Part shown: piece by piece, positions 1-64,000 of the stretch
Layout of the letters: each line of letters opens with the position of its first letter
How positions within the stretch are numbered: the first letter of the stretch is position 1
Assembly: GCA_947455595.1 (NCBI GenBank)
Contig: CANGOP010000001.1
Location: forward strand, 1-64,000
Direction of reading: 5' to 3'
From: Gammaproteobacteria bacterium
GTDB taxonomy: Bacteria; Pseudomonadota; Gammaproteobacteria; Steroidobacterales; Steroidobacteraceae
Length of the DNA stretch: 64,000 bases
The notes under the pieces: generated by a model
The model's input: only the letters and a program-made list of their open reading frames with translations
What the model was told of the DNA's origin: nothing
Database searches by the model: none
Translations under genes and position numbers: made by a program

Positions 1-213
1 ATCGTGTCGGTTTCGCTCGGCCTGCCGGCGACGTTTGTTTGGTACGGCGCACAGCGGGGCGGGCGTGGACTGCCCTTGGCGCTCAAAGACGGGGATGTGG
101 TGGTCTTTGGTGGCGAGGCGCGTCGCGGATACCACCAAGTGAGAACCGTTCGGCGGGCAGTCGGCGGTGACGCGGGGTACCGCATCAATCTCACCTTTCG
201 CAAAGCGCGCTGA
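1..213 (+). CDS. alkB: AlkB-type 2OG-Fe(II) DNA/RNA repair dioxygenase, C-terminal fragment
   Basis: This is the last 70 codons of a gene that begins before the window. The frame is open from base 1 and ends TGA at 211-213. The fragment reads IVSVSLGLPATF, then HGDVVV-like (DGDVVVFGG), then RGYHQV and finally RINLTFRKAR. This matches the end of E. coli AlkB: the YH histidine is the last iron ligand, and the two arginines of RINLTFR are the 2-oxoglutarate-binding pair. AlkB oxidatively demethylates 1-methyladenine and 3-methylcytosine in DNA and RNA. The N-terminal half, including the HxD pair, is not visible, so integrity cannot be judged. Confidence 0.9.
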   Translation: MVSVSLGLPATFVWYGAQRGGRGLPLALKDGDVVVFGGEARRGYHQVRTVRRAVGGDAGYRINLTFRKAR

Positions 214-243
214 GATGCCCTCTGGACGCGCTAGGATCATGGG

Positions 244-846
244 ATGAGCCAGACGATACCGCACGACTTACCGATCCATCCGGCCCTTGCCACCGGAGTG
301 CCTGTGCTCACCGTCGAGGCAGCAGCTTGGCGCAAGGGTTCGGCTGTGCACCTGCAGTATCGGATCGCGGCGGCACGACCCTTGCTGGTCATGCCAACGG
401 CTGGTTCTGGAGAACGACGGGATGGTTTGTGGCAGCACACCTGCTGTGAGCTTTTTCTGGGTGCTGCGACAGGCTCCGCCTACCTTGAATTGAATCTCTC
501 GCCGGCCGGCGACTGGGCTCTGTATCACTTCTCCGGTTATCGGATAAGAACTACGGACCTGACAGCGGAAACGCCGACCGTCCGCACGCAGTGGAAAGGA
601 GAGAACTTATGGGTTGACGCTGCGATCGACGTCGAGTCCTGGAAAATTCCGTGGTTGGCTGGCCAAGTCCGTGTCGGCCTGTCCGCAGTACTCGAATTCG
701 ATGGCAGCACGCGTGCGTACCACGCGCTTGCGCACGCACGGGATGTTCCTGATTTCCACGATGAGCGCGGCTGGTGTGCCGCGCTCGAATGTTTTCAAAA
801 GGCAGAGGACTATGATGCGAACCGGGCTCGATCGGCTGGCGACTGA
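244..846 (+). CDS. DOMON-like domain-containing protein
   Basis: A 200-residue cytosolic protein with no signal peptide. It has a beta-rich composition, the segment GLWQHTCCELFLG near residue 60, then LELNLSPAGDWALYHFSGYR, which resemble the DOMON-like fold found in small bacterial proteins and near murB-like genes. DOMON folds bind haem or sugars, but no ligand can be assigned here. The start ATG lies 30 bases after the alkB stop, behind a weak AGGATC. The gene overlaps the DUF1343 gene downstream by about 35 bases, suggesting cotranscription. The family call is by overall look, the function is unknown. Confidence 0.7.
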   Translation: MSQTIPHDLPIHPALATGVPVLTVEAAAWRKGSAVHLQYRIAAARPLLVMPTAGSGERRDGLWQHTCCELFLGAATGSAYLELNLSPAGDWALYHFSGYRIRTTDLTAETPTVRTQWKGENLWVDAAIDVESWKIPWLAGQVRVGLSAVLEFDGSTRAYHALAHARDVPDFHDERGWCAALECFQKAEDYDANRARSAGD

Positions 847-2020
847 ATCGGGTTGGCGCGAACGCTTGGGAGGCCGCCGGGTCGCGCTGCTTGGGCATCC
901 TGCGTCCGTAGATGACCAGTTGGTGCATTCACTCGACGTGCTCAGTCGATTTCCGACGGTGAATCTGACGGCCGCTTTTGGACCACAACATGGTCTCAAG
1001 GGTGATCAGCAAGACAACATGATGGAGACCCCGGACGACCAAGACGAACGCCTGGGCATCCCTGTCTTCAGCCTCTATGGTCGCGTCCGTCAGCCAACGG
1101 AGGCCATGCTCGACACCTTCGACGTCCTACTCGTGGATCTCCAGGATCTGGGGTGTCGGATCTATACTTTCCTGACAACACTGCGCTACGTCCTCGAGGC
1201 GGCGGCTCGAACGGGAAAGACCGTGTGGGTCCTCGATCGCCCGAATCCGGCGGGCCGGCCGGTGGAAGGTCTCGCCCTTCGCGAGGGGTGGGAAAGTTTT
1301 GTCGGCGCTGGGCGATTTCCGATGCGTCACGGTCTCACGCTTGGAGAAGCCGCCGACTGGTTTTGTCGTGAGCTAAAGCTCGATGTGGACTACGACGTGA
1401 TCGCCCTGTCAGGTTGGCAACCAGGCCAAGCGCCAGGATACGGCTGGCCAACGGGTGAGCGCAGTTGGGTAAATCCCAGTCCCAATGCCGCGAGTCTCTC
1501 CATGGCGCGCGCGTACGCCGGGACGGTGATGCTCGAGGGTACGACCCTGTCCGAAGGGCGTGGCACGACGCGCCCGCTCGAAGTGTTGGGGGCGCCTGGG
1601 CTAGATGGCGCTGCGCTGATCGCTCAGATGCATCGACTTGCCCCTAACTGGTTGCAAGGCTGCCGACTCAGGCCCTGCTGGTTTGAGCCGACCTTCCATA
1701 AACACGTCGGGCAGTTATGCGGCGGTTTTCAAATCCATCTGGATGACCCCGCGTATCAGCACCACGCATTCCGTCCGTGGCGACTGGTGTCGGCGGCTTT
1801 CAAGGCGATCCGCCAACTACAGCCTGACTACCCGCTCTGGCGGGATTTTCCGTACGAATATGAAACTGATCGACTAGCCATCGACTTGATCAACGGGTCG
1901 CCGTTGCTGCGTGAATGGGTCGACGATCCGGCAGCGCAGGCCGGCGACCTCGACGCACTAGCCGGTGCCGACGAGGTCGCCTGGCAGGCGGAACTGAATC
2001 CGTTCCTGCGTTATCGGTGA
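812..2020 (+). CDS. namZ: DUF1343 protein, NamZ-type exo-beta-N-acetylmuramidase
   Basis: A 402-residue DUF1343 protein. Visible family motifs are GPQHGLKGDQQDNM, VDLQDLGCRIYTF, VLDRPNPAGR, RHGLTLGEAADW, SPNAASLSMARAY and EGTTLSEGRGTTRPLE. The founding member, B. subtilis NamZ, removes terminal MurNAc from peptidoglycan fragments during cell-wall recycling. Two ATGs occur at 812 and 815 behind AGGCAGAGG. The frame stays open back to 614, but that stretch lies inside the upstream gene and does not resemble the family. No signal peptide is seen, so the enzyme would act in the cytoplasm, unlike secreted NamZ. Gln stands in GPQHG where I recall Glu in many relatives. Family membership is firm, exact substrate inferred. 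Confidence 0.85.
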   Translation: MMRTGLDRLATESGWRERLGGRRVALLGHPASVDDQLVHSLDVLSRFPTVNLTAAFGPQHGLKGDQQDNMMETPDDQDERLGIPVFSLYGRVRQPTEAMLDTFDVLLVDLQDLGCRIYTFLTTLRYVLEAAARTGKTVWVLDRPNPAGRPVEGLALREGWESFVGAGRFPMRHGLTLGEAADWFCRELKLDVDYDVIALSGWQPGQAPGYGWPTGERSWVNPSPNAASLSMARAYAGTVMLEGTTLSEGRGTTRPLEVLGAPGLDGAALIAQMHRLAPNWLQGCRLRPCWFEPTFHKHVGQLCGGFQIHLDDPAYQHHAFRPWRLVSAAFKAIRQLQPDYPLWRDFPYEYETDRLAIDLINGSPLLREWVDDPAAQAGDLDALAGADEVAWQAELNPFLRYR

Positions 2021-2281
2021 GTTATCGAGCCTGCGGGCGTAATGGAGGTCGCGTTACGGGTTAGCCCCGACCTGTCACGATTGGGTCTGAGGCAGCTTCG
2101 GAAGGCGAACAGATCACCGGCGTCGGGTCTGCGCCTCGGCCTCTCCGTCGATACGAGACGAATGAAGCCGCGGCGAAGGGCTGAAGTCGGCCAGACGTCC
2201 TGCAGTGCTGAGTCGACTGCAACGTCAGCACGGAAGGCCCTATTGGTGGCCTTCCGTGGGCCCACGCACGATCAGGTTCAC
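2021..2281. other. Convergent intergenic region with a strong hairpin
   Basis: The 261 bases lie between the stops of two convergent genes. They contain a perfect 11-bp inverted repeat, CACGGAAGGCC at 2229-2239 and its complement at 2248-2258, around an eight-base loop. No T-run follows on either strand, so it is not a canonical intrinsic terminator. It may still be a transcript-end or processing hairpin. I see no convincing gene here. Confidence 0.5.
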
Positions 2282-4432
2282 CTATCGTGTGCCTGCCGGG
2301 ACCGGAAAACCGCGCTTGCGCATCAGCGCCGCAATGCCGGGGTCACGGCCACGAAAGGCACGATAAGCGTCGGCAGGGTCAACGGTATTGCCGACGGACA
2401 GCACCTCTTTGCGCAGTCGGGCCGCCACCGCCGGATCATACGGGCCACCAGCCTCGGTGAACGCTTCCCACGCATCAGCCGACAACGTGTCCGACCAGAG
2501 GTAGCTGTAATAGCCCGCCGAATATCCGTCGCCTGAAAACACGTGACCGAACTGCGGCGTGCGATGACGCATGACGATCTCGTGCGGCATGCCTAACTGA
2601 GCCAACGTATTGCGCTCAAACGCCCGCGGCTCAATCGCACGATCGCCCAGCAAGTGCAGCTTCATATCGATGAGCGCACTCGAGAGGTATTCGACCGTCT
2701 TAAAGCCCTGATTGAAGGTCTCCGCCCGGTGAATCTTCGCGACCAACTCATCTGGAATCGGCTTGCCCGTCTGGTAATGGACGGCGAATCGCTGCAGTAC
2801 TTCTGGCGTCGAGAGCCAGTGCTCCAGAAGCTGCGACGGGAACTCAACGTAATCGCGCGCCACCGACGTGCCCGAGAGTGTGGGATAGGTCACGTTCGAG
2901 TTCAGGCCATGCAGGGCGTGACCAAACTCATGGAACAAAGTCACCGCGTCTTCCCAGCTGATCAGAATCGGCTCGCCAGGCGCGCCTTTCACGAAATTAG
3001 AATTGTTCGAGACAATCGTCTTGATGTCGCCGTCGAACCGCTCTTGTAGTCGATATTCGTTCATCCATGCGCCCGACTGCTTTCCTTCTCGCGCGTAAGG
3101 ATCGAGATACCAAAGGCCAACATGCGCCCCATCGCGCTTGACCTCATAGACCCGAATGTCGGGATGTGCAACCGGTACTAGACCCGCTGGGACTTCGTCA
3201 AAGGTGAAACCGAAGAGTTGTTCCGCAACCCAGAACATTCCCTCGCGGAGTTTTTCCAACTGCAGGTATGGTTTGACCTCATTGGCATCCAGATCATATT
3301 TCTCCCGCCGGACGATTTCAGCGTAATAGCGGTAATCCCATGGCTCGATGCGTATGTGGGGAGTGCCCGATGCATCACTGTCGCGGTCCGCGATCGCCTG
3401 CATGTCGGTCACTTCTTCATGAACTCGGGCGACAGCGGCTGGCCACACCGCTTCCATGAGACCGAGCGCCTTTTCAGGCGTTTTCGCCATGGTCTCTTCG
3501 ACGCGCCAGTGTGCGTGGGTCGGATAGCCGAGTAATTTCGCACGCTCAGCGCGTAGCGCGAGGATGCGAGTGATCGTCGCGTTTGTGTCGTGAGCGTCGC
3601 CGTTATCGCCTCGGTTAACGAACATTCGCCAAACTTTCTCGCGCAGATCTCGGCGGCTCGAATATTCGAGAAAAGGTTCAACGGAAGAGCGAGTGTTGAG
3701 TACCGCGCCTTTCGCGTCCAGCTTTCGAGCGACAGCGGCCGCTCTGAGAGCGTCAGCTGTCGACGCCGGGAGTCCGGCAAAATCAGTATCCGTAGTGAGC
3801 GGAATGAATAGCTCGCCTTCATCGGCTAAAAGAGCTTGGCTGAAGCTCGTGTATAAACTGGCCAATTCTTGATTGATATCCGAGAGTCGAGATTTATCTG
3901 CCGCCTTTAATTTGGCGCCGGCTCGCGTAAAGTCCGTGTAGACAACCCAGGCCAGACGCTTCTGTTCTGCGGAGAGATGTGCTGCCTCACGGTTGTGGTA
4001 AACAGCGGAGATGCGCGCGTACAGTCGGCTGTTTTGGGTGATCGCGTCGCTGTGCGCGGCCAACAGCGGCGACACGTCTCGCTCAACAGCTTGCACGGCG
4101 CCGTCACTCAACGTGGCGGCATAAATTGCAAACAGTGTGTTGACTCGCGCCAGCGCGCGGCCCGAGCGCTCAAGGGCTGCGATGGTGTTCTCAAAGGTCG
4201 GCGCGGAAGATTGGTTGGCGATCGACTCGATTTCAGCCAATTGCTGCTTCATGCCGGCTTCAAGTGCGGGGCGAAAGTCGTCTACCCGAACTTGGTCGAA
4301 GGGAGGCACGCCGCCGTATGGTCCCGTCCACGGGGCGAGCAAAACGGATTCCGCCGGGACATCGGCCGCAACGGCGGGCATGGTTGTAATCAAGCTCATG
4401 AGGCAGTACCCAAACGCAAGAAGACGTGACAT
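2282..4432 (-). CDS. dcp: M3 family metallopeptidase, peptidyl-dipeptidase Dcp, exported
   Basis: A 716-residue zinc peptidase of family M3. The HEFGH motif is at about residues 501-505, with the downstream glutamate ligand in DYVEFPSQ. The C-terminus (FSGDGYSAGYYSYLWSD and the final LMRKRGFPV) looks like Dcp rather than oligopeptidase A. Dcp releases C-terminal dipeptides from oligopeptides. I chose ATG 4430-4432 because it opens a clear signal peptide (MSRLLAFGYCLMSLITTMPAVAA), whereas the longer frame to 4480 adds an unrelated leader. E. coli Dcp is 681 residues and not classically secreted, so the leader points to periplasmic action here. It follows the 2OG-oxygenase gene by 56 bases in the same direction. 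Confidence 0.9.
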   Translation of the reverse strand: MSRLLAFGYCLMSLITTMPAVAADVPAESVLLAPWTGPYGGVPPFDQVRVDDFRPALEAGMKQQLAEIESIANQSSAPTFENTIAALERSGRALARVNTLFAIYAATLSDGAVQAVERDVSPLLAAHSDAITQNSRLYARISAVYHNREAAHLSAEQKRLAWVVYTDFTRAGAKLKAADKSRLSDINQELASLYTSFSQALLADEGELFIPLTTDTDFAGLPASTADALRAAAVARKLDAKGAVLNTRSSVEPFLEYSSRRDLREKVWRMFVNRGDNGDAHDTNATITRILALRAERAKLLGYPTHAHWRVEETMAKTPEKALGLMEAVWPAAVARVHEEVTDMQAIADRDSDASGTPHIRIEPWDYRYYAEIVRREKYDLDANEVKPYLQLEKLREGMFWVAEQLFGFTFDEVPAGLVPVAHPDIRVYEVKRDGAHVGLWYLDPYAREGKQSGAWMNEYRLQERFDGDIKTIVSNNSNFVKGAPGEPILISWEDAVTLFHEFGHALHGLNSNVTYPTLSGTSVARDYVEFPSQLLEHWLSTPEVLQRFAVHYQTGKPIPDELVAKIHRAETFNQGFKTVEYLSSALIDMKLHLLGDRAIEPRAFERNTLAQLGMPHEIVMRHRTPQFGHVFSGDGYSAGYYSYLWSDTLSADAWEAFTEAGGPYDPAVAARLRKEVLSVGNTVDPADAYRAFRGRDPGIAALMRKRGFPVPAGTR

Positions 4433-4488
4433 GGAACATCCATGAAAGGGGAGGGAAGGGGGCAGGATAGCTCTCCGCACCTCATCGG

Positions 4489-5154
4489 TCAGGTGCGGGC
4501 GGCGTCCGGCAGGTTAAACCAGCAGTTGAATGCAATCGTGATTCTTTCGCCGGGGCCTTCGTAAGGTTTGACCTCATGGAGCACCCAGGAAGGAAAAAGC
4601 ACGAGGCGACCTGCCTCCAGTTTGATGTTTCGCATCTGCGAGCCAAAAGGCGGAGGGATGCGCGCATTGCCCGCGTCAAAGTGCATCGCGCTGGTTGTCA
4701 CGGGACCGAGGAAGCTCAGTGTTCCGCTGTCTGGACGGTCTGGATCGTGTTGGCCGGGGTCAACACAATAAACCCCGCTCCAAGATGCATTCGGATGATT
4801 ATGGAGACTGAAGTACCCGCCGCGCCGTGTCACATGCGCCCAAGCGTCGTTAAAAATTTCCAGTCGCTCAAGGGTCTCTAAGGTGTAACCGTTCAGTTGC
4901 CCGATGACGGCGAGCATTCGATCCCAACAGAAGCGCTTCAGTTCCTGGACGGCTGGATTTGGCTGTCTGAACAGATCGAAGTGGGTCTCGAATAGGGCGG
5001 CATTGCGCTGGGTAAGGGGGCGTGGATTACGTGCTCCGAGCGCCTCTTGCTCCAAGAGATAGTTTTTTAATGCCTGATTCAATGGGTCAGGAGCCTCATG
5101 TTGGCTGAAGGCAAACGGGACTGCGAACATCGGGACGATTTCAGGGGCTGACAT
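4489..5154 (-). CDS. TIGR02466-family putative 2OG-Fe(II) oxygenase
   Basis: A 221-residue protein of the 2OG-FeII_Oxy_5 group (TIGR02466). The core reads SLHNHPNASWSGVYCVD, then FPSWVLHEVKPYEG and GERITIAFN, which supply the histidine iron ligands and the arginine for 2-oxoglutarate. Members are presumed hydroxylases of unknown substrate, and the early segment VPMFAVPF is typical of the family. The ATG at 5154 is preferred to 5202 because the extra 16 residues are not family-like. It is divergent from the TPR-hydroxylase gene with 77 bases between starts and is followed by the secreted peptidase. The shared promoter region and second oxygenase suggest a joint role in peptide or protein hydroxylation, which is inference. 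Confidence 0.82.
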   Translation of the reverse strand: MSAPEIVPMFAVPFAFSQHEAPDPLNQALKNYLLEQEALGARNPRPLTQRNAALFETHFDLFRQPNPAVQELKRFCWDRMLAVIGQLNGYTLETLERLEIFNDAWAHVTRRGGYFSLHNHPNASWSGVYCVDPGQHDPDRPDSGTLSFLGPVTTSAMHFDAGNARIPPPFGSQMRNIKLEAGRLVLFPSWVLHEVKPYEGPGERITIAFNCWFNLPDAART

Positions 5155-5231
5155 GAACGCTGCTCCAATTCGAGGTCCTCGCCATTGTAGCGGCCCGCCC
5201 ATCTCCCGGAACCAGCGCTATACTTAATCGC

Positions 5232-6542
5232 ATGAGGAATAAGGCAGATTCATCCGGGTCAGACGCTGAACGTCGGGTTGTCGCGCTCATGGCTGCCTGT
5301 GACCGCGCCCTGTCCGAGCGTCGGGCAGTCGATGCAGAGCAAGCGTTTGGGCAAGCGCAGGCGCTGATGCCCGATCATCCCGCTGTTCACTATGAGCATA
5401 GTCGACGACTTTATGCAGCTGGTAATCCGCACGGCGCTCGGGAGAGACTCGAGAAAGCGGTGGCTTCTGCACCTGGAGAGGCGCGTTATTGGCACGGCCT
5501 TGCCGCTGTACTGAGAGCTCTCGTCCTCAACGAGGAAGAGTTGGCCGCATTGGACGGCGCGCTGAAAGTAGAGCCGCGGGACGCAATTGCCCTTCTGTAC
5601 AAAGGGGCGGTCCTAGATCGGATGGGGAAGCGGCGTACGGCATCGCGAATCTACTCCAATGCCCTGCAGGTGATGGCCTCCGGTCGCCAGCTTCCCCCAG
5701 CGCTGGAGCCGCTGGTTCGAGAGGCGACGCAGCGGGTACAACAAGTTCGTGCTGAGTTTTCTGCTTATGCGGATCGGCGACTAGGCGCGTCTGCATTATC
5801 GAGTGTGGGGCGGCGGGGTAATCGCTTCGTTGATCTCATGATCGGTCGAGCGCGGCACTATCCGCCACGGCCGACCGGCCTTTACTTTCCGAACTTGCAC
5901 AACTACGAGTTTCACGATCGCGATCAGTTTCCTTGGTTGGAGTCGCTGGAAGCTTCGACGAATGCCATTCTTGAAGAGTGCCTTGCAGTCCTTGGCCAAG
6001 ATGCCGAGGGACTTGAGCCTTACGTGGCTTATCGCGATGGACTGCCGCTTGATCAATGGAAAGAGTTGAATAACTCGAGGCGCTGGAGTGCCTATTTCCT
6101 TTGGAAAGAAAGTGCGCGCATTGAAGCGCACCTGGCGCGCTGTCCAAAGACCGAAGCTGCGTTGCAGGCGATACCGCGGGTCGATATCCCTGGTTTTGGG
6201 CCGACAGCGTTTTTCTCAATTCTAGATGCGAAGACACGGATCCCACCTCACCATGGTGTGACCAACACTCGACTGACCGTGCATCTCCCACTGGTCATAC
6301 CGCCAGGCTGCTATTTTCGAGTCGGCAATGACACGCGACCGTGGAAGGCGGGTGAGGGTTGGGTGTTTGACGACTCGATCGAGCACGAAGCTTGGAATGA
6401 TTCGGACGTGCCGCGCGCTATTTTGATTTTTGATGTCTGGAATCCAGAGCTGTCAGTCGGCGAACGGGATATGGTGCGTGAGGCCACGTTGACGTTTGCA
6501 GAATTCTTCGATGTCGAGGGTATGGAGGGTTTGGGTCTATGA
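5232..6542 (+). CDS. TPR protein fused to an aspartyl/asparaginyl beta-hydroxylase domain
   Basis: A 436-residue protein. Residues 15-150 are helical TPR-type repeats. Residues 230-405 are an AspH-type domain (pfam05118). Key residues are H341 and G342 in HHGVTNTRL, which match the HxG centre that replaces HxD in this family, H385 in IEHEAW, and R395 with DVWNPEL closing the domain. AspH enzymes hydroxylate Asp or Asn in protein substrates using 2-oxoglutarate, and the TPR part is expected to bind the protein partner. No signal peptide, so cytoplasmic. The stop overlaps the next start as ATGA (6539-6542), so the small exported protein is translationally coupled to it. Confidence 0.85.
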   Translation: MRNKADSSGSDAERRVVALMAACDRALSERRAVDAEQAFGQAQALMPDHPAVHYEHSRRLYAAGNPHGARERLEKAVASAPGEARYWHGLAAVLRALVLNEEELAALDGALKVEPRDAIALLYKGAVLDRMGKRRTASRIYSNALQVMASGRQLPPALEPLVREATQRVQQVRAEFSAYADRRLGASALSSVGRRGNRFVDLMIGRARHYPPRPTGLYFPNLHNYEFHDRDQFPWLESLEASTNAILEECLAVLGQDAEGLEPYVAYRDGLPLDQWKELNNSRRWSAYFLWKESARIEAHLARCPKTEAALQAIPRVDIPGFGPTAFFSILDAKTRIPPHHGVTNTRLTVHLPLVIPPGCYFRVGNDTRPWKAGEGWVFDDSIEHEAWNDSDVPRAILIFDVWNPELSVGERDMVREATLTFAEFFDVEGMEGLGL

Positions 6543-7045
6543 CGAACCAAAAAGTGTGCATGGCTTTGGTCTGGCTGGGCGTTGCCCTCCTACCGGTAAC
6601 AGATGGCTTAGCAGGAGCCCCGTCGCGCCTAGAGGGTCTATTGGCCTGCCGCAGCATTCCGGAAGCCGGTGCGCGACTGGAATGCTTCGACCGGGAGTCG
6701 GCCTCGCTGGCCGTTGCGCCACTGGCTGCCAGTCCCGCTCCTGCAATGCCGCCCGAAAAAGCCTTTGGCTTGCCGCCATTGGCCGTGGCCGAGGCACAGG
6801 CCTCCCGAATCGAACAGCCGGCCAGCATTGACAGTTTGACTGGTCGCGTGGTCGGTCTATCGTTAGGAGAAAATGGTCGCGTCGTGGTCACGCTCGACAA
6901 TGGGCAGGTCTGGCGACAACTGATGGCTGGTGAGGATCTGAACCTGAAACTCGGCGATACCGTGCGACTGTCGCGCGGTATCGTCGGATCTTATTTTATG
7001 AAGGTTCCCTCTGGCCGCACCTGTAAGGTCAATCGTCTGCGCTAA
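6539..7045 (+). CDS. Small exported protein of unknown function
   Basis: A 168-residue protein that I do not recognise. Residues 1-25 form a signal peptide ending near GLAGA. Next comes ACRSIPEAGARLECFDR, a two-cysteine motif seen in many small exported proteobacterial proteins. A Pro/Ala-rich linker follows, then a C-terminal beta-rich domain (about 95-168) with GRVVVTLDNGQVWRQL and VRLSRGIVGSYFMKV, which reads like a small beta barrel. A last cysteine is in GRTCKVNRLR. The ATGA overlap with the TPR-hydroxylase gene suggests the two products are needed together. Periplasmic location is likely, and the role is unknown. Confidence 0.75.
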   Translation: MTNQKVCMALVWLGVALLPVTDGLAGAPSRLEGLLACRSIPEAGARLECFDRESASLAVAPLAASPAPAMPPEKAFGLPPLAVAEAQASRIEQPASIDSLTGRVVGLSLGENGRVVVTLDNGQVWRQLMAGEDLNLKLGDTVRLSRGIVGSYFMKVPSGRTCKVNRLR

Positions 7046-7054
7046 GGCGCAGAA

Positions 7055-8626
7055 TCAACTGACATCTATACCTGCGGCTTCAAAGAGCCGCCGTGCTGGG
7101 TCGAGGTCCGCCGAGTAATGACGCCACTCTTCCAGCGAGGATGAGTACAGAGGTTGTCTGACCTGCACCGAGCTCGCCGTCGTACTGGCGGTCGGGTTCT
7201 TGTGGAACTCGAGGCATGCTGGCTCAAAGTCGAGCCCACAATAATCCAGCAATTTGCGGGTCGTGTTTTCTTGATCGAGAACGACAGATTCATACGCGAC
7301 ATCAAGGATTCGACCCGGCAATAGGGTGTGCCAGTGGGCCATCAGCTGGCGATACCCAATGATGAAGTTTGCAATCTCCGTAATGTCGTACGAAAACGGA
7401 TAGGTGCGACGGAACCGCGTCTTGTAGATCGCGTAGGTGGCGGCCATCGGATGACGGGTCAAATGGATGATTCGAGCTTGCGGAAATGCCCTGAAGATCA
7501 CGCCACAATAAAAAAAGTTGGTGGGCTGTTTGTCGCTAAAACGCGCTTTGTTGCCGCGCCATGCGCGCGACTCGGCGAGATAGCCTTGGGCCACGTCGGC
7601 ACCGGAGACTTGGCCCAATGTTTGCGAGAAGCTGACCCAGTCGAGGTCTTCGATCGGGCGGACGCGATTGACGGCATTGCCAACCGCAGCGGACAGCGCT
7701 GCCAGTTCTCCGGCTGAGTGCACCGCGGAATGTGACCCGATGATCCGCTCGACAAGGGTCGTACCCGTGCGGGGTAGTCCCAGGATAAAGATGGGGCGTT
7801 CGCCGCTGGTGTCCTCACTCAAGGGCTGAGTCGCCGAAAAACTTTCCTGAATAGCGGCAAATATTTGGCGATCCTGCTCCGGGTCGTAGCGCAGCTGTGC
7901 ACGTTGCAGATTATTGCCGGCATTAAGATGGCGCCAGCTTGTCGGGTGGTCGCCCGAATCGTGATAGGCCTTAGCGAGCGCGAAGTGCAGGGCGATACGT
8001 TGCTCGACGTCTCCCTGCGCCGCAAGCGCTGCTTCCATATCGGAGATAGGCGCTTTGCCCGTGCTGAGCAAGCGCAATTCGCCCCGCGACTTTAAAGCTT
8101 CAGCATCCCCCGGGTTGGCCGCCAAGATCGCGTCATAGTCGGCTTCCGCCCGATCGAAGTCTCCGAGGTACCGCAACACCATCGCACGGCGGGCGAGATA
8201 TCGTCGCTCCTGAGGGGCCACGGCCACGGCCCGATCAAACATGCGAAGCGCCAGTTCATGCTCGCTGGCATGGACGAGGAAGGTGCCTGCGGCGTCGAGA
8301 GCGGCCGGTATGTCGCCAACGCGAGTCACGGCAGTCTGGGTGGCCTCAACGGCCTCACTGCGTCGTCCAAGGGCGAGCAAGGCTTCTGCGCGCTGAAGGC
8401 CACACTGGAAATCATTTGGGTCTATGACGAGTCCGGCTTCGGCAAGCCTTAGCGCCTCTTCTTTTTCATTTGCCGACAGCGCCGCGAAGCTACCCAACAA
8501 CCAACCCACCGGGTTGGAGGGATGCGTCTCCCTGCATTGCTGGGCGGTCCGTGCGGCCGCTTGCCAGTTGCCTGCGGTCATCTCTTCGCCTGCCCGGCGT
8601 TGGAAATCGACGATTGATAGCGTCAT
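7055..8626 (-). CDS. TPR-containing sulfotransferase family protein (copy 1)
   Basis: A 523-residue protein with TPR repeats over about residues 1-235 and a sulfotransferase domain from about 277 on. The PAPS 5'-phosphosulfate loop is GLPRTGTTLVERI (PRTGTT at 285-290), and the 3'-phosphate motif is HLTRHPMAATYAIYK near residue 390. The fold resembles tyrosylprotein sulfotransferases, so a protein or peptide acceptor bound by the TPRs is plausible. The frame runs open to 8821, but ATG 8624-8626 is chosen because it begins the TPR region and follows GAGAGTGAG. The gene ends 10 bases from the stop of the convergent secreted protein and is divergent from the TonB-dependent receptor. Confidence 0.88.
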   Translation of the reverse strand: MTLSIVDFQRRAGEEMTAGNWQAAARTAQQCRETHPSNPVGWLLGSFAALSANEKEEALRLAEAGLVIDPNDFQCGLQRAEALLALGRRSEAVEATQTAVTRVGDIPAALDAAGTFLVHASEHELALRMFDRAVAVAPQERRYLARRAMVLRYLGDFDRAEADYDAILAANPGDAEALKSRGELRLLSTGKAPISDMEAALAAQGDVEQRIALHFALAKAYHDSGDHPTSWRHLNAGNNLQRAQLRYDPEQDRQIFAAIQESFSATQPLSEDTSGERPIFILGLPRTGTTLVERIIGSHSAVHSAGELAALSAAVGNAVNRVRPIEDLDWVSFSQTLGQVSGADVAQGYLAESRAWRGNKARFSDKQPTNFFYCGVIFRAFPQARIIHLTRHPMAATYAIYKTRFRRTYPFSYDITEIANFIIGYRQLMAHWHTLLPGRILDVAYESVVLDQENTTRKLLDYCGLDFEPACLEFHKNPTASTTASSVQVRQPLYSSSLEEWRHYSADLDPARRLFEAAGIDVS

Positions 8627-9167
8627 GCACTCACTCTCTAAACTCGAAAAGTCCTCCGGCCGTCGCGGGAACGGAGCGCCGGGGCCACCGTAGATGGTGA
8701 TCGGATGCCGCTCCGGCGTAAAGCGGGAACATTTATATTCTATTGTATCTTTTTCGCAACGCTGGTCGGGGCGCACCAAAACGGCAACTTCAAGCCTGCA
8801 GCTTGATCTTGTTTCCCACAATATAACCGATATTGCGCATTTATCGGCTAGAAAGCCCCACCTTTATCCAAAATCCATCAAAATTCATGGGTCTCCTTCC
8901 CAATAGGCTCGCGCTGCCATCGCTGCTAATTGCCGCCTATTTATTGATTTTTTGTGAATCGTTGCGTTAAGGTGCAATCAGAGGAGTGCTAAAGCGCTAC
9001 GGAAGTCTGTTGGATTTTGTCATCACCCAGAGTGTTTCTGGACGTTGGCGCATCCATGGAGGGCTGTTAGTTGGCATGGCGCTTCACTAGATTTTGATCC
9101 AAGGGACCGGCGCGTTTGCTTTTGTAGAAGCGCGACAATGCTTAAAAAAAACTGAGGGCAGTTACTC
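8627..9167. other. 541-base divergent intergenic region before the TonB-dependent receptor
   Basis: An AT-rich region (especially 8730-8960) between two divergent genes. It carries a 6-bp inverted repeat, CCGATA (8827-8832) and TATCGG (8842-8847), with nine bases between, a possible operator. The receptor start is preceded by GAGGGCAG at 9151-9158. I find no Fur-like palindrome, no convincing small gene and no confident -35/-10 pair. Confidence 0.4.
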
Positions 9168-12100
9168 ATGTCTAATCATCGCAATCACCAGTTGCATTCG
9201 GCTGTGCGCTTTGCGCTCGCCGCAGGCGCCGCTGCCGCCGCATCCGGTGCGGCACAAGCTGCAGAAACGGCAAATTCGGCCGTGCTTGAAGAAATCGTCG
9301 TTACGGGCTCGCGCATCGCGGCGCCGAACGAAGTGTCGATCAGCCCCGTCATCGCGGTGTCCGCGGCGGACATCGAGCAGCGTGGCATCACACGCATCGA
9401 AGACCTTCTTACCCAGTTGCCGCAGGTGTATGCCTCGCAGAACTCGGCCGTTTCGAACGGCTCAGACGGCACGGCAACGGTGAGCTTGCGTGGCCTGGGC
9501 GCGAATCGCACCCTCGTTCTCGTCAACGGCCGTCGCTTGGGTCCTGGCGACCCGGGCACGAGCGCGTCTGACCTTAACCAGATTCCGAGCGAACTCGTTG
9601 AGCGCGTCGAAGTGCTCACCGGTGGCGCATCGTCCGTTTATGGCGCCGACGCCGTTGCCGGCGTTGTGAACTTCAAGCTCAACAATCACTTCGAGGGCTT
9701 CAAGGTCACGACCAGCTACGGTCTGTACGACCATAAGCAGCATGACCCGATGGGCGTGCAGGAAGTGCTCTCGGACTTCAACTCGAACTACAACCAGAGC
9801 TTCGCGGCAGCCCCGTCCAGTGTCCACACGGGCTTCACGAAAGACATCTCGGCGATGTTTGGCTTCAATACCGCCGACGGTAAGGGTAACGTCACGACGT
9901 ACGCGAGCTACCGTAATGTCGCTGGCGTTCTGCAGTCGAAGTACGATTACAGCGCCGCGACGCTCGGTTCGGGCTATTGCTGCAGCAGCAGCTACGACGG
10001 CCGATTCTCGGTGTCTGGCTCCTCGACCTCTTATCCGGGTCGCGTCCGGCTCGTAAACGATCACGGCGTTAACCTGCCGAGCTCGCAAGGTGGTGGTAGC
10101 AAGGTCCTTCTTCCGAAGGCTGATGGCTCGGGCCTCCTGAGCTTCGGAAACGCAAACCGTTATAACTACGGCCCGCTGAACTATTACATGCGTCCTGACG
10201 AGCGTTACTCGGCGGGTGCATTTGCTCACTATGAATTCAACGAGCACGCAGACGTTTACACTGAAATTCAGTACGTAAACGACCACACGCTGGCGCAGAT
10301 CGCGCCGTCGGGTGCGTTCTACGGCACCGGCCCTTACAAGACCAATTGCGCCAATCCCCTCCTCACTCAGGCTGAAATCAATCAGTGGCAGTGCGGTGAT
10401 GGTGAAGGCGGCGTCAATGCTGCGAAGGACCTCTACCTGTTGCTCGGCCGACGCAACGTGGAAGGCGGTCCTCGTATCGACGACCTGACCCACTCGTCGT
10501 GGCGTTATGTGCTTGGCACGAAGGGCAAGATTGATTCGGTTTGGGATTACGACGCGTATTACTCGAACGCGATCACCGAGCTGAGCGAGACTTACCTGAA
10601 CGATCTGTCCATCTCGCGTATGAAGAACGCGCTGGATGTGGTCACCGATCCGACCACCGGCGCGGCGGTCTGCCGTTCGGTGATCACCGGTACTGACAAG
10701 AACTGCGTGCCGTACAATATCTGGTCGCCAGGTGGTGTGACGAAGCAGGCGTTGGCCTATATCTCGACGCCGCTCGTCTCCATCGGTAAGACGACCCAGC
10801 AGGAAGTTTCCGTGAACGTCACGGGTGACCTCGGCAAGTACGGCGTCAAGGTGCCGAGTGCCGCTTCTGGCCTTAAGGTCAATATCGGTGCTGAATGGCG
10901 TGAAGTGACCTCGGAATTCAAGCCGGATCTCGAGTACCAGCTCGGTGATGCGGCAGGCGGCGGTTCCCCGATTCTGCCGGTCAGTGGTGCGGTGATTTCT
11001 CGCGAAGCTTTCGTCGAAGCGCGCTTGCCGTTGATTGACGACAAGCCGTTCGCGAAGTCAGTTGCGTTGGAAGGCGGGTTCCGCTACTCCGACTACTCGA
11101 TTGGCTTCCAGACCAACAGCTTCAAGTTGGGTCTCGAGTGGCAGCCGGTCAACGACATCCGCGTTCGCGGTAGCTTTGCGCGCGCTGTGCGTGCGCCGAA
11201 CATCGTCGAGTTGTACGCCGTGCAGCACGTCGGGCTTGATGGCTCGAGTGATCCTTGCGCAACCAATGGCAGCTACACTTTGGAGCAGTGCATTAAGTTG
11301 GGCGTTACGCCTGATCAGTACGGCACCATCGATCCGAACCCAGCGGCGCAGTACAACGGCTACTATGGCGGTAACCCGAACCTGAAGCCGGAAACGGCGA
11401 CGACGAAGACCTTCGGCGTGGGCTTCACCCCTTCGTTCCTGCCCGGGTTCCGTGCGCAGGTTGACTACTACGACATCAAGATCAACGACACGATCAGCAA
11501 CATCGGCCCAAGCACGATCATGAGCTTGTGCGCCAACAAGGATCTTTTCTGTGACTTGATCCACCGTGACGTGAACGGTTCGCTCTGGGTGTCGAACGAC
11601 GGCTATGTTATTGACCCGCTGGGCAACAATGGCTCGCTGCAGACGAAGGGCTTCGACGTCGAGTTGTCGTACACGTTCGATCTGGGTCGCGCTGGTAAGG
11701 TCCGTACCGGCCTCGTCGGTACAAAGTCCACGGCCTTCATCGCGATCCCGCTCACCTCGCAGCCGGACAGCGGTTACGATTGCGTTGGATACTACGGCAA
11801 CAGCTGTGGCGATCCGAAGCCGAAGTGGCGTCATACGATGAACGCGACGTGGATGACCCCGTGGCATGGCACGGACATCACGTTGAGCTGGCGTTACTTC
11901 GGTAAGGTCGACGTGGACGGCCTGAATCCGAACCCGAACGTCAGCGTCGACGGCACGACCAATCCCGCCGCGTGCGAGTTCGCGCCAGGTCTTGCTTGCG
12001 TATCGAACACCGATGCGCATATCAAGGCTTGGAGCTACTTGGACCTGTCGGGTTCGATCCAGGTCAACGACCGCGTCACGTTCCGCGTTGGCATCAACAA

Positions 12101-12227
12101 CGTCCTCGACAAGGATCCGCCGATCATTGGTGCTTCCAACATCGGCGGCGGCAACGGCAACACCTTCCCGTCCATGTACGACGCCCTCGGTCGCTACGTG
12201 TTCGGTCAGGTCTCGGTGCAGTTCTAA
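9168..12227 (+). CDS. TonB-dependent outer-membrane receptor with seven cysteine pairs
   Basis: A 1019-residue receptor. A signal peptide ends near residue 30 (SGAAQAAE). The TonB-box region is EEIVVTGSRI at about 41-50. The plug follows, with RIEDLLTQLPQV, VSLRGLGANRTLVLVNGRR and VEVLTGGASSVYGADAVAGVVN, then a beta barrel that ends in the terminal Phe of QVSVQF, the usual BAM signal. The mature protein has exactly 14 cysteines, in seven neighbouring pairs (for example YCC, CANKDLFC, CVGYYGNSC, CEFAPGLAC), all in loop-like Gly/Asn-rich segments, so external disulfides are likely. Such receptors import scarce substrates with TonB energy. The substrate is unknown. The flanking sulfotransferases and oxygenases suggest a peptide ligand or modified receptor. 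Confidence 0.93.
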   Translation: MSNHRNHQLHSAVRFALAAGAAAAASGAAQAAETANSAVLEEIVVTGSRIAAPNEVSISPVIAVSAADIEQRGITRIEDLLTQLPQVYASQNSAVSNGSDGTATVSLRGLGANRTLVLVNGRRLGPGDPGTSASDLNQIPSELVERVEVLTGGASSVYGADAVAGVVNFKLNNHFEGFKVTTSYGLYDHKQHDPMGVQEVLSDFNSNYNQSFAAAPSSVHTGFTKDISAMFGFNTADGKGNVTTYASYRNVAGVLQSKYDYSAATLGSGYCCSSSYDGRFSVSGSSTSYPGRVRLVNDHGVNLPSSQGGGSKVLLPKADGSGLLSFGNANRYNYGPLNYYMRPDERYSAGAFAHYEFNEHADVYTEIQYVNDHTLAQIAPSGAFYGTGPYKTNCANPLLTQAEINQWQCGDGEGGVNAAKDLYLLLGRRNVEGGPRIDDLTHSSWRYVLGTKGKIDSVWDYDAYYSNAITELSETYLNDLSISRMKNALDVVTDPTTGAAVCRSVITGTDKNCVPYNIWSPGGVTKQALAYISTPLVSIGKTTQQEVSVNVTGDLGKYGVKVPSAASGLKVNIGAEWREVTSEFKPDLEYQLGDAAGGGSPILPVSGAVISREAFVEARLPLIDDKPFAKSVALEGGFRYSDYSIGFQTNSFKLGLEWQPVNDIRVRGSFARAVRAPNIVELYAVQHVGLDGSSDPCATNGSYTLEQCIKLGVTPDQYGTIDPNPAAQYNGYYGGNPNLKPETATTKTFGVGFTPSFLPGFRAQVDYYDIKINDTISNIGPSTIMSLCANKDLFCDLIHRDVNGSLWVSNDGYVIDPLGNNGSLQTKGFDVELSYTFDLGRAGKVRTGLVGTKSTAFIAIPLTSQPDSGYDCVGYYGNSCGDPKPKWRHTMNATWMTPWHGTDITLSWRYFGKVDVDGLNPNPNVSVDGTTNPAACEFAPGLACVSNTDAHIKAWSYLDLSGSIQVNDRVTFRVGINNVLDKDPPIIGASNIGGGNGNTFPSMYDALGRYVFGQVSVQF

Positions 12228-12252
12228 GAACTTAGGTTCTTTGAGCGATGAG

Positions 12253-12284
12253 AACGGCGGGCTTAGGCCCGCCGTTTTCTTTTG
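12253..12284 (+). terminator. Intrinsic terminator after the TonB-dependent receptor
   Basis: A perfect 10-bp GC-rich stem (AACGGCGGGC at 12253-12262, paired with 12267-12276) with a TTAG loop is followed by TTCTTTT. It lies 26 bases after the receptor stop. It should end most receptor transcripts, so the downstream sulfotransferase may depend on read-through or its own promoter. Confidence 0.85.
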
Positions 12285-12311
12285 TGAGGTGGAGAAGCGT
12301 AGAGTTTGACG

Positions 12312-13925
12312 ATGTGGAACGAGAATGAGCGTAACGAGATCCGGCGTATCCATGACATGGCTGCGCGAGGGCATCTGCCCGAGGCCATAGCGGCCGCGGG
12401 TGCCGCGCTACTTGCTGGAACAGAGCATCCCGTGCTCTTGAATCTCGCGGCGCTAGCGCGCGAACAGGCGGGCCAACTTGATGAGGCGCTCGTGCTTCTG
12501 GATCGGGCGTTGCAATTGATGCCCCAGGACGTAGCGTGTCTAAACGCTAAAGGCCTACTGCTGTTACGCATGGAGCGGGCGGCCGATGCGCTAAGCTGCT
12601 TCGATCGAGTTGTCGCGATTTCGCCAGAGATTCCTTTCGGGCATGTTAATCGCGGTAATGCGATGGTGATGCTCGGAGAGATGTCGAAGGCTGAAGCTTT
12701 TTTTCGTGATGCATTAGCGCGTGACTCAGCTCATCCCTTGGCGTTAGCCGGTCTTGCATCGGTTGCCAGTGCCCGCGGCGATCATGATCGCGCTCGAACT
12801 GCGGCACTTGCCGCGCTTAATGCGCGTGCGGGTATCGCTGATGCTGTACTCGCGCTGGCGGCGGCTGATCTGGCAGAGAACCAAGTCGAAGAGGCGCAGG
12901 CGAGAGTGCAGCGCTTTTTGGCTCAACCGAATGTGACACAGTTGGATCGTGCGCGCGGCCTCGTGTTACTCGGAGATGTGTTTGATGCGAAGGGCGACCA
13001 TAGGCGCGCGTTTGCCGAGTATGTCTCGGCCAATAATGTGTTCCATGAGATCTACGCGCCCCGATTTAGTATTGATCTAGGGGCCGCCGATTATGCGCGT
13101 CGCCTCATTAAGACTCTGGATTCCACGACGCCGAGCACATGGGCGCAGCGCAGACCGGACCGTCACGCTGTTGGGCATGTTTTTTTGATCGGATTTCCAC
13201 GATCGGGAACCACTCTGCTTGAGCTGATTCTTGATGGAAGCGCTCAAATTTCGAGCTTGGAAGAAAAGGAATCTCTGATTGAGGGAATTCGGGCATTTAT
13301 GCGAGATCCCGATGACTTGAGTCGACTCATTCATGCGAGTGAAGAAGAGCTTGAGCGCTATCGCGACGCCTACTGGGATGCGGTGATGGCGGAAGGTGTC
13401 TCACTTGCCGGAAAGATATTTGTAGATAAATATCCGCTGAATACGCTGAAGCTTCCGCTGATTGCGCGATTGTTCCCGGATGCGAAAATTATCTTCGCAG
13501 TGCGCGATCCACGAGATGTCGTCCTGAGTTGTTTTCGGCGCCAATTCAAGATGAGTGCGCCGATGTATGAAATGCTGACGATTGAAGACACGGCTGCTTA
13601 TTACAATGCGGTCATGCATCTCGCAGACCGTTGCTTGAAGCTCATGGGTATGACCGCATTAGAGGTGCGCCATGAGGATCTCATCGCAAATTTTCAGCCC
13701 CAGATGGATGCGGTCTGCCGGTACTTGGGGTTGCAGTGGACCAGCGTGATGGCGGATTTTGCGGAGCGCGCTAAAACACGCCCGCAGGCGACACCCAGTA
13801 CGGCCCAGCTCGCGAGGGGGTTGGATCGCAGAACCGTGCAGCATTGGCGCCACTATGAGACCGAAATGAAGCCGGTGCTGTCCACGCTATCACTTTGGGT
13901 CGAGCGGTTCGGCTACGACAAGTAA
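12312..13925 (+). CDS. TPR-containing sulfotransferase family protein (copy 2)
   Basis: A 537-residue protein with several TPR units over residues 1-240 and a sulfotransferase domain from about 290. The PAPS loop is FLIGFPRSGTTLLELIL (PRSGTT near 296), and the second motif is FAVRDPRDVVLSCFRRQF near 395. The PRSGTTLLE form and the catalytic-type glutamates (SLEEKES) resemble tyrosylprotein-sulfotransferase-like enzymes. It is clearly different in sequence from copy 1 on the other side of the receptor. The ATG at 12312 is chosen. An in-frame TTG at 12306 is better spaced from AGGTGGAG (12287-12294), so translation could begin there. It starts 84 bases after the receptor gene. Confidence 0.87.
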   Translation: MWNENERNEIRRIHDMAARGHLPEAIAAAGAALLAGTEHPVLLNLAALAREQAGQLDEALVLLDRALQLMPQDVACLNAKGLLLLRMERAADALSCFDRVVAISPEIPFGHVNRGNAMVMLGEMSKAEAFFRDALARDSAHPLALAGLASVASARGDHDRARTAALAALNARAGIADAVLALAAADLAENQVEEAQARVQRFLAQPNVTQLDRARGLVLLGDVFDAKGDHRRAFAEYVSANNVFHEIYAPRFSIDLGAADYARRLIKTLDSTTPSTWAQRRPDRHAVGHVFLIGFPRSGTTLLELILDGSAQISSLEEKESLIEGIRAFMRDPDDLSRLIHASEEELERYRDAYWDAVMAEGVSLAGKIFVDKYPLNTLKLPLIARLFPDAKIIFAVRDPRDVVLSCFRRQFKMSAPMYEMLTIEDTAAYYNAVMHLADRCLKLMGMTALEVRHEDLIANFQPQMDAVCRYLGLQWTSVMADFAERAKTRPQATPSTAQLARGLDRRTVQHWRHYETEMKPVLSTLSLWVERFGYDK

Positions 13926-13942
13926 CGATCAGGCTGATCGGT

Positions 13943-14488
13943 CTAGCGCGTCGCCGGTCGAAATTCGACCCGATCGCCCCGCATTAATCCGAGCTGCCGG
14001 CTAGTGCCGCCACCCAATTCGAGAACCTGGCTGGCCAATCCTTGTGAAGGTAGTGGCGCCAACGATAAGGGCGTCGCGTTCTCAATGATGTTCACGACCT
14101 TGTTATCCGGTCCGATGTAGAGCAGATCGAGCGGAATGTAGGTGTTCTTCATCCAGAAGGTCAGGATCGTGGCCTGTTCGAATACGAACAGCATGCCCTG
14201 ATCGGGCGGTAATGACTTGATGAACATGAGCCCCTGTTCGCGGCGTGCGTCAGTGGCGGCCAGCCAAACATTGAATCGACGGTCCGGGTGGTTGCCGCGC
14301 ACCGTGACCTGCCCTTTTGGAAGCCTCTCGAGAGGCTCAACCATCGGATCTGAGAGTGCTCGGAGCGCGGCCAGTGCCGTGAAGACAATGAAGAAGCCGA
14401 GATAGAACGACCGACGCATGTCGAGGTGCCGGATAGGCTGATTCATGAGCATTCTCAATGGCGTTAAGGCGAGCGTTAAGTATCGCAT
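13943..14488 (-). CDS. DUF192 domain-containing protein, membrane anchored
   Basis: A 181-residue protein. A hydrophobic segment at about residues 27-44 (FYLGFFIVFTALAALRAL) precedes a DUF192 domain, recognisable from ATDARREQGLMF, MLFVFEQATILTFWMKNTYIPLDLLYI, VLELGGGTS and GLMRGDRVEF. DUF192 proteins are small periplasmic or secreted proteins without an established activity. The ATG at 14488 is preferred because GAGG lies at a good distance and it begins nine bases after the glgB stop on the same strand. A later ATG at 14419 begins just before the hydrophobic segment and is a reasonable alternative. Confidence 0.85.
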   Translation of the reverse strand: MRYLTLALTPLRMLMNQPIRHLDMRRSFYLGFFIVFTALAALRALSDPMVEPLERLPKGQVTVRGNHPDRRFNVWLAATDARREQGLMFIKSLPPDQGMLFVFEQATILTFWMKNTYIPLDLLYIGPDNKVVNIIENATPLSLAPLPSQGLASQVLELGGGTSRQLGLMRGDRVEFRPATR

Positions 14489-14497
14489 TCGGGCGCC

Positions 14498-16696
14498 TCA
14501 GCGTGCAGTCGTCGCCGTGTTCGACTTGCCGGAGTCGGCTGGCGTGAGCACGAGCACACCGAGTGGCGGCAGGCGAACGGTGGCGGAATAGGGTTCGCCC
14601 ATCGCCGGATCAGCAGAAGCTGTGACACCCCCTAGGTTGCCCACGTCTGTGCCGCCATAAAATTTCGAGTCGGTATTGAGGATCTCAATCCATGTTCCTG
14701 CCAAGGGCAGTCCGATGACGTGTCGCTCACGGGGAACCGGTGTCGCGTTCAGAATGATGACCAGGCGCTCTGTCGTGGTGCGTCTTTCGTACACGTAAAT
14801 CGAGCGCAGGTCGTCTTGTTCGGACAGAAAGCGCAGATTGTCCCCCTGCAGGTCATCGCCCTGCAGGGCATCGGACTCCCGGTAGAGTTGATTTAGGTCA
14901 GAGATCAGCTTTTCCAGCCCACGGACGGACGGGTCGTTGCGGCGTTCCCATGGCAAGCATGTCTGATGATCCCACTCATGGGGAGACGCCATCTCGGCGC
15001 CCATGAACAGCAGCTTGGCGCCCGGATGCGTCCACTGCCAGGCTAGGAGTAGACGCAGGTTCGCAAAACGCTGCCAGTCGTCCCCAGGCATTTTGCCGAA
15101 CAGGGAGCGCTTGCCGTGGACAACTTCGTCATGGCTGAGCGCGAGGACACCACGGTCTCGACGCGAGTACCGGCCAATGCGGGGCAGCGCGGCGTGGTGA
15201 TGTCGACGGAACAGGGGGTCCTCGCGGAAGTAGCGCAGTGAATCGTGCATCCAGCCGAGGTTCCACTTGTAGTCAAACCCGAGCCCGCCACGGCTGACTG
15301 CTTCGGTCACCCCCGGATAGAGCGAGGAGTCCTCTGCGATGAGGATCACCCCCGGGAATTCATCATGCAACGTCGCGGTCAGTTCTTTCAGGAAGGCAAT
15401 CGCGGCGAGATTTTCGGCTCCGCCCTGCGCATTCGGCACCCACTCCCCCTCACCGCGGTCGTAGTCCAGATAGAGCATCGCGGCGACCGCGTCGAACCGT
15501 AATCCGTCGACCTGGAAATCTCGTAGAAAACGCCGTGCGCTCGACAGTAGAAATGCGCGCACCATGGGGTTCTTCAGATCAAAGACCAGCGTGCCCCAGC
15601 CCTCATGACGACCCATACCGGGGTCGGCCTCCTCAAAAAGTGGTGCACCGTCGAATGCCGCGAGCGCGACGTCGTCTGAGGCGAAATGTCCCGGGACCCA
15701 ATCCAGAATGACCCCGAGACCTGCCCGATGGAGTCGATCGACGAAAGCGCGGAAGTCGTCCGCGGAGCCGTGACGGTTCGTGGGCGCATGGTACCCCGTC
15801 GTCTGATAGCCCCATGAACCCTCAAAGGGATGTTCGGTGATCGGCAGCAGTTCAACATGGGTAAATCGCATGGGGCCGACGTGGCGAACAATCCGTTCGG
15901 CCAAGGCCGCGTAGGTCGCTGATTCGGCAGGTCTGCGTAGAAATGAGCCGAGGTGCACTTCATAAATGCTCAGCGGATCGGTGGGGAGACGGCGACGGCG
16001 CTGGGCGAGCCAGTCCGAATCCTCGAATGGGTACTCTGAGACCGCGGGTATTCGCGCGCGCCAGCCCGGCCTTGGCTCGAATGCTCGGCCGCACGGGTCG
16101 GTGTGCCAAGCCCGACGCCCATCGGCGAGCACGACGTCAAAACCGTAAGGTGTCCCGGGTTCCGAACTGGGCAAAAATAAAGACCAGACGCCGGCGCTTG
16201 GGTGCGGATGCAGCGCAAGGGCGCCACCGGGCAGGGTCAGGAATACGCCGCGAGCGCGCGGCGCCCAGACGGCGAAGCGGGTGCCCATCACGCCTTGCCT
16301 TTCGAGCGGCTCAGCCCCTAAACAATCGGCCGCCTGCGGATCGGCGCTCCCTAAGGCCGCAACTTCTTCTGCGCTGAGCCCCGGACCAAACTGATACGGG
16401 TCGATCCGTTGCCGGCGGACACCAAAGCGGTCAGTCCAGTGGACGCGGTAATAGGTCGGTAAGGTCGAACGCTCGCCGAGCCACGCGTAGAGCGAGGACA
16501 CGCCGCAATGCTGCATCCGGCGTCGGCCCTCCAGGCTGACCTCCGTGGCGCCGTCACCGATATACGTCAGGATGAGCGCCTGCCGGCCCAGGTTGTGGAC
16601 GCCCAGTAACTGACTGACCAACGCGCCGTTCCCTTGGGCGAGGGCTTCGATTTCGGGGAGCCATCGTTGTAGTGCTTTTTGTAGCGCTGCGGTCAT
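14498..16696 (-). CDS. glgB: 1,4-alpha-glucan branching enzyme
   Basis: A 732-residue GH13 enzyme, the usual GlgB length. An N-terminal region (1-120), a CBM48-like module (about 140-220), the catalytic barrel and a C-terminal beta domain are present in order. Catalytic residues are D402 in GLRFDAV, E455 in LIAEDSS and D523 in ALSHDEVVHGK. GlgB cuts alpha-1,4 chains and reattaches them by alpha-1,6 links during glycogen synthesis in the cytoplasm. It is divergent from glgC, with only 61 bases between start codons, so the two likely share a regulatory region. The DUF192 gene follows nine bases after its stop. Confidence 0.97.
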   Translation of the reverse strand: MTAALQKALQRWLPEIEALAQGNGALVSQLLGVHNLGRQALILTYIGDGATEVSLEGRRRMQHCGVSSLYAWLGERSTLPTYYRVHWTDRFGVRRQRIDPYQFGPGLSAEEVAALGSADPQAADCLGAEPLERQGVMGTRFAVWAPRARGVFLTLPGGALALHPHPSAGVWSLFLPSSEPGTPYGFDVVLADGRRAWHTDPCGRAFEPRPGWRARIPAVSEYPFEDSDWLAQRRRRLPTDPLSIYEVHLGSFLRRPAESATYAALAERIVRHVGPMRFTHVELLPITEHPFEGSWGYQTTGYHAPTNRHGSADDFRAFVDRLHRAGLGVILDWVPGHFASDDVALAAFDGAPLFEEADPGMGRHEGWGTLVFDLKNPMVRAFLLSSARRFLRDFQVDGLRFDAVAAMLYLDYDRGEGEWVPNAQGGAENLAAIAFLKELTATLHDEFPGVILIAEDSSLYPGVTEAVSRGGLGFDYKWNLGWMHDSLRYFREDPLFRRHHHAALPRIGRYSRRDRGVLALSHDEVVHGKRSLFGKMPGDDWQRFANLRLLLAWQWTHPGAKLLFMGAEMASPHEWDHQTCLPWERRNDPSVRGLEKLISDLNQLYRESDALQGDDLQGDNLRFLSEQDDLRSIYVYERRTTTERLVIILNATPVPRERHVIGLPLAGTWIEILNTDSKFYGGTDVGNLGGVTASADPAMGEPYSATVRLPPLGVLVLTPADSGKSNTATTAR

Positions 16697-16757
16697 GTGG
16701 CCTTGGCTTGCAGGGGTCTAAGGGCAAGGTAACATAGGCAAAAAGGAAGGGCCCCGG

Positions 16758-18032
16758 ATGACCGAGCGTACGCCAACCACGACTTCTGGACGATATGTCT
16801 CTCGCCTGACCAGCGGAACATTGGCGATCATCATGGCGGGAGGTCGCGGGGAGCGGTTGAAGCAGTTGACGGTCAGTCGCGCCAAACCGGCAACACCGTT
16901 CGGTGGCAAGTTCCGCATCATTGATTTCGTCCTCTCGAATTGCGTGAATTCCGGCATCCGTCAGATCGCCGTGCTGACCCAATACAAAGGCCAGTCGCTG
17001 ATAGAGCACGTTCAGCGCGGCTGGGGCTATCTGCGTGGCGAGTTCGGCGAATTCGTGAGCGTGATTCCAGCCCAGCAACAGATCGGGCCGCATTGGTATC
17101 AAGGCACCGCGGATGCGGTCTATCAAAATCTTGAGTTCATTCGATCGCACTCGCCGAAGTACGTGTTGATCTTGGCCGGTGATCACATCTACACCATGGA
17201 CTACGGTCCGATGATCGCCGCCCATGTCGAGAAGAATGCCGATGTCTCGATAGGCGTTGTCGAGGTGCCGAAGAGCCTGGCTCGTGAATACGGCGTGCTG
17301 TCGGTCGATACGACCAATCGGGTGATTCGCTTCAATGAAAAGCCCAAGGAGCCTGAGACCGTGCCGGGTCGACCTGACATCGCGCTCGCTTCAATGGGCA
17401 TCTATATTTTCAATGCGGATCTGCTCGATAGCATGCTGACGAATGACGCAGCACAGCTGGATTCAGCTCACGACTTTGGTAAGAACATCATCCCGATCGC
17501 GCTCGAGAGTCGCGCTGTTTACGCATACGCATTTCAGGACGTGCGCACAAAAGCGCAGGCCTACTGGCGCGATGTCGGAACATTGGACGCTTACTACGAA
17601 GCCAACATGGAATTGGTCCATGTGCGCCCTGAGTTAAACATTTACGATGACGAATGGCCGATCTGGACGTATCAACTGCAGCGTCCTCCGGCTAAGTTCA
17701 TTTTGGATGACCCGTCAACCGGTCGCGTCGGTTCGGCGCTCAACTCGATGGTTTCGGCGGGCTGCATCATTTCCGGCGCGAGTGTTCGCTCATCGCTGCT
17801 GTTCTCGGATGTTCGGGTCGAAGAATGCTCGGTCGTTGAGCAATCTGTCCTGTTGCCGCGGGTCTCGATCGGTCGCGGTTGCGTGATCCGGCGCGCGATT
17901 CTCGATGAAGGCTGTATCGTTCCCGATGATATGCAGATCGGAGTAGACGCCTACACCGATGCGAGTCGTTTTGAGGTCACCGAGAAAGGGGTAGTGCTGG
18001 TCACTGCCCAGATGCTGCAAGCGCTGGTCTGA
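16758..18032 (+). CDS. glgC: Glucose-1-phosphate adenylyltransferase
   Basis: A 424-residue ADP-glucose pyrophosphorylase. The nucleotide-binding signature GGRGERLKQLT is at 28-38, followed by KPATPFGGKFRIIDFVLSNC. The glucose-1-phosphate region includes FNEKPKEP and ASMGIYIF. A left-handed beta-helix end domain carries GSALNSMVSAGCIISG and VEQSVLLPRVSIGRGC. GlgC makes ADP-glucose from ATP and glucose-1-phosphate, the committed step of bacterial glycogen synthesis, and is normally allosterically controlled. The start follows AGGAAGG. malQ lies 89 bases downstream in the same direction. Confidence 0.97.
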   Translation: MTERTPTTTSGRYVSRLTSGTLAIIMAGGRGERLKQLTVSRAKPATPFGGKFRIIDFVLSNCVNSGIRQIAVLTQYKGQSLIEHVQRGWGYLRGEFGEFVSVIPAQQQIGPHWYQGTADAVYQNLEFIRSHSPKYVLILAGDHIYTMDYGPMIAAHVEKNADVSIGVVEVPKSLAREYGVLSVDTTNRVIRFNEKPKEPETVPGRPDIALASMGIYIFNADLLDSMLTNDAAQLDSAHDFGKNIIPIALESRAVYAYAFQDVRTKAQAYWRDVGTLDAYYEANMELVHVRPELNIYDDEWPIWTYQLQRPPAKFILDDPSTGRVGSALNSMVSAGCIISGASVRSSLLFSDVRVEECSVVEQSVLLPRVSIGRGCVIRRAILDEGCIVPDDMQIGVDAYTDASRFEVTEKGVVLVTAQMLQALV

Positions 18033-18121
18033 AGCCGAACGGGCGCCTCTATCGGTAGCGATATCGCTGTTATCCCGATGGATGGATCCTGCGCCGAGTA
18101 CGAAGAGTTGAGGAAGTGTGA

Positions 18122-19579
18122 ATGACGAATGTGAAGTCGAAGGTGTTTGATCGTCGCCGTGCAGGAGTTTTACTCCACCCGACATCATTGCCTGATGCCG
18201 ACCATGGTGCGCTGGGTCAAGCCGCACGTAGTTTTGTCGACTGGTTGCAAGTCGGCGGATTCACCGTCTGGCAGTTCTTGCCGTTGGGTCCGGTTGGCTC
18301 GGATCGATCACCTTACTTTGCCCGCTCAAACCATGCGGGTGATCCGGGCCTTGTGGATCTCACGACGCTCGCCGCACAAGGGTTAGTTGACAGTGACCAG
18401 CTCGGTAGCCTGAGTCGTGTGGAGCATTTGGCGGAAGCGACACTGCGTCTGAATGAAGCGGGCCCGAGACGAGACGCTTACGAGAAGTTCCGAGCCGAGT
18501 CGGCTCATTGGTTGCCGGATTACTCCTTGTTCATGGCTATTCAGGATCGAGAGCAGGGGCGGCCGTGGTGGGAGTGGCCAGAAGCTCTGCGCGATCGGAC
18601 TGCGGCGGCGATCCGCAAGGCGCGCAAGGAGCTGGCTGTTGAGATCACGCGAATCGAGGCTTGCCAGTACTTCTTCTATAGCCAGTGGAGCGCTCTGCGT
18701 CAGTACGCGGCGGAGCGCGGCGTATTGCTGTTTGGTGATGTCCCCATCTATCTCGCGCCCGATAGCGTCGAAGTGTGGGCGCACCGGAAACTATTTCAGC
18801 TCGATGATGCCGGCCTGCCGACGGCGGTGGCGGGGGTTCCTCCGGACTATTTCTCTGTTGATGGACAGCTGTGGGGTAATCCGCTTTATCGATGGGAAGA
18901 ACACCAGCGCACACGCTTTCAGTGGTGGATTGAACGACTGCGAGCACAGTTTGCGCTCTTTGATCTCGTGCGGATCGACCACTTTCGTGGGCTTGAGGCA
19001 TATTGGGCTGTGCCGTCCGATGCGCCGACGGCTGCGACGGGTGAGTGGCGTAAGGCGCCGGGCGCGGCGTTGCTGACGGCCGCCCATAAAGCTTTTGGAA
19101 ATCTAGAAGTGGTGGCTGAGGACCTCGGTGTCATCACGCCAGAAGTGGAAGCCCTGCGCGACGGCCATCACCTGCCGGGAATGCGTATTGCCCAATTCGG
19201 ATTCGATGGCGCCGATACCAATGTCCACGTCTTGCATAACTGGACCGCAAATTCAGTCGGTTATACGGGGACACACGACAACGACACGACCTTAGGCTGG
19301 TTCCGTCATTTGGACGGCAGCGCACGGCAATTTGTCGCAGACTATGTCGGCTCATCGCAGGATGACGTGGTCACCGCGTTGACGCGGTCGGTGCTGGGGT
19401 CCGTCGCCCAGTTAGCCATCGTGCCGATGCAGGACCTACTGGGCCTTGGAACCGAAGCCCGGATGAATCTACCGGGTACGGTGGTTGGGAATTGGCTATG
19501 GAGATTCTCGTGGCAGGATGTTCCTCATTGGCTGGCCGATCGATGCTTGCGCTGGAATCACCTGTACGGCCGCACCTGA
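18122..19579 (+). CDS. malQ: 4-alpha-glucanotransferase
   Basis: A 485-residue GH77 enzyme. It has RRAGVLLHPTSLP near the start, GDVPIYLAPDSVEVW at 205-219, the nucleophile D286 in VRIDHFRG, acid/base E333 in VVAEDLG, and D386 in YTGTHDND. MalQ transfers maltodextrin segments between chains, recycling short glucans during glycogen breakdown. The start ATG follows GAGGAAG. Its 3' end is followed almost at once by the LEA-type lipoprotein gene, and it belongs with glgC on the plus strand. Confidence 0.96.
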   Translation: MTNVKSKVFDRRRAGVLLHPTSLPDADHGALGQAARSFVDWLQVGGFTVWQFLPLGPVGSDRSPYFARSNHAGDPGLVDLTTLAAQGLVDSDQLGSLSRVEHLAEATLRLNEAGPRRDAYEKFRAESAHWLPDYSLFMAIQDREQGRPWWEWPEALRDRTAAAIRKARKELAVEITRIEACQYFFYSQWSALRQYAAERGVLLFGDVPIYLAPDSVEVWAHRKLFQLDDAGLPTAVAGVPPDYFSVDGQLWGNPLYRWEEHQRTRFQWWIERLRAQFALFDLVRIDHFRGLEAYWAVPSDAPTAATGEWRKAPGAALLTAAHKAFGNLEVVAEDLGVITPEVEALRDGHHLPGMRIAQFGFDGADTNVHVLHNWTANSVGYTGTHDNDTTLGWFRHLDGSARQFVADYVGSSQDDVVTALTRSVLGSVAQLAIVPMQDLLGLGTEARMNLPGTVVGNWLWRFSWQDVPHWLADRCLRWNHLYGRT

Positions 19580-19581
19580 CC

Positions 19582-20028
19582 GTGCGTACACCAACGGCAA
19601 TCCTTCTGCTTGCGGTCGGCCTCTGGTTGAGCGGCTGTGCCGTTGGGCCACATTTTGAGAAACCACAACTCAAAGTGTCGGGCGCAGACCTCATTGATGG
19701 CAACTTTAACGAGCAGCACATCCGAGTCAAAGTGCACGCCCATAATCCGAACGGGATTGACTTGCCCATCCGCGCGATCAATTACCAATTGGAGTTGGCG
19801 GGTGAGCCCTTAGGGCATGGCCAGACGGATGCCGCCTTCATCGTGCCAGCCAAGGGAGATACGGATTTTTCGATGACGGTCACCACGCATCTAGGGACCG
19901 TGTTCCTGAAACTAATGCCGCGATTAAAAGACGGCGGACGGGGACTTGATTATCGCGTCACGGGAACTGTGCGAACGCGACTCGCCTTTTTCCCCGAGTT
20001 TGCGTTCGACGAGAGGGGCCAGTTCTAA
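19582..20028 (+). CDS. LEA type 2 / WHy-domain lipoprotein
   Basis: A 148-residue protein starting at GTG 19582, two bases after the malQ stop. This start opens a clean lipoprotein signal (RTPTAILLLAVGLWLSGC, lipobox LSGC). The mature part is a WHy/LEA-2 beta sandwich, recognised from VKVHAHNPNGIDLPIRAINYQLELAGEPLGHG and VPAKGDTDFSMTVTTHLG. Proteins of this class are linked to desiccation and water-stress tolerance. An in-frame ATG lies at 19492 inside malQ, but it would bury the signal sequence. No strong ribosome site precedes the GTG, so translation probably depends on coupling to malQ. Confidence 0.85.
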   Translation: MRTPTAILLLAVGLWLSGCAVGPHFEKPQLKVSGADLIDGNFNEQHIRVKVHAHNPNGIDLPIRAINYQLELAGEPLGHGQTDAAFIVPAKGDTDFSMTVTTHLGTVFLKLMPRLKDGGRGLDYRVTGTVRTRLAFFPEFAFDERGQF

Positions 20029-20044
20029 CGAGTGCTCGGTGCCG

Positions 20045-21502
20045 TCAGACGGGGCCGACAAGATCTCGGTACGCGTCCAGATAGAGCTTTCCTTGCGTTT
20101 GCCAGGAAAAGTCGCGCGCCATGCCATTCTGGATCATTCGGTCCCAGTGCGCGCTTCCGAAGAGCGACAAGGCCTGATCAATGGCGGCGCGCAGTGCGCC
20201 GGGTGAGTAGTCGTCGAAGAGAATACCGTCACCCAATCCAGTTGTTCGGGAATAGGGCGTGACAGAGTCGGCAAGACCGCCCGTGCGTCGGACAATCGGC
20301 ACTGTTCCATACCGCAGGCTATACATCTGATTGAGTCCACACGGCTCATATCGCGATGGCATCAAAAAGGCATCTGCGGCTGCCTCAATCCAATGAGCTC
20401 TGCGCTCACTGTAGCCACGTGTGAAATGAACCCGTCCCGGAAAATCCGTGGACAGCCGGGTCAAAAAACCTTCGAACTGCGGTTCGCCGGAGCCGAGCGC
20501 CGCGAGCGCACAGTCGTGCTGCGACAGTACATCCGGCAACACCTCTTCCAGCAGATCAATACCCTTTTGCGAGACTAGGCGCGAAACGATGCCGAACAAT
20601 AGCGTCTTGGGTCCAAGCGAGAGCGACAGTTCCCGTGCGACCGCGCGCCGGGCAGCGCGCTTGCCTGAGAGGTCTTGCGCGGAGTAACGAGCATCACCCA
20701 GATGGGCGTCATGGCGAGGATCCCACTCGGCATAATCGACCCCATTCAAAATCCCGATCACCTGCGACCCGCGATCGCGTAGGAAGGGATCAAGCCCCGC
20801 CCCATAACTGGGCGTACGAATTTCGTTCGCGTAGGTGGGGCTGACGGTGGTGACAAGGTCGGCATACATCACGCCATGCAGGAGCGGATTGACGCGCCCA
20901 TCGCGTAAGTCATCTTGGTGGAGCATCCAGCGGGCATCGCCCAGCGAAAGATCGCCGCTCTCGACCGACCAAAACACGCCTTGATAGCCTATGTTGTGAA
21001 TGGTCAATACAGATCGCGTTGCGGCAAAGAGACGATCCCAAGCATAGTTCGTGCGCAGGTACAGGGGCGCGAACGCCGTGTGCCAGTCGTTGCAGTGCAG
21101 AATGTGCGGCGCGAAAGCCATGCGCTGCGCCACTTCAAATGCAGCCCGCGTCAGGAGTAGGAAGCGTCGATGATCGTCGGCGTGACCGTAGAAGCCATTG
21201 CGGTCGTAGAGAGCGGGGCAATCGATAAAATGTACCGGCTGCTGCGACCCCGGCGGTGTGCCGACAAGCACGCGATACTCATATCGATGCTCCCCAACGT
21301 TCAGCGCGAGGCTTTCGAGTGAGGCCACCGGCTCGACAGTGAGCCCTGTCCGGTTGAGCTCCCGATACCACGGCAGAAATACACGAACGTCATGGCCTTG
21401 CGAGTGTAAGTAATGGCAGAGCGCTGAGCTGACGTCAGCGAGACCGCCCGTTTTTGCGAGAGGCGCGTATTCAGCTGAGATGAACAGGATGCGGTAAGGC
21501 AT
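20045..21502 (-). CDS. glgA: Glycogen synthase (ADP-glucose)
   Basis: A 485-residue GT5 enzyme. The N-terminus reads YRILFISAEYAPLAKTGGLADV, with the KTGGLADV ADP-glucose-binding motif near residue 17. Later come ILHCNDWHTAF, GILNGVDYAEWDP and PSRYEPCGLNQMYSLRYGT. GlgA extends alpha-1,4-glucan from ADP-glucose. ATG 21502 is chosen over 21544, which would add a nonconserved leader. It lies on the minus strand 48 bases behind the cupin gene, downstream of phaR, and converges on the LEA lipoprotein. It is separated from glgC and glgB by the malQ pair. Confidence 0.96.
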   Translation of the reverse strand: MPYRILFISAEYAPLAKTGGLADVSSALCHYLHSQGHDVRVFLPWYRELNRTGLTVEPVASLESLALNVGEHRYEYRVLVGTPPGSQQPVHFIDCPALYDRNGFYGHADDHRRFLLLTRAAFEVAQRMAFAPHILHCNDWHTAFAPLYLRTNYAWDRLFAATRSVLTIHNIGYQGVFWSVESGDLSLGDARWMLHQDDLRDGRVNPLLHGVMYADLVTTVSPTYANEIRTPSYGAGLDPFLRDRGSQVIGILNGVDYAEWDPRHDAHLGDARYSAQDLSGKRAARRAVARELSLSLGPKTLLFGIVSRLVSQKGIDLLEEVLPDVLSQHDCALAALGSGEPQFEGFLTRLSTDFPGRVHFTRGYSERRAHWIEAAADAFLMPSRYEPCGLNQMYSLRYGTVPIVRRTGGLADSVTPYSRTTGLGDGILFDDYSPGALRAAIDQALSLFGSAHWDRMIQNGMARDFSWQTQGKLYLDAYRDLVGPV

Positions 21503-21550
21503 CAAAAGAGTATAGCGACCGAAGATGACAGCCGTCGCGTTCAACGACCC

Positions 21551-21907
21551 TCAGGTGGGTTCGTAGATCACGTAATGTTTTGCGCAGTCTTCGAGGGTTT
21601 CCCAAGTGCCGGAAAAGCCGCAAGGGATCACAAACGCATCGCCTGCTACGAAGTCGAGGCTGCTGCCGTCGTCAGACTCCAAGCGCACGCGTCCCCGTGT
21701 GAGGAAGCAGTACTCCTGCTCGGTATAGTGCACCCGCCAGCGTCCGACGCTACTGGTCCAAATGCCGACATGGAAGCGGGCGTCGTTGGAGGAGTAGCGA
21801 TTGTCGACGGTTGTGGTGGGCGTGCCGCTCAGTATGCGGGATGGATCAATCGGTGCGGCTTGTGGGTCACCGGCCGATGCAAGGCGGATGATGGCCGGAC
21901 TGCTCAC
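21551..21907 (-). CDS. Cupin domain-containing protein
   Basis: A 118-residue single-domain cupin of the EutQ/DUF861-like kind. The core runs FHVGIWTSSVGRWRVHYTEQEYCFLTRG and then DFVAGDAFVIPCGFSGTWETLE. The typical histidine ligands are partly present (H in RVHYTEQEY). The start is GTG at 21905-21907, overlapping the phaR stop as GTGA, so it is coupled to phaR. No specific function is known. Its place between phaR and glgA hints at a role in carbon storage, which is inference only. Confidence 0.8.
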   Translation of the reverse strand: MSSPAIIRLASAGDPQAAPIDPSRILSGTPTTTVDNRYSSNDARFHVGIWTSSVGRWRVHYTEQEYCFLTRGRVRLESDDGSSLDFVAGDAFVIPCGFSGTWETLEDCAKHYVIYEPT

Positions 21908-22434
21908 GGAGGGGACTTCTCAGGCCCAGAGGGTCGGCTCGGGCGCTCGCTGTCGGCCGATGTCGGGCCTCCCGGTCGTCGCGCCGTTGGCATGAACGCG
22001 GCGATCATTTGTTCCTGCATCCGGGTCCAGTAGTCGAGGTTTTGTTTGGCAATCTCGGCGAGCGATCCAACCGGGCTCTGAACCATCAACTTGCTGACCT
22101 GAGCTTGGAGCTGTTCCTGCTGGGAGGCGAATGTTTCCACGCTCTTTTCCAGATACCGGCTCATGAAATCCTGCAGACCATTGCCGTAGAAGCGAATGAT
22201 CGACTCGAGCAATGCTTCGGAGAGAATGGGCTTGCCGAATTGTTCTTGCTCGGCGATGACCTGCAGCAGAATCAGGCGGGTGATGTCGTCGCCAGACTTG
22301 TCTTCTACGACCCTCACTTTCTGGCCCTGTACGATGAACTCCCGGATGTCCTCCAGCGTGACATGCCGGGACTGCGACGCGTCGTACAGGCGTCGATTCG
22401 CGTACTTTTTGATCAGGCGCTCAGGCTGGCTCAT
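21904..22434 (-). CDS. phaR: Polyhydroxyalkanoate synthesis repressor PhaR
   Basis: A 176-residue PhaR. The N-terminal DNA-binding domain is unmistakable: RLIKKYANRRLYDASQSRHVTLEDIREFI, then the second domain with RLILLQVIAEQEQFGKPILSEALLESIIRFYG and a Pro/Ser-rich tail. PhaR represses phasin and its own gene and leaves DNA when bound to nascent PHA granules. It is translationally coupled to the cupin gene and lies in the same direction as glgA. A TGCA-N-TGCA-like element occurs upstream of its own start (22469-22477), which would fit autoregulation. Confidence 0.95.
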   Translation of the reverse strand: MSQPERLIKKYANRRLYDASQSRHVTLEDIREFIVQGQKVRVVEDKSGDDITRLILLQVIAEQEQFGKPILSEALLESIIRFYGNGLQDFMSRYLEKSVETFASQQEQLQAQVSKLMVQSPVGSLAEIAKQNLDYWTRMQEQMIAAFMPTARRPGGPTSADSERPSRPSGPEKSPP

Positions 22435-22468
22435 CGCCCAAGTTTAGCCTGTTCCCGCGAGCAATTCT

Positions 22469-22477
22469 CGCAGTGCA
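22469..22477. promoter_or_regulatory. Candidate PhaR operator upstream of phaR
   Basis: CGCAGTGCA lies 35 bases upstream of the phaR start. It shares the 8-mer GCAGTGCA with one of the two sites in front of the phasin gene and differs by one base from the palindrome TGCA-N-TGCA. This fits the known TGC/GCA-rich character of PhaR sites. Proposed from sequence likeness only. Confidence 0.4.
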
Positions 22478-22517
22478 AAATTCGGTTGTGTCTCGGTCGG
22501 TCCTATGAGGTCGGGGC

Positions 22518-22556
22518 AAAAAAGAAGGACGGTTCACCTGCGGTGAGCCCGTCCTG
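22518..22556 (-). terminator. Intrinsic terminator downstream of the phasin gene
   Basis: On the minus strand a 12-13 bp imperfect stem (AGGACGGGCTCACC against GGTGAACCGTCCT) is followed by TCTTTTTT. It lies about 50 bases after the phasin stop and before the phaR start, so phasin and phaR should be separate transcripts. Confidence 0.8.
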
Positions 22557-22606
22557 AGGGGGTTGCATTGGGATCGCCCCGGGTGGGTCGACAGTCCCGA
22601 AAGGTC

Positions 22607-22975
22607 TTAAGCGGCGTCTGCGACCTTGGTGGTCTTGGCCTTGTATTCCGCGGAGGCTTCGTTGAACCAGCTGGTGTAGCCGCTGCGAATATCCTCAGCG
22701 AGCTTGCTCAGTTCCTGAGCGCGCTGGGTCTGGCGCTCCACATAGTGCTGGGCCAGCGTCGTCTGCGACTTCACGTACTCGGGAACTTCCCGCGTCGCGG
22801 CGCCGGTCTGTAGGGCGGCCAGAGAGTATTCCAAGGCGTCACCGGCAACCCCATAGCCGTGGCGCGCCAACTTCTCGAACGACGTCATCGAAATGGCCGT
22901 CAACCGATTCAGCGGTTCAGCCAGCTTGCGGCTCTGCTCAATGAAAGCATTGATTTCAGCAGTTGGGTTCGTCAT
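22607..22975 (-). CDS. phaP: Phasin family protein
   Basis: A 122-residue helical protein of the phasin_2 kind, starting MTNPTAEINAFIEQSRKL and rich in Ala, Gln and Glu heptads (VKSQTTLAQHYVERQTQRAQEL). Phasins coat PHA granules. ATG 22975 is chosen because AAGGA lies nine bases upstream and the start matches the family. The 18 extra residues of the longer frame run through the operator region. It is transcribed divergently from the PHA synthase gene behind paired TGCA-N-TGCA elements, so control by PhaR is likely. Confidence 0.9.
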   Translation of the reverse strand: MTNPTAEINAFIEQSRKLAEPLNRLTAISMTSFEKLARHGYGVAGDALEYSLAALQTGAATREVPEYVKSQTTLAQHYVERQTQRAQELSKLAEDIRSGYTSWFNEASAEYKAKTTKVADAA

Positions 22976-22996
22976 CGTGGTCGTCCTTGAAGTCTT

Positions 22997-23035
22997 GTTG
23001 CAGTGCAGTATAACGCATTTATTTTGCATTGCAAC
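22997..23035 (-). promoter_or_regulatory. Phasin promoter with paired PhaR-like operators
   Basis: On the minus strand TTGCAA (23034-23029) and TATACT (23012-23007) are spaced by 16 bases, a good sigma-70 pair whose start point would lie near 23000. Two near-identical 11-mers in inverted orientation, GTTGCAGTGCA (22997-23007) and TGCATTGCAAC (23025-23035), cover the -10 edge and the -35. Each contains the palindrome TGCA-N-TGCA. A dimeric repressor such as PhaR, encoded 570 bases away, is the obvious candidate. Confidence 0.6.
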
Positions 23036-23128
23036 ATGATGCTTTGTCTGGCTGTAAAAACCTATTAAACAGAGGGTTAGCTGGTTTCATGAGGGCATCG
23101 GCATGATTTTAGGAAGGCGAGGGGCCTC

Positions 23129-24454
23129 ATGACGGTTGTTGCCGGGTTACCCGGCGCCGAGGCGTTTGCGGCGTTCTACTCGCGATTCGTCGATGCCATC
23201 CGTGCAGGCGGGCTTCGCACATCGGCTGAGCCGCTCGCCGAGGATCTCCTGTCCTTTGCCCGGGCCTGTGCCATCGCCTGGCCGGCAGGGCTGGCTGACC
23301 CGGGGACGGATCGCGCGCAGGTGGGGTCACTGCGCTCGGTACTTGAGCCGTGGTTAATGTCGGCTGAGGCCGCCTACCAGCAATGGGCCTGGTCGCCTGC
23401 CGCCAGCGAGTGGATTCGAACGGTCATGGCGAGTTGGCAGGGTACGCTGCCACTGTCCGCGGGTCCGACCACGGCAGCCGCCGGATGGCGTGACGCTATC
23501 CGAGGGTGGGGGCTACCGGCCGACAGTCTTCCGCGCACAGAAATTGAGACGGATGGCGCAGCACGCCTGTATCACTACCGTGCAATGCGGGTGACGCGTT
23601 CGACGCCGGTACTCATTGTCTATGCCCTTGTGAACCGTCCGTCCATTCTCGACCTTGAGCCTGGGCGCTCTTTGATCGGAGGTTTGGTCGAGGCCGGTCG
23701 CGATGTGTATTTGCTGGATTGGGGCGATCCGACCGAAGCTGACCACGGGCGGTCATTGGACGATTTCGTGCTGGGCACCTTAGCGCGTGCGGTGACCGCC
23801 ATCGGGCGTGGTCGCCCCATCGATTTGCTCGGTGTCTGTCAGGGTGGTGTGCTGTCGTTGCTGTATACGGCAAGCCAGCCGAGCCGCGTACGGCGACTCG
23901 TGACGATGGTGACGCCGGTGGACTTTCATACTGGCGAAGATCTGCTCTCCCATTGGGTCCGATCGCTGGAACGATCCGCTGCGGCTGAACCGCAGCGAAT
24001 GCCGGGTTTCATGCTTGACGCTGTCTTCCAGTCTCTGGCGCCTTTCCGAATCGGTATGGGGAAGGTGATAGATCTTCTAGATCATATTCACGATGAGCCT
24101 TGGGTCCGGCTTTTTCGCCGCATGGAGCAGTGGGTTCACGACGGCCCAGATCAACCGGCGCGGTTTGCGGCGACTTTCTCATCGCTGTTCTATCAGCAGA
24201 ACTGTCTCGTGGGCGGCCCATTTGAATTCGGCGGTGCTCGTGTAGACCTGCGCCAGATCCGTTCACCGTTGCTCAATATCTATGGCCTGCAGGACCATAT
24301 TGTGCCGCCTGCCTCATCGCGGGCCCTCGCGGGGTTAACCCAGTCGAAACGCTATACGGAAATCGCGGTGCCCACTGGGCATATCGGCATGTTCGTCAGT
24401 TCCCGTGCGGCAGAGTTGCCGCGCCAGATCGCAGGTTGGCTAGCCCGTCGCTGA
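23129..24454 (+). CDS. phaC: PHA synthase, class III-like with N-terminal extension
   Basis: A 441-residue alpha/beta-hydrolase PHA synthase. The lipase-like box is LLGVCQGGV with catalytic C237, D389 in YGLQDHIVPP and H418 in PTGHIGMFV. The core VLIVYALVNRPSILDLEPGRS and VYLLDWGDP is class III-like. Class III PhaC proteins are about 355 residues with Cys near 149, so this one has some 88 extra N-terminal residues. It is much shorter than class I enzymes. It polymerises (R)-3-hydroxyacyl-CoA. The start is supported by AGGAAGGCGAGGGG. No PhaE partner is seen nearby. It is divergent from phasin and followed by a MaoC-type hydratase. Confidence 0.9.
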   Translation: MTVVAGLPGAEAFAAFYSRFVDAIRAGGLRTSAEPLAEDLLSFARACAIAWPAGLADPGTDRAQVGSLRSVLEPWLMSAEAAYQQWAWSPAASEWIRTVMASWQGTLPLSAGPTTAAAGWRDAIRGWGLPADSLPRTEIETDGAARLYHYRAMRVTRSTPVLIVYALVNRPSILDLEPGRSLIGGLVEAGRDVYLLDWGDPTEADHGRSLDDFVLGTLARAVTAIGRGRPIDLLGVCQGGVLSLLYTASQPSRVRRLVTMVTPVDFHTGEDLLSHWVRSLERSAAAEPQRMPGFMLDAVFQSLAPFRIGMGKVIDLLDHIHDEPWVRLFRRMEQWVHDGPDQPARFAATFSSLFYQQNCLVGGPFEFGGARVDLRQIRSPLLNIYGLQDHIVPPASSRALAGLTQSKRYTEIAVPTGHIGMFVSSRAAELPRQIAGWLARR

Positions 24455-24501
24455 GCTTGGCCTTCGGTTATCATCGAAAGATTACTTTGAGGAGTCGCTA
24501 T

Positions 24502-24969
24502 ATGTCGCTTGAAACCGTTCGTGCCGAATTGGGTGCCCAAATTGGAGTTGATATTCACGTCAGCGATTGGGTCGAAATCACCCAGGATCGAGTGAATGCG
24601 TTTGCGACGGCGACCGATGATCACCAGTGGATTCATACGAACCCGACGCGGGCAGCGGCCGAATCTCCGTGGAGCACGACCATCGCTCACGGCTATCTCA
24701 CGCTGTCGCTCTATCCCATGATTCGCGGGATCGTCGAAGAAGGTCGTCCAGCCTTTCCGGGATTGCGACAGGTCATCAACTACGGCCTCAATAAGGTCCG
24801 TTTCACCAACGCGGTCAAAGTCGGCGCGCGCGTCCGTGGGCGTTCAAAACTCGTGGCCATTGATGATTTTAAGGGCGGCTTTATGCTGACCGAAGAGTTC
24901 ACCATGGAAATCGAGGGCGAGAAGAAGCCCGCCTGTGTGGCTGAGATTCTCATGCGGTATTACTTCTGA
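24502..24969 (+). CDS. MaoC-like (R)-specific enoyl-CoA hydratase
   Basis: A 155-residue hot-dog protein. The hydratase-2 motif region is FATATDDHQWIHTNPTRA (catalytic-type Asp and His), followed by TTIAHGYLTLSL and YGLNKVRFTNAVKVG. Such enzymes convert trans-2-enoyl-CoA to (R)-3-hydroxyacyl-CoA, and PhaJ members feed beta-oxidation intermediates to PHA synthase. ATG 24502 follows GAGGAG at a good distance. It lies 47 bases after phaC in the same direction, which supports a PhaJ-like role. The sequence also fits general MaoC dehydratases such as NodN-like proteins. Confidence 0.85.
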   Translation: MSLETVRAELGAQIGVDIHVSDWVEITQDRVNAFATATDDHQWIHTNPTRAAAESPWSTTIAHGYLTLSLYPMIRGIVEEGRPAFPGLRQVINYGLNKVRFTNAVKVGARVRGRSKLVAIDDFKGGFMLTEEFTMEIEGEKKPACVAEILMRYYF

Positions 24970-24990
24970 CGCCGCTGCCGCCCTGCCTAA

Positions 24991-25026
24991 CCGGCCGTCG
25001 CTCGCGGCGGCCGGAGTTTCTTTTTC
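24991..25026 (+). terminator. Intrinsic terminator after the MaoC gene
   Basis: CCGGCCG (24991-24997) pairs with CGGCCGG (25008-25014), followed by AGTTTCTTTTTCT. It lies 22 bases after the hydratase stop and would close the phaC-maoC transcript. Confidence 0.75.
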
Positions 25027-25165
25027 TATAAAAAACAGCACATTGAGTTCAAAGGGGCGCCCGTCTCGGGCGTCCTTGCGCTACAATCGGACGTGGTCGA
25101 CCCGGCCGCAGCCCTCTCACCGGGCCGGCGCCCCCGATGGGCTCGTGGTCGACTGACGAGGAACT

Positions 25166-26665
25166 ATGGCTGTCAGTCCGTACCAGCAACTCGAGGACGA
25201 GTTTCGCCGTTTGCACGCCTTCCGAGGCGCCCTTGCCATCTTGCGGTGGGATGCCGCCGTGATGATGCCGAGCGGCAGCGCCGACGTCCGCGGCGAGCAG
25301 TTGGCCGCGCTTGAAACCGAATGTCACGCGCTCCTGACCTCCCCGAAAGTGACCCGCCTGATCGAACGGGCGCAGGCTAGCGCCGATGCGTTGGAAGATT
25401 GGCAGGTCGCCAACTTGCGCGAAATGCGACGGCAGCGGGATCACTCGCTGGCCATGCCCAACGCCCTGATCTCTCGCCTTGCCAAAGCGACGGCTCGAGC
25501 GGAAGTGCATTGGGCAGAAGCTAAGCGTCAGCGTCGCTATACGGAAGTGGCGCCCTACCTGGCTGAGGTCGTTGCGCTCACGCGCGATCGCGCGGCCTTG
25601 TTGGGGCAGCACCTGGGCTTAGACCCTTACGACGCTCTCTTGGACGAATTCAGCCCGGGCGCTCTGACGGCCGCCCTCGATCCCCTGTTCAAGACTTTGG
25701 CTCGCCGCTTGCCGTCGATGGTGCAGGAAGGACTGGCGCGGCAGGCAGAATCGCCTTCCTTGCCTATCAACGGACGATTCCCGGTCAGTCGTCAGCGTGC
25801 GCTGTGTGTGGATGCGATGAAAGCCTTGGGCTTTCCGTTCGAACGCGGGCGTCTCGACGAGTCGGAGCACTCCTTTACCGAGGGCATCACCGGCGATTTG
25901 CGCGTGACGACCCATTTTGAATTAGCGGATCCTTTCCACGGGCTCATGGCGGCGCTACACGAAACCGGTCATGCGCTCTATCAATTGGGCTTGCCTCTGG
26001 AATGGCGCGATCAGCCGGTCGGTCGCAGTCGTGGGCTGGCGCTAGAAGAGAGTCAGTCGCTGCTGCTGGAGATGTGCGTTGTTCGCAGCCGACCGTTCCT
26101 CGCATTCCTAAAGCCGATGATGGATCGTCACCTCGGTGGCGCGGGACCGGCGTGGGAGGTTGATAACCTCTATCGTCATCTCACGCGTGTGCACGCCAGC
26201 CCACTGCGGATTGATGCTGACGAGTTGACCTATCTATCCCACGTGCTGTTGCGTTGCGATCTGGAGCGGCAGCTGATCTCCGGCAAGTTGGAGGCTAAGG
26301 ATCTCGCAGACGCTTGGAATTCACTGGCCGAGTCGCGGCTCGGCGTCCGTCCGCAAGACGACGCGGAGGGCTGTCTACAGGACGATCACTGGGCGGTCGG
26401 GCAATTTGCCTATTTTCCAGCGCACGCTTTGGGAGGCCTGATTGCGATGCAGCTGTGGGAGGCTATTCGCAATGAGGTTGAAGATCTCGACGGTGCCATT
26501 GCGCGAGGCGACTTCTCAGCGCTCAACGCGTGGCTCAAAACGAACGTGCACGGTGTAGGAGCGCGCTCCAATGTGCAGGATCTTGTGAAAGATGCGACGG
26601 GTCAGCCGCTCTCGGCGCTGCCTGCGCTTCGGTATCTTGAAGCGAAATACCTCGAGGCTCGCTAA
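25166..26665 (+). CDS. M32 family carboxypeptidase (Taq-type)
   Basis: A 499-residue zinc carboxypeptidase of family M32, the usual length. It begins with [30 protein letters not shown], contains the HETGH zinc motif ([15 protein letters not shown], near residue 270), the family's DLRVTTHFE and [13 protein letters not shown] segments, and ends with [10 protein letters not shown]. It removes C-terminal residues from peptides in the cytoplasm. A GAGGAAC site precedes the ATG. Its stop overlaps the ttcA start as TAATG. Confidence 0.95.
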
Positions 26666-27525
26666 TGTCGGTCGTCGAGGTGCCTATTCACGCTGAACGC
26701 TCGACGGATGCTGACGCACAGGGTCGGGCATCAAAGACCTTCAAGAAGCTGCAAGCTGAGTTGCGTGGTCTTGTCGGAAAAGCGATTGCCGACTACGGAA
26801 TGATCGCCGATGGCGATCGGGTCATGGTCTGCCTATCGGGTGGCAAAGATTCTTACACGATGCTGGATCTGCTCCTGTCGCTCAAACGGAGCGCGCCGAT
26901 CCAGTTCGAAATTTTCGCGGTCAATCTGGATCAAAAGCAGCCCGGGTTCCCGGCGCATATTTTGCCCGATTACTTGTCGTCATTGGGCGTGCAGTGGCAT
27001 GTGATCGAGCAGGATACGTATTCGGTCGTTAAGCGGCTGATACCGGAAGGCCGCACAATGTGCAGCCTGTGTTCACGAATGCGCCGAGGCGCGTTGTATC
27101 GTTGGGCCGATGAAAACGGCATGACGAAAATCGCGCTGGGGCATCATCGAGACGATCTGCTTGAGACCCTGTTTTTGAACCTGTTTTACGGCGGCAAACT
27201 CAAAGCCATGCCGCCAAAGCTGTTGTCGGATGACGGCCGGCATATCGTGATCCGTCCACTGGCGTATGTGCCCGAGCGGGACATCACACGCTACGCGCGT
27301 GCGCGAAAGTTCCCCATCATTCCGTGCACGCTTTGCGGTTCGCAGCCCAATCTCCAACGCCAAGTGATCGGGCAAATGCTCCAGACCTGGGAGCGTGAGT
27401 TTCCGGGGCGTATCGAATCCATCTTTGCGGCGATGCGCGATGTGGCCCCCTCCCAACTGGCTGATCCACGCCTGTTCGATTTTCTCGGTCTCGAGGCTCG
27501 TCGTGAGGCGGCCCAGAACCCATGA
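26665..27525 (+). CDS. ttcA: tRNA 2-thiocytidine(32) synthetase TtcA
   Basis: A 286-residue TtcA. It has the PP-loop SGGKDS at 58-63, the CxxC pair C133/C136 in [11 protein letters not shown], and C221/C224 in [13 protein letters not shown], which supply the [4Fe-4S] ligands. [19 protein letters not shown] is a further hallmark. TtcA thiolates C32 of some tRNAs. It overlaps the carboxypeptidase upstream (TAATG) and the ADP-ribosylglycohydrolase downstream (ATGA), so all three are likely one transcript. Confidence 0.97.
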
Positions 27526-28499
27526 CGGTGATCGTATCGCCGTCAGACCAGGAGGCTGCAGACCAATTGAGGGATCGATTTCGCGGTCTATTGCTCGGCA
27601 TGGCGCTCGGGGACGCGCTTGGCGCAGCGGTTCAGTATCGTCGAGCGGGCACCTTCGGCCGCATTGCTGACTTGTTGGGTGGCGGACCTTACGACCTACC
27701 ACCGGGTGCGTGGAGCGACGACGCGGCTACGGCACTGCTGTGTGCGGATTCCCTCATCGCGATGGAACGCTTGGATGCACCTGATATTTGGCGTCGTTGG
27801 ACGGGATGGAGACTGGCTGGCGAAGGCTCTGCAACCGGGCAGTGTCTGGGTATTACCGCCGCAATGGCGAATGCGTTGTCGCACGCACCCGGACTCGCCC
27901 ACGATTCTGCCCTCGACGGGGAAGCTCTGCCTCGCGTCGCCATCGCGGCTGCCGTCTGGTTTGCTGATCGTCGTTTAGCCCTCAACAAGGGGGCTGAAAT
28001 AGCGCAATTGACGCATTCGGGGATGCGGACCGTTGATGCCGCTCGCATTTACGCCAGCTGGGTGGTGGCAGCGCTCGAGGGGCAGGCAGGTGAGCGCCTA
28101 CTGTCCACCCGTAACGAAGATGTCAGCGCCGAGGGGGTCCTATCCGATAGTGCGATCGTGCATCTGCGGACGGGAGGTTGGTCTGCGGCTGAAGAGATCA
28201 TTGTGGAGGGCGCTCGGAAGGGTGACGCCTTCAGTGTGCTGCGAGTGACTTACGCGGCATGTTTGCTCGGAAAAACGTTCAAAGAAACCATCCTGGCGGT
28301 CGTCAATGCCGGCGGGCATTCCGATATGACGGGTGCAACGGTCGGCGCCTTGGCGGGGGCTTGTTATGGCGCAGCTGCATTGCCCGAAAAATGGCTGGTT
28401 GTCTTGCGCGACCGGGAGGCCATTGAGGCACGAGCGGATCGATTGCTCGTATGCTCATTGATGAAGATGTTGGGGGAAACGGCGGATATCGCGATATGA
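27522..28499 (+). CDS. ADP-ribosylglycohydrolase (DraG) family protein
   Basis: A 325-residue ADP-ribosyl hydrolase-fold protein. Motifs are [17 protein letters not shown] near the start, [14 protein letters not shown] (the usual Thr-Asp-Asp region) and, near the C-terminus, [21 protein letters not shown]. In the canonical family the last motif reads GGDxDTxGA, supplying magnesium ligands, so His here replaces one acidic residue. Members reverse ADP-ribosylation on Arg or other groups. The gene is coupled to ttcA by an ATGA overlap. Function on a tRNA or protein target is not shown. Confidence 0.85.
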
Positions 28500-28614
28500 G
28501 CGGCGGTCTTCGCAGACCTTATTTTGATCAGCGATTTTTCGCGCTCCGCGCGCTTCCCAACGGCATTGGTTTGGAAAGCGCCTTTGAGAAGAGACGCAGG
28601 CGCCAGGTGACCCG

Positions 28615-29649
28615 ATGAAGAAAAAGAAAATTTTAGTCATCATGCATGAGAGCTTGGTACCACCCGATTCGATTGAGGGGCTTGATCAACGCGTCGTCGA
28701 CGAATGGCGGACGGAGTTTGATGTGGTTACGCACCTCAAGGCTGCCGGCCACGATGTCCGCTGTCTAGGTGTTTATGACCGATTGTCGGACCTGAAAGAG
28801 ACCATTCGCGAGTGGAAGCCATCGATAGTCTTCAATCTATTGGAGGAGTTCGACGGCCTGGTCAACCAAGATCACCACGTTGTTTCTTTTCTGGAGTTAC
28901 TCAAACAGCCCTATACGGGCTGTAACCCGCGTGGCCTCATGCTTTCAAGGGACAAGGTGCTGACAAAGCAACTGTTGTCCTATCACCGAATTCCGAGCCC
29001 CCAATTTGCCGTCTTTCAGAAGGGTAAGCGGATTCAGTTGCCATCGCGGCTGCGTTATCCGCTGTTCGTGAAATCCGCGACCGATGACGCGTCCTTGGGC
29101 ATCGCTCAGGCGTCTATTTGCCATGACCCGCAGAGTCTTCAGCAACGAATCGAGTTTGTGCACAGCCAGACTTCGAGCGATGCGTTGGTGGAGGAGTACA
29201 TCGAGGGGCGCGAAATCTACGTGGGTGTGCTCGGGAACGATCGCCTGACGACGCTGCCGATTTGGGAGCTCAAGTTCGGCACGCTGGTGGAAGGAAGTGC
29301 GCCAATCGCGACCCGGCGAGTGAAATGGGATCGCCGTTATCAAGCGCGTCACGGGATTTACACACAGGCGGCGGAAAATCTGCCGGATGCGGTTGTCGCT
29401 GAGTTACACCGATTGACTCGACGAATCTGCCGAGCGTTGCACTTAACGGGCTATGCACGCGTCGACTTTCGGGTGAGGGCAGATGGGCGGGTGTTTGCGC
29501 TTGAGGCGAATGCCAATCCGATCCTGTCCCAAGAAGAAGTATTTGCTCGTTCGGCGCGGTTGGCGGGCCTGGGATACGATGCGCTGCTGGCGCGAATCTT
29601 GTCTCTGGGAGAGAAATACCAGGCCACCTGGCGGGTGGGGGGAGTCTGA
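28615..29649 (+). CDS. D-alanine-D-alanine ligase-like ATP-grasp protein
   Basis: A 344-residue ATP-grasp ligase. FNLLEEFDG and PYTGCNPRGLMLSRDKVLTKQLL match the Ddl N-terminal region. LVEEYIEGREIYVGVLG, ARVDFRVRADGRVFALEANANP and NPILSQEEVF give the ATP and magnesium site. Ddl joins two D-Ala for peptidoglycan precursors, but standalone relatives away from mur genes may use other substrates. The start codon is followed by a Lys-rich stretch (MKKKKILVIMHE). It lies 3 bases before apt. The substrate remains uncertain. Confidence 0.82.
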   Translation: MKKKKILVIMHESLVPPDSIEGLDQRVVDEWRTEFDVVTHLKAAGHDVRCLGVYDRLSDLKETIREWKPSIVFNLLEEFDGLVNQDHHVVSFLELLKQPYTGCNPRGLMLSRDKVLTKQLLSYHRIPSPQFAVFQKGKRIQLPSRLRYPLFVKSATDDASLGIAQASICHDPQSLQQRIEFVHSQTSSDALVEEYIEGREIYVGVLGNDRLTTLPIWELKFGTLVEGSAPIATRRVKWDRRYQARHGIYTQAAENLPDAVVAELHRLTRRICRALHLTGYARVDFRVRADGRVFALEANANPILSQEEVFARSARLAGLGYDALLARILSLGEKYQATWRVGGV

Positions 29650-29652
29650 GCA

Positions 29653-30165
29653 GTGAAGTTATTCGAATACATTCGGGATGTGCGGGATTTTCCCAAGCCA
29701 GGCGTGACATTCAAGGATTTGACGCCGCTCATGGCCGACCCTGCTGCGCTCGATGACTCGATCGCACGACTGGTTGCGCCCTTTCGTGGTGAGCCGATTG
29801 ATCTGGTGGCGGGTATGGAAGCGCGCGGTTTCATCTTCGGGGCGTTGGCGGCCAAAGCACTGGCCTGCGGATTTGTGCCGTTACGCAAGCCCGGAAAGTT
29901 GCCTGGCGCCACGCAGGCCGTGCAATACGACCTCGAGTATGGGAGCGCGTCATTGGAAGCGCATCTGGATGCATTTCGCGGCAAACGGCGCGTGCTCATC
30001 GTGGATGACGTGCTCGCCACCGGAGGAACCGCTGCTGCAGCACTGATGCTGGTTGAGAAGTTGGGCGGTGAGGTCATGGGCTCGGCGTTTCTTCTTGAGT
30101 TGGGCTTCCTCGACGGCCGATCCAAGCTGCCGGGCAGGCGGGTTCATTCGGTACTGTCGGTGTGA
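29653..30165 (+). CDS. apt: Adenine phosphoribosyltransferase
   Basis: A 170-residue Apt with KLFEYIRDVRDFPKPGVTFKDLTPLM at the N-terminus, VAGMEARGFIFG, LRKPGKLPG and the PRPP-binding motif VLIVDDVLATGGTAAA near 115-130. It salvages adenine to AMP. The start is GTG at 29653, three bases after the ATP-grasp stop. The stop overlaps the MOSC start as GTGA (30162-30165). Confidence 0.97.
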   Translation: MKLFEYIRDVRDFPKPGVTFKDLTPLMADPAALDDSIARLVAPFRGEPIDLVAGMEARGFIFGALAAKALACGFVPLRKPGKLPGATQAVQYDLEYGSASLEAHLDAFRGKRRVLIVDDVLATGGTAAAALMLVEKLGGEVMGSAFLLELGFLDGRSKLPGRRVHSVLSV

Positions 30166-30974
30166 ACAACGGTCGATTGGATGAGATCGTCCTGTATCCC
30201 GTGAAATCCGCACGAGGGATCGCTCTAGGCAGCGCGACGGTGGGTGCGCGCGGATTATGCGGCGATCGCGACTGGATGGTGGTCGATCCGCGGGGCCGGT
30301 TCGTGACGCAGCGGACGCTAGGTGGGTTGGCGAGATTGGCGGCCACGCCGTCCGCAGAGGGCCTCGTTCTTCAGTTGGCTAGCAGGGACCCTCTCGTCAT
30401 CCCACTACCGATTGATGGTCGCCGATGTGACGTGGATGTCTGGGGAGAGCGGGTTTGGGCGCGTGATGCCGGAGATGCTGCGGCGAATTGGCTATCCCTC
30501 GTCTATGGGGAGGCGCTGCGACTCGTGTGGATGCCGCCTGATGTGCTGCGGCCGGCGGACCCCGACTACGCAGGATCGGCTGAGGTGCCCGTGTCGTTCG
30601 CTGACGGATTTCCCATACTCTTGACTAATCGTGCGTCGCTCAATGATCTGAATGAGCGGTTGCCGGCGCCTATCCCAATGAATCGCTTTCGGCCGAACTT
30701 GGTGATCGCGGATTGGCCTGCGTTCGCCGAAGATGACATTCGACTTATCCGTTGCGGTGACGTGGAGATTGAACTCGTGAAGCCGTGCACGCGATGTAAA
30801 ATTCCAGCTCTGGATCAACAGACCGGTGACTTGAGTACCGATCCCACGCCGGCGTTGAAGGCTTACCGATACGACGCTGCCCTGCGCGGAGTGACCTTCG
30901 GGGTAAATGCCGTGATCCGCAGTAGATCAAGCGGGATGCTGCGCCTTGGGGACTCCGTGCACGTGCTCGCTTAG
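30162..30974 (+). CDS. MOSC domain protein (YcbX-like)
   Basis: A 270-residue protein with an N-terminal MOSC beta-barrel domain (LDEIVLYPVKSARGI and LCGDRDWMVVDPRGRFVTQR) and a MOSC domain containing RFRPNLVIADWPAFAEDD and VKPCTRCKIPALDQ, with the conserved cysteine. YcbX-type proteins use molybdenum cofactor to reduce N-hydroxylated compounds. The start is GTG, coupled to apt. The stop (TAG 30972-30974) overlaps the convergent GST stop within TTAG. Confidence 0.9.
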   Translation: MNNGRLDEIVLYPVKSARGIALGSATVGARGLCGDRDWMVVDPRGRFVTQRTLGGLARLAATPSAEGLVLQLASRDPLVIPLPIDGRRCDVDVWGERVWARDAGDAAANWLSLVYGEALRLVWMPPDVLRPADPDYAGSAEVPVSFADGFPILLTNRASLNDLNERLPAPIPMNRFRPNLVIADWPAFAEDDIRLIRCGDVEIELVKPCTRCKIPALDQQTGDLSTDPTPALKAYRYDAALRGVTFGVNAVIRSRSSGMLRLGDSVHVLA

Positions 30975-31630
30975 CCGCCCACTTCTTCGTGAGATAGCGT
31001 TTCGATTTCGGCGTATGCCTTCTGAATCCATTCCGTCAGTAACGGATCGGAGGCGGAACGTTCTACATACTGACTGGCACGCTCAGAGAGTCCCCACATG
31101 CCGTACGTCTGAAAGCGCAAGGCGACCGGCAAGAACATCGCGTCGGCAATACTGTATTCGCCAAACAGCCACCCGTCGCCATCATTTGATGCGGCTGCAG
31201 ACGACAGAATATCGTTGATGCGTCGAATGTCTTTTTCCAGCGCCGTCGTCACGGGCACCTTCCGTTGTCGTGCGCGGATATTCATCGGGTAGGCAGCACG
31301 GAGCGCTGAAAAACCTGCATGCATTTCCGCCGCATAAGCGCGTGCACAGGCTCGTGCCTCTCGGGCTGCCGGCCAGCCCCGGCCACCGGCGAGTTCTGAC
31401 AAATACTCCATGATGGCAATGGATTCGGGGATCACCAGATTGTCATGAATGAGCACGGGGACGCGTGCCGTCGGTGAGTAGGCGAGCGCCTCGCTGTGAA
31501 ACGTCGGTGTGTCGAGCACGATACGAACCGTAGTCAGTTCGATATCCAGGTGCTGCGCCAGAATCCATGGGCGTAAAGACCATGAGCTGTAATTACGATT
31601 CCCGATCACGAGAGTCGGTTGACTGGTCAC
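30971..31630 (-). CDS. Glutathione S-transferase family protein
   Basis: A 219-residue GST. The thioredoxin-like N-terminal half has LVIGNRNYSSWSLRPWIL (SSWSLR is typical of one bacterial GST group), ARVPVLIHDNLVIPESIAIMEYL (glutathione-binding Pro and Glu-Ser), and the helical half contains YSIADAMFLPVALR. The start is GTG at 31630, overlapping the glycerophosphodiesterase stop as GTGA, so the two are coupled. Substrate unknown. Confidence 0.93.
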   Translation of the reverse strand: MTSQPTLVIGNRNYSSWSLRPWILAQHLDIELTTVRIVLDTPTFHSEALAYSPTARVPVLIHDNLVIPESIAIMEYLSELAGGRGWPAAREARACARAYAAEMHAGFSALRAAYPMNIRARQRKVPVTTALEKDIRRINDILSSAAASNDGDGWLFGEYSIADAMFLPVALRFQTYGMWGLSERASQYVERSASDPLLTEWIQKAYAEIETLSHEEVGG

Positions 31631-32595
31631 GGCCGACGTCCCAAAAAGCGCAAGGTCACATCGCTGAAGTCCGTGAAAAGCCCGTCAATACCGGCCTCTG
31701 CGAAAAGCGCCTGATGCACTGAGTCGACGTCGGGGGCATGTTCGGGAAGATCGTCGCTACGCAACGTGTAAGGATGAACCTCCAAACCAACAGCATGCGC
31801 ATCGGCGACTAAGTTTGAATAGAGCGGGGCGGCTCCGAGACCCGGCCACTTCACAATATGGGGAATCCATGGGCCAATGCCGCTGGCGTAGGTTGAAATG
31901 TCGGCGAGCCCAGTAGCTGTACGCTGCGCGTCATAGTCGTTGTCAGATTCCAGCCAGTCGTTCTCGCCAATCAGCTGTACGAGCCGCAAGCGGCAACCGA
32001 GTTCATACTTGATCCGCCGCAATTCTTTGGCGTCGAAGCATTGCAGCCAGACGTCGTCCTGCGGTCCGACATACCCGAACTCGGCGAGCGTCGCGAGAAT
32101 AATCGGACTCGGATCTTTACCCTCCGCGTGATGCCAAGCGGGACTCTTGACCTCGGTATAGATGCCGGCATGACGGCCCGTTGACCCATTCAGTCCTCGA
32201 ATAAACGCCAACTCTTCGGCGAGTGAACGAATGCGCAGGTCGAGTCGTTCATGAAAGCGGCCGGTATAAACGGCTGTTCCGTCGGCAGGGACCACCCGCT
32301 CGTGGACTTGGAGCGTTTGCAATTCGGCAAAATCGAGGTCGATGACGTACCAATGGCCGTCTGGGCGGCGACGGTCCGGGAATTGTGCGGCGACGTTCGT
32401 CACCTCCTCAAGAACCAGATCGTGGAAGACGACGGGGACATCGTCACGGGTCAGTACGACGTCTTGTTCCAGATAGTCAGCGCCCACGGCGTGCGCGTAC
32501 GCTTTCGCCACCAGCGTATGTTCAGGGAGATAGCCCGAAGCACCGCGGTGAGCGATGACGATCGGGGACTTTCGGAGGGAATTGGTGGTAGTCAT
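31627..32595 (-). CDS. glpQ: Glycerophosphodiester phosphodiesterase, GlpQ-like
   Basis: A 322-residue GDPD protein. It has PIVIAHRGASGYLPEHTL (HRG and PEHT catalytic motif), ADYLEQDVVLTRDDVPVVFHD (ExD metal ligands and catalytic His), EVKSPAWHH and the late FTDFSDVTLRFL. It hydrolyses glycerophosphodiesters to glycerol-3-phosphate and an alcohol. ATG 32595 is chosen. The longer open frame to 32823 runs through the divergent HAD gene. Size and sequence look like periplasmic GlpQ, yet no signal peptide precedes the domain, so cytoplasmic location is likely. It starts only 22 bases from the divergent HAD start. Confidence 0.93.
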   Translation of the reverse strand: MTTTNSLRKSPIVIAHRGASGYLPEHTLVAKAYAHAVGADYLEQDVVLTRDDVPVVFHDLVLEEVTNVAAQFPDRRRPDGHWYVIDLDFAELQTLQVHERVVPADGTAVYTGRFHERLDLRIRSLAEELAFIRGLNGSTGRHAGIYTEVKSPAWHHAEGKDPSPIILATLAEFGYVGPQDDVWLQCFDAKELRRIKYELGCRLRLVQLIGENDWLESDNDYDAQRTATGLADISTYASGIGPWIPHIVKWPGLGAAPLYSNLVADAHAVGLEVHPYTLRSDDLPEHAPDVDSVHQALFAEAGIDGLFTDFSDVTLRFLGRRP

Positions 32596-32617
32596 GCGGA
32601 ACGAGGATAATCGCTCT

Positions 32618-33313
32618 ATGAAACAACCGCCACGGGCTATCTCTCTGGACCTCGACAACACGTTGTGGGATACCCCGCCCGTGCTCGAGCAGGCTGAAAC
32701 GTGCTTGCAAGCTTGGCTGCAAGAGCAGGCCCCGAGGATCGTTGAGCGGCATGATCGGGCCTCGTTAGCGAAATTACGCGCGACTGTTGTGGCTGAATTG
32801 CCGCATCGCGCGCATGACTTCACCTTTGTTCGGACCGAGTCATTGCGCCGTGCCGCACGCGAGCACGGTTACCCAGAGTCGCTTGCGACGGAGGCTTTCG
32901 AGGTCTTCATCGCGGCCCGGAATCGTATTGATCCCTTCGCTGACGTGCCTGGGGCGTTAGCGTGGCTCGCACGGCGATTGCCCGTTTACGCGCTGACCAA
33001 CGGCAACGCCTGCGTGCATCGGGTGGGTTTAGGTGAGCATTTTAGCGGATCGTTCGAACCTGCCGCTGTCGGGTATGCCAAGCCTGATCCGCGCATCTTT
33101 GCGGCACTCGTGATGGCTGCTGGTGTGGACCCAGGGTCCGTCTGGCATGTGGGAGATGATCCGGAAGCTGATGTCGTCGGTGCGCAGCGGGCGGGACTAG
33201 TCTCTGTTTGGATGAATCGAACCGAAGCGACTTGGCCGACACAATGGTCGGCCCCTGATGTCGAAGTACGGGATATGGACGAACTTGTTCGCTGTGTCGA
33301 AGCGTCTCTTTAG
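32618..33313 (+). CDS. HAD-superfamily hydrolase, subfamily IA
   Basis: A 231-residue HAD hydrolase. Motif I is SLDLDNTLWD (D11, D13), then LTNGNACVHRVG for motif II, VGYAKPDPRIF for motif III Lys, and WHVGDDPEADVVGAQRAGL for motif IV. The Trp after the nucleophile region and small cap resemble YjjG-like nucleotidases, but the substrate is not clear. ATG 32618 follows GAGGATAA. Its stop shares TTAG (33310-33313) with the convergent NUDIX gene. Confidence 0.9.
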   Translation: MKQPPRAISLDLDNTLWDTPPVLEQAETCLQAWLQEQAPRIVERHDRASLAKLRATVVAELPHRAHDFTFVRTESLRRAAREHGYPESLATEAFEVFIAARNRIDPFADVPGALAWLARRLPVYALTNGNACVHRVGLGEHFSGSFEPAAVGYAKPDPRIFAALVMAAGVDPGSVWHVGDDPEADVVGAQRAGLVSVWMNRTEATWPTQWSAPDVEVRDMDELVRCVEASL

Positions 33314-33831
33314 CGCAGAGTGCCTAGGTGATGCGCTGCGCGCAGAATCGCAATCGTCGTTTTCGCGTCAGTGTAGGTGCCGTCAAGCGCTGCAGAGACG
33401 GCATCGGCTAGTGGTATCCAATGCACCTCGAGAACCTCGTCGTGCTCGGGCTGGGCGGGTACTGGATGCAGATCGGTTGCGAGAAATAGGTGCACCACTT
33501 CCGTAAAAATGCCGGGAGATGCCCACATGCGTCCCAACGATTCGAATTTTCCTGCCGCCAGACCCGCCTCTTCGGCCAGTTCGAGCCGCGCCGTGTCAAG
33601 CGGTGGACGGCCATCGAGCTTGCCCGCAGGGACTTCCCATAGCCAACCCTGGGCTACGTGGCGAAATTGCCGAATCAGACAAATGCGGCCGTTGCCATCA
33701 ACCGGCACAACCGCCGCTCCTCCGGGGTGTCCGATGATTTCAAAGCGGGACTCTACCCCATTGGGTAGTACGACATTCTCGACGTCGAGTGTGATGATCC
33801 GGCCTGTATAGAGACGAATGGGCGCAGGCAT
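33310..33831 (-). CDS. NUDIX hydrolase, ADP-ribose pyrophosphatase-like
   Basis: A 173-residue NUDIX protein similar to ADP-ribose pyrophosphatases. It reads GGAAVVPVDGNGRICLIRQFRHV, then the Nudix segment GKLDGRPPLDTARLELAEEAGL, then MWASPGIFTEVVHLFLATDL. The box is imperfect. The Glu at G-x5-E is Pro and the Arg of RE is Leu, while the metal-binding EE is kept. It follows the DUF6524 gene by 6 bases on the same strand and converges on the HAD gene. Confidence 0.88.
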   Translation of the reverse strand: MPAPIRLYTGRIITLDVENVVLPNGVESRFEIIGHPGGAAVVPVDGNGRICLIRQFRHVAQGWLWEVPAGKLDGRPPLDTARLELAEEAGLAAGKFESLGRMWASPGIFTEVVHLFLATDLHPVPAQPEHDEVLEVHWIPLADAVSAALDGTYTDAKTTIAILRAAHHLGTLR

Positions 33832-33837
33832 ATGTGT

Positions 33838-34260
33838 TTAGTTGGAATGCCCGTGCGTTTCGTCCACGGCCACTTGACCAGTGATACGGCGCTGTACGAG
33901 GGACCACGACAACCCCACGGCCATCAAAGAAGCAAAGAGCAGGACTGCGAGCCAGCCAATGACCTGGTCGTGCGAAAGATCTATCCAAGCGTAACTCGCC
34001 AGTAGCCAGACAACGGCCGCAAAGATAGCGATTCCCAGCAAGACACCGAATTGTCCTAGCGAGCGCCACGTGGCGTGCACCGAAAACACCCAGCCGCCGA
34101 TCAGAATGAGGCCGACGACTGCCTGTGTGGGCTCAAGCTGCGGAAAGGTTGCCGCAACCCAGTGAACATAATTGGTGTCGGTCGGATTCCACGTGACGCC
34201 AACGAGGAGGAGCGAGCATGCCAAGCGTAAGCAAAACCCGCTGAAGGTCAGGCGTTCCAT
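33838..34260 (-). CDS. DUF6524-type small integral membrane protein
   Basis: A 140-residue protein with four hydrophobic segments (about 10-25, 45-62, 75-92 and 105-122). Recognisable family words are GVTWNPTDTNYVHW, ATWRSLGQFGVLLG and GLSWSLVQRRITGQV. Proteins of this type have no known function. ATG 34260 is preferred over 34284. It precedes the NUDIX gene and is divergent from the helicase gene, with about 100 bases between starts. Confidence 0.75.
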   Translation of the reverse strand: MERLTFSGFCLRLACSLLLVGVTWNPTDTNYVHWVAATFPQLEPTQAVVGLILIGGWVFSVHATWRSLGQFGVLLGIAIFAAVVWLLASYAWIDLSHDQVIGWLAVLLFASLMAVGLSWSLVQRRITGQVAVDETHGHSN

Positions 34261-34323
34261 CGGTACAGTCCAAGATAGCGACACGGCTCACTGCCGCCGC
34301 CGTAGTGTAGCAGCGCCAAAGGA

Positions 34324-34339
34324 CTGGATAAGTATACAG
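34324..34339. promoter_or_regulatory. LexA-like SOS box upstream of the helicase gene
   Basis: CTGGATAAGTATACAG matches the LexA core CTGT-N8-ACAG in seven of eight fixed positions (G for T) and has an AT-rich centre. It ends 20 bases before the helicase ATG. In E. coli uvrD is SOS-induced, so the position fits. Functional status is inferred. Confidence 0.5.
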
Positions 34340-34359
34340 TTCGGTCAGATAATTGACCG

Positions 34360-36426
34360 ATGGCAGCTGATCCATTTGACGCGCTCAATCCCGCCCAACG
34401 GCAAGCGGCCACCTATGGGCGCGTTGTCGAGCGGGCGGTCGATGCAGGGCCTTTGCTGGTGATCGCGGGTGCCGGTACCGGCAAGACATCAACCTTAGCG
34501 CACCGAGTCGCCCATCTCGTATTGGCCGGCGTCGACCCCGGGCGCATTTTGTTGCTGACGTTTTCACGTCGCGCGGCGGAGGAAATGACGCGGCGTGTCG
34601 AGCGGATTGTCTCGGGGGTAACCGGCGGAATCGCTGCACGCATGGCGTGGGCTGGAACGTTTCATTCGATTGGTAATCGTTTGCTGCGGTTGCACGGGCG
34701 TGCGGTCGGCCTTGATCCCGCCTTTAGTGTGCTGGATCGCGGTGATAGTGCAGACTTGCTGGATGTCGTGCGTCATGAATTGGGTCTCGCCGGCCGAGAT
34801 CGACGGTTCCCGCGCAAAGACACCTGTCTGTCGATCTATTCGCATCGCGTGAATACGCAAGATACGTTGTCGGCCAGTTTGGCGTCGCAATGGCCGTGGT
34901 GTTTGCCGTATGAAGAAGACTTGTTGCGTCTGTTTCGGGCCTATGTGGCGCGCAAGCAGGCGGAGCAGGTGCTCGACTATGACGATTTACTGCTTTACTG
35001 GCATGGGCTTGTGTCGGAGCCGACGTTAGCCAAGACGGTATCCGAGCGCTTCGATCACCTGTTGGTGGATGAGTTTCAAGATACCAATCGACTCCAAGCG
35101 GAAATCCTGCAGGGCCTTCGGCCAGACGGTCGTGGATTAACGGTGGTGGGTGACGACGCGCAGGCGATCTATTCGTTTCGGGCGGCGACCGTTGAGAACA
35201 TTCTGGAGTTTCCGACGCGATATGACCCGCCCGCGAAGGTCGTTGTGCTCGAGGAAAATTATCGCTCGACTCAGCCGATTCTGGATTCTGCCAATGCGGT
35301 TCTGCGCGCAGCCGAACGTCGTCACGAAAAAACACTGCTCGCACATCGCATTGGTAGTGCTCTCCCGCGTCTGGTGACGGTGGCAGATGACCGAGCGCAA
35401 GCGGATTACGTCATCGCCTCGGTTCTCGCGGCACGGGAGTCAGGTGTGCCGCTGAAGCGGCAGGCGGTGCTATTTCGATCCAGTCATCACAGTGATGTGC
35501 TAGAGCTTGAACTGACGCGACGAAATATTCCCTTCGTGAAATACGGCGGACTCAAGTTTCTCGAAGCCGCACACGTCAAAGATCTCCTCTGTGTTTTGCG
35601 TTGGGCTGACAATCCCCGGCACCGCATCGCGGCGTTTCGTGCCTTACAACTGTTACCCGGCATGGGGCCGGGCTACAGCGCGCGATGCTTGGAGCCGATC
35701 GCAGCCGGACGCGACCTTGAGGAGGCACTGAATATTTTTTCTCCGCCCGCTGGAACGCGCGCGCATTGGGATGCCTTCCGGGAGTTGGTCCTATTTCTGG
35801 CGAAGCCGGATACCCCATGGGACGGACAGGTCGAAGTCGTCCGTGATTGGTATCGGCCGCATCTCGAGCGTCGCTACGACGCCGCCAGCGTACGCAGTGG
35901 TGATCTTGAGCAGTTGGTACGGATTGCGGGAGGGTTCCAAACCCGTGAGCGCTTCCTGACGGATTTAGCGCTGGATCCTCCGCGGGCCAGTGGCGATGAA
36001 TCAGGCCCACCGTTGCTAGATGAGGACTATTTGGTTCTCTCGACGGTGCATTCTGCCAAGGGGCAGGAATGGACAGAAGTGTTCGTTCTCAATGTGAATG
36101 ACGGCAACTTCCCCTCAGAATTTGCAGCAGGATCGTCCGCTTTATTAGATGAAGAGCGCCGGCTGTTATATGTGGCGATGACGCGTGCGCGCGATGCGCT
36201 GCATCTGATTGCACCGCTGAAGTATTACGTGACCCAGCAGCCCCGCTACGGGGATGCCCACGTCTATGGCGCACGCAGCCGTTTTTTGACGCCCGAGGTA
36301 TTGAAGACCATGGAATGCATTGGCGCTGATCTGACTCAAGCCGGCGTCTCCGCAGACGGTGGCGCAGCGGAGAATGCTGCGCCAATCGTGGATGTTGCGG
36401 CGAAATTGCGCAGGTTTTGGGACTGA
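34360..36426 (+). CDS. UvrD/Rep-family ATP-dependent DNA helicase
   Basis: A 688-residue SF1A helicase. Motifs in order are Q-motif NPAQRQAA, Walker A GAGTGKT (37-43), TFSRRAAEEM (Ia), VDEFQDTN (Walker B), GDDAQAIYSFRAA (III), LEENYRSTQPIL (IV), STVHSAKGQEW (V) and LLYVAMTRARD (VI). The family unwinds DNA 3' to 5' in repair or replication restart. It is shorter than UvrD (720) and lacks a visible nuclease domain. A LexA-like box lies just upstream. Which paralog (UvrD, Rep or another) cannot be decided from this window. Confidence 0.93.
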   Translation: MAADPFDALNPAQRQAATYGRVVERAVDAGPLLVIAGAGTGKTSTLAHRVAHLVLAGVDPGRILLLTFSRRAAEEMTRRVERIVSGVTGGIAARMAWAGTFHSIGNRLLRLHGRAVGLDPAFSVLDRGDSADLLDVVRHELGLAGRDRRFPRKDTCLSIYSHRVNTQDTLSASLASQWPWCLPYEEDLLRLFRAYVARKQAEQVLDYDDLLLYWHGLVSEPTLAKTVSERFDHLLVDEFQDTNRLQAEILQGLRPDGRGLTVVGDDAQAIYSFRAATVENILEFPTRYDPPAKVVVLEENYRSTQPILDSANAVLRAAERRHEKTLLAHRIGSALPRLVTVADDRAQADYVIASVLAARESGVPLKRQAVLFRSSHHSDVLELELTRRNIPFVKYGGLKFLEAAHVKDLLCVLRWADNPRHRIAAFRALQLLPGMGPGYSARCLEPIAAGRDLEEALNIFSPPAGTRAHWDAFRELVLFLAKPDTPWDGQVEVVRDWYRPHLERRYDAASVRSGDLEQLVRIAGGFQTRERFLTDLALDPPRASGDESGPPLLDEDYLVLSTVHSAKGQEWTEVFVLNVNDGNFPSEFAAGSSALLDEERRLLYVAMTRARDALHLIAPLKYYVTQQPRYGDAHVYGARSRFLTPEVLKTMECIGADLTQAGVSADGGAAENAAPIVDVAAKLRRFWD

Positions 36427-36438
36427 AAGTCGGGTGTC

Positions 36439-37353
36439 TTAACGCGCGGCCAATGGCTTGCGAAACCGCAGGGTGAAGCGGTCCGATTCACCGATGGCGG
36501 TATAGCGTTCGCGATCTTTGTCGCCAAGTCGATAGGTGGGCGGCAGCGTCCAGACTCCCTGCTCGTAGTCGCGTGTATCGCGTGGATTGGCATTGATCTC
36601 CGAAGCACCTAAAAACTCGAAGCCTGCCTGTTCCGCCAGTTGAATCGCGAAATGTTCATTGACGTAGCCGAGCTTGGCGTTGGGATCCAGCGGCGCCATG
36701 GGATCAGCGCGATGATCGACGATGCCTAAAATTCCACCGGGCTTCAGCGCGGTCAACATGGCTTTGAGCATGGCGGGCGCAGCGTCGGTCTTCGACAGCC
36801 AGTTGTGCAGGTTGCGGAACGTGAGCACCATATCGACCGAGCCCGGCGCCACAGGGGAGAGCGCGTCCGGCGCCTGCAGCGAGACCAGTTGCACTTGGCC
36901 GTACAGCTCAGGCGCGGCGTCCAACTTTGCTTTCAGCGCACGAACGGTTTCCTGTGCATACGCGCTGCTCTTGGGGTCATGCTCTGCGGCGATATAACGC
37001 CCGTGGGCCTGCAAGACCGGAGCCAGAATTTCCGCGTACCAGCCGTTACCGCCAGGCCAAACTTCCATCACCGTCATGTCAGAGCGCAGACCCAAAAACG
37101 ACAGCGTTTCGCGGGGATGACGAGCCGCATCCCGTGCGCGGTTCGACTCGGATCGCGCTGAACTGAGTAAGGCTTTATCGAGTGCGGCCATCGTCGCGGC
37201 ATCGGACACGGGCGGCGCATCAGTCTTCTTGGGGGCTGGTGCGACGGCCTGTGTTGCGGGTTTGGGAGCGGGCGCCGGTGCCGGGGTGTGCGTACAGGCG
37301 GCAAGCCCAATGAGCAGGGTGGACGTCAGGAAGCGGCGAACGGGGGCATTCAT
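36439..37353 (-). CDS. Lipoprotein with class I SAM-methyltransferase-like domain
   Basis: A 304-residue protein. The N-terminus RRFLTSTLLIGLAACTH carries a lipobox (LAAC), followed by a Pro/Ala-rich linker. The remainder is methyltransferase-like: TVMEVWPGGNGWYAEIL (motif I variant), PGSVDMVLTFRNLHNWL and LKPGGILGIVDHR. This predicted-methyltransferase group is widespread in proteobacteria. An exported SAM-dependent enzyme is puzzling because SAM is cytoplasmic, so it may be catalytically divergent or bind another ligand. A terminator separates it from the RNA-binding-protein gene. Confidence 0.87.
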   Translation of the reverse strand: MNAPVRRFLTSTLLIGLAACTHTPAPAPAPKPATQAVAPAPKKTDAPPVSDAATMAALDKALLSSARSESNRARDAARHPRETLSFLGLRSDMTVMEVWPGGNGWYAEILAPVLQAHGRYIAAEHDPKSSAYAQETVRALKAKLDAAPELYGQVQLVSLQAPDALSPVAPGSVDMVLTFRNLHNWLSKTDAAPAMLKAMLTALKPGGILGIVDHRADPMAPLDPNAKLGYVNEHFAIQLAEQAGFEFLGASEINANPRDTRDYEQGVWTLPPTYRLGDKDRERYTAIGESDRFTLRFRKPLAAR

Positions 37354-37471
37354 TGTCGAATCTCCGGGCAGGCGAATGAATTCTAGGCCTACGCTGACCG
37401 AAAAGATCGACTTTGCTGACGAGTGACAACGGATCTGTCGCGGCGGCGATGGGCATTGCGCGGCGTGCGCA

Positions 37472-37500
37472 TAAAAAAACCCCGCCGATCGGCGGGGTTT
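37472..37500 (-). terminator. Intrinsic terminator after the RRM-protein gene
   Basis: AAACCCCGCCGA and its complement form a perfect 12-bp palindrome at 37477-37500. Read on the minus strand it is followed by a run of seven T (37479-37473). It lies 23 bases after the RNA-binding-protein stop. On the plus strand only a TTT follows. Confidence 0.9.
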
Positions 37501-37522
37501 CTCAGGTTAAACAGTGCAGTGA

Positions 37523-37927
37523 TCAGTAGCTGTTGCCGCCGCCACCGTAGCCGCCACCCCCACCGCCGTAGCCTCCGCCACCACCATAGCCACCACGGCC
37601 GCCGCCGCCGCCACCGTATCCGCCACGGCCGCCGCCACCGCCGCCATAGCCACCACGCCCGCCGCCGCCGCCCGGGCCCCGAGCTGGACGTTCCTGCGCT
37701 TCATTGACGCGCAGAGGCCGGCCGCCCATGTTGAAGCCGTTGGTTTGAGCAATCGCGGTTTGGGCATCCGAGCTCGCCATCTCCACGAACGCAAAACCGC
37801 GCGGGCGGCCTGTTTCGCGATCCATGATGATTTTGACGGACTCTACCTTGCCGTGACTTTCGAACAGCGAGCGCACTTCGTCTTCAGTTGCCGAGAACGG
37901 AAGATTTCCCACGTAAATGGTCGTCAT
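37523..37927 (-). CDS. Glycine-rich RRM RNA-binding protein
   Basis: A 134-residue protein. Residues 1-80 are one RRM, with RNP2 IYVGNL at 4-9 and RNP1 RGFAFVEM at 43-50. Residues 86-134 are glycine-rich with short Gly-Gly-Tyr and Arg-Gly-Gly units. This architecture is like cyanobacterial and proteobacterial cold-induced RNA-binding proteins. It likely binds single-stranded RNA in the cytoplasm. It has its own terminator. Confidence 0.95.
   Translation of the reverse strand: MTTIYVGNLPFSATEDEVRSLFESHGKVESVKIIMDRETGRPRGFAFVEMASSDAQTAIAQTNGFNMGGRPLRVNEAQERPARGPGGGGGRGGYGGGGGGRGGYGGGGGGRGGYGGGGGYGGGGGGYGGGGNSY
37530..37680 (-). repeat. Degenerate Gly-rich coding repeat
   Basis: The end of the RNA-binding-protein gene is built of short degenerate GGT/GGC-rich repeats encoding Gly-Gly-Tyr-Gly-Gly and Arg-Gly-Gly units. 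They are coding and in frame, prone to slippage, and not a CRISPR or mobile element. Confidence 0.75.
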
Positions 37928-38263
37928 CGAGTCTTCTCACTCACTTGCATGCGTGGGCTTGGGGATAAACCCTGCCACATCGCGTTCCTCTCCAATCGGA
38001 CCCGTGACCGGCAAGCCGGGCGACTCCGTACCGTAGGTCGTGCGCTGTATCAACTCGTGCGAGCGAACCCATACCGGTTCTCCTGGGTGGGCTGTACGCA
38101 ACCCATCCGGTGAACCCAATCCGCTCTCCAGAAGCAGACGCCGCGAGTACAACCGCTATTGATCCTACGCCGGGATTTTAGGGCGCGCAATTTTTGATCG
38201 AAAAGTCAATGGGTTTTTTAGTGCAGCGCACAAAAAGAGCGCGTTGCTTGAATGCAACAAGTG
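37928..38263. other. 336-base intergenic region between rbp and speA
   Basis: Both flanking genes run on the minus strand. Near 38243-38258 a GTTGC/GCAAC hairpin followed after a few bases by CTTTTTG could weakly terminate speA. An AT-rich stretch (38160-38220) includes TAAAAT on the minus strand, a possible -10 for the RNA-binding-protein gene, without a good -35. A TTG-initiated frame of 71 codons (38152-37937) lies directly before the rbp gene, but I see no family likeness and do not call it. Confidence 0.4.
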
Positions 38264-40222
38264 TCAGCTCTCGGTATCGGGCTCGAGGTAGGCGTAGCCG
38301 TGCAGTTCTGCCTCGTAGAAGCGCTTCAGGCGTTGGCTCTCCGCCACGGTGAGGCGGTTTTCGCGCACCGCTTTTTCACAGTCTCGCGCTAGGCGGGGAT
38401 ACAACTCGTCGGTGTCGTACTCCATGTAACCGAGCACCTGCAGTGCGGTATCGCCCTTCACGGTTTCTTCTATCCACCAGCTGCCGTCGTCATCCAGACG
38501 AATGTGGACGACGTGGGTATCACCGAACAGATTGTGAAGGTCCCCCAGCGTTTCTTGATAGGCGCCGACCAGGAAGGTTGCGAGATAGTAGTCCTCGCCG
38601 TTTTTCAGCTCGTGAACCTCAAGCGTTCGCTTCGTATCGCGAAGTGAAACGAACCGATCAATCTTGCCGTCGGAATCGCACGTGATATCGGCCAATACCG
38701 CATTACGCGTCGGCCGCTCGTTCAGCCGATGGATCGGCATGATCGGAAACATTTGGCCGATCGCCCACGAGTCAGGGAGCGACTGAAAGAGGGAGAAATT
38801 ACAGAAATAAATGTCCGACAAAATCGACTCGAGACCTTCCAGTTCCTCTGGCATTTCGTCCAGTCGGCGGGCGAAGTCTCGAACTCTGGCGCACGTGGCC
38901 CAGTACAGTCTTTCGGCTAAGCCGCGATGTGACAAGCTGAGATAACCCAGATTAAACATCTGCAGCGCTTGTTCGCGTGCCTGCAGCGCGTCGTGCCAGC
39001 ATTCGACGAGTCTGCGCTCGCTCACCCCGCGATAGGCATCGTAAAGATCTCTCACCGGCTGGGGGATTTCGCTGCCGGCTACGGAGTTGTCTTCTAAGCG
39101 ATTGGCAATACGAAATTGGTCCAGCGCGCTTGTGCCCAACACGTTGAAGACCAGTACTGAGTGGTGCGCTGCAATGGCGCGTCCCGACTCGCTGATGATC
39201 TGTGGATGAGGGATCTTTCGCGCATCACAGACGGAGCCAATGCGATAGACAACGTCGCTCGCATACTCGGTGAGGGTGTAGTTCATCGACGATTCGTAGT
39301 TGGTGCGGCTGCCGTCATAGTCGATACCAAGACCGCCGCCGATATCGATGTACTCCAAGCCCGCGCCCAGCAGTTTGAGCTCCGCGTAGACGTGAGCGAG
39401 TTCAGTGACCGCCTCCTTGACGCGCCGGATGTCTTGCAACTGCGAGCCGGTATGGCAGTGCACGAGCTTCAAGCAATCCAGCATCTCGTGTTGACGCAAC
39501 TCGTCGACCACCTCAAGGATTTCAGTGATGAAAAGACCGAATTTCGATTTCTCGCCTGCGGACTCTCTCCATCGTCCTGCGCCCTCTGCCGCGAGTTTGA
39601 CGCGAACGCCGATTTGCGGACGAAGGTCATATTTTTGGGCGTGCTTTAAGATCAAGCCGAGTTCGCTGAAGTTCTCGACAACCGGAATGATGTGTCTGCC
39701 GAGCTTCGCGGCCAGCATCACCGTTTCGATGTAGCTGTCGTCCTTGAAGCCGTTACAAATGATGACGCGGTCGGCATCTTCTGCCATCGCCATTACGACC
39801 AGAAGCTCCGGCTTTGACCCGACTTCCAGCCCGAAGCCGAACTCTCTGCCGCTGCGGTAAACCTCTTCGACCACCAACCGCTGTTGATTGACCTTGATCG
39901 GGAAAACAGCGCTATATCGATTGCGATAATCGTTTTCAGCAATCGCGGTGGCGAACGCATCGTTAAGACTGCGAAGGCGATGCGCAATAATGTCGGAGAA
40001 ACGAATGACGAACGGGGCGGTCAGATCGCGCGCTTTCAGCCCTTCGACCACTTCATGTAAATCGATTTCCCGTCCGACCTGTTGGTCCGGTCGTACTACG
40101 ACATGCCCAGCCTCATTTACCGCGAAATAACCCCCGCCCCAAGCGTTCACTTGGTACAGATGCGATGAGTCTTCCGCGTCCCAGCCGACGTTCGAAGCGA
40201 ATTGCGAGGGGGTGGTGTTCAT
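38264..40222 (-). CDS. speA: Biosynthetic arginine decarboxylase
   Basis: A 652-residue PLP enzyme of the SpeA type (E. coli 658). PIKVNQQRLVVEEV carries the PLP lysine. GSKPELLVVMAMA, GVRVKLAAEGAGRW, LVHCHTGSQLQDIR, IDIGGGLGIDYDG and SESGRAIAAHHSVLVF follow in the normal order. It makes agmatine from arginine, the first step of the arginine route to putrescine. ATG 40222 is chosen over the longer frame to 40261. It lies downstream of a sulfurtransferase on the same strand. Homospermidine synthase is encoded divergently 1.1 kb away. Confidence 0.97.
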   Translation of the reverse strand: MNTTPSQFASNVGWDAEDSSHLYQVNAWGGGYFAVNEAGHVVVRPDQQVGREIDLHEVVEGLKARDLTAPFVIRFSDIIAHRLRSLNDAFATAIAENDYRNRYSAVFPIKVNQQRLVVEEVYRSGREFGFGLEVGSKPELLVVMAMAEDADRVIICNGFKDDSYIETVMLAAKLGRHIIPVVENFSELGLILKHAQKYDLRPQIGVRVKLAAEGAGRWRESAGEKSKFGLFITEILEVVDELRQHEMLDCLKLVHCHTGSQLQDIRRVKEAVTELAHVYAELKLLGAGLEYIDIGGGLGIDYDGSRTNYESSMNYTLTEYASDVVYRIGSVCDARKIPHPQIISESGRAIAAHHSVLVFNVLGTSALDQFRIANRLEDNSVAGSEIPQPVRDLYDAYRGVSERRLVECWHDALQAREQALQMFNLGYLSLSHRGLAERLYWATCARVRDFARRLDEMPEELEGLESILSDIYFCNFSLFQSLPDSWAIGQMFPIMPIHRLNERPTRNAVLADITCDSDGKIDRFVSLRDTKRTLEVHELKNGEDYYLATFLVGAYQETLGDLHNLFGDTHVVHIRLDDDGSWWIEETVKGDTALQVLGYMEYDTDELYPRLARDCEKAVRENRLTVAESQRLKRFYEAELHGYAYLEPDTES

Positions 40223-40297
40223 GGGCGTCCTGACCGGCCGTGGTGCGGGAAAGCCGCGCACAGTAACAAAAGAACGCTACATTTGAACCCTTCTCAT

Positions 40298-41146
40298 CTA
40301 AGGCCCGGTTGCGATCGGGCGCGCCGCGTCCCGCGACCATTCGCTGAAGCTGCCTGGATACAGGCGGCCACCGCCGAGGCCGGCGATTTCCAATGCCAGC
40401 AGGTTGTGGCACGCCGTGACGCCCGAGCCGCACATGGCAATGACGGTCTCGGCGGACCGGCCACGTAACGCCCGTCGGAACTGTTCGGCGAGTATCTGCG
40501 GTGGCAGAAAGCGACCGTCGGCGTCCAAATTGCGGGCAAAGTGGAAATTTTGCGCGCCTGGAATGTGTCCGGCGCGGGGGTCTAAGGGTTCGACCCGCCC
40601 CTCAAAGCGCTCGGATGACCGAGCATCGAGGAGTATGCAGCGCTGCTGGGCCAATAGTTCTCCCAGATCATCGCCACTGACATAACGAGAGGGGTCTGGG
40701 CGCGCCTGGAAGGGTCGGGAGGCGACGGAAGCTGCGGGTATAGAAGCGGGGAGGCCCGCGGCCTTCCATGCGGTGAATCCGCCGTCCAGAACAGCAACCC
40801 GCGGATGACCGAGCCAGCGCAGCAGCCACCACAAACGCGCCGCATACGCGCCACCGGAATCGTCGTAGGCGACGACTTGGACCTGCTCATCGATCCCAAA
40901 TCGTGAAAACGTCTCTCCCAGAGCGGTGGGGTCCGGTAGCGGATGGCGCCCGCTCCAAGGCGTGCGGGGAGCCGCCAGGTCTTCATCTAAATGGGCGTAC
41001 AGCGCGCCCGGGATATGCCCTTTTAAGTAGAGGGCTCGGCCGACTTCCGGGTGTCCAAGTTCAAATCGGCAGTCGATGACCCGCGTCAACGGATCCGAAA
41101 GCCGGCCACGCAGCGCCGCCACGTCAATCAGGGTCGTATGGTCCAT
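40298..41146 (-). CDS. sseA: 3-mercaptopyruvate/thiosulfate sulfurtransferase
   Basis: A 282-residue two-domain rhodanese. It has YLKGHIPGALYAHLDEDLAAP in the N-terminal domain, WWLLRWLGHPRVAVLDGGFTAW, LLDARSSERFEGRVEP and the active-site loop MCGSGVTACHNLLA. The CGSGVTA form is typical of 3-mercaptopyruvate sulfurtransferase rather than thiosulfate enzymes. It moves sulfane sulfur to acceptors. ATG 41146 is chosen, preceding an apparent leader in the longer frame. It is divergent from homospermidine synthase. Confidence 0.93.
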   Translation of the reverse strand: MDHTTLIDVAALRGRLSDPLTRVIDCRFELGHPEVGRALYLKGHIPGALYAHLDEDLAAPRTPWSGRHPLPDPTALGETFSRFGIDEQVQVVAYDDSGGAYAARLWWLLRWLGHPRVAVLDGGFTAWKAAGLPASIPAASVASRPFQARPDPSRYVSGDDLGELLAQQRCILLDARSSERFEGRVEPLDPRAGHIPGAQNFHFARNLDADGRFLPPQILAEQFRRALRGRSAETVIAMCGSGVTACHNLLALEIAGLGGGRLYPGSFSEWSRDAARPIATGP

Positions 41147-41319
41147 CGGGCCCTCCAATGCGGAGTGTAGCGTGAAGGCGGACCGGGGCGGCATCTTGCC
41201 CCTCGATCAGGTAGAATCGCGGCCCCCTTGGGCGCCCCGCGCCCCGAGGGATCGCGCCGGCACGTCCGGGTCTCCGTTTTGGCGCTATCGCCCGTCACTA
41301 AGGTAGGTTTTCGCACATC

Positions 41320-42750
41320 ATGACCAATCATACGGTTCACACGCAGTTCCACGGTCGTCTCGTTTTCGTTGGATTTGGCAGTATTGGCCGGGGCGTGTTG
41401 CCGCTCATTCTGCGTCATATCGGTGGCCTCACGGCTGACCGGATCACGATCGTGACGGCCGATGAGGCGGGTGTTGCCTGCGCGGCAGATTTTGGCGTTC
41501 GTTACGTTGTTCAGCCGATCAAGCCTGACAACTACCGGGCAGTTCTTGAACCGTTGTTGGGATCTGGCGATTTTCTTTTAAACCTGTCCGTTGATGTCTC
41601 CTCGATCGAATTGGTGAAGTTCGCGCGTGAACGCGGGGCCCTTTACCTCGATACGTGCATTGAGCCTTGGGCCGGCGGCTACGTGGACACGGCGGTAGAT
41701 CCGGCCGCACGCAGCAATTACACGATGCGTCATGCGGCACTGGCGCTGCGCAACGATGATGGCGATGCCTCGCCTCGCCCGACGGCTGTGCTGACGCACG
41801 GCGCGAATCCGGGCATGGTCTCCCATTTCCTCAAGCAGGCGCTGCTCAACATCGCGCGCGATGTCGGTGTCGATGCCGGTGAACCCGCCAGTCGCGAAGA
41901 GTGGGCGGCGCTTTCGCACAAACTTGGCGTCAAAGTGGTGCACGTCGCCGAGCGTGATACGCAGGTGCCGAGTATTCCGAAGAAGGTGGGTGAATTCGTT
42001 AACACCTGGTCAGTCGACGGATTTATCAGCGAAGGCAGCCAGCCTGCTGAGTTGGGTTGGGGTACCCATGAGAAGGCGCTTCCAGCCGACGCGCGGACCC
42101 ATAATTTTGGCACCGGTGCGGCGATCTATCTGATGCAGCCGGGTGCGGCCACCCGCGTACGCACGTGGGCACCGAAGGCCGGCCATATTCATGGATTTCT
42201 GATCACGCACAGTGAAGCGATTTCGATTTCGGATTACTACACGGTGCGCGACGGCGAGCAGGTGGTGTATCGACCAACGTGTCATTACTCGTACCACCCC
42301 TCCGACTCGGCCGTCATGTCCATTCACGAGTTCGCCGGCCGCAATTGGCGGGACCAGCCGGAGAAGCGCATTCTTCTGAATGAAATTCTGCCCGGCGGTA
42401 TCGACGAACTCGGTGTGCTCGTAGCCGGTCATGCGCGGAACGCCTACTGGTATGGCTCGCAGTTATCCATTGATGAGGCGCGAGAGCTGGCGCCTTATAA
42501 CAATGCGACCAGTCTTCAGGTCACCGTGGCCGTGCTGTCGGGCATGGTGTGGGCGATCGAAAATCCGCAGCGCGGCATCGTCGAGCCCGACGAAATGGAT
42601 TACAAGCGTAATCTCGAGATTTGCATGCCGTATCTGGGAACCGTGGTTGGTGAATACACCGACTGGAACCCGCTCGTGGATCGGGCTCGCCTCTTCCCGG
42701 AGGATATCGACACCTCGGATCCTTGGCAGTTCAAGAACGTTCGAGTCTGA
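41320..42750 (+). CDS. hss: Homospermidine synthase
   Basis: A 476-residue NAD-dependent homospermidine synthase. The Rossmann start reads RLVFVGFGSIGRGVLPLILRHI. Later landmarks are YLDTCIEPWAGGY, TAVLTHGANPGMVSHFLKQAL, HNFGTGAAIYLMQPGA, FLITHSEAISISDYYTV and the C-terminal YLGTVVGEYTDWNPL. It couples putrescine units into homospermidine. Start ATG 41320 follows AAGGTAGG. With speA nearby it links arginine to an unusual long-chain polyamine. A strong terminator follows. Confidence 0.96.
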   Translation: MTNHTVHTQFHGRLVFVGFGSIGRGVLPLILRHIGGLTADRITIVTADEAGVACAADFGVRYVVQPIKPDNYRAVLEPLLGSGDFLLNLSVDVSSIELVKFARERGALYLDTCIEPWAGGYVDTAVDPAARSNYTMRHAALALRNDDGDASPRPTAVLTHGANPGMVSHFLKQALLNIARDVGVDAGEPASREEWAALSHKLGVKVVHVAERDTQVPSIPKKVGEFVNTWSVDGFISEGSQPAELGWGTHEKALPADARTHNFGTGAAIYLMQPGAATRVRTWAPKAGHIHGFLITHSEAISISDYYTVRDGEQVVYRPTCHYSYHPSDSAVMSIHEFAGRNWRDQPEKRILLNEILPGGIDELGVLVAGHARNAYWYGSQLSIDEARELAPYNNATSLQVTVAVLSGMVWAIENPQRGIVEPDEMDYKRNLEICMPYLGTVVGEYTDWNPLVDRARLFPEDIDTSDPWQFKNVRV

Positions 42751-42766
42751 TCGAAGGCAACTCAAG

Positions 42767-42804
42767 ACGGCGGCCGCGGTACTCGCTGCGGCCGCCGTTT
42801 TTTA
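42767..42804 (+). terminator. Intrinsic terminator after homospermidine synthase
   Basis: An 11-bp perfect stem (ACGGCGGCCGC at 42767-42777 with 42788-42798), a ten-base loop and a following TTTTTAT. It reaches the end of the convergent greB gene, whose stop is at 42802. Confidence 0.9.
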
Positions 42805-43311
42805 TGTGGATGCTCCCGGTTCGTAGCGAATCGCTGCGATGCTGTAGCGCGGTCGTCCGCTGATGGGGACTTCGATTTCATCATCGAGTCGTTTGCCTAA
42901 CAAGGCGCGCGCCAGCGGCGCGTCCATACTGATGTATATCGGATCAAGGTCGAATTCATCTGGCCCAACAATCCGATAGGTGGATATCGCTCCATCGGCG
43001 TCCTCTAAATCCACCCAGGCGCCGAAGTAGACGCGACTCGCGTCCGACGGAGGCTTGTCGACGATGATGAGTCCGTCGAGTCGCTTTCGTAAGAACCGGA
43101 CGCGTCGATCAATCTCCCGCAACCGTCGCTTGCCATAGGTGTATTCGGCGTTTTCCGACCGGTCGCCCTGCGCGGCAGCTTCGGAAACCGCCTGCGTGAC
43201 CTGAGGTCGCTCGATCCGCCAGAGTTGTTCGAGTTCGGCGCGCATGCGGGCAGCGCCGGCAGGCGTGCTGTATTGCGAGCCTTGCGGCTGAGGTGGTCGC
43301 CATCGGCCCAT
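42802..43311 (-). CDS. greB: Transcription elongation factor GreB
   Basis: A 169-residue GreA/GreB protein. The N-terminal coiled coil has RMRAELEQLWRIERPQVTQAV and the acidic tip AAQGDRSENAEYTYGKRRLREIDRR. The FKBP-like C-terminal domain carries VYFGAWVDLEDADG and IDPIYISMDAPLARALLGK-like text. The KRRLREID region favours GreB over GreA. It stimulates transcript cleavage in stalled RNA polymerase. Convergent to hss with overlapping terminator sequence. Confidence 0.95.
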   Translation of the reverse strand: MGRWRPPQPQGSQYSTPAGAARMRAELEQLWRIERPQVTQAVSEAAAQGDRSENAEYTYGKRRLREIDRRVRFLRKRLDGLIIVDKPPSDASRVYFGAWVDLEDADGAISTYRIVGPDEFDLDPIYISMDAPLARALLGKRLDDEIEVPISGRPRYSIAAIRYEPGAST

Positions 43312-43379
43312 GGTTGTTCGCGCCCTAGTTTGCGATCTGGATCACGGATTGTAAGGCGTCGCGCCCGTAATCTAAGCCC

Positions 43380-43574
43380 ATGAGCCTGAAGTTGTACGCC
43401 CGATTTATCGCTGATCTCGGAAATGCCGGGGGCCGTGAATATAGCGGGATCGTGGAACTGGAAGGTCAAGACCGGATGCCGACCCATCCGGCGGTCTTGA
43501 ATGGTCTGATCGCACGCGACCTTTGTCTCGATGCGGAGTCGGTTCAAGTCTTGCACTGGTCACGACTGCACTGA
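43380..43574 (+). CDS. Small hypothetical protein, 64 residues
   Basis: A 64-residue frame, MSLKLYARFIADLGNAGG and so on, with balanced composition and no shadowing of another gene, followed by two transcription-end hairpins. It contains YSGIVELEGQD, MPTHPAVLNG and ARDLCLDAESVQVLHW. I do not recognise the family. It starts 68 bases after the divergent greB start, so expression from a shared region is plausible. Confidence 0.55.
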   Translation: MSLKLYARFIADLGNAGGREYSGIVELEGQDRMPTHPAVLNGLIARDLCLDAESVQVLHWSRLH

Positions 43575-43582
43575 ATCCCCTG

Positions 43583-43618
43583 GCGGACTGTCCTCACGTA
43601 ATCGGAGTCCGCTTTTCC
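43583..43618 (+). terminator. First hairpin after the 64-residue ORF
   Basis: GCGGACT (43583-43589) pairs with AGTCCGC (43606-43612) and is followed by TTTTCC. A short, moderate terminator nine bases after the small gene's stop. Confidence 0.55.
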
Positions 43619-43620
43619 AA

Positions 43621-43651
43621 ACCCTGGATCTAAGATCCGGGGTTTTTTTTG
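43621..43651 (+). terminator. Second, strong intrinsic terminator after the 64-residue ORF
   Basis: ACCCTGGATC (43621-43630) pairs with GATCCGGGGT (43634-43643, one G-T wobble) over a three-base loop and is followed by eight T. Tandem arrangement with the preceding hairpin insulates the LemA cluster. Confidence 0.85.
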
Positions 43652-43692
43652 TCTTTTTTATCGCGCAAGCTGCTGTTTTTACGAGGTAAACG

Positions 43693-43730
43693 GTCGCTCA
43701 GAGCGCGGCAGTCCGTTTCCTCTGAGCGAC
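43693..43730. repeat. 11-bp perfect inverted repeat upstream of lemA
   Basis: GTCGCTCAGAG (43693-43703) and its exact complement CTCTGAGCGAC (43720-43730) flank 16 bases. No T-run follows on the plus strand. It lies about 70 bases before the lemA start and could be an operator, RNA hairpin or protein-binding palindrome. Confidence 0.55.
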
Positions 43731-43802
43731 AGGCCTTGTTGAGACAACCCTCATGCCCCATATAGTAGGTGTGCGGCTTGAGTTGGCCGCTGAGGAGTGC
43801 TC

Positions 43803-44408
43803 ATGCGTACCGGTTTCCGCCTATTTGCTATCGCCCTCTTACTCGGATTGTGTGCCTCGCTAACGGGGTGTGGGTATAACCAAATCCAGTCGCTGGATGA
43901 GCAGACCAAAGCCAACTGGTCGGAAGTGCTCAATCAGTATCAGCGTCGCGCTGATTTGATTCCCAACTTGGTCAATACGGTCAAAGGTTATGCTCAGCAG
44001 GAGCAAACCGTCCTGATCGGCGTGACTGAGGCGCGTGCGAAAGCGACGTCTATCAACGTCAAGCCAGACGATGAAGCGTCTCTGCGCCGCTTTCAGCAAG
44101 CGCAGGGGGAAGTGAGCAGTGCGCTGTCGAGGTTGTTGGTCGTCTCTGAAAATTATCCGCAGCTGAAATCGGATCAGAATTTCCGTGAGTTGCAGGTGCA
44201 GTTAGAAGGGACTGAGAATCGCATTACCGTTGCCCGCAACCGGTACATTCAATCCGTTCAGGAGTACAACACGACGATTCGTCAGTTCCCCGTGAATGTC
44301 ACGGCGATGCTGTTTCATGCGGCGACGAAGCCTAACTTCACGGTTGAGAACGAGGCGGCCATTGCCAAGCCTCCGGTTGTGGATTTCAACAGCCAGCCGG
44401 CCAAATAA
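43803..44408 (+). CDS. lemA: LemA family lipoprotein
   Basis: A 201-residue LemA protein. A lipoprotein signal RLFAIALLLGLCASLTGCGYN (lipobox LTGC) leads to the LemA helical domain: QSLDEQTKANWSEVLNQYQRRADLIPNLVNTVKGYA and TEARAKATS. The domain ends with VTAMLFH near residue 175. The molecular role of LemA is unknown. It commonly sits next to TPM-domain genes, as here. ATG 43803 is chosen because GAGGAG lies six bases upstream; a GTG at 43797 is in frame but would fall inside that site. Confidence 0.95.
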   Translation: MRTGFRLFAIALLLGLCASLTGCGYNQIQSLDEQTKANWSEVLNQYQRRADLIPNLVNTVKGYAQQEQTVLIGVTEARAKATSINVKPDDEASLRRFQQAQGEVSSALSRLLVVSENYPQLKSDQNFRELQVQLEGTENRITVARNRYIQSVQEYNTTIRQFPVNVTAMLFHAATKPNFTVENEAAIAKPPVVDFNSQPAK

Positions 44409-44409
44409 A

Positions 44410-45294
44410 ATGAACCGGGCGACCGCGGCGTGCGTGGTCGGGTGGGTGCTCATCGCGCTACTCGGTTGTGCGAATGCCGCGTTCGCGTCGACCGATTCCG
44501 GTTTGCGACCGCTCCCGTCTGTCGCTCGTGTGGTTGATGAGGCGGGACTGCTGACGCCGGAAGAAACGCGCTCGCTGACCGCTACGCTTGCCGATTTCCA
44601 AGCGCGCAAAGGCAGTCAGTTGGCGGTTGTGATTATCCCGACCACGCAACCAGAGGACATTGCGCAATACGGTATTCGACTCGCGGATGCTTGGAAGCTG
44701 GGGCGTTCCAAAGTCGACGACGGCGCCTTACTGGTTGTCGCAGTCGACGACCGACGCTATCGCTGGGAAGTGGGCCGAGGCTTGGAAGGCGTGTTGACGG
44801 ACATCGGTACCAGTCGCATCTCCGATGAGTATCTGCGCCCCGCCTTTCGTCAGGGCCACTTCTATGACGGCATTCAGCAGGCGCTATCGAAAGCAATGGG
44901 GCTGATTGAAGGCGAACCGCTGCCGCCGCCTCCAGAGAGTCGAGCAAGAGCCTCGGAGGATGGCTTGCACCGCGCCCTTGGGGTGCTTGCGTTTGCCGTG
45001 TTCGCTGGCCTTTTTGTGCGTTCCTTCTTGGGTCGTTTCGGCGGCGCCATGGTTGCTGCCGTTTTGGCCGGCGTTCTTGCACAAATTTCGATGGGCTTGT
45101 TCGCTATCTCGATCGTGATGGGTCTGATCGCATTTGTCGGCACACTGATGGCCGGCATAGGTGGCCTCTGGGGCTTTTACGGCGGCGGCTTTGGCGGCGG
45201 TTCCTACCGCGGTGGCGGTGGTTTCGGTGGTGGTGGCGGCTTCAGTGGCGGCGGCGGTGGTTTCAGTGGCGGTGGCTCGTCAGGGAGTTGGTGA
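44410..45294 (+). CDS. TPM domain protein (YgcG family), membrane anchored
   Basis: A 294-residue protein beginning with a signal sequence (VGWVLIALLGCANAAFAS). A TPM domain follows (about 35-165): VDEAGLLTPEETRSLTATLADFQARKGSQLAVVII and DDGALLVVAVDDRRYRWEVGRGLEG. Two membrane segments span about 190-265, and the tail is Gly/Ser-rich. TPM domains act in envelope or photosystem maintenance in other organisms. The start is one base after the lemA stop, so translation is coupled. Confidence 0.92.
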   Translation: MNRATAACVVGWVLIALLGCANAAFASTDSGLRPLPSVARVVDEAGLLTPEETRSLTATLADFQARKGSQLAVVIIPTTQPEDIAQYGIRLADAWKLGRSKVDDGALLVVAVDDRRYRWEVGRGLEGVLTDIGTSRISDEYLRPAFRQGHFYDGIQQALSKAMGLIEGEPLPPPPESRARASEDGLHRALGVLAFAVFAGLFVRSFLGRFGGAMVAAVLAGVLAQISMGLFAISIVMGLIAFVGTLMAGIGGLWGFYGGGFGGGSYRGGGGFGGGGGFSGGGGGFSGGGSSGSW

Positions 45295-45295
45295 G

Positions 45296-45796
45296 ATGCA
45301 ACGCCTAGCTCGATTGGTGCGTCATCTGTGGCAGAGCCCAGCAACTGTGCGGCGTCGTTTTACGACGGAGGTCCTCGATGCGGTAGAGGCGGCCGTTCGC
45401 CGTGCCGAAGCCGACCATGGCGGCGAGGTTCGTTTTGTCATCGAAACGGACCTGTCGATCTGGGCGGTTCTGCGGGGATGCTCAGCCCGAGACCGTGCCA
45501 TTGAGGTATTTTCGGCTACGCGCGTCTGGGATACCGAGCAAAACAACGGCGTCTTGGTCTACGTGCTGTGGGCTGATCGGGCCGTGGAAATTGTCGCCGA
45601 CCGGGGCCTTAACAGCCGCGTAACCCCAGCGGATTGGGCGCAAGTGAGTCGATTGATGGAGACGGCGTTCCGCGCAGGGAACTGGTTAGGTGGGGCGGTG
45701 TCGGGAGTCGACGCAGTCGGTAGACTGTTGGCGCGTCATTTTCCGACGGGGCCGCAGAATCCGAATGAGCTACCTGACCGCCCGCTGCTTCTGTAG
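45296..45796 (+). CDS. TPM domain protein, shorter paralog
   Basis: A 166-residue cytosolic-looking TPM protein. RRFTTEVLDAVEAAVRRAEADHGGEVRFVIE, NNGVLVYVLWADRAVEIVADRGLN and WAQVSRLMETAFRAGN are typical. It lacks a clear signal peptide and Gly-rich tail. The gene starts one base after the first TPM gene and overlaps the L,D-transpeptidase gene by 32 bases. Together with LemA and TPM1 it forms the common lemA-TPM-TPM unit. Confidence 0.9.
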   Translation: MQRLARLVRHLWQSPATVRRRFTTEVLDAVEAAVRRAEADHGGEVRFVIETDLSIWAVLRGCSARDRAIEVFSATRVWDTEQNNGVLVYVLWADRAVEIVADRGLNSRVTPADWAQVSRLMETAFRAGNWLGGAVSGVDAVGRLLARHFPTGPQNPNELPDRPLLL

Positions 45797-46949
45797 ACCC
45801 GCCGTCGTCGCCCTTGGCGTTCTGCTCGGCGCTTGCGCAACACCGCCGCAGCCGTTACCCGAAGCCATTATTCCTGACGTTCCCTTCGCGGGCTCTGCGT
45901 TGCCGCCGCAGCGAGTGCCCGCGGCACATCGCTTTGCCCTCTCCCCCGGCGATAGCGTCGTAGGGGATGTCGTGGTGACCACCGCAACCCACGAAGACAC
46001 GCTGCCGGATATCGCGCGACGTTTTGACGTGGGTTATGAGGAAATCGTCCGGGCCAATCCCGGGGTAGATCCTTGGCTGCCAGGCGAGGGCCGTGAGATC
46101 GTTGTGCCAACGGCCTACGTGCTACCCAACGCGCCGCAAGAGGGCGTCGTGGTCAACATCGCGGCAATGCGGCTCTACTACTATCCGACGGTGCCCAAAG
46201 GGGCACCACGCGTGGTCATCACGCATCCGATCGGCATCGGCAAGGTGGGCTGGAAAACACCGGAGGGCGTGACGCGTGTTGTCGCCCGCCAAAAGGATCC
46301 GGTGTGGACGCCGCCGGACTCCGTGCGCCGTGAGCACCTGGAAAACGGCGATCCCTTGCCCGCACGAGTACCGGCGGGGCCTGACAATCCGCTTGGCGCG
46401 CATCTCTTCCGATTGGGCTGGCCGACCTATCTGATCCACGGGACGAATAAGCCTTATGGCGTGGGGATGCGCTCCAGTCACGGCTGCCTACGGCTCTATC
46501 CGGAAGACATTCGTGCGCTTTTTGACGCCATTCCCATCGGCACCAAGGTGCAAATCGTCAATCAACCGACGGTGTTGGGTTCGCGCAAGGGCGTCACCTA
46601 CGTGCAGGCTTTTGGTCGACTCGAAGATGATCGCAAGTTAGCCGATCGCTCAATGCCGACGGCGGCCGTGATCCAGGCATCCTTGGCCAGTCGGGTGTCG
46701 AATCAGGCCGGCGCGGTGAACTGGGGCGCCGTGGCACGGGAGTCGGTCGTCGCATCGGGTTTGCCGTTGCCGGTCAGCGGCGAGCGGGAGGCGAGCCTGC
46801 TGGCCTTGGTCGCCGCGGCGCCACGGGTCGCGAATACCTTACCCATCGGCGCGATCTGGGACGGTCGCGGCGGTACGTTGGATGATGAGCGCCAGTATCA
46901 GGAAATGCTGCGCGAGCAGGAGTCTCCGCCTGTTCTGCGGACTCCGTGA
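45765..46949 (+). CDS. L,D-transpeptidase lipoprotein with LysM-like domain
   Basis: A 394-residue protein. The leader CRPAVVALGVLLGACA contains a lipobox (LGAC). A LysM-like segment spans about 75-115 (DTLPDIARRFDVGYEEIVRANPGV). The YkuD/ErfK domain has NIAAMRLYYYPT and the catalytic motif IHGTNKPYGVGM with SSHGCLRLYPED (H225, H239, C241). It makes 3-3 cross-links or anchors proteins to peptidoglycan. It overlaps the second TPM gene by 32 bases, linking it to the LemA cluster. Confidence 0.94.
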   Translation: MSYLTARCFCRPAVVALGVLLGACATPPQPLPEAIIPDVPFAGSALPPQRVPAAHRFALSPGDSVVGDVVVTTATHEDTLPDIARRFDVGYEEIVRANPGVDPWLPGEGREIVVPTAYVLPNAPQEGVVVNIAAMRLYYYPTVPKGAPRVVITHPIGIGKVGWKTPEGVTRVVARQKDPVWTPPDSVRREHLENGDPLPARVPAGPDNPLGAHLFRLGWPTYLIHGTNKPYGVGMRSSHGCLRLYPEDIRALFDAIPIGTKVQIVNQPTVLGSRKGVTYVQAFGRLEDDRKLADRSMPTAAVIQASLASRVSNQAGAVNWGAVARESVVASGLPLPVSGEREASLLALVAAAPRVANTLPIGAIWDGRGGTLDDERQYQEMLREQESPPVLRTP

Positions 46950-46989
46950 TCGTCACAGAACCGTCACTTAACTGTAATAACGTCGCTTC
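46950..46989 (+). promoter_or_regulatory. Pho-box-like direct repeats upstream of the glycosyltransferase
   Basis: Three seven-base units with four-base spacers lie just after the L,D-transpeptidase stop: TCGTCAC (46950-46956), CCGTCAC (46961-46967) and CTGTAAT (46972-46978). The PhoB consensus is CTGTCAT repeated with an 11-base period. The best unit matches six of seven. No strong -10 follows at the classical distance, so this is a candidate. Confidence 0.45.
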
Positions 46990-47015
46990 CCTCGAAACTG
47001 CGAGTTGGGGTGAGC

Positions 47016-48158
47016 GTGCGCATATTGATGCTGTCGGATGTCTCGTTCCCCCGCGTGAACGGTGTCTCCACCTCGATTGCCACCTTCCGTCACAGTCTCG
47101 CTGAGCTGGGTCACGAGTCGACGCTCATCGCGCCCGTCTATCCCGGTGCGCCGACGGATCCCCCGGACGTGGTGCGTATTGCCGCACGTTCGGTGCCGCT
47201 CGATCCGGAAGACCGCCTCATGAGTGCTGGAGCGATTCGCCAGCATACGGATCGGTTGCGTGCGGCCCGATATGATGTGGTGCATATACACACCCCGTTT
47301 GTTGCCCACTACGCCGGTGTGAGTCTTGCCCGAAAATTAGGCCTCCCGGTGGTGGAGACGTATCACACGTTTTTCGAGGAATACTTTCATCACTACGCGC
47401 CGTTTTTACCGGGGTGGTTGACCCGGCGTGTCGCGCGTCGCATGACCGTATCGCAATGTCGCGCGGTGGATGCCCTCGTGGTGCCATCGCCGCAGATGCT
47501 CGAAAAGTTACGCAACTACGGCGTCGAAACACGCGCGGAAGTGCTGCCGACGGGCATCGATCCCGCGCGATTCCGCGGCGGAGACGGTGCGCGGTTTCGG
47601 GCGATGCATGGCATACCGGCCGACCGGCCGCTTCTGGTGCACATTTCTCGCGTCGCCCACGAAAAAAATATCGACTTCATTCTGCGGATGTTGGTGGTGG
47701 TGGCTCGCGAGATGCCGGAGGTGCTGCTGGTGATTGCCGGGGAAGGGCCGGCAGAAAGCCACTTACGCACCCTCGTGCAGCGGCTGGGTTTGAGTCAGCA
47801 GGTCCTTTTCGTCGGTTATCTTGACCGTGGTTCCAGTCTGCTCGACTGCTACAAAGCGGGCCACGCGTTTGTATTTGCGTCCCGTACCGAAACGCAGGGG
47901 CTCGTGTTGTTGGAGGCGCTTGCCTTGGGTACGCCGGTGGTCTCGACTGCCGTCATGGGCACGGCCGATGTTCTGAAAGACGCGCAGGGCGCGGTGGTGG
48001 TCGAGGAAGACGAATCCGCGTTTGCGACTGCCGTGATCCGGGTTTTGCGCTCTGCCGAGCTGCGGGCAACACTTGCGGCGAAAGCGCCGGCGGATGCGGC
48101 GGCTTGGTCGGCTTCGGCGATGGCCGAGCGATTGGTGGAACTCTACTCAAGCCTATAA
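47016..48158 (+). CDS. GT4 family glycosyltransferase
   Basis: A 380-residue GT4 enzyme. RILMLSDVSFPRVNGVSTSI starts the acceptor domain, HIHTPFVAHYAG, ETYHTFFEEYFHHYAPFLP and VLPTGIDPARF follow, and the donor domain has HISRVAHEKNIDFIL and FASRTETQGLVLLEALALGTPVV, the E-x7-E element. This group resembles bacterial enzymes that glycosylate lipids (diacylglycerol or phosphatidylinositol-type acceptors). GTG 47016 is chosen, with GGGG just upstream. GTG 47010 is in frame. Pho-box-like repeats in front would fit glycolipid synthesis in phosphate shortage, which is inference. Confidence 0.88.
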   Translation: MRILMLSDVSFPRVNGVSTSIATFRHSLAELGHESTLIAPVYPGAPTDPPDVVRIAARSVPLDPEDRLMSAGAIRQHTDRLRAARYDVVHIHTPFVAHYAGVSLARKLGLPVVETYHTFFEEYFHHYAPFLPGWLTRRVARRMTVSQCRAVDALVVPSPQMLEKLRNYGVETRAEVLPTGIDPARFRGGDGARFRAMHGIPADRPLLVHISRVAHEKNIDFILRMLVVVAREMPEVLLVIAGEGPAESHLRTLVQRLGLSQQVLFVGYLDRGSSLLDCYKAGHAFVFASRTETQGLVLLEALALGTPVVSTAVMGTADVLKDAQGAVVVEEDESAFATAVIRVLRSAELRATLAAKAPADAAAWSASAMAERLVELYSSL

Positions 48159-48205
48159 ATCTTAACGACGTTATAGTGTCGTCCTCGGATGATGGATCGA
48201 GGGCG

Positions 48206-48355
48206 ATGGAGATGATGCAGAGTCCTTGGATGCGCGTAATGCTTGAGGAAATCGAGCGTAAGCGACGCGAAGTGGCTGAGTCCCGCGAGGAAACCGCCCG
48301 ACGTGCGGCGCGTAGCCAATCAACGCCCAACATCTCGCCATCGTCTTTGCGCTGA
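48206..48355 (+). CDS. Small possible protein, 49 residues, upstream of the sheath gene
   Basis: A short frame (MEMMQSPWMRVMLEEIERKRREVAESREETA) that begins just after GAGGGCG and reads as a single charged helix. It ends 52 bases before the sheath gene. The frame is open further upstream to 48104, but that part lies in the GT4 end. I do not recognise it. It may be a real small protein or chance. Confidence 0.35.
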   Translation: MEMMQSPWMRVMLEEIERKRREVAESREETARRAARSQSTPNISPSSLR

Positions 48356-48407
48356 TGGCCCATCGGCCCTGTGCTAGCCTTCCAGCCAATGGTTTGGAGG
48401 GCCCCCG

Positions 48408-50039
48408 TTGCTGAGATCGTCGATACAGGGGATCCACGTTGCGGCCGAATCGGGCGCGACGGACGCTATTGTTCGAGTGGACACGGCGGTCGTGGCCTTT
48501 GTGGGCCGTGCCTTGCGCGGGCCGTTGCACCAGCCCGTCACGATTCGCAGTTTCGCTGACTACCAAACGGTCTTTGGAGGGCTGTGGCAACCGAGCGCCA
48601 TGTCCTATGCCGTCGAGCAATATTTTGAGAACGGCGGCCAACTAGCCCGTGTGGTGCGTGTCGCCAACGCCGCTCGGCCGGTGACGATTCGACTGCCGAC
48701 CCGAGATGGGGGCGCGCTGCTGCTGGAGGCGCGTTGCCCAGGTACCCGTGAGTTTCTCCGTGCATCGGTTGATTACGACAATATTCCTGACGTCGCGGGA
48801 GACGCTGATGCCTTCAACTTGGTTGTACACCGAGTGCGTTCCCCAGGCTCCGAGCACGTCGAGGACCAGGAAATCTTTACCCGCGCCTCGGTGCATCCGG
48901 AGTCGTCGCGCAACATTGGGGTGCTGCTAGCGGAGTCCTCGTTGGTGCGGCTCAAAGGGCCCGTGCCCTTGATGCGCCCGCAGCAGACCGAGCGTGGCGA
49001 CCTGCGATCCTTCGCCGCCTATGTGGCGTCCAGTCCAGACGGCGACGACGGGGGGCCACTGTCTGATTACGATCTGATCGGATCGGCGGCCGAGCGGACC
49101 GGGCTGTTCGCATTCGGTGAGCAGGACGCTTTCAGTTTTTTGTACCTGCCGCCGAGGGCACGGGATACCGCAGTCGGCGCCAGCGCGCTCTTAGTGGCCG
49201 CCCGGATGTGCCGCGCGCGTCGTGCGATGTTGGTCGTGGACCCGCCGGTGGAATGGACTTCGCCGCTGTCGGCCTTGAGCGGCGTGCGCGAGACGCCTCA
49301 CGCCAGTGATCAGGCCCTTATGTACTACCCATGGATACAGGCTTACGACCGGCTGCGGGGTCGCTTTGAGCAGTTTCCGCCCGGAGCCGCCGCGCTGGGG
49401 ATACTCGCTCGACTGGCGGTTGCGCGGGAACCGTGGTCGACGTCGGGAGACGATGAAGGCCCCTTGCGCCCCGGTTTTAGACCCGCCTGCGCGATTCCCG
49501 ATGATCAACGGGCTCGCCTCGCGTCAGCCGGCTTGAATGTGCTGCAGGCCGTGCGTGCTGCGAAGCCCATGGCTGCACGGACATTGGCGGGCGCACGGGC
49601 GACCGTGGCCGAGTGGCGTTACCTCGGGCGGCGGCGCTTAGCGTTGCAGATGGTGGAAAGCGTGGTGCGTGGGACTCGCTGGGTACTCTTCGAACCGTCC
49701 GTTCCTGCCGTGTGGCGTCGATTGGCACGCCAGATAGCGACGTTGCTGACAGGGTATGAGCGCGATGGCGCGTTCCCGGAGGCCGCCCCGGGTGGTGCTT
49801 GGTTCGTGATTTGCGACGAACGCGTGAATCCGCCGCGCCAGACACCGCTGACCAGCGTGCTCTTTGGGTACAGCACGGGCCGGGATGGCACATGGATCTG
49901 TTGGCTACTGACCCACGAGCCCACGGGTCCTCGGGTTCAGCAAACCAGTCTCAACCAATTGCAGTCTGCTGGCGGCCGTCCGCCCTTGGATCCGGACTTT
50001 GATGTCGCGACGTTGCTGCAGGAACACTTTCTCAACTAG
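48408..50039 (+). CDS. Contractile tail sheath family protein, orphan
   Basis: A 543-residue sheath protein. The N-terminal part shows the sheath signature: VDTAVVAFVGRALRGP, then VTIRSFADYQTVFGGL, then MSYAVEQYFENGGQLARVVRV (about 25-85). The large middle region and C-terminal ALMYYPWIQ, RTLAGARATVAEWRYLGRRR and DFDVATLLQEHF resemble the sheath core domain that polymerises around an inner tube in phage tails, R-pyocins and extracellular injection systems. The start is TTG at 48408 behind TTTGGAGGG. No tube, baseplate, spike or ATPase gene is near. The stop shares CTAG with 5-oxoprolinase (50036-50039). Confidence 0.83.
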   Translation: MLRSSIQGIHVAAESGATDAIVRVDTAVVAFVGRALRGPLHQPVTIRSFADYQTVFGGLWQPSAMSYAVEQYFENGGQLARVVRVANAARPVTIRLPTRDGGALLLEARCPGTREFLRASVDYDNIPDVAGDADAFNLVVHRVRSPGSEHVEDQEIFTRASVHPESSRNIGVLLAESSLVRLKGPVPLMRPQQTERGDLRSFAAYVASSPDGDDGGPLSDYDLIGSAAERTGLFAFGEQDAFSFLYLPPRARDTAVGASALLVAARMCRARRAMLVVDPPVEWTSPLSALSGVRETPHASDQALMYYPWIQAYDRLRGRFEQFPPGAAALGILARLAVAREPWSTSGDDEGPLRPGFRPACAIPDDQRARLASAGLNVLQAVRAAKPMAARTLAGARATVAEWRYLGRRRLALQMVESVVRGTRWVLFEPSVPAVWRRLARQIATLLTGYERDGAFPEAAPGGAWFVICDERVNPPRQTPLTSVLFGYSTGRDGTWICWLLTHEPTGPRVQQTSLNQLQSAGGRPPLDPDFDVATLLQEHFLN

Positions 50040-53000
50040 TGAGAGGGTGGGCCCCAGCCTCCGCCACCGGGCGTTTCAATCTCGATCGCGTCACCGGACA
50101 GCACGTGCGCCGTATCCGCAGCGCCCAACAGTCGTTGTTGTCCGTCTGCGCCAAGAATGCGGGTCACGCCGCATGCCCCGGGTGCGCCGCCTGCCCGTCC
50201 GCGCGGCGCAAGTCGCCGGTGATTGGAGAGGATGGCGACATCCAAGTCGCGAAGAAACCTGATTCGGCGAATGAGTCCGTCACCACCACGGAACGCGCCT
50301 TGCCCGCCTGACCCTAATCGGTATCGAAAGGCTTCCAGTCTGACCGGAAGGCGTGCTTCGAATATTTCAGGGTCGGTTAGTCGGGAGTTCGTCATATGCG
50401 TTTGCACGCCGCTGGCGCCCGCAAATCCGGGTCCTGCGCCTGCGCCACCAGCAATGGTCTCGTAGTACTGACAATCTGCATCGCCAAAGGTCAGATTGTT
50501 CATCGTTCCTTGCGAGTCGGCTAAGACGCCGAGCGCGCCAAACAGCAGGTCGACAATGGCTTGTGACGTCTCGACATTGCCGGCCACCACGGCAGCGGGG
50601 GGGTGCGGGTCGAGCAATGAGCCTATCGGGATGCGTAGATCCAGTGGCGCAAGGCAACCCTCGTTCAAAGGTATGTCGTCATCGACAAGCGTACGCAAGA
50701 CATAGAGCACTGCGGCGGTACAGACCGCTCGAGGGGCATTGAAATTGGTGTTTGACTGCGCCGACGTGCCCGCGAAGTCAACGCGTACATGACCGGTGGC
50801 CGCGTCGACGTCCACTTCAACAGAAATACGCTCACCACCATCTAAGTGAATAGATTCGCGAATGGGTCCTTGTCCTGCAATCGGCAGTGCGCGCAGCGCT
50901 GCGCGGACTCGCATTTCGGCGTGATGCTGAACATGGCCTAGGTAGGCGGCGACGACGTGTTCGCCATGCTGACGGACCAGGCGGGATAATTCCGCTGCAC
51001 CACGCGCGTTCGCGGCTAACTGCGCGGCGAGATCAGCGAGATTTTGCGGAATGTTACGAGCTGGATAAGGCCCTCGCGACAACAACGCCTCGACGTGCTC
51101 ACGATCGAGGATGCCGTCGCTGACGATGCGTTCGCCCTCGAACAAGGCGCCCTCCTCGTCGATCGTGCGACTGAACGGGGGCATGGAGCCTGGCGTGATT
51201 CCGCCGATGTCGGCGTGGTGCGCCCGCGAGGCGACCCAGAAGGCAGGCTGGACCGCGTCGCGCAAATAGACGGGGCTGACGACGGTGAGATCGGGCAGAT
51301 GGGTGCCCCCGGCATACGGTGAATTGACGAGGTAGGCATCGAGCGGGCGTACATGACCGGCATGACGCGCCATGACGGCTCTTACGCTGGCGCCCATCGA
51401 GCCCAGATGGACGGGCATGTGCGGCGCGTTGGCGACCAATCGGCCTGCCTCGTCGAAAATCGCACACGAGTAATCGAGTCGTTCGCGGATGTTCACGGAA
51501 CTGGCGGACTGCTGCAGGACAGCGCCCATCTGTTCGGCAACATGCATATACAGACCATTAAAGATCTCGAGTAACACAGGATCGACGATGGCCGGATCTG
51601 TCGTATTGCGTGCCGGCAAGGCGAGCTCGCGCTCAAGAACCAGCGTGCCGTCTGCGCGATGTAGAGCTTGCCAACCTGGCTCTATGACGGTCGTGGCGGT
51701 GTGCTCAATGATGAGGGCTGGGCCCGTGATTCGTGCGTTCGCCGGCAGCTGGTCCCGCGAATAAGCGTTCACGGTGCGCCATTCGCCGCTGAACCAGCAG
51801 CGGACGCTGCGGACGGTTGCGGCATCGGTGGGCCTACCCGTGACCGTGCCGACGGCCGTAGACGGGCCAATGGCTTCAGCCGTGATGGCCGAAATGATCC
51901 AGTCGCAGTCGGTCTCCGGTGCATAGCCGAATCGTCGCTGATACTGGGTGCTGAACGCGGCCCGCATGCTCTGCTGATCGGTCAGTGGCACGGGCAACGC
52001 GACCTCTGAGCGTGCTGTGCGCACCTCGGCGGTGTAATCCATCCGACTGATCGAGGTGCCGCCGAGGCTGTCACGAGCAGCTCGCGCGAGTTCATCGGCC
52101 AGTGTGCGGGCTCTGCTGACGCCGGTCGCGCTCAGCACAGCACCGAGCGTACCTCTGCGCAGGGATCGCGCTTCTGCAAGTCCAATCCCCAAGGCGGACA
52201 ACACACCGGCGAGAGGATGAATGAAGACTGTCTGAATGCTCAAGGCGTCGGCCACACGGCAGGCAACCTGTCCGGCCGCTCCGCCGAAGCTGACCAGGGC
52301 AAACTCGGCGGGATCGAGCCCTATTCGCAGGCTGACTTGTTTGATCGCATTGGCCATGGTGTCGACGGCCACCGTCAAAAATCCGTCGGCCACCGCTTCC
52401 ATCGACATCGAGCGGCCCTCTGCCGTGACTTGTGCCGCCAGTTCAGCGAATCCGGTACGCGCGAGAGCCGGGTTGAGTGGCGCTTGGCCATCCTCTCCAA
52501 AGACGGACGGCAGGAAGTCTGGCCCCAAACGACCGAGCGCCACATGACAATCCGTCACTGCAAGCGGTCCGCCGCGGCCATAACTGGCTGGACCGGGGAC
52601 TGCGCCGGCAGAGTCCGGGCCAACCGCAAAGCGTCCATCGCGATACCGCAAGACTGAACCACCGCCCGCTGCGACAGTATGGACATCCAATGACGGGACC
52701 GCCAAACGAACGCCCGCGACTCGAAGTTCATGACGGCGTGGATAGGCCCCGTTATAGAGCGAGACATCGGTGGAGGTGCCACCCATATCGAAGCCGATCA
52801 AGCGCGGAAATCCAGCCTCGGTCCCTGTCCGTACCATGCCGACCAAGCCACCGGCCGGGCCGGACAGTACGCCGTTGGTCCCTCGGAAGGCATGGGCAGG
52901 CGCTAACCCGCCATGACTCTGCATCAGTTCTAATCGAATATTGGCACCGAGTTCCGCGAGGTCAGCGACCAGGCGTGCGATATATCGGCTTACCAACACG

Positions 53001-53644
53001 GCCAGATAAGCATCGGCTGCCGTGGTTTGTCCGCGTGCGATGTAGCCCTCCGTGGGGCTGACTTCATGGGAGACGGCAACGGCCGAAAACCCGAGCGCAC
53101 GTGCGATTTCCGCCACCTGATACTCATGGGCTGGGTGTTTCCAGCCGTGCATTAGGACGATTGCAACACTGTCGATACCGTCTGTACGCGCCTCGCCCAA
53201 AGCCGATCGCAGCGCGCTTTCGTCGACGGTCGAGAGTTCGACGCCATCGACGCTCAGTCGACCCGAGCACTCAATGACGCGTTCATATAACGGCGTGGGC
53301 AACTCGATATCGCGGCGGAAAAGGTGGGGGCGTTCCTGCGTACCGATGGCTAAGGCGTCACCGAGTCCCGCATTCGTGATGAGTAGCGTTCGGGTACCCT
53401 TGCGCTCGAGGAGTGCATTGGTGGCGACGGTGGTGCCTACCCGAACGACCTCGATAGTGGCTTCGCGCGCGTGTGCGCGCTCGAGCACGGCGCGTATACC
53501 GGGGACGGTCGCGTCGTCGTAATGGCCCGGCACATAAGACAGCAGCTTGTGCGCATGAACCGAGCCATCGGGAGCACGGCCAATGACGTCGGTAAACGTA
53601 CCGCCTCGGTCGATCCAAAATTGCCAAGCATCCGTGTAACTCAT
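50036..53644 (-). CDS. oplAH: 5-oxoprolinase (ATP-hydrolysing), fused HyuA-HyuB type
   Basis: A 1202-residue protein. The N-terminal hydantoinase A half begins WQFWIDRGGTFTDVIGRAPDG and contains GFDMGGTSTDVSLY (ATP site) and VSFGGAAGQVACRVAD. The C-terminal hydantoinase B half runs from about residue 690 with IVDPVLLEIFNGLYMHVAEQMG and ends TPGGGGWGPP. This fused length matches eukaryote-like and bacterial 5-oxoprolinases that open 5-oxoproline to glutamate. ATG 53644 begins the conserved region, while the longer frame adds 31 unrelated residues. The sheath gene ends against it. Confidence 0.94.
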   Translation of the reverse strand: MSYTDAWQFWIDRGGTFTDVIGRAPDGSVHAHKLLSYVPGHYDDATVPGIRAVLERAHAREATIEVVRVGTTVATNALLERKGTRTLLITNAGLGDALAIGTQERPHLFRRDIELPTPLYERVIECSGRLSVDGVELSTVDESALRSALGEARTDGIDSVAIVLMHGWKHPAHEYQVAEIARALGFSAVAVSHEVSPTEGYIARGQTTAADAYLAVLVSRYIARLVADLAELGANIRLELMQSHGGLAPAHAFRGTNGVLSGPAGGLVGMVRTGTEAGFPRLIGFDMGGTSTDVSLYNGAYPRRHELRVAGVRLAVPSLDVHTVAAGGGSVLRYRDGRFAVGPDSAGAVPGPASYGRGGPLAVTDCHVALGRLGPDFLPSVFGEDGQAPLNPALARTGFAELAAQVTAEGRSMSMEAVADGFLTVAVDTMANAIKQVSLRIGLDPAEFALVSFGGAAGQVACRVADALSIQTVFIHPLAGVLSALGIGLAEARSLRRGTLGAVLSATGVSRARTLADELARAARDSLGGTSISRMDYTAEVRTARSEVALPVPLTDQQSMRAAFSTQYQRRFGYAPETDCDWIISAITAEAIGPSTAVGTVTGRPTDAATVRSVRCWFSGEWRTVNAYSRDQLPANARITGPALIIEHTATTVIEPGWQALHRADGTLVLERELALPARNTTDPAIVDPVLLEIFNGLYMHVAEQMGAVLQQSASSVNIRERLDYSCAIFDEAGRLVANAPHMPVHLGSMGASVRAVMARHAGHVRPLDAYLVNSPYAGGTHLPDLTVVSPVYLRDAVQPAFWVASRAHHADIGGITPGSMPPFSRTIDEEGALFEGERIVSDGILDREHVEALLSRGPYPARNIPQNLADLAAQLAANARGAAELSRLVRQHGEHVVAAYLGHVQHHAEMRVRAALRALPIAGQGPIRESIHLDGGERISVEVDVDAATGHVRVDFAGTSAQSNTNFNAPRAVCTAAVLYVLRTLVDDDIPLNEGCLAPLDLRIPIGSLLDPHPPAAVVAGNVETSQAIVDLLFGALGVLADSQGTMNNLTFGDADCQYYETIAGGAGAGPGFAGASGVQTHMTNSRLTDPEIFEARLPVRLEAFRYRLGSGGQGAFRGGDGLIRRIRFLRDLDVAILSNHRRLAPRGRAGGAPGACGVTRILGADGQQRLLGAADTAHVLSGDAIEIETPGGGGWGPPSH

Positions 53645-53718
53645 GCGACAACGATATCTTATTGGACCGTGATTGCCTGAACTCTGTACCTCGTAACCGA
53701 TTGATGCACAATTGCCAG

Positions 53719-54111
53719 ATGACGTCCGATCAATCACCGGATCCAGACAGGCAGTTGGCGGCCATACGCGCCGTTGTGTCAGCGCTCCGGGTGGGTGAGG
53801 TCGTGACCTATGGTCTCGTGGCCGATCGCGCCGGATTGCCCGGCCGAGCCCGTCTGGTGGGGCTCGCTCTACGCACAGCGCCTGACAGCACGACGTTACC
53901 GTGGCACCGCGTCGTCGGGGCCGGTGGCCGCATTGTGTTTCCAGCGGGTAGTGAATCGGCTGAGCAACAGGCTCGTTTGTTGAGAGCGGAAGGTATCGAC
54001 GTCAAAGGCCGGCGGGTCGCCATGCCGCAAGGCGCGGACCTTGATGCGCTCCTATGGGGTGCCCCCGGCGCTGTTAAGATGCGCCGAAGTCAAAAGGGCG
54101 ATCGCCGATGA
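53719..54111 (+). CDS. MGMT-like alkyltransferase-like (ATL) protein
   Basis: A 130-residue MGMT-family protein. It reads VVSALRVGEVVTYGLVADRAGLPGRARLVGLALR, then PWHRVVGAGG, where Trp (W62) stands for the reactive Cys of PCHRV. Such ATL proteins bind O6-alkylguanine without repairing it and recruit nucleotide excision repair. The ATG at 53719 is chosen; 53704 is also in frame, and neither has a strong Shine-Dalgarno. It overlaps the next gene as ATGA and is divergent from 5-oxoprolinase. Confidence 0.92.
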   Translation: MTSDQSPDPDRQLAAIRAVVSALRVGEVVTYGLVADRAGLPGRARLVGLALRTAPDSTTLPWHRVVGAGGRIVFPAGSESAEQQARLLRAEGIDVKGRRVAMPQGADLDALLWGAPGAVKMRRSQKGDRR

Positions 54112-54620
54112 GTCGGTATGTGGTCTTTTCCCACGGCAAGGAATCGGGTCCGTGGGGGACGAAAATTGTGGCCTTGGCTGAGATTGCGCGAGCGCTCGGC
54201 TGGCACGTCGAGTCCATCAATTACCAAGGCATGGACGATGCAGCGGACCGCGTGGCTAAATTGAAAGCCGCCGCGCATCTGGTTGGTCCTCGCCCGGTGC
54301 TGGTCGGTTCGAGTATGGGCGGGCACGTAGCCACCGCCGCATCCATTGATCTACAGGCACAGGGCCTATTTCTCATGGCGCCCGCTTTTTTCATGCCGGG
54401 ATATGAAGCATTGACACCACGGCCGCATACTTGCCCGATCGAGATTGCGCACGGATGGGATGATGAGATCGTCCCGGTCGAGAACAGCATTCGATGGGCG
54501 CGGCAGCAACGGGCTACGCTCCATCTTCTGAATACCGACCACCGCATGCAGGATTGTTTGGTGGAATTGTGCGGACTGTTTCGCGAATTTCTCATGGCGC
54601 GTGGCGCTGCAGAGGTTTGA
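54108..54620 (+). CDS. Small alpha/beta hydrolase
   Basis: A 170-residue alpha/beta-fold hydrolase. VVFSHGKESGPWG gives the oxyanion region, VLVGSSMGGHVAT the nucleophile elbow (Ser in GSSMGG), IAHGWDDEIVP the acid and LNTDHRMQD the His. The protein is shorter than most esterases, as in YqiA/RsbQ-like small hydrolases. Substrate unknown. It overlaps the ATL gene upstream (ATGA) and stops seven bases before the GIY-YIG gene. Confidence 0.88.
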   Translation: MSRYVVFSHGKESGPWGTKIVALAEIARALGWHVESINYQGMDDAADRVAKLKAAAHLVGPRPVLVGSSMGGHVATAASIDLQAQGLFLMAPAFFMPGYEALTPRPHTCPIEIAHGWDDEIVPVENSIRWARQQRATLHLLNTDHRMQDCLVELCGLFREFLMARGAAEV

Positions 54621-54627
54621 GCAACGC

Positions 54628-54897
54628 ATGTTGGGCTGGACCGTTTACATCGTTGAAGGCGAGCGAGGTGCCCTCTACACGGGCATCACGACGTCTGTGG
54701 CTCGGCGATGGGCGGAGCACGGCGGGCGGCAGGGGCGCGGAGCGCGTTTCTTTCGGACGCAGCGCCCTCGAGACTTGGTGTACGTAGAAGTGGCCGCCGA
54801 TCGCAGTGGCGCGCTGCGTCGTGAAGCGCAGATCAAACGATTCGGGCGTTCGCGAAAGCTGGCACTGATTGCCGCTCAACGAGCAATTGCGCCATGA
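54628..54897 (+). CDS. GIY-YIG domain protein (UPF0213/YhbQ-like)
   Basis: An 89-residue protein with a single GIY-YIG domain. WTVYIVEGERGALYTGIT gives the GIY-YIG-like pair, RRWAEHGG the catalytic-region Arg and His, and REAQIKRFGRSRKLALI the C-terminal part. YhbQ-like proteins have DNA nuclease activity in vitro. ATG 54628 lies seven bases after the hydrolase stop. A GTG at 54601 is in frame but would overlap the hydrolase. The stop overlaps plsB as ATGA. Confidence 0.92.
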   Translation: MLGWTVYIVEGERGALYTGITTSVARRWAEHGGRQGRGARFFRTQRPRDLVYVEVAADRSGALRREAQIKRFGRSRKLALIAAQRAIAP

Positions 54898-57347
54898 ACT
54901 GGCTCCTAGGGCTTGATCGGCTAACGCTATTCGCTCTGTCGCGACTGCTTTCGTTGTGGGTACGCCCCCGCGCGCTACCGGTCGATACGGCGGAACATTT
55001 ACGCGGTCGTGGGCGTCCGGTCTTGTACGTGCTGGAACATGCGGCGGTGACTGATCTGCTGGCGTTGATATTGGTATGTCGGTCTTTAGGTCTGCCGTCA
55101 CCCGTCCGTCGCTTCTCCCTCGGCGAAGCGCGCGAGCGCCGCTCCTCGGTGGCTCTGGAGCGACGCCGCGGATGGTTGCGACCGCGGCGTGATCGTCGAT
55201 TGCCTACGCGATTGTTGCGTGTGATTGACGCCACGCTCGCGACTCAGGGCGATCACGTGGATTTGATTCCCGTCTCCGTCTACTGGGGGAGGGCGCCGGG
55301 AAAAGAAACCACGCGCCTTGGGTTGCTGTTTGGCGAAGGCTGGACGATTGCAGGGCCTGTTCGGCGCTTTCTCTCGACTCTGGTGAACGGTCGCCAAACC
55401 CTAGTTCGATTTGGTGAACCGATTGCGCCAACAGCGTTGATCAACGAAGGTGATTCTGCGCGTGTCGCGCGCCGAGCCGTCCGACAAATGCGACAAGAGT
55501 TCCGTCATTCACGCGCGGCGGTCTTGGGTCCCGATCTCGCGCTACGGCGCAGTGTGGTGGCTGCGGTGCTGGCGCGTCGCGCAGTTCGAGCGGCAGTTGC
55601 ATTGGAAATACGCGACGGTAAAAAGACTCGTCGCGAGGCGCTGCTCGTCGCGCGTCGCTACGCGCTTGAAATCGCTGCTGACTATTCGCCGCGCGCGGTT
55701 GCATTCATGTGGAATCCCTTCACATGGTTGTGGAATCGCTTATACGATGGTGTGGAAGTCGTCCATGGCGAGCGATTAGAGCTTGCGGCCGGTGGCGCGC
55801 AATTGGTCTATGTGCCGTCCCATCGAAGTCATATGGATTACCTTTTGCTCTCCTACGTGATTTATGCGCGTGGGTTTGCAGTCCCTCACACAGCTGCCGG
55901 CATCAATCTCAATTTGCCTCTAGTCGGCCGCATTTTGCGCAAGTGTGGTGCGTTCTATCTGCGCCGCAGCTTTAAAGGGCATCCGCTGTATCCGGTCGTT
56001 TTTATGAGCTACCTCGGCGTTATGATGCGCCGCGGTCATCCAATCGAATACTTCATTGAGGGTGGTCGGAGTCGCACCGGACGCTTATTGAAGCCAAAGA
56101 CCGGCATGCTCTCTATGACGACCCGTTCTTTCTTGCAGGATTCCTCACGGCCGGTCGTCTTCGTTCCCGTCTATTTTGGTTACGAGAAGTTGGTCGAAGC
56201 CGATACGTATGTCGGCGAGTTATCCGGTCGACCGAAGGAAAAAGAAAGCGTTCGAGGATTGCTCGGCGCGCTCAGCATTCTCAGGCGTCGTTACGGGCGG
56301 GTTTACGTGAGCTTCGGCGAGCCGATTGATCTTGCTGCTCATCTCGACTCCATCGAGCCGGATTGGCGTAATACCCGTGGTGATGGAAAGCCGGCTTGGC
56401 TGACCGGAGCCGTCGACGCATTAGCGGAGAACATTCAGCGGCGAGTGAACTCAGCCGTCGCCATCTCGCCGGCTGGCCTCGTGAGTTTGGTGTTGTTGGC
56501 AACGCCGCGACAGGCAATGGTCGAAGCTGACTTGATTCGTCAGTTAGATCTATGCCGAGCGCTGGCGGAACGCTTGCCCTACTCGGACAATGCATCGTGC
56601 ACACGATTGGATGGTGCCGGCATGCTGGCGCATGCGCGCGAGCTGGGGATGATTGAGACGGCTCCGCATGCCTTGGGTGACGTGATCCGCTTCGTTTCCG
56701 GATCGGCCGTGACGTCTGCCTACTATCGAAACAGCATTCTTCATGCCTACGCCTTGCCTTCCTTGATTGCTTGCGCCTTCTTGAACAACGCGGTCGTGCG
56801 TGACGAGGATGTGCAGCGATTGGCGTGGCGGATCTACCCCTATGTTGCCCAAGAGTTGTTTTTGCGTTGGACGGAGACCGAATTGCCGGCTGCGGTTGAC
56901 GCCATCTTGGCGACGTTTGCTGAATTGCATTTGCTGGAGAAAGAGCCAGATGGGTCGGGTTGGCGCCGGCCGCCGACGGGGACCCGTGAGGCGGTGCAAC
57001 TCTCGGTGCTGGCGCATACCACGCTCGAAGTGGTTGAACGCTATTACTTGGCTATCGCGTTACTCCTCCACTGCGGATCCGGCGAGATCACTCAGGATGC
57101 ATTGGAACGGCGCTGCCACCTGATGGCGAGTCGCATGGCGCTGCTGTACGAACTGCGCTCGCCAGAGTTCTTCGATCGCGGCATGTTCCGCCAATTCTTA
57201 GATCTGCTGCGTCGCCGAGGGGTGCTCGGGACGGATACCGCGGGTAGGCTGACGTATGACGGTGCGCTGTTGGCCGTCGCCGCCGATGCCCGGCTCGTTC
57301 TGTCCGAGCAAATCCGTCACTCCGTGCTCCAAGTGACCCACGGGTGA
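54894..57347 (+). CDS. plsB: Glycerol-3-phosphate 1-O-acyltransferase PlsB
   Basis: An 817-residue membrane-associated acyltransferase (E. coli 806). The acyltransferase blocks are HRSHMDY (H310 to D315, HX4D), GAFYLRRSFKGHPLYP, YFIEGGRSRTGRLLKPKTGML and VFVPVYFGYEKLVE. It acylates sn-1 of glycerol-3-phosphate at the inner membrane, the first step of phospholipid synthesis. The start is coupled to the GIY-YIG gene by ATGA. A 178-base gap with no clear terminator separates it from the DUF1302 gene. Confidence 0.97.
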   Translation: MNWLLGLDRLTLFALSRLLSLWVRPRALPVDTAEHLRGRGRPVLYVLEHAAVTDLLALILVCRSLGLPSPVRRFSLGEARERRSSVALERRRGWLRPRRDRRLPTRLLRVIDATLATQGDHVDLIPVSVYWGRAPGKETTRLGLLFGEGWTIAGPVRRFLSTLVNGRQTLVRFGEPIAPTALINEGDSARVARRAVRQMRQEFRHSRAAVLGPDLALRRSVVAAVLARRAVRAAVALEIRDGKKTRREALLVARRYALEIAADYSPRAVAFMWNPFTWLWNRLYDGVEVVHGERLELAAGGAQLVYVPSHRSHMDYLLLSYVIYARGFAVPHTAAGINLNLPLVGRILRKCGAFYLRRSFKGHPLYPVVFMSYLGVMMRRGHPIEYFIEGGRSRTGRLLKPKTGMLSMTTRSFLQDSSRPVVFVPVYFGYEKLVEADTYVGELSGRPKEKESVRGLLGALSILRRRYGRVYVSFGEPIDLAAHLDSIEPDWRNTRGDGKPAWLTGAVDALAENIQRRVNSAVAISPAGLVSLVLLATPRQAMVEADLIRQLDLCRALAERLPYSDNASCTRLDGAGMLAHARELGMIETAPHALGDVIRFVSGSAVTSAYYRNSILHAYALPSLIACAFLNNAVVRDEDVQRLAWRIYPYVAQELFLRWTETELPAAVDAILATFAELHLLEKEPDGSGWRRPPTGTREAVQLSVLAHTTLEVVERYYLAIALLLHCGSGEITQDALERRCHLMASRMALLYELRSPEFFDRGMFRQFLDLLRRRGVLGTDTAGRLTYDGALLAVAADARLVLSEQIRHSVLQVTHG

Positions 57348-57525
57348 GGAATCGAGTGGCTGTAAAATGCTGCGTTGCACAATTTGGGAGTGATTCCGGG
57401 GCGTGCGGTTCTCGTCACCCGGGCTATACTCCATTGAATGACGCCGGTCGTACCGGCGCTGGCACTGGGATTGGTAGGCGAATAAACCGGCAGATACCGG
57501 GTGTTCCGCCGTCTAGGGAGTGGAA

Positions 57526-59628
57526 ATGAAGACTCAAATGCTGAACCGGCCCTCTGTTCTGAGCGCCGCCATCGGTGCAATTCTCGGTGTCGTCGGCCTC
57601 GCGGCTGCACCGGCTGCGCGCGCGTTCGACTTCGGTAGCGACGGCGGCCTGAATGGCAGCTTGGACACCACTGTCTCGTTTGGTGGTGCCTGGCGCGTGG
57701 CATCGCAGAACCCTGCATTGGTTGGCGTTGCTGACGGCGGCACGGGGCGTTCACCCAATATTGATGACGGCGACGCGAATTACTACAAGAACGACCAGTT
57801 CAGCGAAGCCTTCAAGGTCACGAGCGAGTTTTCACTGAAGTACAAGAACTACGGGTTTTTTGCCCGTGGTTCGGGTCTGTATGACTTGGCAGTCATGGAT
57901 ATGAGTACCCGCCGGACGCCGCTGAGCGCGGCGGCGAAAGACCTCGCAGGGCATTACGTGCGCCTGCTGGATGCCTTCGCCTACGGTAAGTGGGAAATGG
58001 GTCAGGGCCACCCCATTGAATTGCGCGTGGGTAAGCAGATTGTCAGCTGGGGTGAAAGCACCTTCATTCAGGGCGGACTTTCGGGCGTCAACCCGGTCGA
58101 CGTCTCCGCGCTGCGCGTACCCGGTTCGGAGCTGAAAGAAGCCTTCATGCCGCAGCAGATGGTCAAGGGCTCCCTCGGCATTTCCGAGAATACGTCCCTA
58201 GAGGCGTTTTACCTCCTCGGCTGGCGTCGGACCGAGCCCGAGCCTGCGGGCACCTACTTCTCAACCAACGACTACGTGGCGAGCGGTGGTAAGCAGGTCT
58301 TCCTCGGCTTTGGTGGATTCTCCGATCAGGGCGTCGACTTCAGGCCCTTGGGTGGGCCCCTGATTCCTAACTTCCAGGGCGTTCCTCAGGGACCGCGTCT
58401 TGATCCGACCGATAGCGGACAGTTTGGTTTTGCGTTCCGGTGGTTCCTCCCGAGCCTTGGCAGTGGGACGGAGCTGAGTTTCTATTTCACGAACTATGCC
58501 AGCCACTTGCCGTTGATCAGTGGTCGTGCGGGTACCGCGGCGGGTATCGCCAATGCGGCGGGCGCTGCGACCGCAATGGAAGCGACCGCGCAGGCGTTGG
58601 TGGCCGGATTGCCGGAATCGGCAGCCATCCGCGTCGGTACTGCGGCCGGTTACCAGGCCGCGCACGCCGCCGGTGGCACGATCGCCCCGGCGACGCTTGC
58701 CAGCTACGCGACCGTCGGTGCCAATACCTATTTGGGTGGTGGTGATCTCGCGACTCAGGTGAATAACTTCGCGACGCACGAGTTTGCGCAGACCGCGTCG
58801 TACTTCGTTGAGTATCCGGACAATCTGCAGACCTTTGCGGTCGCCTTCAATACTCAGCTGGGGACCTCGGGTGTTGCGCTGCAAGGGCAGGTTGAGTACC
58901 GCAAGGACACGCCGCTTCAGTTCGACGACGTCGAATTGCTCTTCTCGGCGCTGACGCCGCTCGAGCAGGCCTTGTTCGGCTTGCAGTATCCGGGCGCGCA
59001 GTTCCCATCGTCCTGCAATCCGGCGGTGCCGACGTTGTCGCGATGCGGCCAACTCGGCGCTACCATCCCGGGTGGAACGATTCACGGATGGGGTCGCTAC
59101 AACGTTTGGCAAGAACAGTTGACCGCGACCAAGGCCTTCTCGCAGGTGCTGGGTGCACAGCAGTTGGTGATGGTGGCTGAAGTGGGTGCTACCAACGTCG
59201 TCGGCATGCCCGACAAAACGACCGGCGGCCCCAATGGTCAGGGTCTGCGGTTCAATGGCCCGGGCACTTCGGTGTCGGGCAATACCGCGCTTGCGTATCT
59301 GCACTATGGTGAAGTGGAGCCACTGAATCGCTTCGCGGATCCATTCTCGTGGGGCTACCGATTTGCAGCGAAGTTGGAATACCCGAACCTCATTGGCTCG
59401 TGGACGGTGAGCCCGAAAATGACGTGGCAGCATGACGTCAAAGGCACGACACCGGGTCCCGGTGGCAACTTTGTGGAAGGTCGTGAGGCGCTCGGTCTGG
59501 GCCTTGGCGCCAGCCTGCAGAACCGGTGGCAGTTGGACGTGACCTACACCAAGTATGCGGGTGCTGGCCGATATAACGACCTGATTGATCGAGACTGGGT
59601 GGCGGCTGCTATCAAGTATTCGTTCTAA
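57526..59628 (+). CDS. DUF1302 outer-membrane-type protein
   Basis: A 700-residue exported protein. The leader VLSAAIGAILGVVGLAAAPAARAFDFG is a signal peptide. After it come FDFGSDGGLNGSLDTTVSFGGAWRV and many alternating beta segments ending in IKYSF with terminal Phe, as in outer-membrane beta barrels. DUF1302 proteins occur next to DUF1329 and MMPL-type genes and are thought to act in transport of hydrophobic compounds. ATG 57526 is used because AGGGAG lies five bases before it; the in-frame GTG at 57520 is too close. First gene of the four-gene group. Confidence 0.93.
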   Translation: MKTQMLNRPSVLSAAIGAILGVVGLAAAPAARAFDFGSDGGLNGSLDTTVSFGGAWRVASQNPALVGVADGGTGRSPNIDDGDANYYKNDQFSEAFKVTSEFSLKYKNYGFFARGSGLYDLAVMDMSTRRTPLSAAAKDLAGHYVRLLDAFAYGKWEMGQGHPIELRVGKQIVSWGESTFIQGGLSGVNPVDVSALRVPGSELKEAFMPQQMVKGSLGISENTSLEAFYLLGWRRTEPEPAGTYFSTNDYVASGGKQVFLGFGGFSDQGVDFRPLGGPLIPNFQGVPQGPRLDPTDSGQFGFAFRWFLPSLGSGTELSFYFTNYASHLPLISGRAGTAAGIANAAGAATAMEATAQALVAGLPESAAIRVGTAAGYQAAHAAGGTIAPATLASYATVGANTYLGGGDLATQVNNFATHEFAQTASYFVEYPDNLQTFAVAFNTQLGTSGVALQGQVEYRKDTPLQFDDVELLFSALTPLEQALFGLQYPGAQFPSSCNPAVPTLSRCGQLGATIPGGTIHGWGRYNVWQEQLTATKAFSQVLGAQQLVMVAEVGATNVVGMPDKTTGGPNGQGLRFNGPGTSVSGNTALAYLHYGEVEPLNRFADPFSWGYRFAAKLEYPNLIGSWTVSPKMTWQHDVKGTTPGPGGNFVEGREALGLGLGASLQNRWQLDVTYTKYAGAGRYNDLIDRDWVAAAIKYSF

Positions 59629-59658
59629 ACGCCGGATTGTCCTTTGGGGGTATTGGGC

Positions 59659-61038
59659 ATGACTATTAAGAAATGGACGGCTATCGCCGCCTTCGCGTTT
59701 GCTTTTGCGCCGTTTGGTTTGGCGACAGCCGGTGTGAGTGCACAAGACGCTGCCCGTCTCGGCGTTGACCTGACGCCGCTGGGTGGTGAAAAGGCAGGAA
59801 ATGCGGCGGGCACTATTCCTGCCTGGGACGGGGGATTGTCATCACCGGCAAAGGCCGGATTTCCCAGCTTCGCCTCGCCCGGCCGCGCGCCTGACCCGTA
59901 TAGCGCGGATAAACCGCTGTTCAAAATTACGCCTGCCAATATGGCGCAATACGCGGATCATCTCACCGAGGGTGATAAGGCGCTCTTGAAGCAGTACAAG
60001 GACACGTTCTTTATGAACGTGTACCCGACTCATCGCAGTGCCTCATCGCCGCAGCGCATTTACGATGCGACCAAGCGGAATGCGACGACCGCGCAATTGG
60101 CTGCCGGCGGCAATGGTGTGGTGGGTGCCGTAGAAGGCATCCCATTCCCGGTTCCTAAGACCGGCGTTGAGGCTTTTTGGAACCACGTGCTGCGCTATCG
60201 CGCTGATGCCGCTGCTCGCGAGATCGGTCAGGCGGCTGTGTCGCCTTCGGGCAGCTACAACATGGTGAAATTCCACGACGAATTTTACGTTGCGTACTCG
60301 CAGCCGAACGCCAAAGAGGCTGACCTCGACAACGTCATCCTGTACTTCATTGAGGAAACCGTTGCACCGGCTCGTCTGGCCGGCGACATTCTTCTCGTGC
60401 ATGAAACGCTCGACCAGTCCAAGGAAAATCGTCGCGCATGGATCTACAACGCGGGCCAGCGCCGTGTTCGCCGCGCGCCGGACGTCGCCTTTGATAATCC
60501 TGGCACGGCAGCCGATGGTCTGCGGACCTCGGATCAGTTCGATATGTACAACGGCAGCCCGGAGCGCTACGACTGGAAGTTAGTCGGCAAGAAGGAAATT
60601 TATGTTCCTTACAACGCCTACCGCTTGCACCAGGCGAAGGTGAAGCCGGATGACGTGATTCGTCCGCTGCATATCAACCAGGATCTGACTCGCTACGAGT
60701 TGCATCGAGTTTGGGTCGTGGACTCCGTGCTCAAGCCGGGACAGCGCCATATCTACAAGCGCCGCACCCTCTACATTGATGAGGATTCGTGGCAGATTGT
60801 GGCCGTAGACTGCTACGACGCTCGCGACCAGTTGTGGCGAGTCCAAGAGGGTCACGGTATCAATTACTTCAACGTGCCAACTTACTGGACCACGATGGAA
60901 GTGACCTACGACCTGCAGTCCCGTCGCTATCTGGCGCTTGGATTCGAGGATCATGCGGACCGTTCGTATGACTTTGGAATTAAGCGAACGCTGGGTGATT
61001 ACACGGCGGCGGCATTGCGTACTCGCGGTACGCGCTGA
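59659..61038 (+). CDS. DUF1329 exported protein
   Basis: A 459-residue protein with a signal peptide (ATG 59659: AIAAFAFAFAPFGLATA). Family features are GTIPAWDGGL, FMNVYPTHRSAS, GVEAFWNHVLRYR, MVKFHDEFYVAYSQPNAKEAD, YNAGQRRVRRAPDVAFDNPGT and the C-terminal YDFGIKRTLGDYT. DUF1329 proteins are LolA/LolB-like in shape and are proposed lipid-carrier-like partners of the DUF1302 barrel. It follows the DUF1302 gene by 30 bases and precedes the YCF48-like gene by 13. Confidence 0.94.
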   Translation: MTIKKWTAIAAFAFAFAPFGLATAGVSAQDAARLGVDLTPLGGEKAGNAAGTIPAWDGGLSSPAKAGFPSFASPGRAPDPYSADKPLFKITPANMAQYADHLTEGDKALLKQYKDTFFMNVYPTHRSASSPQRIYDATKRNATTAQLAAGGNGVVGAVEGIPFPVPKTGVEAFWNHVLRYRADAAAREIGQAAVSPSGSYNMVKFHDEFYVAYSQPNAKEADLDNVILYFIEETVAPARLAGDILLVHETLDQSKENRRAWIYNAGQRRVRRAPDVAFDNPGTAADGLRTSDQFDMYNGSPERYDWKLVGKKEIYVPYNAYRLHQAKVKPDDVIRPLHINQDLTRYELHRVWVVDSVLKPGQRHIYKRRTLYIDEDSWQIVAVDCYDARDQLWRVQEGHGINYFNVPTYWTTMEVTYDLQSRRYLALGFEDHADRSYDFGIKRTLGDYTAAALRTRGTR

Positions 61039-61051
61039 TTCAATCGAGTCA

Positions 61052-62086
61052 GTGACGCCTCGCCTGCCTATCCGACGAGCGCTCAGCGGCGATAACTGCT
61101 GGGCGCTCGCTGCTTTACTGGGGTTGATCGGCGTCTCAGCGCTCGGCGCGGAGCCACCCGTCGCCGCCGCAACCGCCCCACTCGCAATTCATTCTCTGCT
61201 CACCGCGGCGGCGTCAGCTCCCGGCGGGGCTTTGGTGGCGGCCGGAGAACGTGGCCATATCCTGCTCAGTCGTGACGGCGGCAATCATTGGCGCCAGGCA
61301 ACGGTTCCGGTGGACGTTTTGCTCACTGGTGCGTGCTTTGTGAACGACCGAGTAGGCTATGTCGTGGGCCATGACGAATCGATTCTCTCGACGGCCGATG
61401 GGGGAGAGTCGTGGCAGATCGTTCACTTTGCGCCTGATGCACGCCAACCGTTTCTCGATGTCAGTTGTGCCGCGGACGGTGATGTCTTGGTCGTAGGTGC
61501 CTATGCAACCCTCGCGCGAGCCGAGAATCAAGGACATTCATTTCGAATCAGTGAGTTGATTGCTGCCCCCCTCGTGACCGCCCGCAAGGTGGCCCGAATG
61601 GATGACGACGCTGAACTTGAGCAACCCCATCTCAACGCCGTTGCGCGAGCCGCAGATGGCTTGCTGTATGTGGCAGGCGAGGGCGGTCACCTCTACCGCT
61701 CGGACGACGGCGGTTCGCATTGGATCTCATTGCCCTCGCCGTACGCAGGTTCTTTTTTCGCAGTGTTGACTATTGGTGAGTCGACGGTGCTGGCCGCTGG
61801 TCTTCGGGGGCATCTCTATCGCTCCGATGACCGCGGGCTGCATTGGACCTCAATCGAGACGGGATCCGACGTGCTCTTAGATGGTGCGACGGTATTGCCG
61901 GACGGCCGGATCGTCATCGTCGGACTCGCGGGCGTCGTGCTGGTCAGCGATGACGGCGGGCACTCGTTTAAACGCTTGCGAATGGCGGACCGAAAAGGAT
62001 TGGCGGCGGTCGCCGTCGGGCCGCAAGGGCCGATCGTGGTGGGTGAAAATGGCGCGCGGCGCTTGACGCTTGAGAAGAGGAATTAG
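61052..62086 (+). CDS. YCF48-like beta-propeller protein
   Basis: A 344-residue exported beta-propeller. The GTG at 61052 opens an RR-containing N-terminus followed by a hydrophobic segment (CWALAALLGLIGVSALGA). Repeated units such as GHILLSRDGGNHWRQ, ILSTADGGESWQIV and HLYRSDDGGSHWISL are BNR/Asp-box-type blades. YCF48 relatives assist assembly of membrane complexes. A longer frame to 60938 would overlap DUF1329 deeply and lacks the signal at its start. The gene ends 3 bases before the RND gene. Confidence 0.85.
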   Translation: MTPRLPIRRALSGDNCWALAALLGLIGVSALGAEPPVAAATAPLAIHSLLTAAASAPGGALVAAGERGHILLSRDGGNHWRQATVPVDVLLTGACFVNDRVGYVVGHDESILSTADGGESWQIVHFAPDARQPFLDVSCAADGDVLVVGAYATLARAENQGHSFRISELIAAPLVTARKVARMDDDAELEQPHLNAVARAADGLLYVAGEGGHLYRSDDGGSHWISLPSPYAGSFFAVLTIGESTVLAAGLRGHLYRSDDRGLHWTSIETGSDVLLDGATVLPDGRIVIVGLAGVVLVSDDGGHSFKRLRMADRKGLAAVAVGPQGPIVVGENGARRLTLEKRN

Positions 62087-62089
62087 GTC

Positions 62090-64000
62090 GTGCATGCGCC
62101 AAGAGAGCCGGCGTTCGTCCGCCCATTGGAGCACCTCGTATTTGGTGCACGCCGCTGGATCCTCGGCGTCTTCCTGCTGTTGACCGCGGCGTTTGCTGCC
62201 ATCGCGGTACAGGGCCTGCACATTGACACCCGCTACACCAAGCAGTTGCCGCTGCAGCATCCCTACATGCGGACCTATCTGGCGCATTACGACGAGTTTG
62301 GTGGTGCGAATCGCGTGCTGATTGCATTGGTCGCGCGTCAGGGCACCATCTATACACCGGAATTCCTTGCGGCTCTGAAGCTGGCGACGGATGAGGTGTT
62401 CTTCATACCCGGCGTTGACCGCGCCCGTGTCCAATCGTTGTGGACGCCGAATACTCGATTTAGCGAGGTAGTGGAGGGCGGAATACGGGCCGGGGACGTC
62501 ATCCCTTCCGGATTTTCCCCAACACCCGACGGGTTGGCTCAGGTCCGCGAGAATGTGTTGAAGGCGAACATCGTCGGCCGCTTGGTTGCGAATGACTTCA
62601 CCGGGGCAATCGTCTCTGCACAGTTGCTGGAAAAAGACCCGGCAACGGGCAAGTCAGTCGATCTCATCCGAATCGGTAACGCATTGGAAGCTGTGCGTGC
62701 GCACATTGAGCGTGGTGATCCGGCGCTGGGGATCCCCCCACAGGCGATGGATGTGCGGGTGATTGGCTACGCTAAGGTGGTTAGCGATATTGCGGCAGGT
62801 GCGCTGTCGGTGGTGTTGTTCGCTATTGTGACCGTTGCCCTGACCTTGTTGTTGGTCTGGCTCTATATCCAGTCACTCAAGATTGCCATTGTCCCCGTGC
62901 TGTGCTCGCTCGTTGCCGTGATCTGGCAATTGGGACTTCTCGTCATTCTCGGCTATGGCGTTGATCCGATCGGGATTTTGGTACCTTTCGTGATATTCGC
63001 GATCGGCGTTTCGCATGGCGTGCAAAAAATCAGCGCGGTCGGTGACGCCGCAATGGATGGCGCGGACCCCTTAGAAGCCGCTCGTCGTACGTTCCGGTTG
63101 CTGTTTCTTCCGGCGATTGTGGCGTTGCTCGCAGATCTGATGGGGTTCGTGACGATTCTGGCGATCCCGGTGGGCGTGATTCGTGAAATGGCCGTCACCG
63201 CCAGTGTAGGCGTCGGTGTCGTCATTCTGACCGACCTCGTATTACTGCCGATTGTGGTTTCCTATGTTCGACCGGGCGGCGACTATGCGGCTCGTGTGCA
63301 CGCACGCCAGATTACGCTGGCGCAGATCTGGGATCGGTTGGCTCAGATCGCAACGCCCCGCCCTGCGGCGATCGCCGTAATCGCTTCGCTGGTCGTTGGT
63401 GTGGTCGGGTACTCCATCGGCCGCCATACGCCGGTCGGCGACACGATGGCCGGTGTTCCCGAGCTGCGGCCGCAGTCGCGTTACAACGTGGATACCGATG
63501 TCATTACGCATAAGTTCTCAATTGGCACGGACGTTTTGAATGTCATTGCCGAGACACCGGCGAATGGATGTGTCGATCATGACGTCATGCGATACGTCGA
63601 CACATTCGCCTACCACATGGCCAATGTGGAGGGCGTCCGTAACGTGATGAGCTTGCCAGGCGTCGCCAAAGTCATCAGTGCCGGTTGGAGTGAAGGTAGC
63701 CTGAAGTGGCGTAGCCTGCCGAGAGATCAACGCAGTCTCGTGCAGGCCCAGGGCTTCGTCGATACCAGCACCGGCTTGCTCAACGGCGACTGTAGCGTGA
63801 TGCCCGTGATGCTGTTTCTGGCCGATCATCGGGCTGAGACGATTGATCGTGTGATCGGTGCCGTGAAGAGCTACCAGCCCCCGCGTGAAGTGCCAGGCGT
63901 GCGATTACGTCTGGCCACGGGTAATGTAGGTGTGATGGCTGCGCAGATGGAGGAAGTCCGCGCGAAAGAACTGCCGATCCTTTTTGGTTTGTTTGCGGTC
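62090..64000 (+). CDS. RND superfamily (MMPL-type) transporter, partial at 3' end
   Basis: The first 637 codons of an RND permease that runs off the window. It starts GTG at 62090 with AGGAATTAGG upstream. An N-terminal membrane helix (RWILGVFLLLTAAFAAIAV) is followed by a large periplasmic loop, then a helix bundle with ALSVVLFAIVTVALTLLLVW, VPVLCSLVAVIWQLGLLVIL and ILVPFVIFAIGVSHGVQK (the functional TM4-like GVSHG region). The second loop begins after TPRPAAIAVIASLVVG. Together with DUF1302, DUF1329 and YCF48-like genes it looks like an export system for hydrophobic molecules. Confidence 0.93.
   Translation, partial: MHAPREPAFVRPLEHLVFGARRWILGVFLLLTAAFAAIAVQGLHIDTRYTKQLPLQHPYMRTYLAHYDEFGGANRVLIALVARQGTIYTPEFLAALKLATDEVFFIPGVDRARVQSLWTPNTRFSEVVEGGIRAGDVIPSGFSPTPDGLAQVRENVLKANIVGRLVANDFTGAIVSAQLLEKDPATGKSVDLIRIGNALEAVRAHIERGDPALGIPPQAMDVRVIGYAKVVSDIAAGALSVVLFAIVTVALTLLLVWLYIQSLKIAIVPVLCSLVAVIWQLGLLVILGYGVDPIGILVPFVIFAIGVSHGVQKISAVGDAAMDGADPLEAARRTFRLLFLPAIVALLADLMGFVTILAIPVGVIREMAVTASVGVGVVILTDLVLLPIVVSYVRPGGDYAARVHARQITLAQIWDRLAQIATPRPAAIAVIASLVVGVVGYSIGRHTPVGDTMAGVPELRPQSRYNVDTDVITHKFSIGTDVLNVIAETPANGCVDHDVMRYVDTFAYHMANVEGVRNVMSLPGVAKVISAGWSEGSLKWRSLPRDQRSLVQAQGFVDTSTGLLNGDCSVMPVMLFLADHRAETIDRVIGAVKSYQPPREVPGVRLRLATGNVGVMAAQMEEVRAKELPILFGLFAV

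Follow-up and report, generated by a model that had tools for sequence, protein, structure and literature searches.

In PiuC-PiuA type pairs, a 2OG PKHD hydroxylase gene adjoins that of a TonB receptor, and we know of no such pair that also holds sulfotransferases. For sulfation, we take the protein-tyrosine sulfotransferases (TPSTs), with RaxST of Xanthomonas grouped among them, to be the nearest known system. Methanobactin operons encode a TonB transporter (MbnT), and some also encode the sulfotransferase MbnS, a PF00685 enzyme (PMC3621798). Human AspH joins a TPR part, which is required for substrate hydroxylation, to an oxygenase head with HxG...H iron-site motifs (PMC6817910).

We analysed a 64,000-nucleotide stretch of a gammaproteobacterial contig (CANGOP010000001.1; hereafter, the window) that contains a gene-rich example of a modular receptor neighbourhood that is widespread. 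Like PiuC-PiuA pairs, the block places a 2OG oxygenase beside a TonB receptor, but its oxygenases belong to other families and sulfotransferases are added. It shares a TonB transporter and a sulfotransferase with methanobactin operons; its sulfotransferases, however, match PF13469 best. These have a PAPS-type sulfotransferase fold and an aligned Arg/Glu/Lys/Ser constellation in common with TPST1/2 and tick TPST. Unlike TPSTs, they are bacterial, carry a long N-terminal TPR arm, lie beside TonB receptors and, judged by eye, have neither signal peptide nor membrane anchor. The window AspH has the architecture and iron-site motifs of the human enzyme, but is embedded in a receptor locus and predicted to be cytosolic rather than in an oxidising compartment.

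Composition of the receptor block

The block was defined with a simple in-house ORF scorer and Pfam and NCBIfam profile matches, while export signals and signal peptides were judged by eye. A sequence-only reading had placed the receptor between two TPR-sulfotransferases. This is borne out by the plug and barrel matches of the receptor and by TPR and Sulfotransfer_3 matches on each side. Sulfotransferase 2 lies 78 bp downstream of the receptor on the same strand. The proposed TPR-AspH fusion and its coupled small secreted protein were also confirmed by the gene calls: the AspH stop and the small-protein start overlap, and export of the small protein is apparent by eye. AspH itself has no signal peptide by eye.

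Two other assignments of that reading stood in part. The oxygenase it had named TIGR02466 scores 71.5 against PF13759 (cut-off 27), but its TIGR02466 score of 56 bits falls under that family's cut-off of 62.5. Its "secreted dipeptidase" is an exported Dcp-like M3 peptidase, and a Dcp counts as a peptidyl-dipeptidase rather than a dipeptidase. The whole block is kept in one near-identical record (L016, KR1_bin-0782).

Table 1. Genes of the receptor block, with positions in the window.
Feature	Position	Strand	Basis
M3 metallopeptidase, Dcp-like, exported by eye	2282..4480	-	PF01432 (Peptidase_M3) 1.7e-112
2OG-FeII_Oxy_5 oxygenase, TIGR02466-like	4489..5202	-	PF13759 8.4e-20
TPR - aspartyl/asparaginyl beta-hydroxylase (Asp_Arg_Hydrox) fusion (AspH)	5232..6542	+	PF05118 1.9e-41
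168-aa exported protein	6539..7045	+	export by eye; fold from model
TPR-sulfotransferase 1 (Sulfotransfer_3)	7055..8626, open frame to 8821	-	PF13469 8.3e-43
TonB-dependent outer-membrane receptor, 1019 aa	9168..12227	+	plug PF07715 + barrel PF00593
TPR-sulfotransferase 2 (Sulfotransfer_3)	12306..13925	+	PF13469 4.7e-34

Recurrence of the grouping

Sulfotransferases of this genome lie close to TonB receptors. All six are 410-3,601 bp from a receptor plug domain (34 plug matches in the genome), whereas the zones up to 3.6 kb from a plug match make up 8.0% of the genome. Chance thus does not account for the block. The single AspH and three of the five PF13759 oxygenases adjoin a receptor or share its block; the fourth oxygenase is 3.5 kb from a plug and the fifth has none nearby. 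The smallest recurring unit, a receptor with a TPR-sulfotransferase, occurs four further times. An APS kinase, for PAPS supply, is also encoded. Beside other receptors of this genome lie genes for tryptophan halogenases and one that resembles a 2OG halogenase. Elsewhere, many TPR-sulfotransferases lack a nearby receptor, as in 26 of the 36 genera sampled. Caulobacter vibrioides, a control genome, gave matches to PF13469, PF13759 and PF13640 but none to AspH, while AspH is carried by strains of Steroidobacter, Massilia and Nitrospirillum.

The grouping, whole or in part, recurs well beyond the species. We compared the best 80 of 453 loci, near relatives included, that were retrieved with the TPR-AspH protein alone; many contigs are short and 12 of the 80 have no class assignment. 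Loci were labelled by domain seeds, since full-length seeds are confounded by shared TPRs, and after a six-frame recount Oxy_5 is counted in 32 loci rather than 28, the small protein in 39 rather than 28 and AspH in 80 rather than 78. Among these best 80 of 453, a TonB receptor is present in 57 (16.8 expected), a sulfotransferase in 32 (3.3 expected, by a profile that also picks up sulfotransferases without an evident TPR arm), a 2OG-FeII_Oxy_5 oxygenase in 32 (2.7 expected) and the small exported protein in 39 (0.6 expected), with expectations derived from the window genome's own densities. The receptor is absent in 23 of the 80, some on short contigs. The frequency of neighbouring families declines with gene distance from AspH (78 loci, using the less complete calls from before the recount).

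Receptor, AspH, sulfotransferase, Oxy_5 and small protein occur together in 16 of the best 80 of 453 loci, one of them a near-identical strain, and the bacteria with these complete sets are alpha- and gammaproteobacteria. Among the 80, the 17 loci from betaproteobacteria have AspH, with the receptor in 13 and the small protein in one, and hold no sulfotransferase and no Oxy_5. A 221-aa 2OG-FeII_Oxy_3 family appears in nine related loci, a further point of likeness to PiuC-PiuA pairs. The sequence-only reading had treated the block as one system: these five parts do recur outside the species, so its own refuting condition, co-occurrence in this species alone, does not apply, but Dcp, found in 2 of the best 80 of 453 loci, is not core. 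The Dcp-like peptidase is probably a mere neighbour outside the conserved module.

AspH and the small protein are also linked across the family. Both are present in 61 of 150 family genomes against 43.7 expected (Fisher p 1.4e-8, relatedness ignored), and in 48 of those 61 they lie no more than 3 kb apart. In 16 family genomes without a detected AspH, 20 small-protein loci hold the receptor in 12 cases, Oxy_5 in nine and a sulfotransferase in five; the receptor is absent in the other eight, some of which are on short contigs. Since many of these loci keep the receptor or Oxy_5, the hydroxylase of the module looks exchangeable between AspH and Oxy_5. No paper on the grouping was among the matches listed by a literature search that covered few subscription papers or preprints.

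Folds and catalytic motifs

Sulfotransferase 1 resembles TPSTs in fold. For the 555-aa stretch of sulfotransferase 1, the model has a pLDDT of 92.4; residues 1-20 and 24-31, which fall below 50, are upstream of ATG 8626, the probable true start. Its nearest solved sulfotransferases are TPSTs, with those of tick and human in the lead (Foldseek), and E-values are 9.8e-8 for 8w5z and 5.3e-7 for 3ap1, compared with 3.7e-6 for 4gox and 4.2e-6 for 4gbm. The TPR part resembles OGT/SPINDLY. R318, E339, K398 and S517 are invariant in 46 sulfotransferase sequences and line up with TPST positions that we take to be the catalytic Arg, Glu, Lys and Ser. CurM likewise has the Glu, and therefore the constellation is not exclusive to TPSTs. 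By sequence, TPSTs are no clearly better match than the polyketide sulfotransferases CurM and OLS, which score about equally. The two window sulfotransferases fall in different deep clades of a tree of 99 sulfotransferases.

The AspH head aligns with human AspH (1.4e-27), its closest solved relative found, and keeps the HxG and second-His motifs. All three motifs are present in the window protein (two-His iron site and 2OG-binding Arg). Among 93 homologues, HxGxxNxRL is found in 75, the second His in 91 and RxxLxxDxWxP in 74. TPRs are also present in both Oxy_5 relatives examined.

The 168-aa protein is predicted to form a conserved two-Cys helical hairpin with a six-stranded beta region (mean pLDDT 83.6, pTM 0.53). 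It has no Pfam or NCBIfam match, and no PDB fold match at E <= 0.001. Its invariant or near-invariant residues are Cys, Gly, Trp, Phe, Leu, Arg and one Asp (D51), and look mostly structural. Given its confidently modelled, conserved two-part fold, this protein seems to us a functional partner in the periplasm rather than just a substrate.

Candidate substrates

That the enzymes modify a peptide or protein, as the sequence-only reading had tentatively suggested, is supported by fold (the likeness to TPSTs and human AspH) and by domain make-up, but stays a hypothesis. Our preferred reading, to which we give somewhat less than an even chance, is a bacterial module whose cytosolic, repeat-armed enzymes act on a polypeptide bound for export, the likeliest targets being the receptor and its small partner. 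Its steadiest piece is a TonB-dependent receptor of about 1000 aa, in many cases accompanied by a small, barrel-like exported protein. What varies is the set of enzymes, presumably cytosolic, that combine a helical-repeat arm (TPR, elsewhere Sel1) with a catalytic head, which may be that of a TPST-like sulfotransferase, of an AspH-type hydroxylase or of another 2OG oxygenase. The arm may hold the unfolded polypeptide in the cytosol before export, while the heads would sulfate and hydroxylate selected side chains. This polypeptide, for which the receptor is a likelier candidate than the small protein, would then be exported in its decorated form, and modified loops may alter ligand binding or surface recognition. 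We infer the cytosolic site, the polypeptide substrate, the receptor as target and the purpose. Reduced, linear EGF domains are not substrates of human AspH (PMC9293771), and since the cytosol is reducing, this counts against cytosolic AspH action.

Residue-level comparisons of receptors did not single out a modified residue. In the window genome, the share of Tyr in acidic context is 0.022 in receptors beside sulfotransferases and 0.017 in those without, against control values of 0.022 and 0.026 for Phe and 0.029 and 0.020 for Leu. For receptors of the AspH set, the corresponding pairs are 0.028 and 0.015 (Tyr), 0.035 and 0.025 (Phe) and 0.028 and 0.019 (Leu). Acidic-context Tyr is thus raised only slightly more than control residues; a phylum sample gave 0.091, without a matched control. 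The DYSDY-like motif DY[ST][DN]Y occurs in receptors both with and without a sulfotransferase. The window receptor carries a Cys-bounded CANPLLTQAEINQWQC loop (CxNP); AspH is known to hydroxylate Asp/Asn within disulfide-closed CxD/N loops. By receptor tree labels that predate the recount and are less complete, Oxy_5 stands beside 24 of 38 CxNP-loop receptors versus 5 of 39 others, an association not independent of the tree. AspH shows the opposite direction (28 of 38 versus 37 of 39), in a sample that favours AspH loci, and has no tree-independent link with the loop.

An imported or re-imported ligand, either a peptide or a small metabolite, could instead be sulfated and hydroxylated, as methanobactin operons would suggest; we consider this unlikely. 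Opp-type peptide importer genes follow receptor, AspH and small protein in five loci (L044, L062, L069, L072 and L074), with an SBP_bac_5 binding protein in L062. The OppA-like binding protein of some related loci presumably resembles methanobactin MbnE, and several related loci encode proteases. In L030, the receptor has near it an enzyme of the MbnB family (PF05114) and a Cys-rich exported peptide of 83 aa, but an MbnB-family gene was noticed in that locus only. Furthermore, unlike in methanobactin operons, no conserved precursor-like family was found among 913 short ORFs outside called genes in up to 89 loci. Inspection of the 15 largest clusters of these ORFs showed that the two largest are low-complexity look-alikes and most others Massilia-type intergenic DNA of near relatives; one (L021, L023, L040) we interpret as the reverse strand of genes for the small protein that the ORF scorer had overlooked. 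The minimal receptor and TPR-sulfotransferase unit of this genome also lacks a shared precursor, and the presence of repeat arms in several kinds of enzyme points to long polypeptides as substrates.

It is improbable that the 168-aa protein is itself the substrate, hydroxylated by the AspH of the overlapping gene and then handled or bound by the receptor. Of the 153 positions immediately next to AspH, at least 19 are taken by the small protein, and 45 of 113 small-protein matches in the family survey lie within 200 bp of AspH. Its conserved residues, however, include a single Asp, and it persists where AspH was not detected, though then often beside Oxy_5. We give equally little credence to the view that the enzymes are tied to receptors just through common regulation or a common history of gene transfer and target unrelated envelope molecules such as lipids or polysaccharides: the AspH head is weakly similar to the lipid hydroxylases OlsC and LpxO, far under their NCBIfam cut-offs, but the closest solved relative found is human AspH and tight linkage recurs across several clades of sulfotransferases and several classes of bacteria.

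Returning to modification of an exported polypeptide, the recurrence of all or part of the grouping around receptors in other, often distant bacteria suggests that some bacteria may decorate their receptors or a partner. A broader proposal, which we regard as doubtful, is that many Gram-negatives sulfate and hydroxylate their own TonB receptors post-translationally, in the cytosol and ahead of export, with interchangeable repeat-armed enzymes whose genes adjoin each receptor, as a combinatorial receptor code. The receptor-adjacent tryptophan halogenases and the 2OG halogenase-like gene could be part of the same practice. If true, such a code would bear on ligand choice or on escape from phages and bacteriocins. 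Even if a ligand is the substrate, the linkage provides a genetic handle on the large TPR-sulfotransferase and TPR-AspH families. To our knowledge, sulfation and hydroxylation are not generally counted among the modifications of outer-membrane receptors. If these modules do modify receptors, this would be an overlooked layer of outer-membrane chemistry that matters for the choice of nutrients, for sensitivity to phages and bacteriocins and for the uptake of antibiotics.

Gene content of the block

Gene calls and Pfam/NCBIfam matches confirm that the genes named in the sequence-only reading are present at window positions 2282-13925. Its naming of the oxygenase as TIGR02466 did not hold, since the protein scores 56 bits against a cut-off of 62.5; it belongs instead to 2OG-FeII_Oxy_5 (PF13759, hereafter Oxy_5). 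Signal peptides were assigned by eye, and residues of the first sulfotransferase are numbered along a 555-aa stretch (window 7058-8722, minus strand). A protein of the exo-beta-N-acetylmuramidase NamZ family lies upstream of the block (614-2020), while glgB-, glgC- and malQ-like genes, named by eye from translations, lie downstream of it and of a DUF192 protein (14498-19579).

Genes of the block at 2282-13925, in order
Order	Gene product	Strand	Remark
1	Exported M3 peptidase (Dcp-like)	-	
2	2OG-FeII_Oxy_5 oxygenase	-	Above PF13759 cut-off
3	TPR-aspartyl/asparaginyl beta-hydroxylase fusion (AspH)	+	Stop overlaps small-protein start
4	168-aa exported protein (small protein)	+	6539-7045; start overlaps AspH stop
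5	TPR-sulfotransferase 1	-	Start probably ATG 8626
6	TonB-dependent receptor, 1019 aa	+	
7	TPR-sulfotransferase 2	+	78 bp after receptor

Recurrence around AspH and apparent exchange of enzymes

The block had been proposed to form a system, and a search for the same genes elsewhere bore this out in part. A single scan with the TPR-AspH protein supplied the loci, of which the best 80 of 453 were taken; their titles include Steroidobacter, Nevskia, Lysobacteraceae, Woeseiaceae, Massilia, Duganella, Paucibacter, Nitrospirillum, Caulobacteraceae, Sphingomonas and Hyphomonadaceae. Domain models from window and own-genome proteins, run on six-frame translations, found a receptor in 57/80, a sulfotransferase in 32/80, Oxy_5 in 32/80 and the small protein in 39/80. 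AspH and these four occur together in 16/80, including a near-identical strain (L016); the Dcp-like peptidase, present in 2/80, does not belong to the recurring set. Compared with our gene caller alone (57, 32, 28, 28 and 2, respectively), the six-frame recount made the links to the small protein and to Oxy_5 stronger and restricted the full set to two classes. Thus, among class-assigned loci, full sets are a feature of alpha- and gammaproteobacteria, and betaproteobacterial loci carry receptor and AspH.

Neighbors of AspH by class (best 80 of 453 loci)
Class	Loci	Receptor	Sulfotransferase	Oxy_5	Small protein	All five
Gammaproteobacteria	23	20	12	13	18	8
Alphaproteobacteria	28	15	11	10	10	3
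Betaproteobacteria	17	13	0	0	1	0
Unassigned	12	9	9	9	10	5

Across 78 loci, per-place frequencies fell between the positions nearest to AspH and those at least seven genes away: from 19.0% to 2.0% for the receptor, 12.4% to 1.5% for the sulfotransferase, 5.9% to 0 for Oxy_5, and 12.4% to 0.5% for the small protein. Other recurrent neighbors include a 221-aa 2OG-FeII_Oxy_3 family (9 loci), Sel1/2OG proteins, a retropepsin-like exported protease, a second sulfotransferase type and Opp-type peptide import genes. At five loci (L044, L062, L069, L072 and L074), the Opp-type ABC importer genes continue from the receptor, AspH and small-protein genes, a hint that the receptor imports peptides. At another (L030, 2925-4071), a receptor-sulfotransferase-AspH-small-protein block is adjoined by an MbnB/TglH/ChrH-family enzyme (PF05114) together with an exported Cys-rich repeat peptide of 83 aa; the two resemble a bufferin-type RiPP pair.

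Among 150 family genomes, 80 have AspH and 82 have the small protein; they co-occur in 61 vs 43.7 expected (p 1.4e-8, not corrected for relatedness), and 57/113 small-protein matches have AspH within 3 kb. The small protein occurs without AspH (at 1e-20) in 21 genomes, and 20 small-protein loci were examined from 16 of these. The loci hold a receptor in 12/20, Oxy_5 in 9/20, a sulfotransferase in 5/20 and AspH in 0/20; the 8 without a receptor also lack Oxy_5 and sulfotransferase. Where AspH is missing, therefore, Oxy_5 often stands next to the small protein and receptor. On the receptor tree (n=77), neighbor labels change 7 times for AspH, 14 for Oxy_5, 11 for sulfotransferase and 14 for the small protein. 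The receptor-associated enzymes thus look swappable.

The sulfotransferase-receptor link

At 3.04 Mb in 60 contigs (88% complete), the window's own genome contains six Sulfotransfer_3 and 34 receptor plug matches. All six sulfotransferases have a plug at a distance of 410-3,601 bp, and the zones within 3.6 kb of a plug make up 8.0% of the genome. At four further sites, a TPR-sulfotransferase directly adjoins a receptor without AspH, Oxy_5 or small protein; the window carries the genome's sole AspH and sole small-protein gene. Of five PF13759 oxygenases, this block contains one, another two are direct neighbors of other receptors, and the remaining two have a plug at 3.5 kb and 10.9 kb. An APS kinase is found in a CysNC-like gene, and the cell is therefore able to make PAPS.

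This gene, the genome's only full APS kinase match, lies on contig C22 (L184, 6564-13824), where a transporter-like gene, a TonB receptor and an Oxy_5 oxygenase come after CysD- and CysNC-like genes (named by eye, except for family matches to APS kinase, plug and PF13759). Elsewhere (L186, 5589-11509; C1:95588-101508), three consecutive genes encode a TPR-2OG-FeII_Oxy_5 protein, a TonB receptor and a strong tryptophan halogenase (PF04820). A second strong tryptophan halogenase (C4:84508) lies near a plug (C4:88313), a third is on C28, a contig without a plug match, and on C8 (L013, 10108-10902) a TonB receptor has a HalD-matching protein (PF23169, 2OG halogenase family) as its direct neighbor.

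Across the phylum, the TPR-sulfotransferase was found at 1e-40 in 67/150 genomes. Taking the best match per genus (36/37 other genera fetched), a receptor directly adjoins 9/36 and is two genes off in 1/36; 26/36 have no receptor in the stretch, some contigs being short. It adjoins 3/4 extra matches from already sampled genera. On the sulfotransferase tree (n=99), receptor adjacency is clustered (15 changes vs 30.5 in shuffles, 0/500 as low), so the link is confined to certain subfamilies. In the 13-member clade of the first window sulfotransferase, a receptor adjoins 12 and is near one. The second belongs to a separate deep clade; of its 26 members, 9 adjoin a receptor, 5 are near one, 7 have none and 5 lie at contig edges.

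The enzymes and their likely substrate

The first sulfotransferase model is confident (pLDDT 92.4). In structure searches, tick and human protein-tyrosine sulfotransferases (TPSTs) lead the solved sulfotransferases, with polyketide and mycobacterial ones behind, and the arm looks similar to the TPRs of OGT and SPINDLY. R318, E339, K398 and S517 are invariant across 46 relatives and align with TPST residues that correspond to R78, E99, K158 and S285 of TPST2, catalytic positions of that enzyme. Polyketide sulfotransferases are about as near by sequence; the comparisons therefore favor a peptide substrate without proving it.

The head of the AspH fusion can be aligned to human AspH at 1.4e-27, and both share the motifs that surround the two iron-binding His residues. 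According to PMC6817910, substrate hydroxylation by human AspH needs its TPR part. The small protein is modeled as a two-Cys helical hairpin plus six strands, and a PDB fold search gave no match at E <= 0.001.

Possible marks on the receptor speak neither for it nor against it as the target. Acidic-context Tyr is somewhat more frequent beside sulfotransferases than without them, both in the own genome (0.022 vs 0.017, with Leu also up) and in the AspH set (0.028 vs 0.015, with Leu and Phe also up). The motif DY[ST][DN]Y occurs in receptors both with and without a sulfotransferase nearby. The window receptor has a Cys-bounded CxNPxL loop, CANPLLTQAEINQWQC, which recalls the CxD/N site of human AspH as given in PMC9293771. 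This loop or a close variant occurs in 38/77 receptors. Within five genes, loop-bearing receptors more often have Oxy_5 (24/38 vs 5/39 of the others) and sulfotransferase (25/38 vs 7/39); AspH runs in the opposite direction (28/38 vs 37/39), although sampling favors AspH loci, and tree-independent pairs are too few to back any of the three associations.

No conserved short precursor gene was found in the loci searched, and a literature search, with most subscription journals outside its reach, found no published description of the grouping. The recurring minimal unit of receptor and sulfotransferase, this lack of a precursor and the repeat arms borne by enzymes of several catalytic types point to an exported polypeptide as substrate, most simply the receptor. 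The gene linkage is secure. The enzymes likely modify a polypeptide, and the receptor is our best guess for it. Modification-type enzymes may stand next to receptors more generally in this genome.
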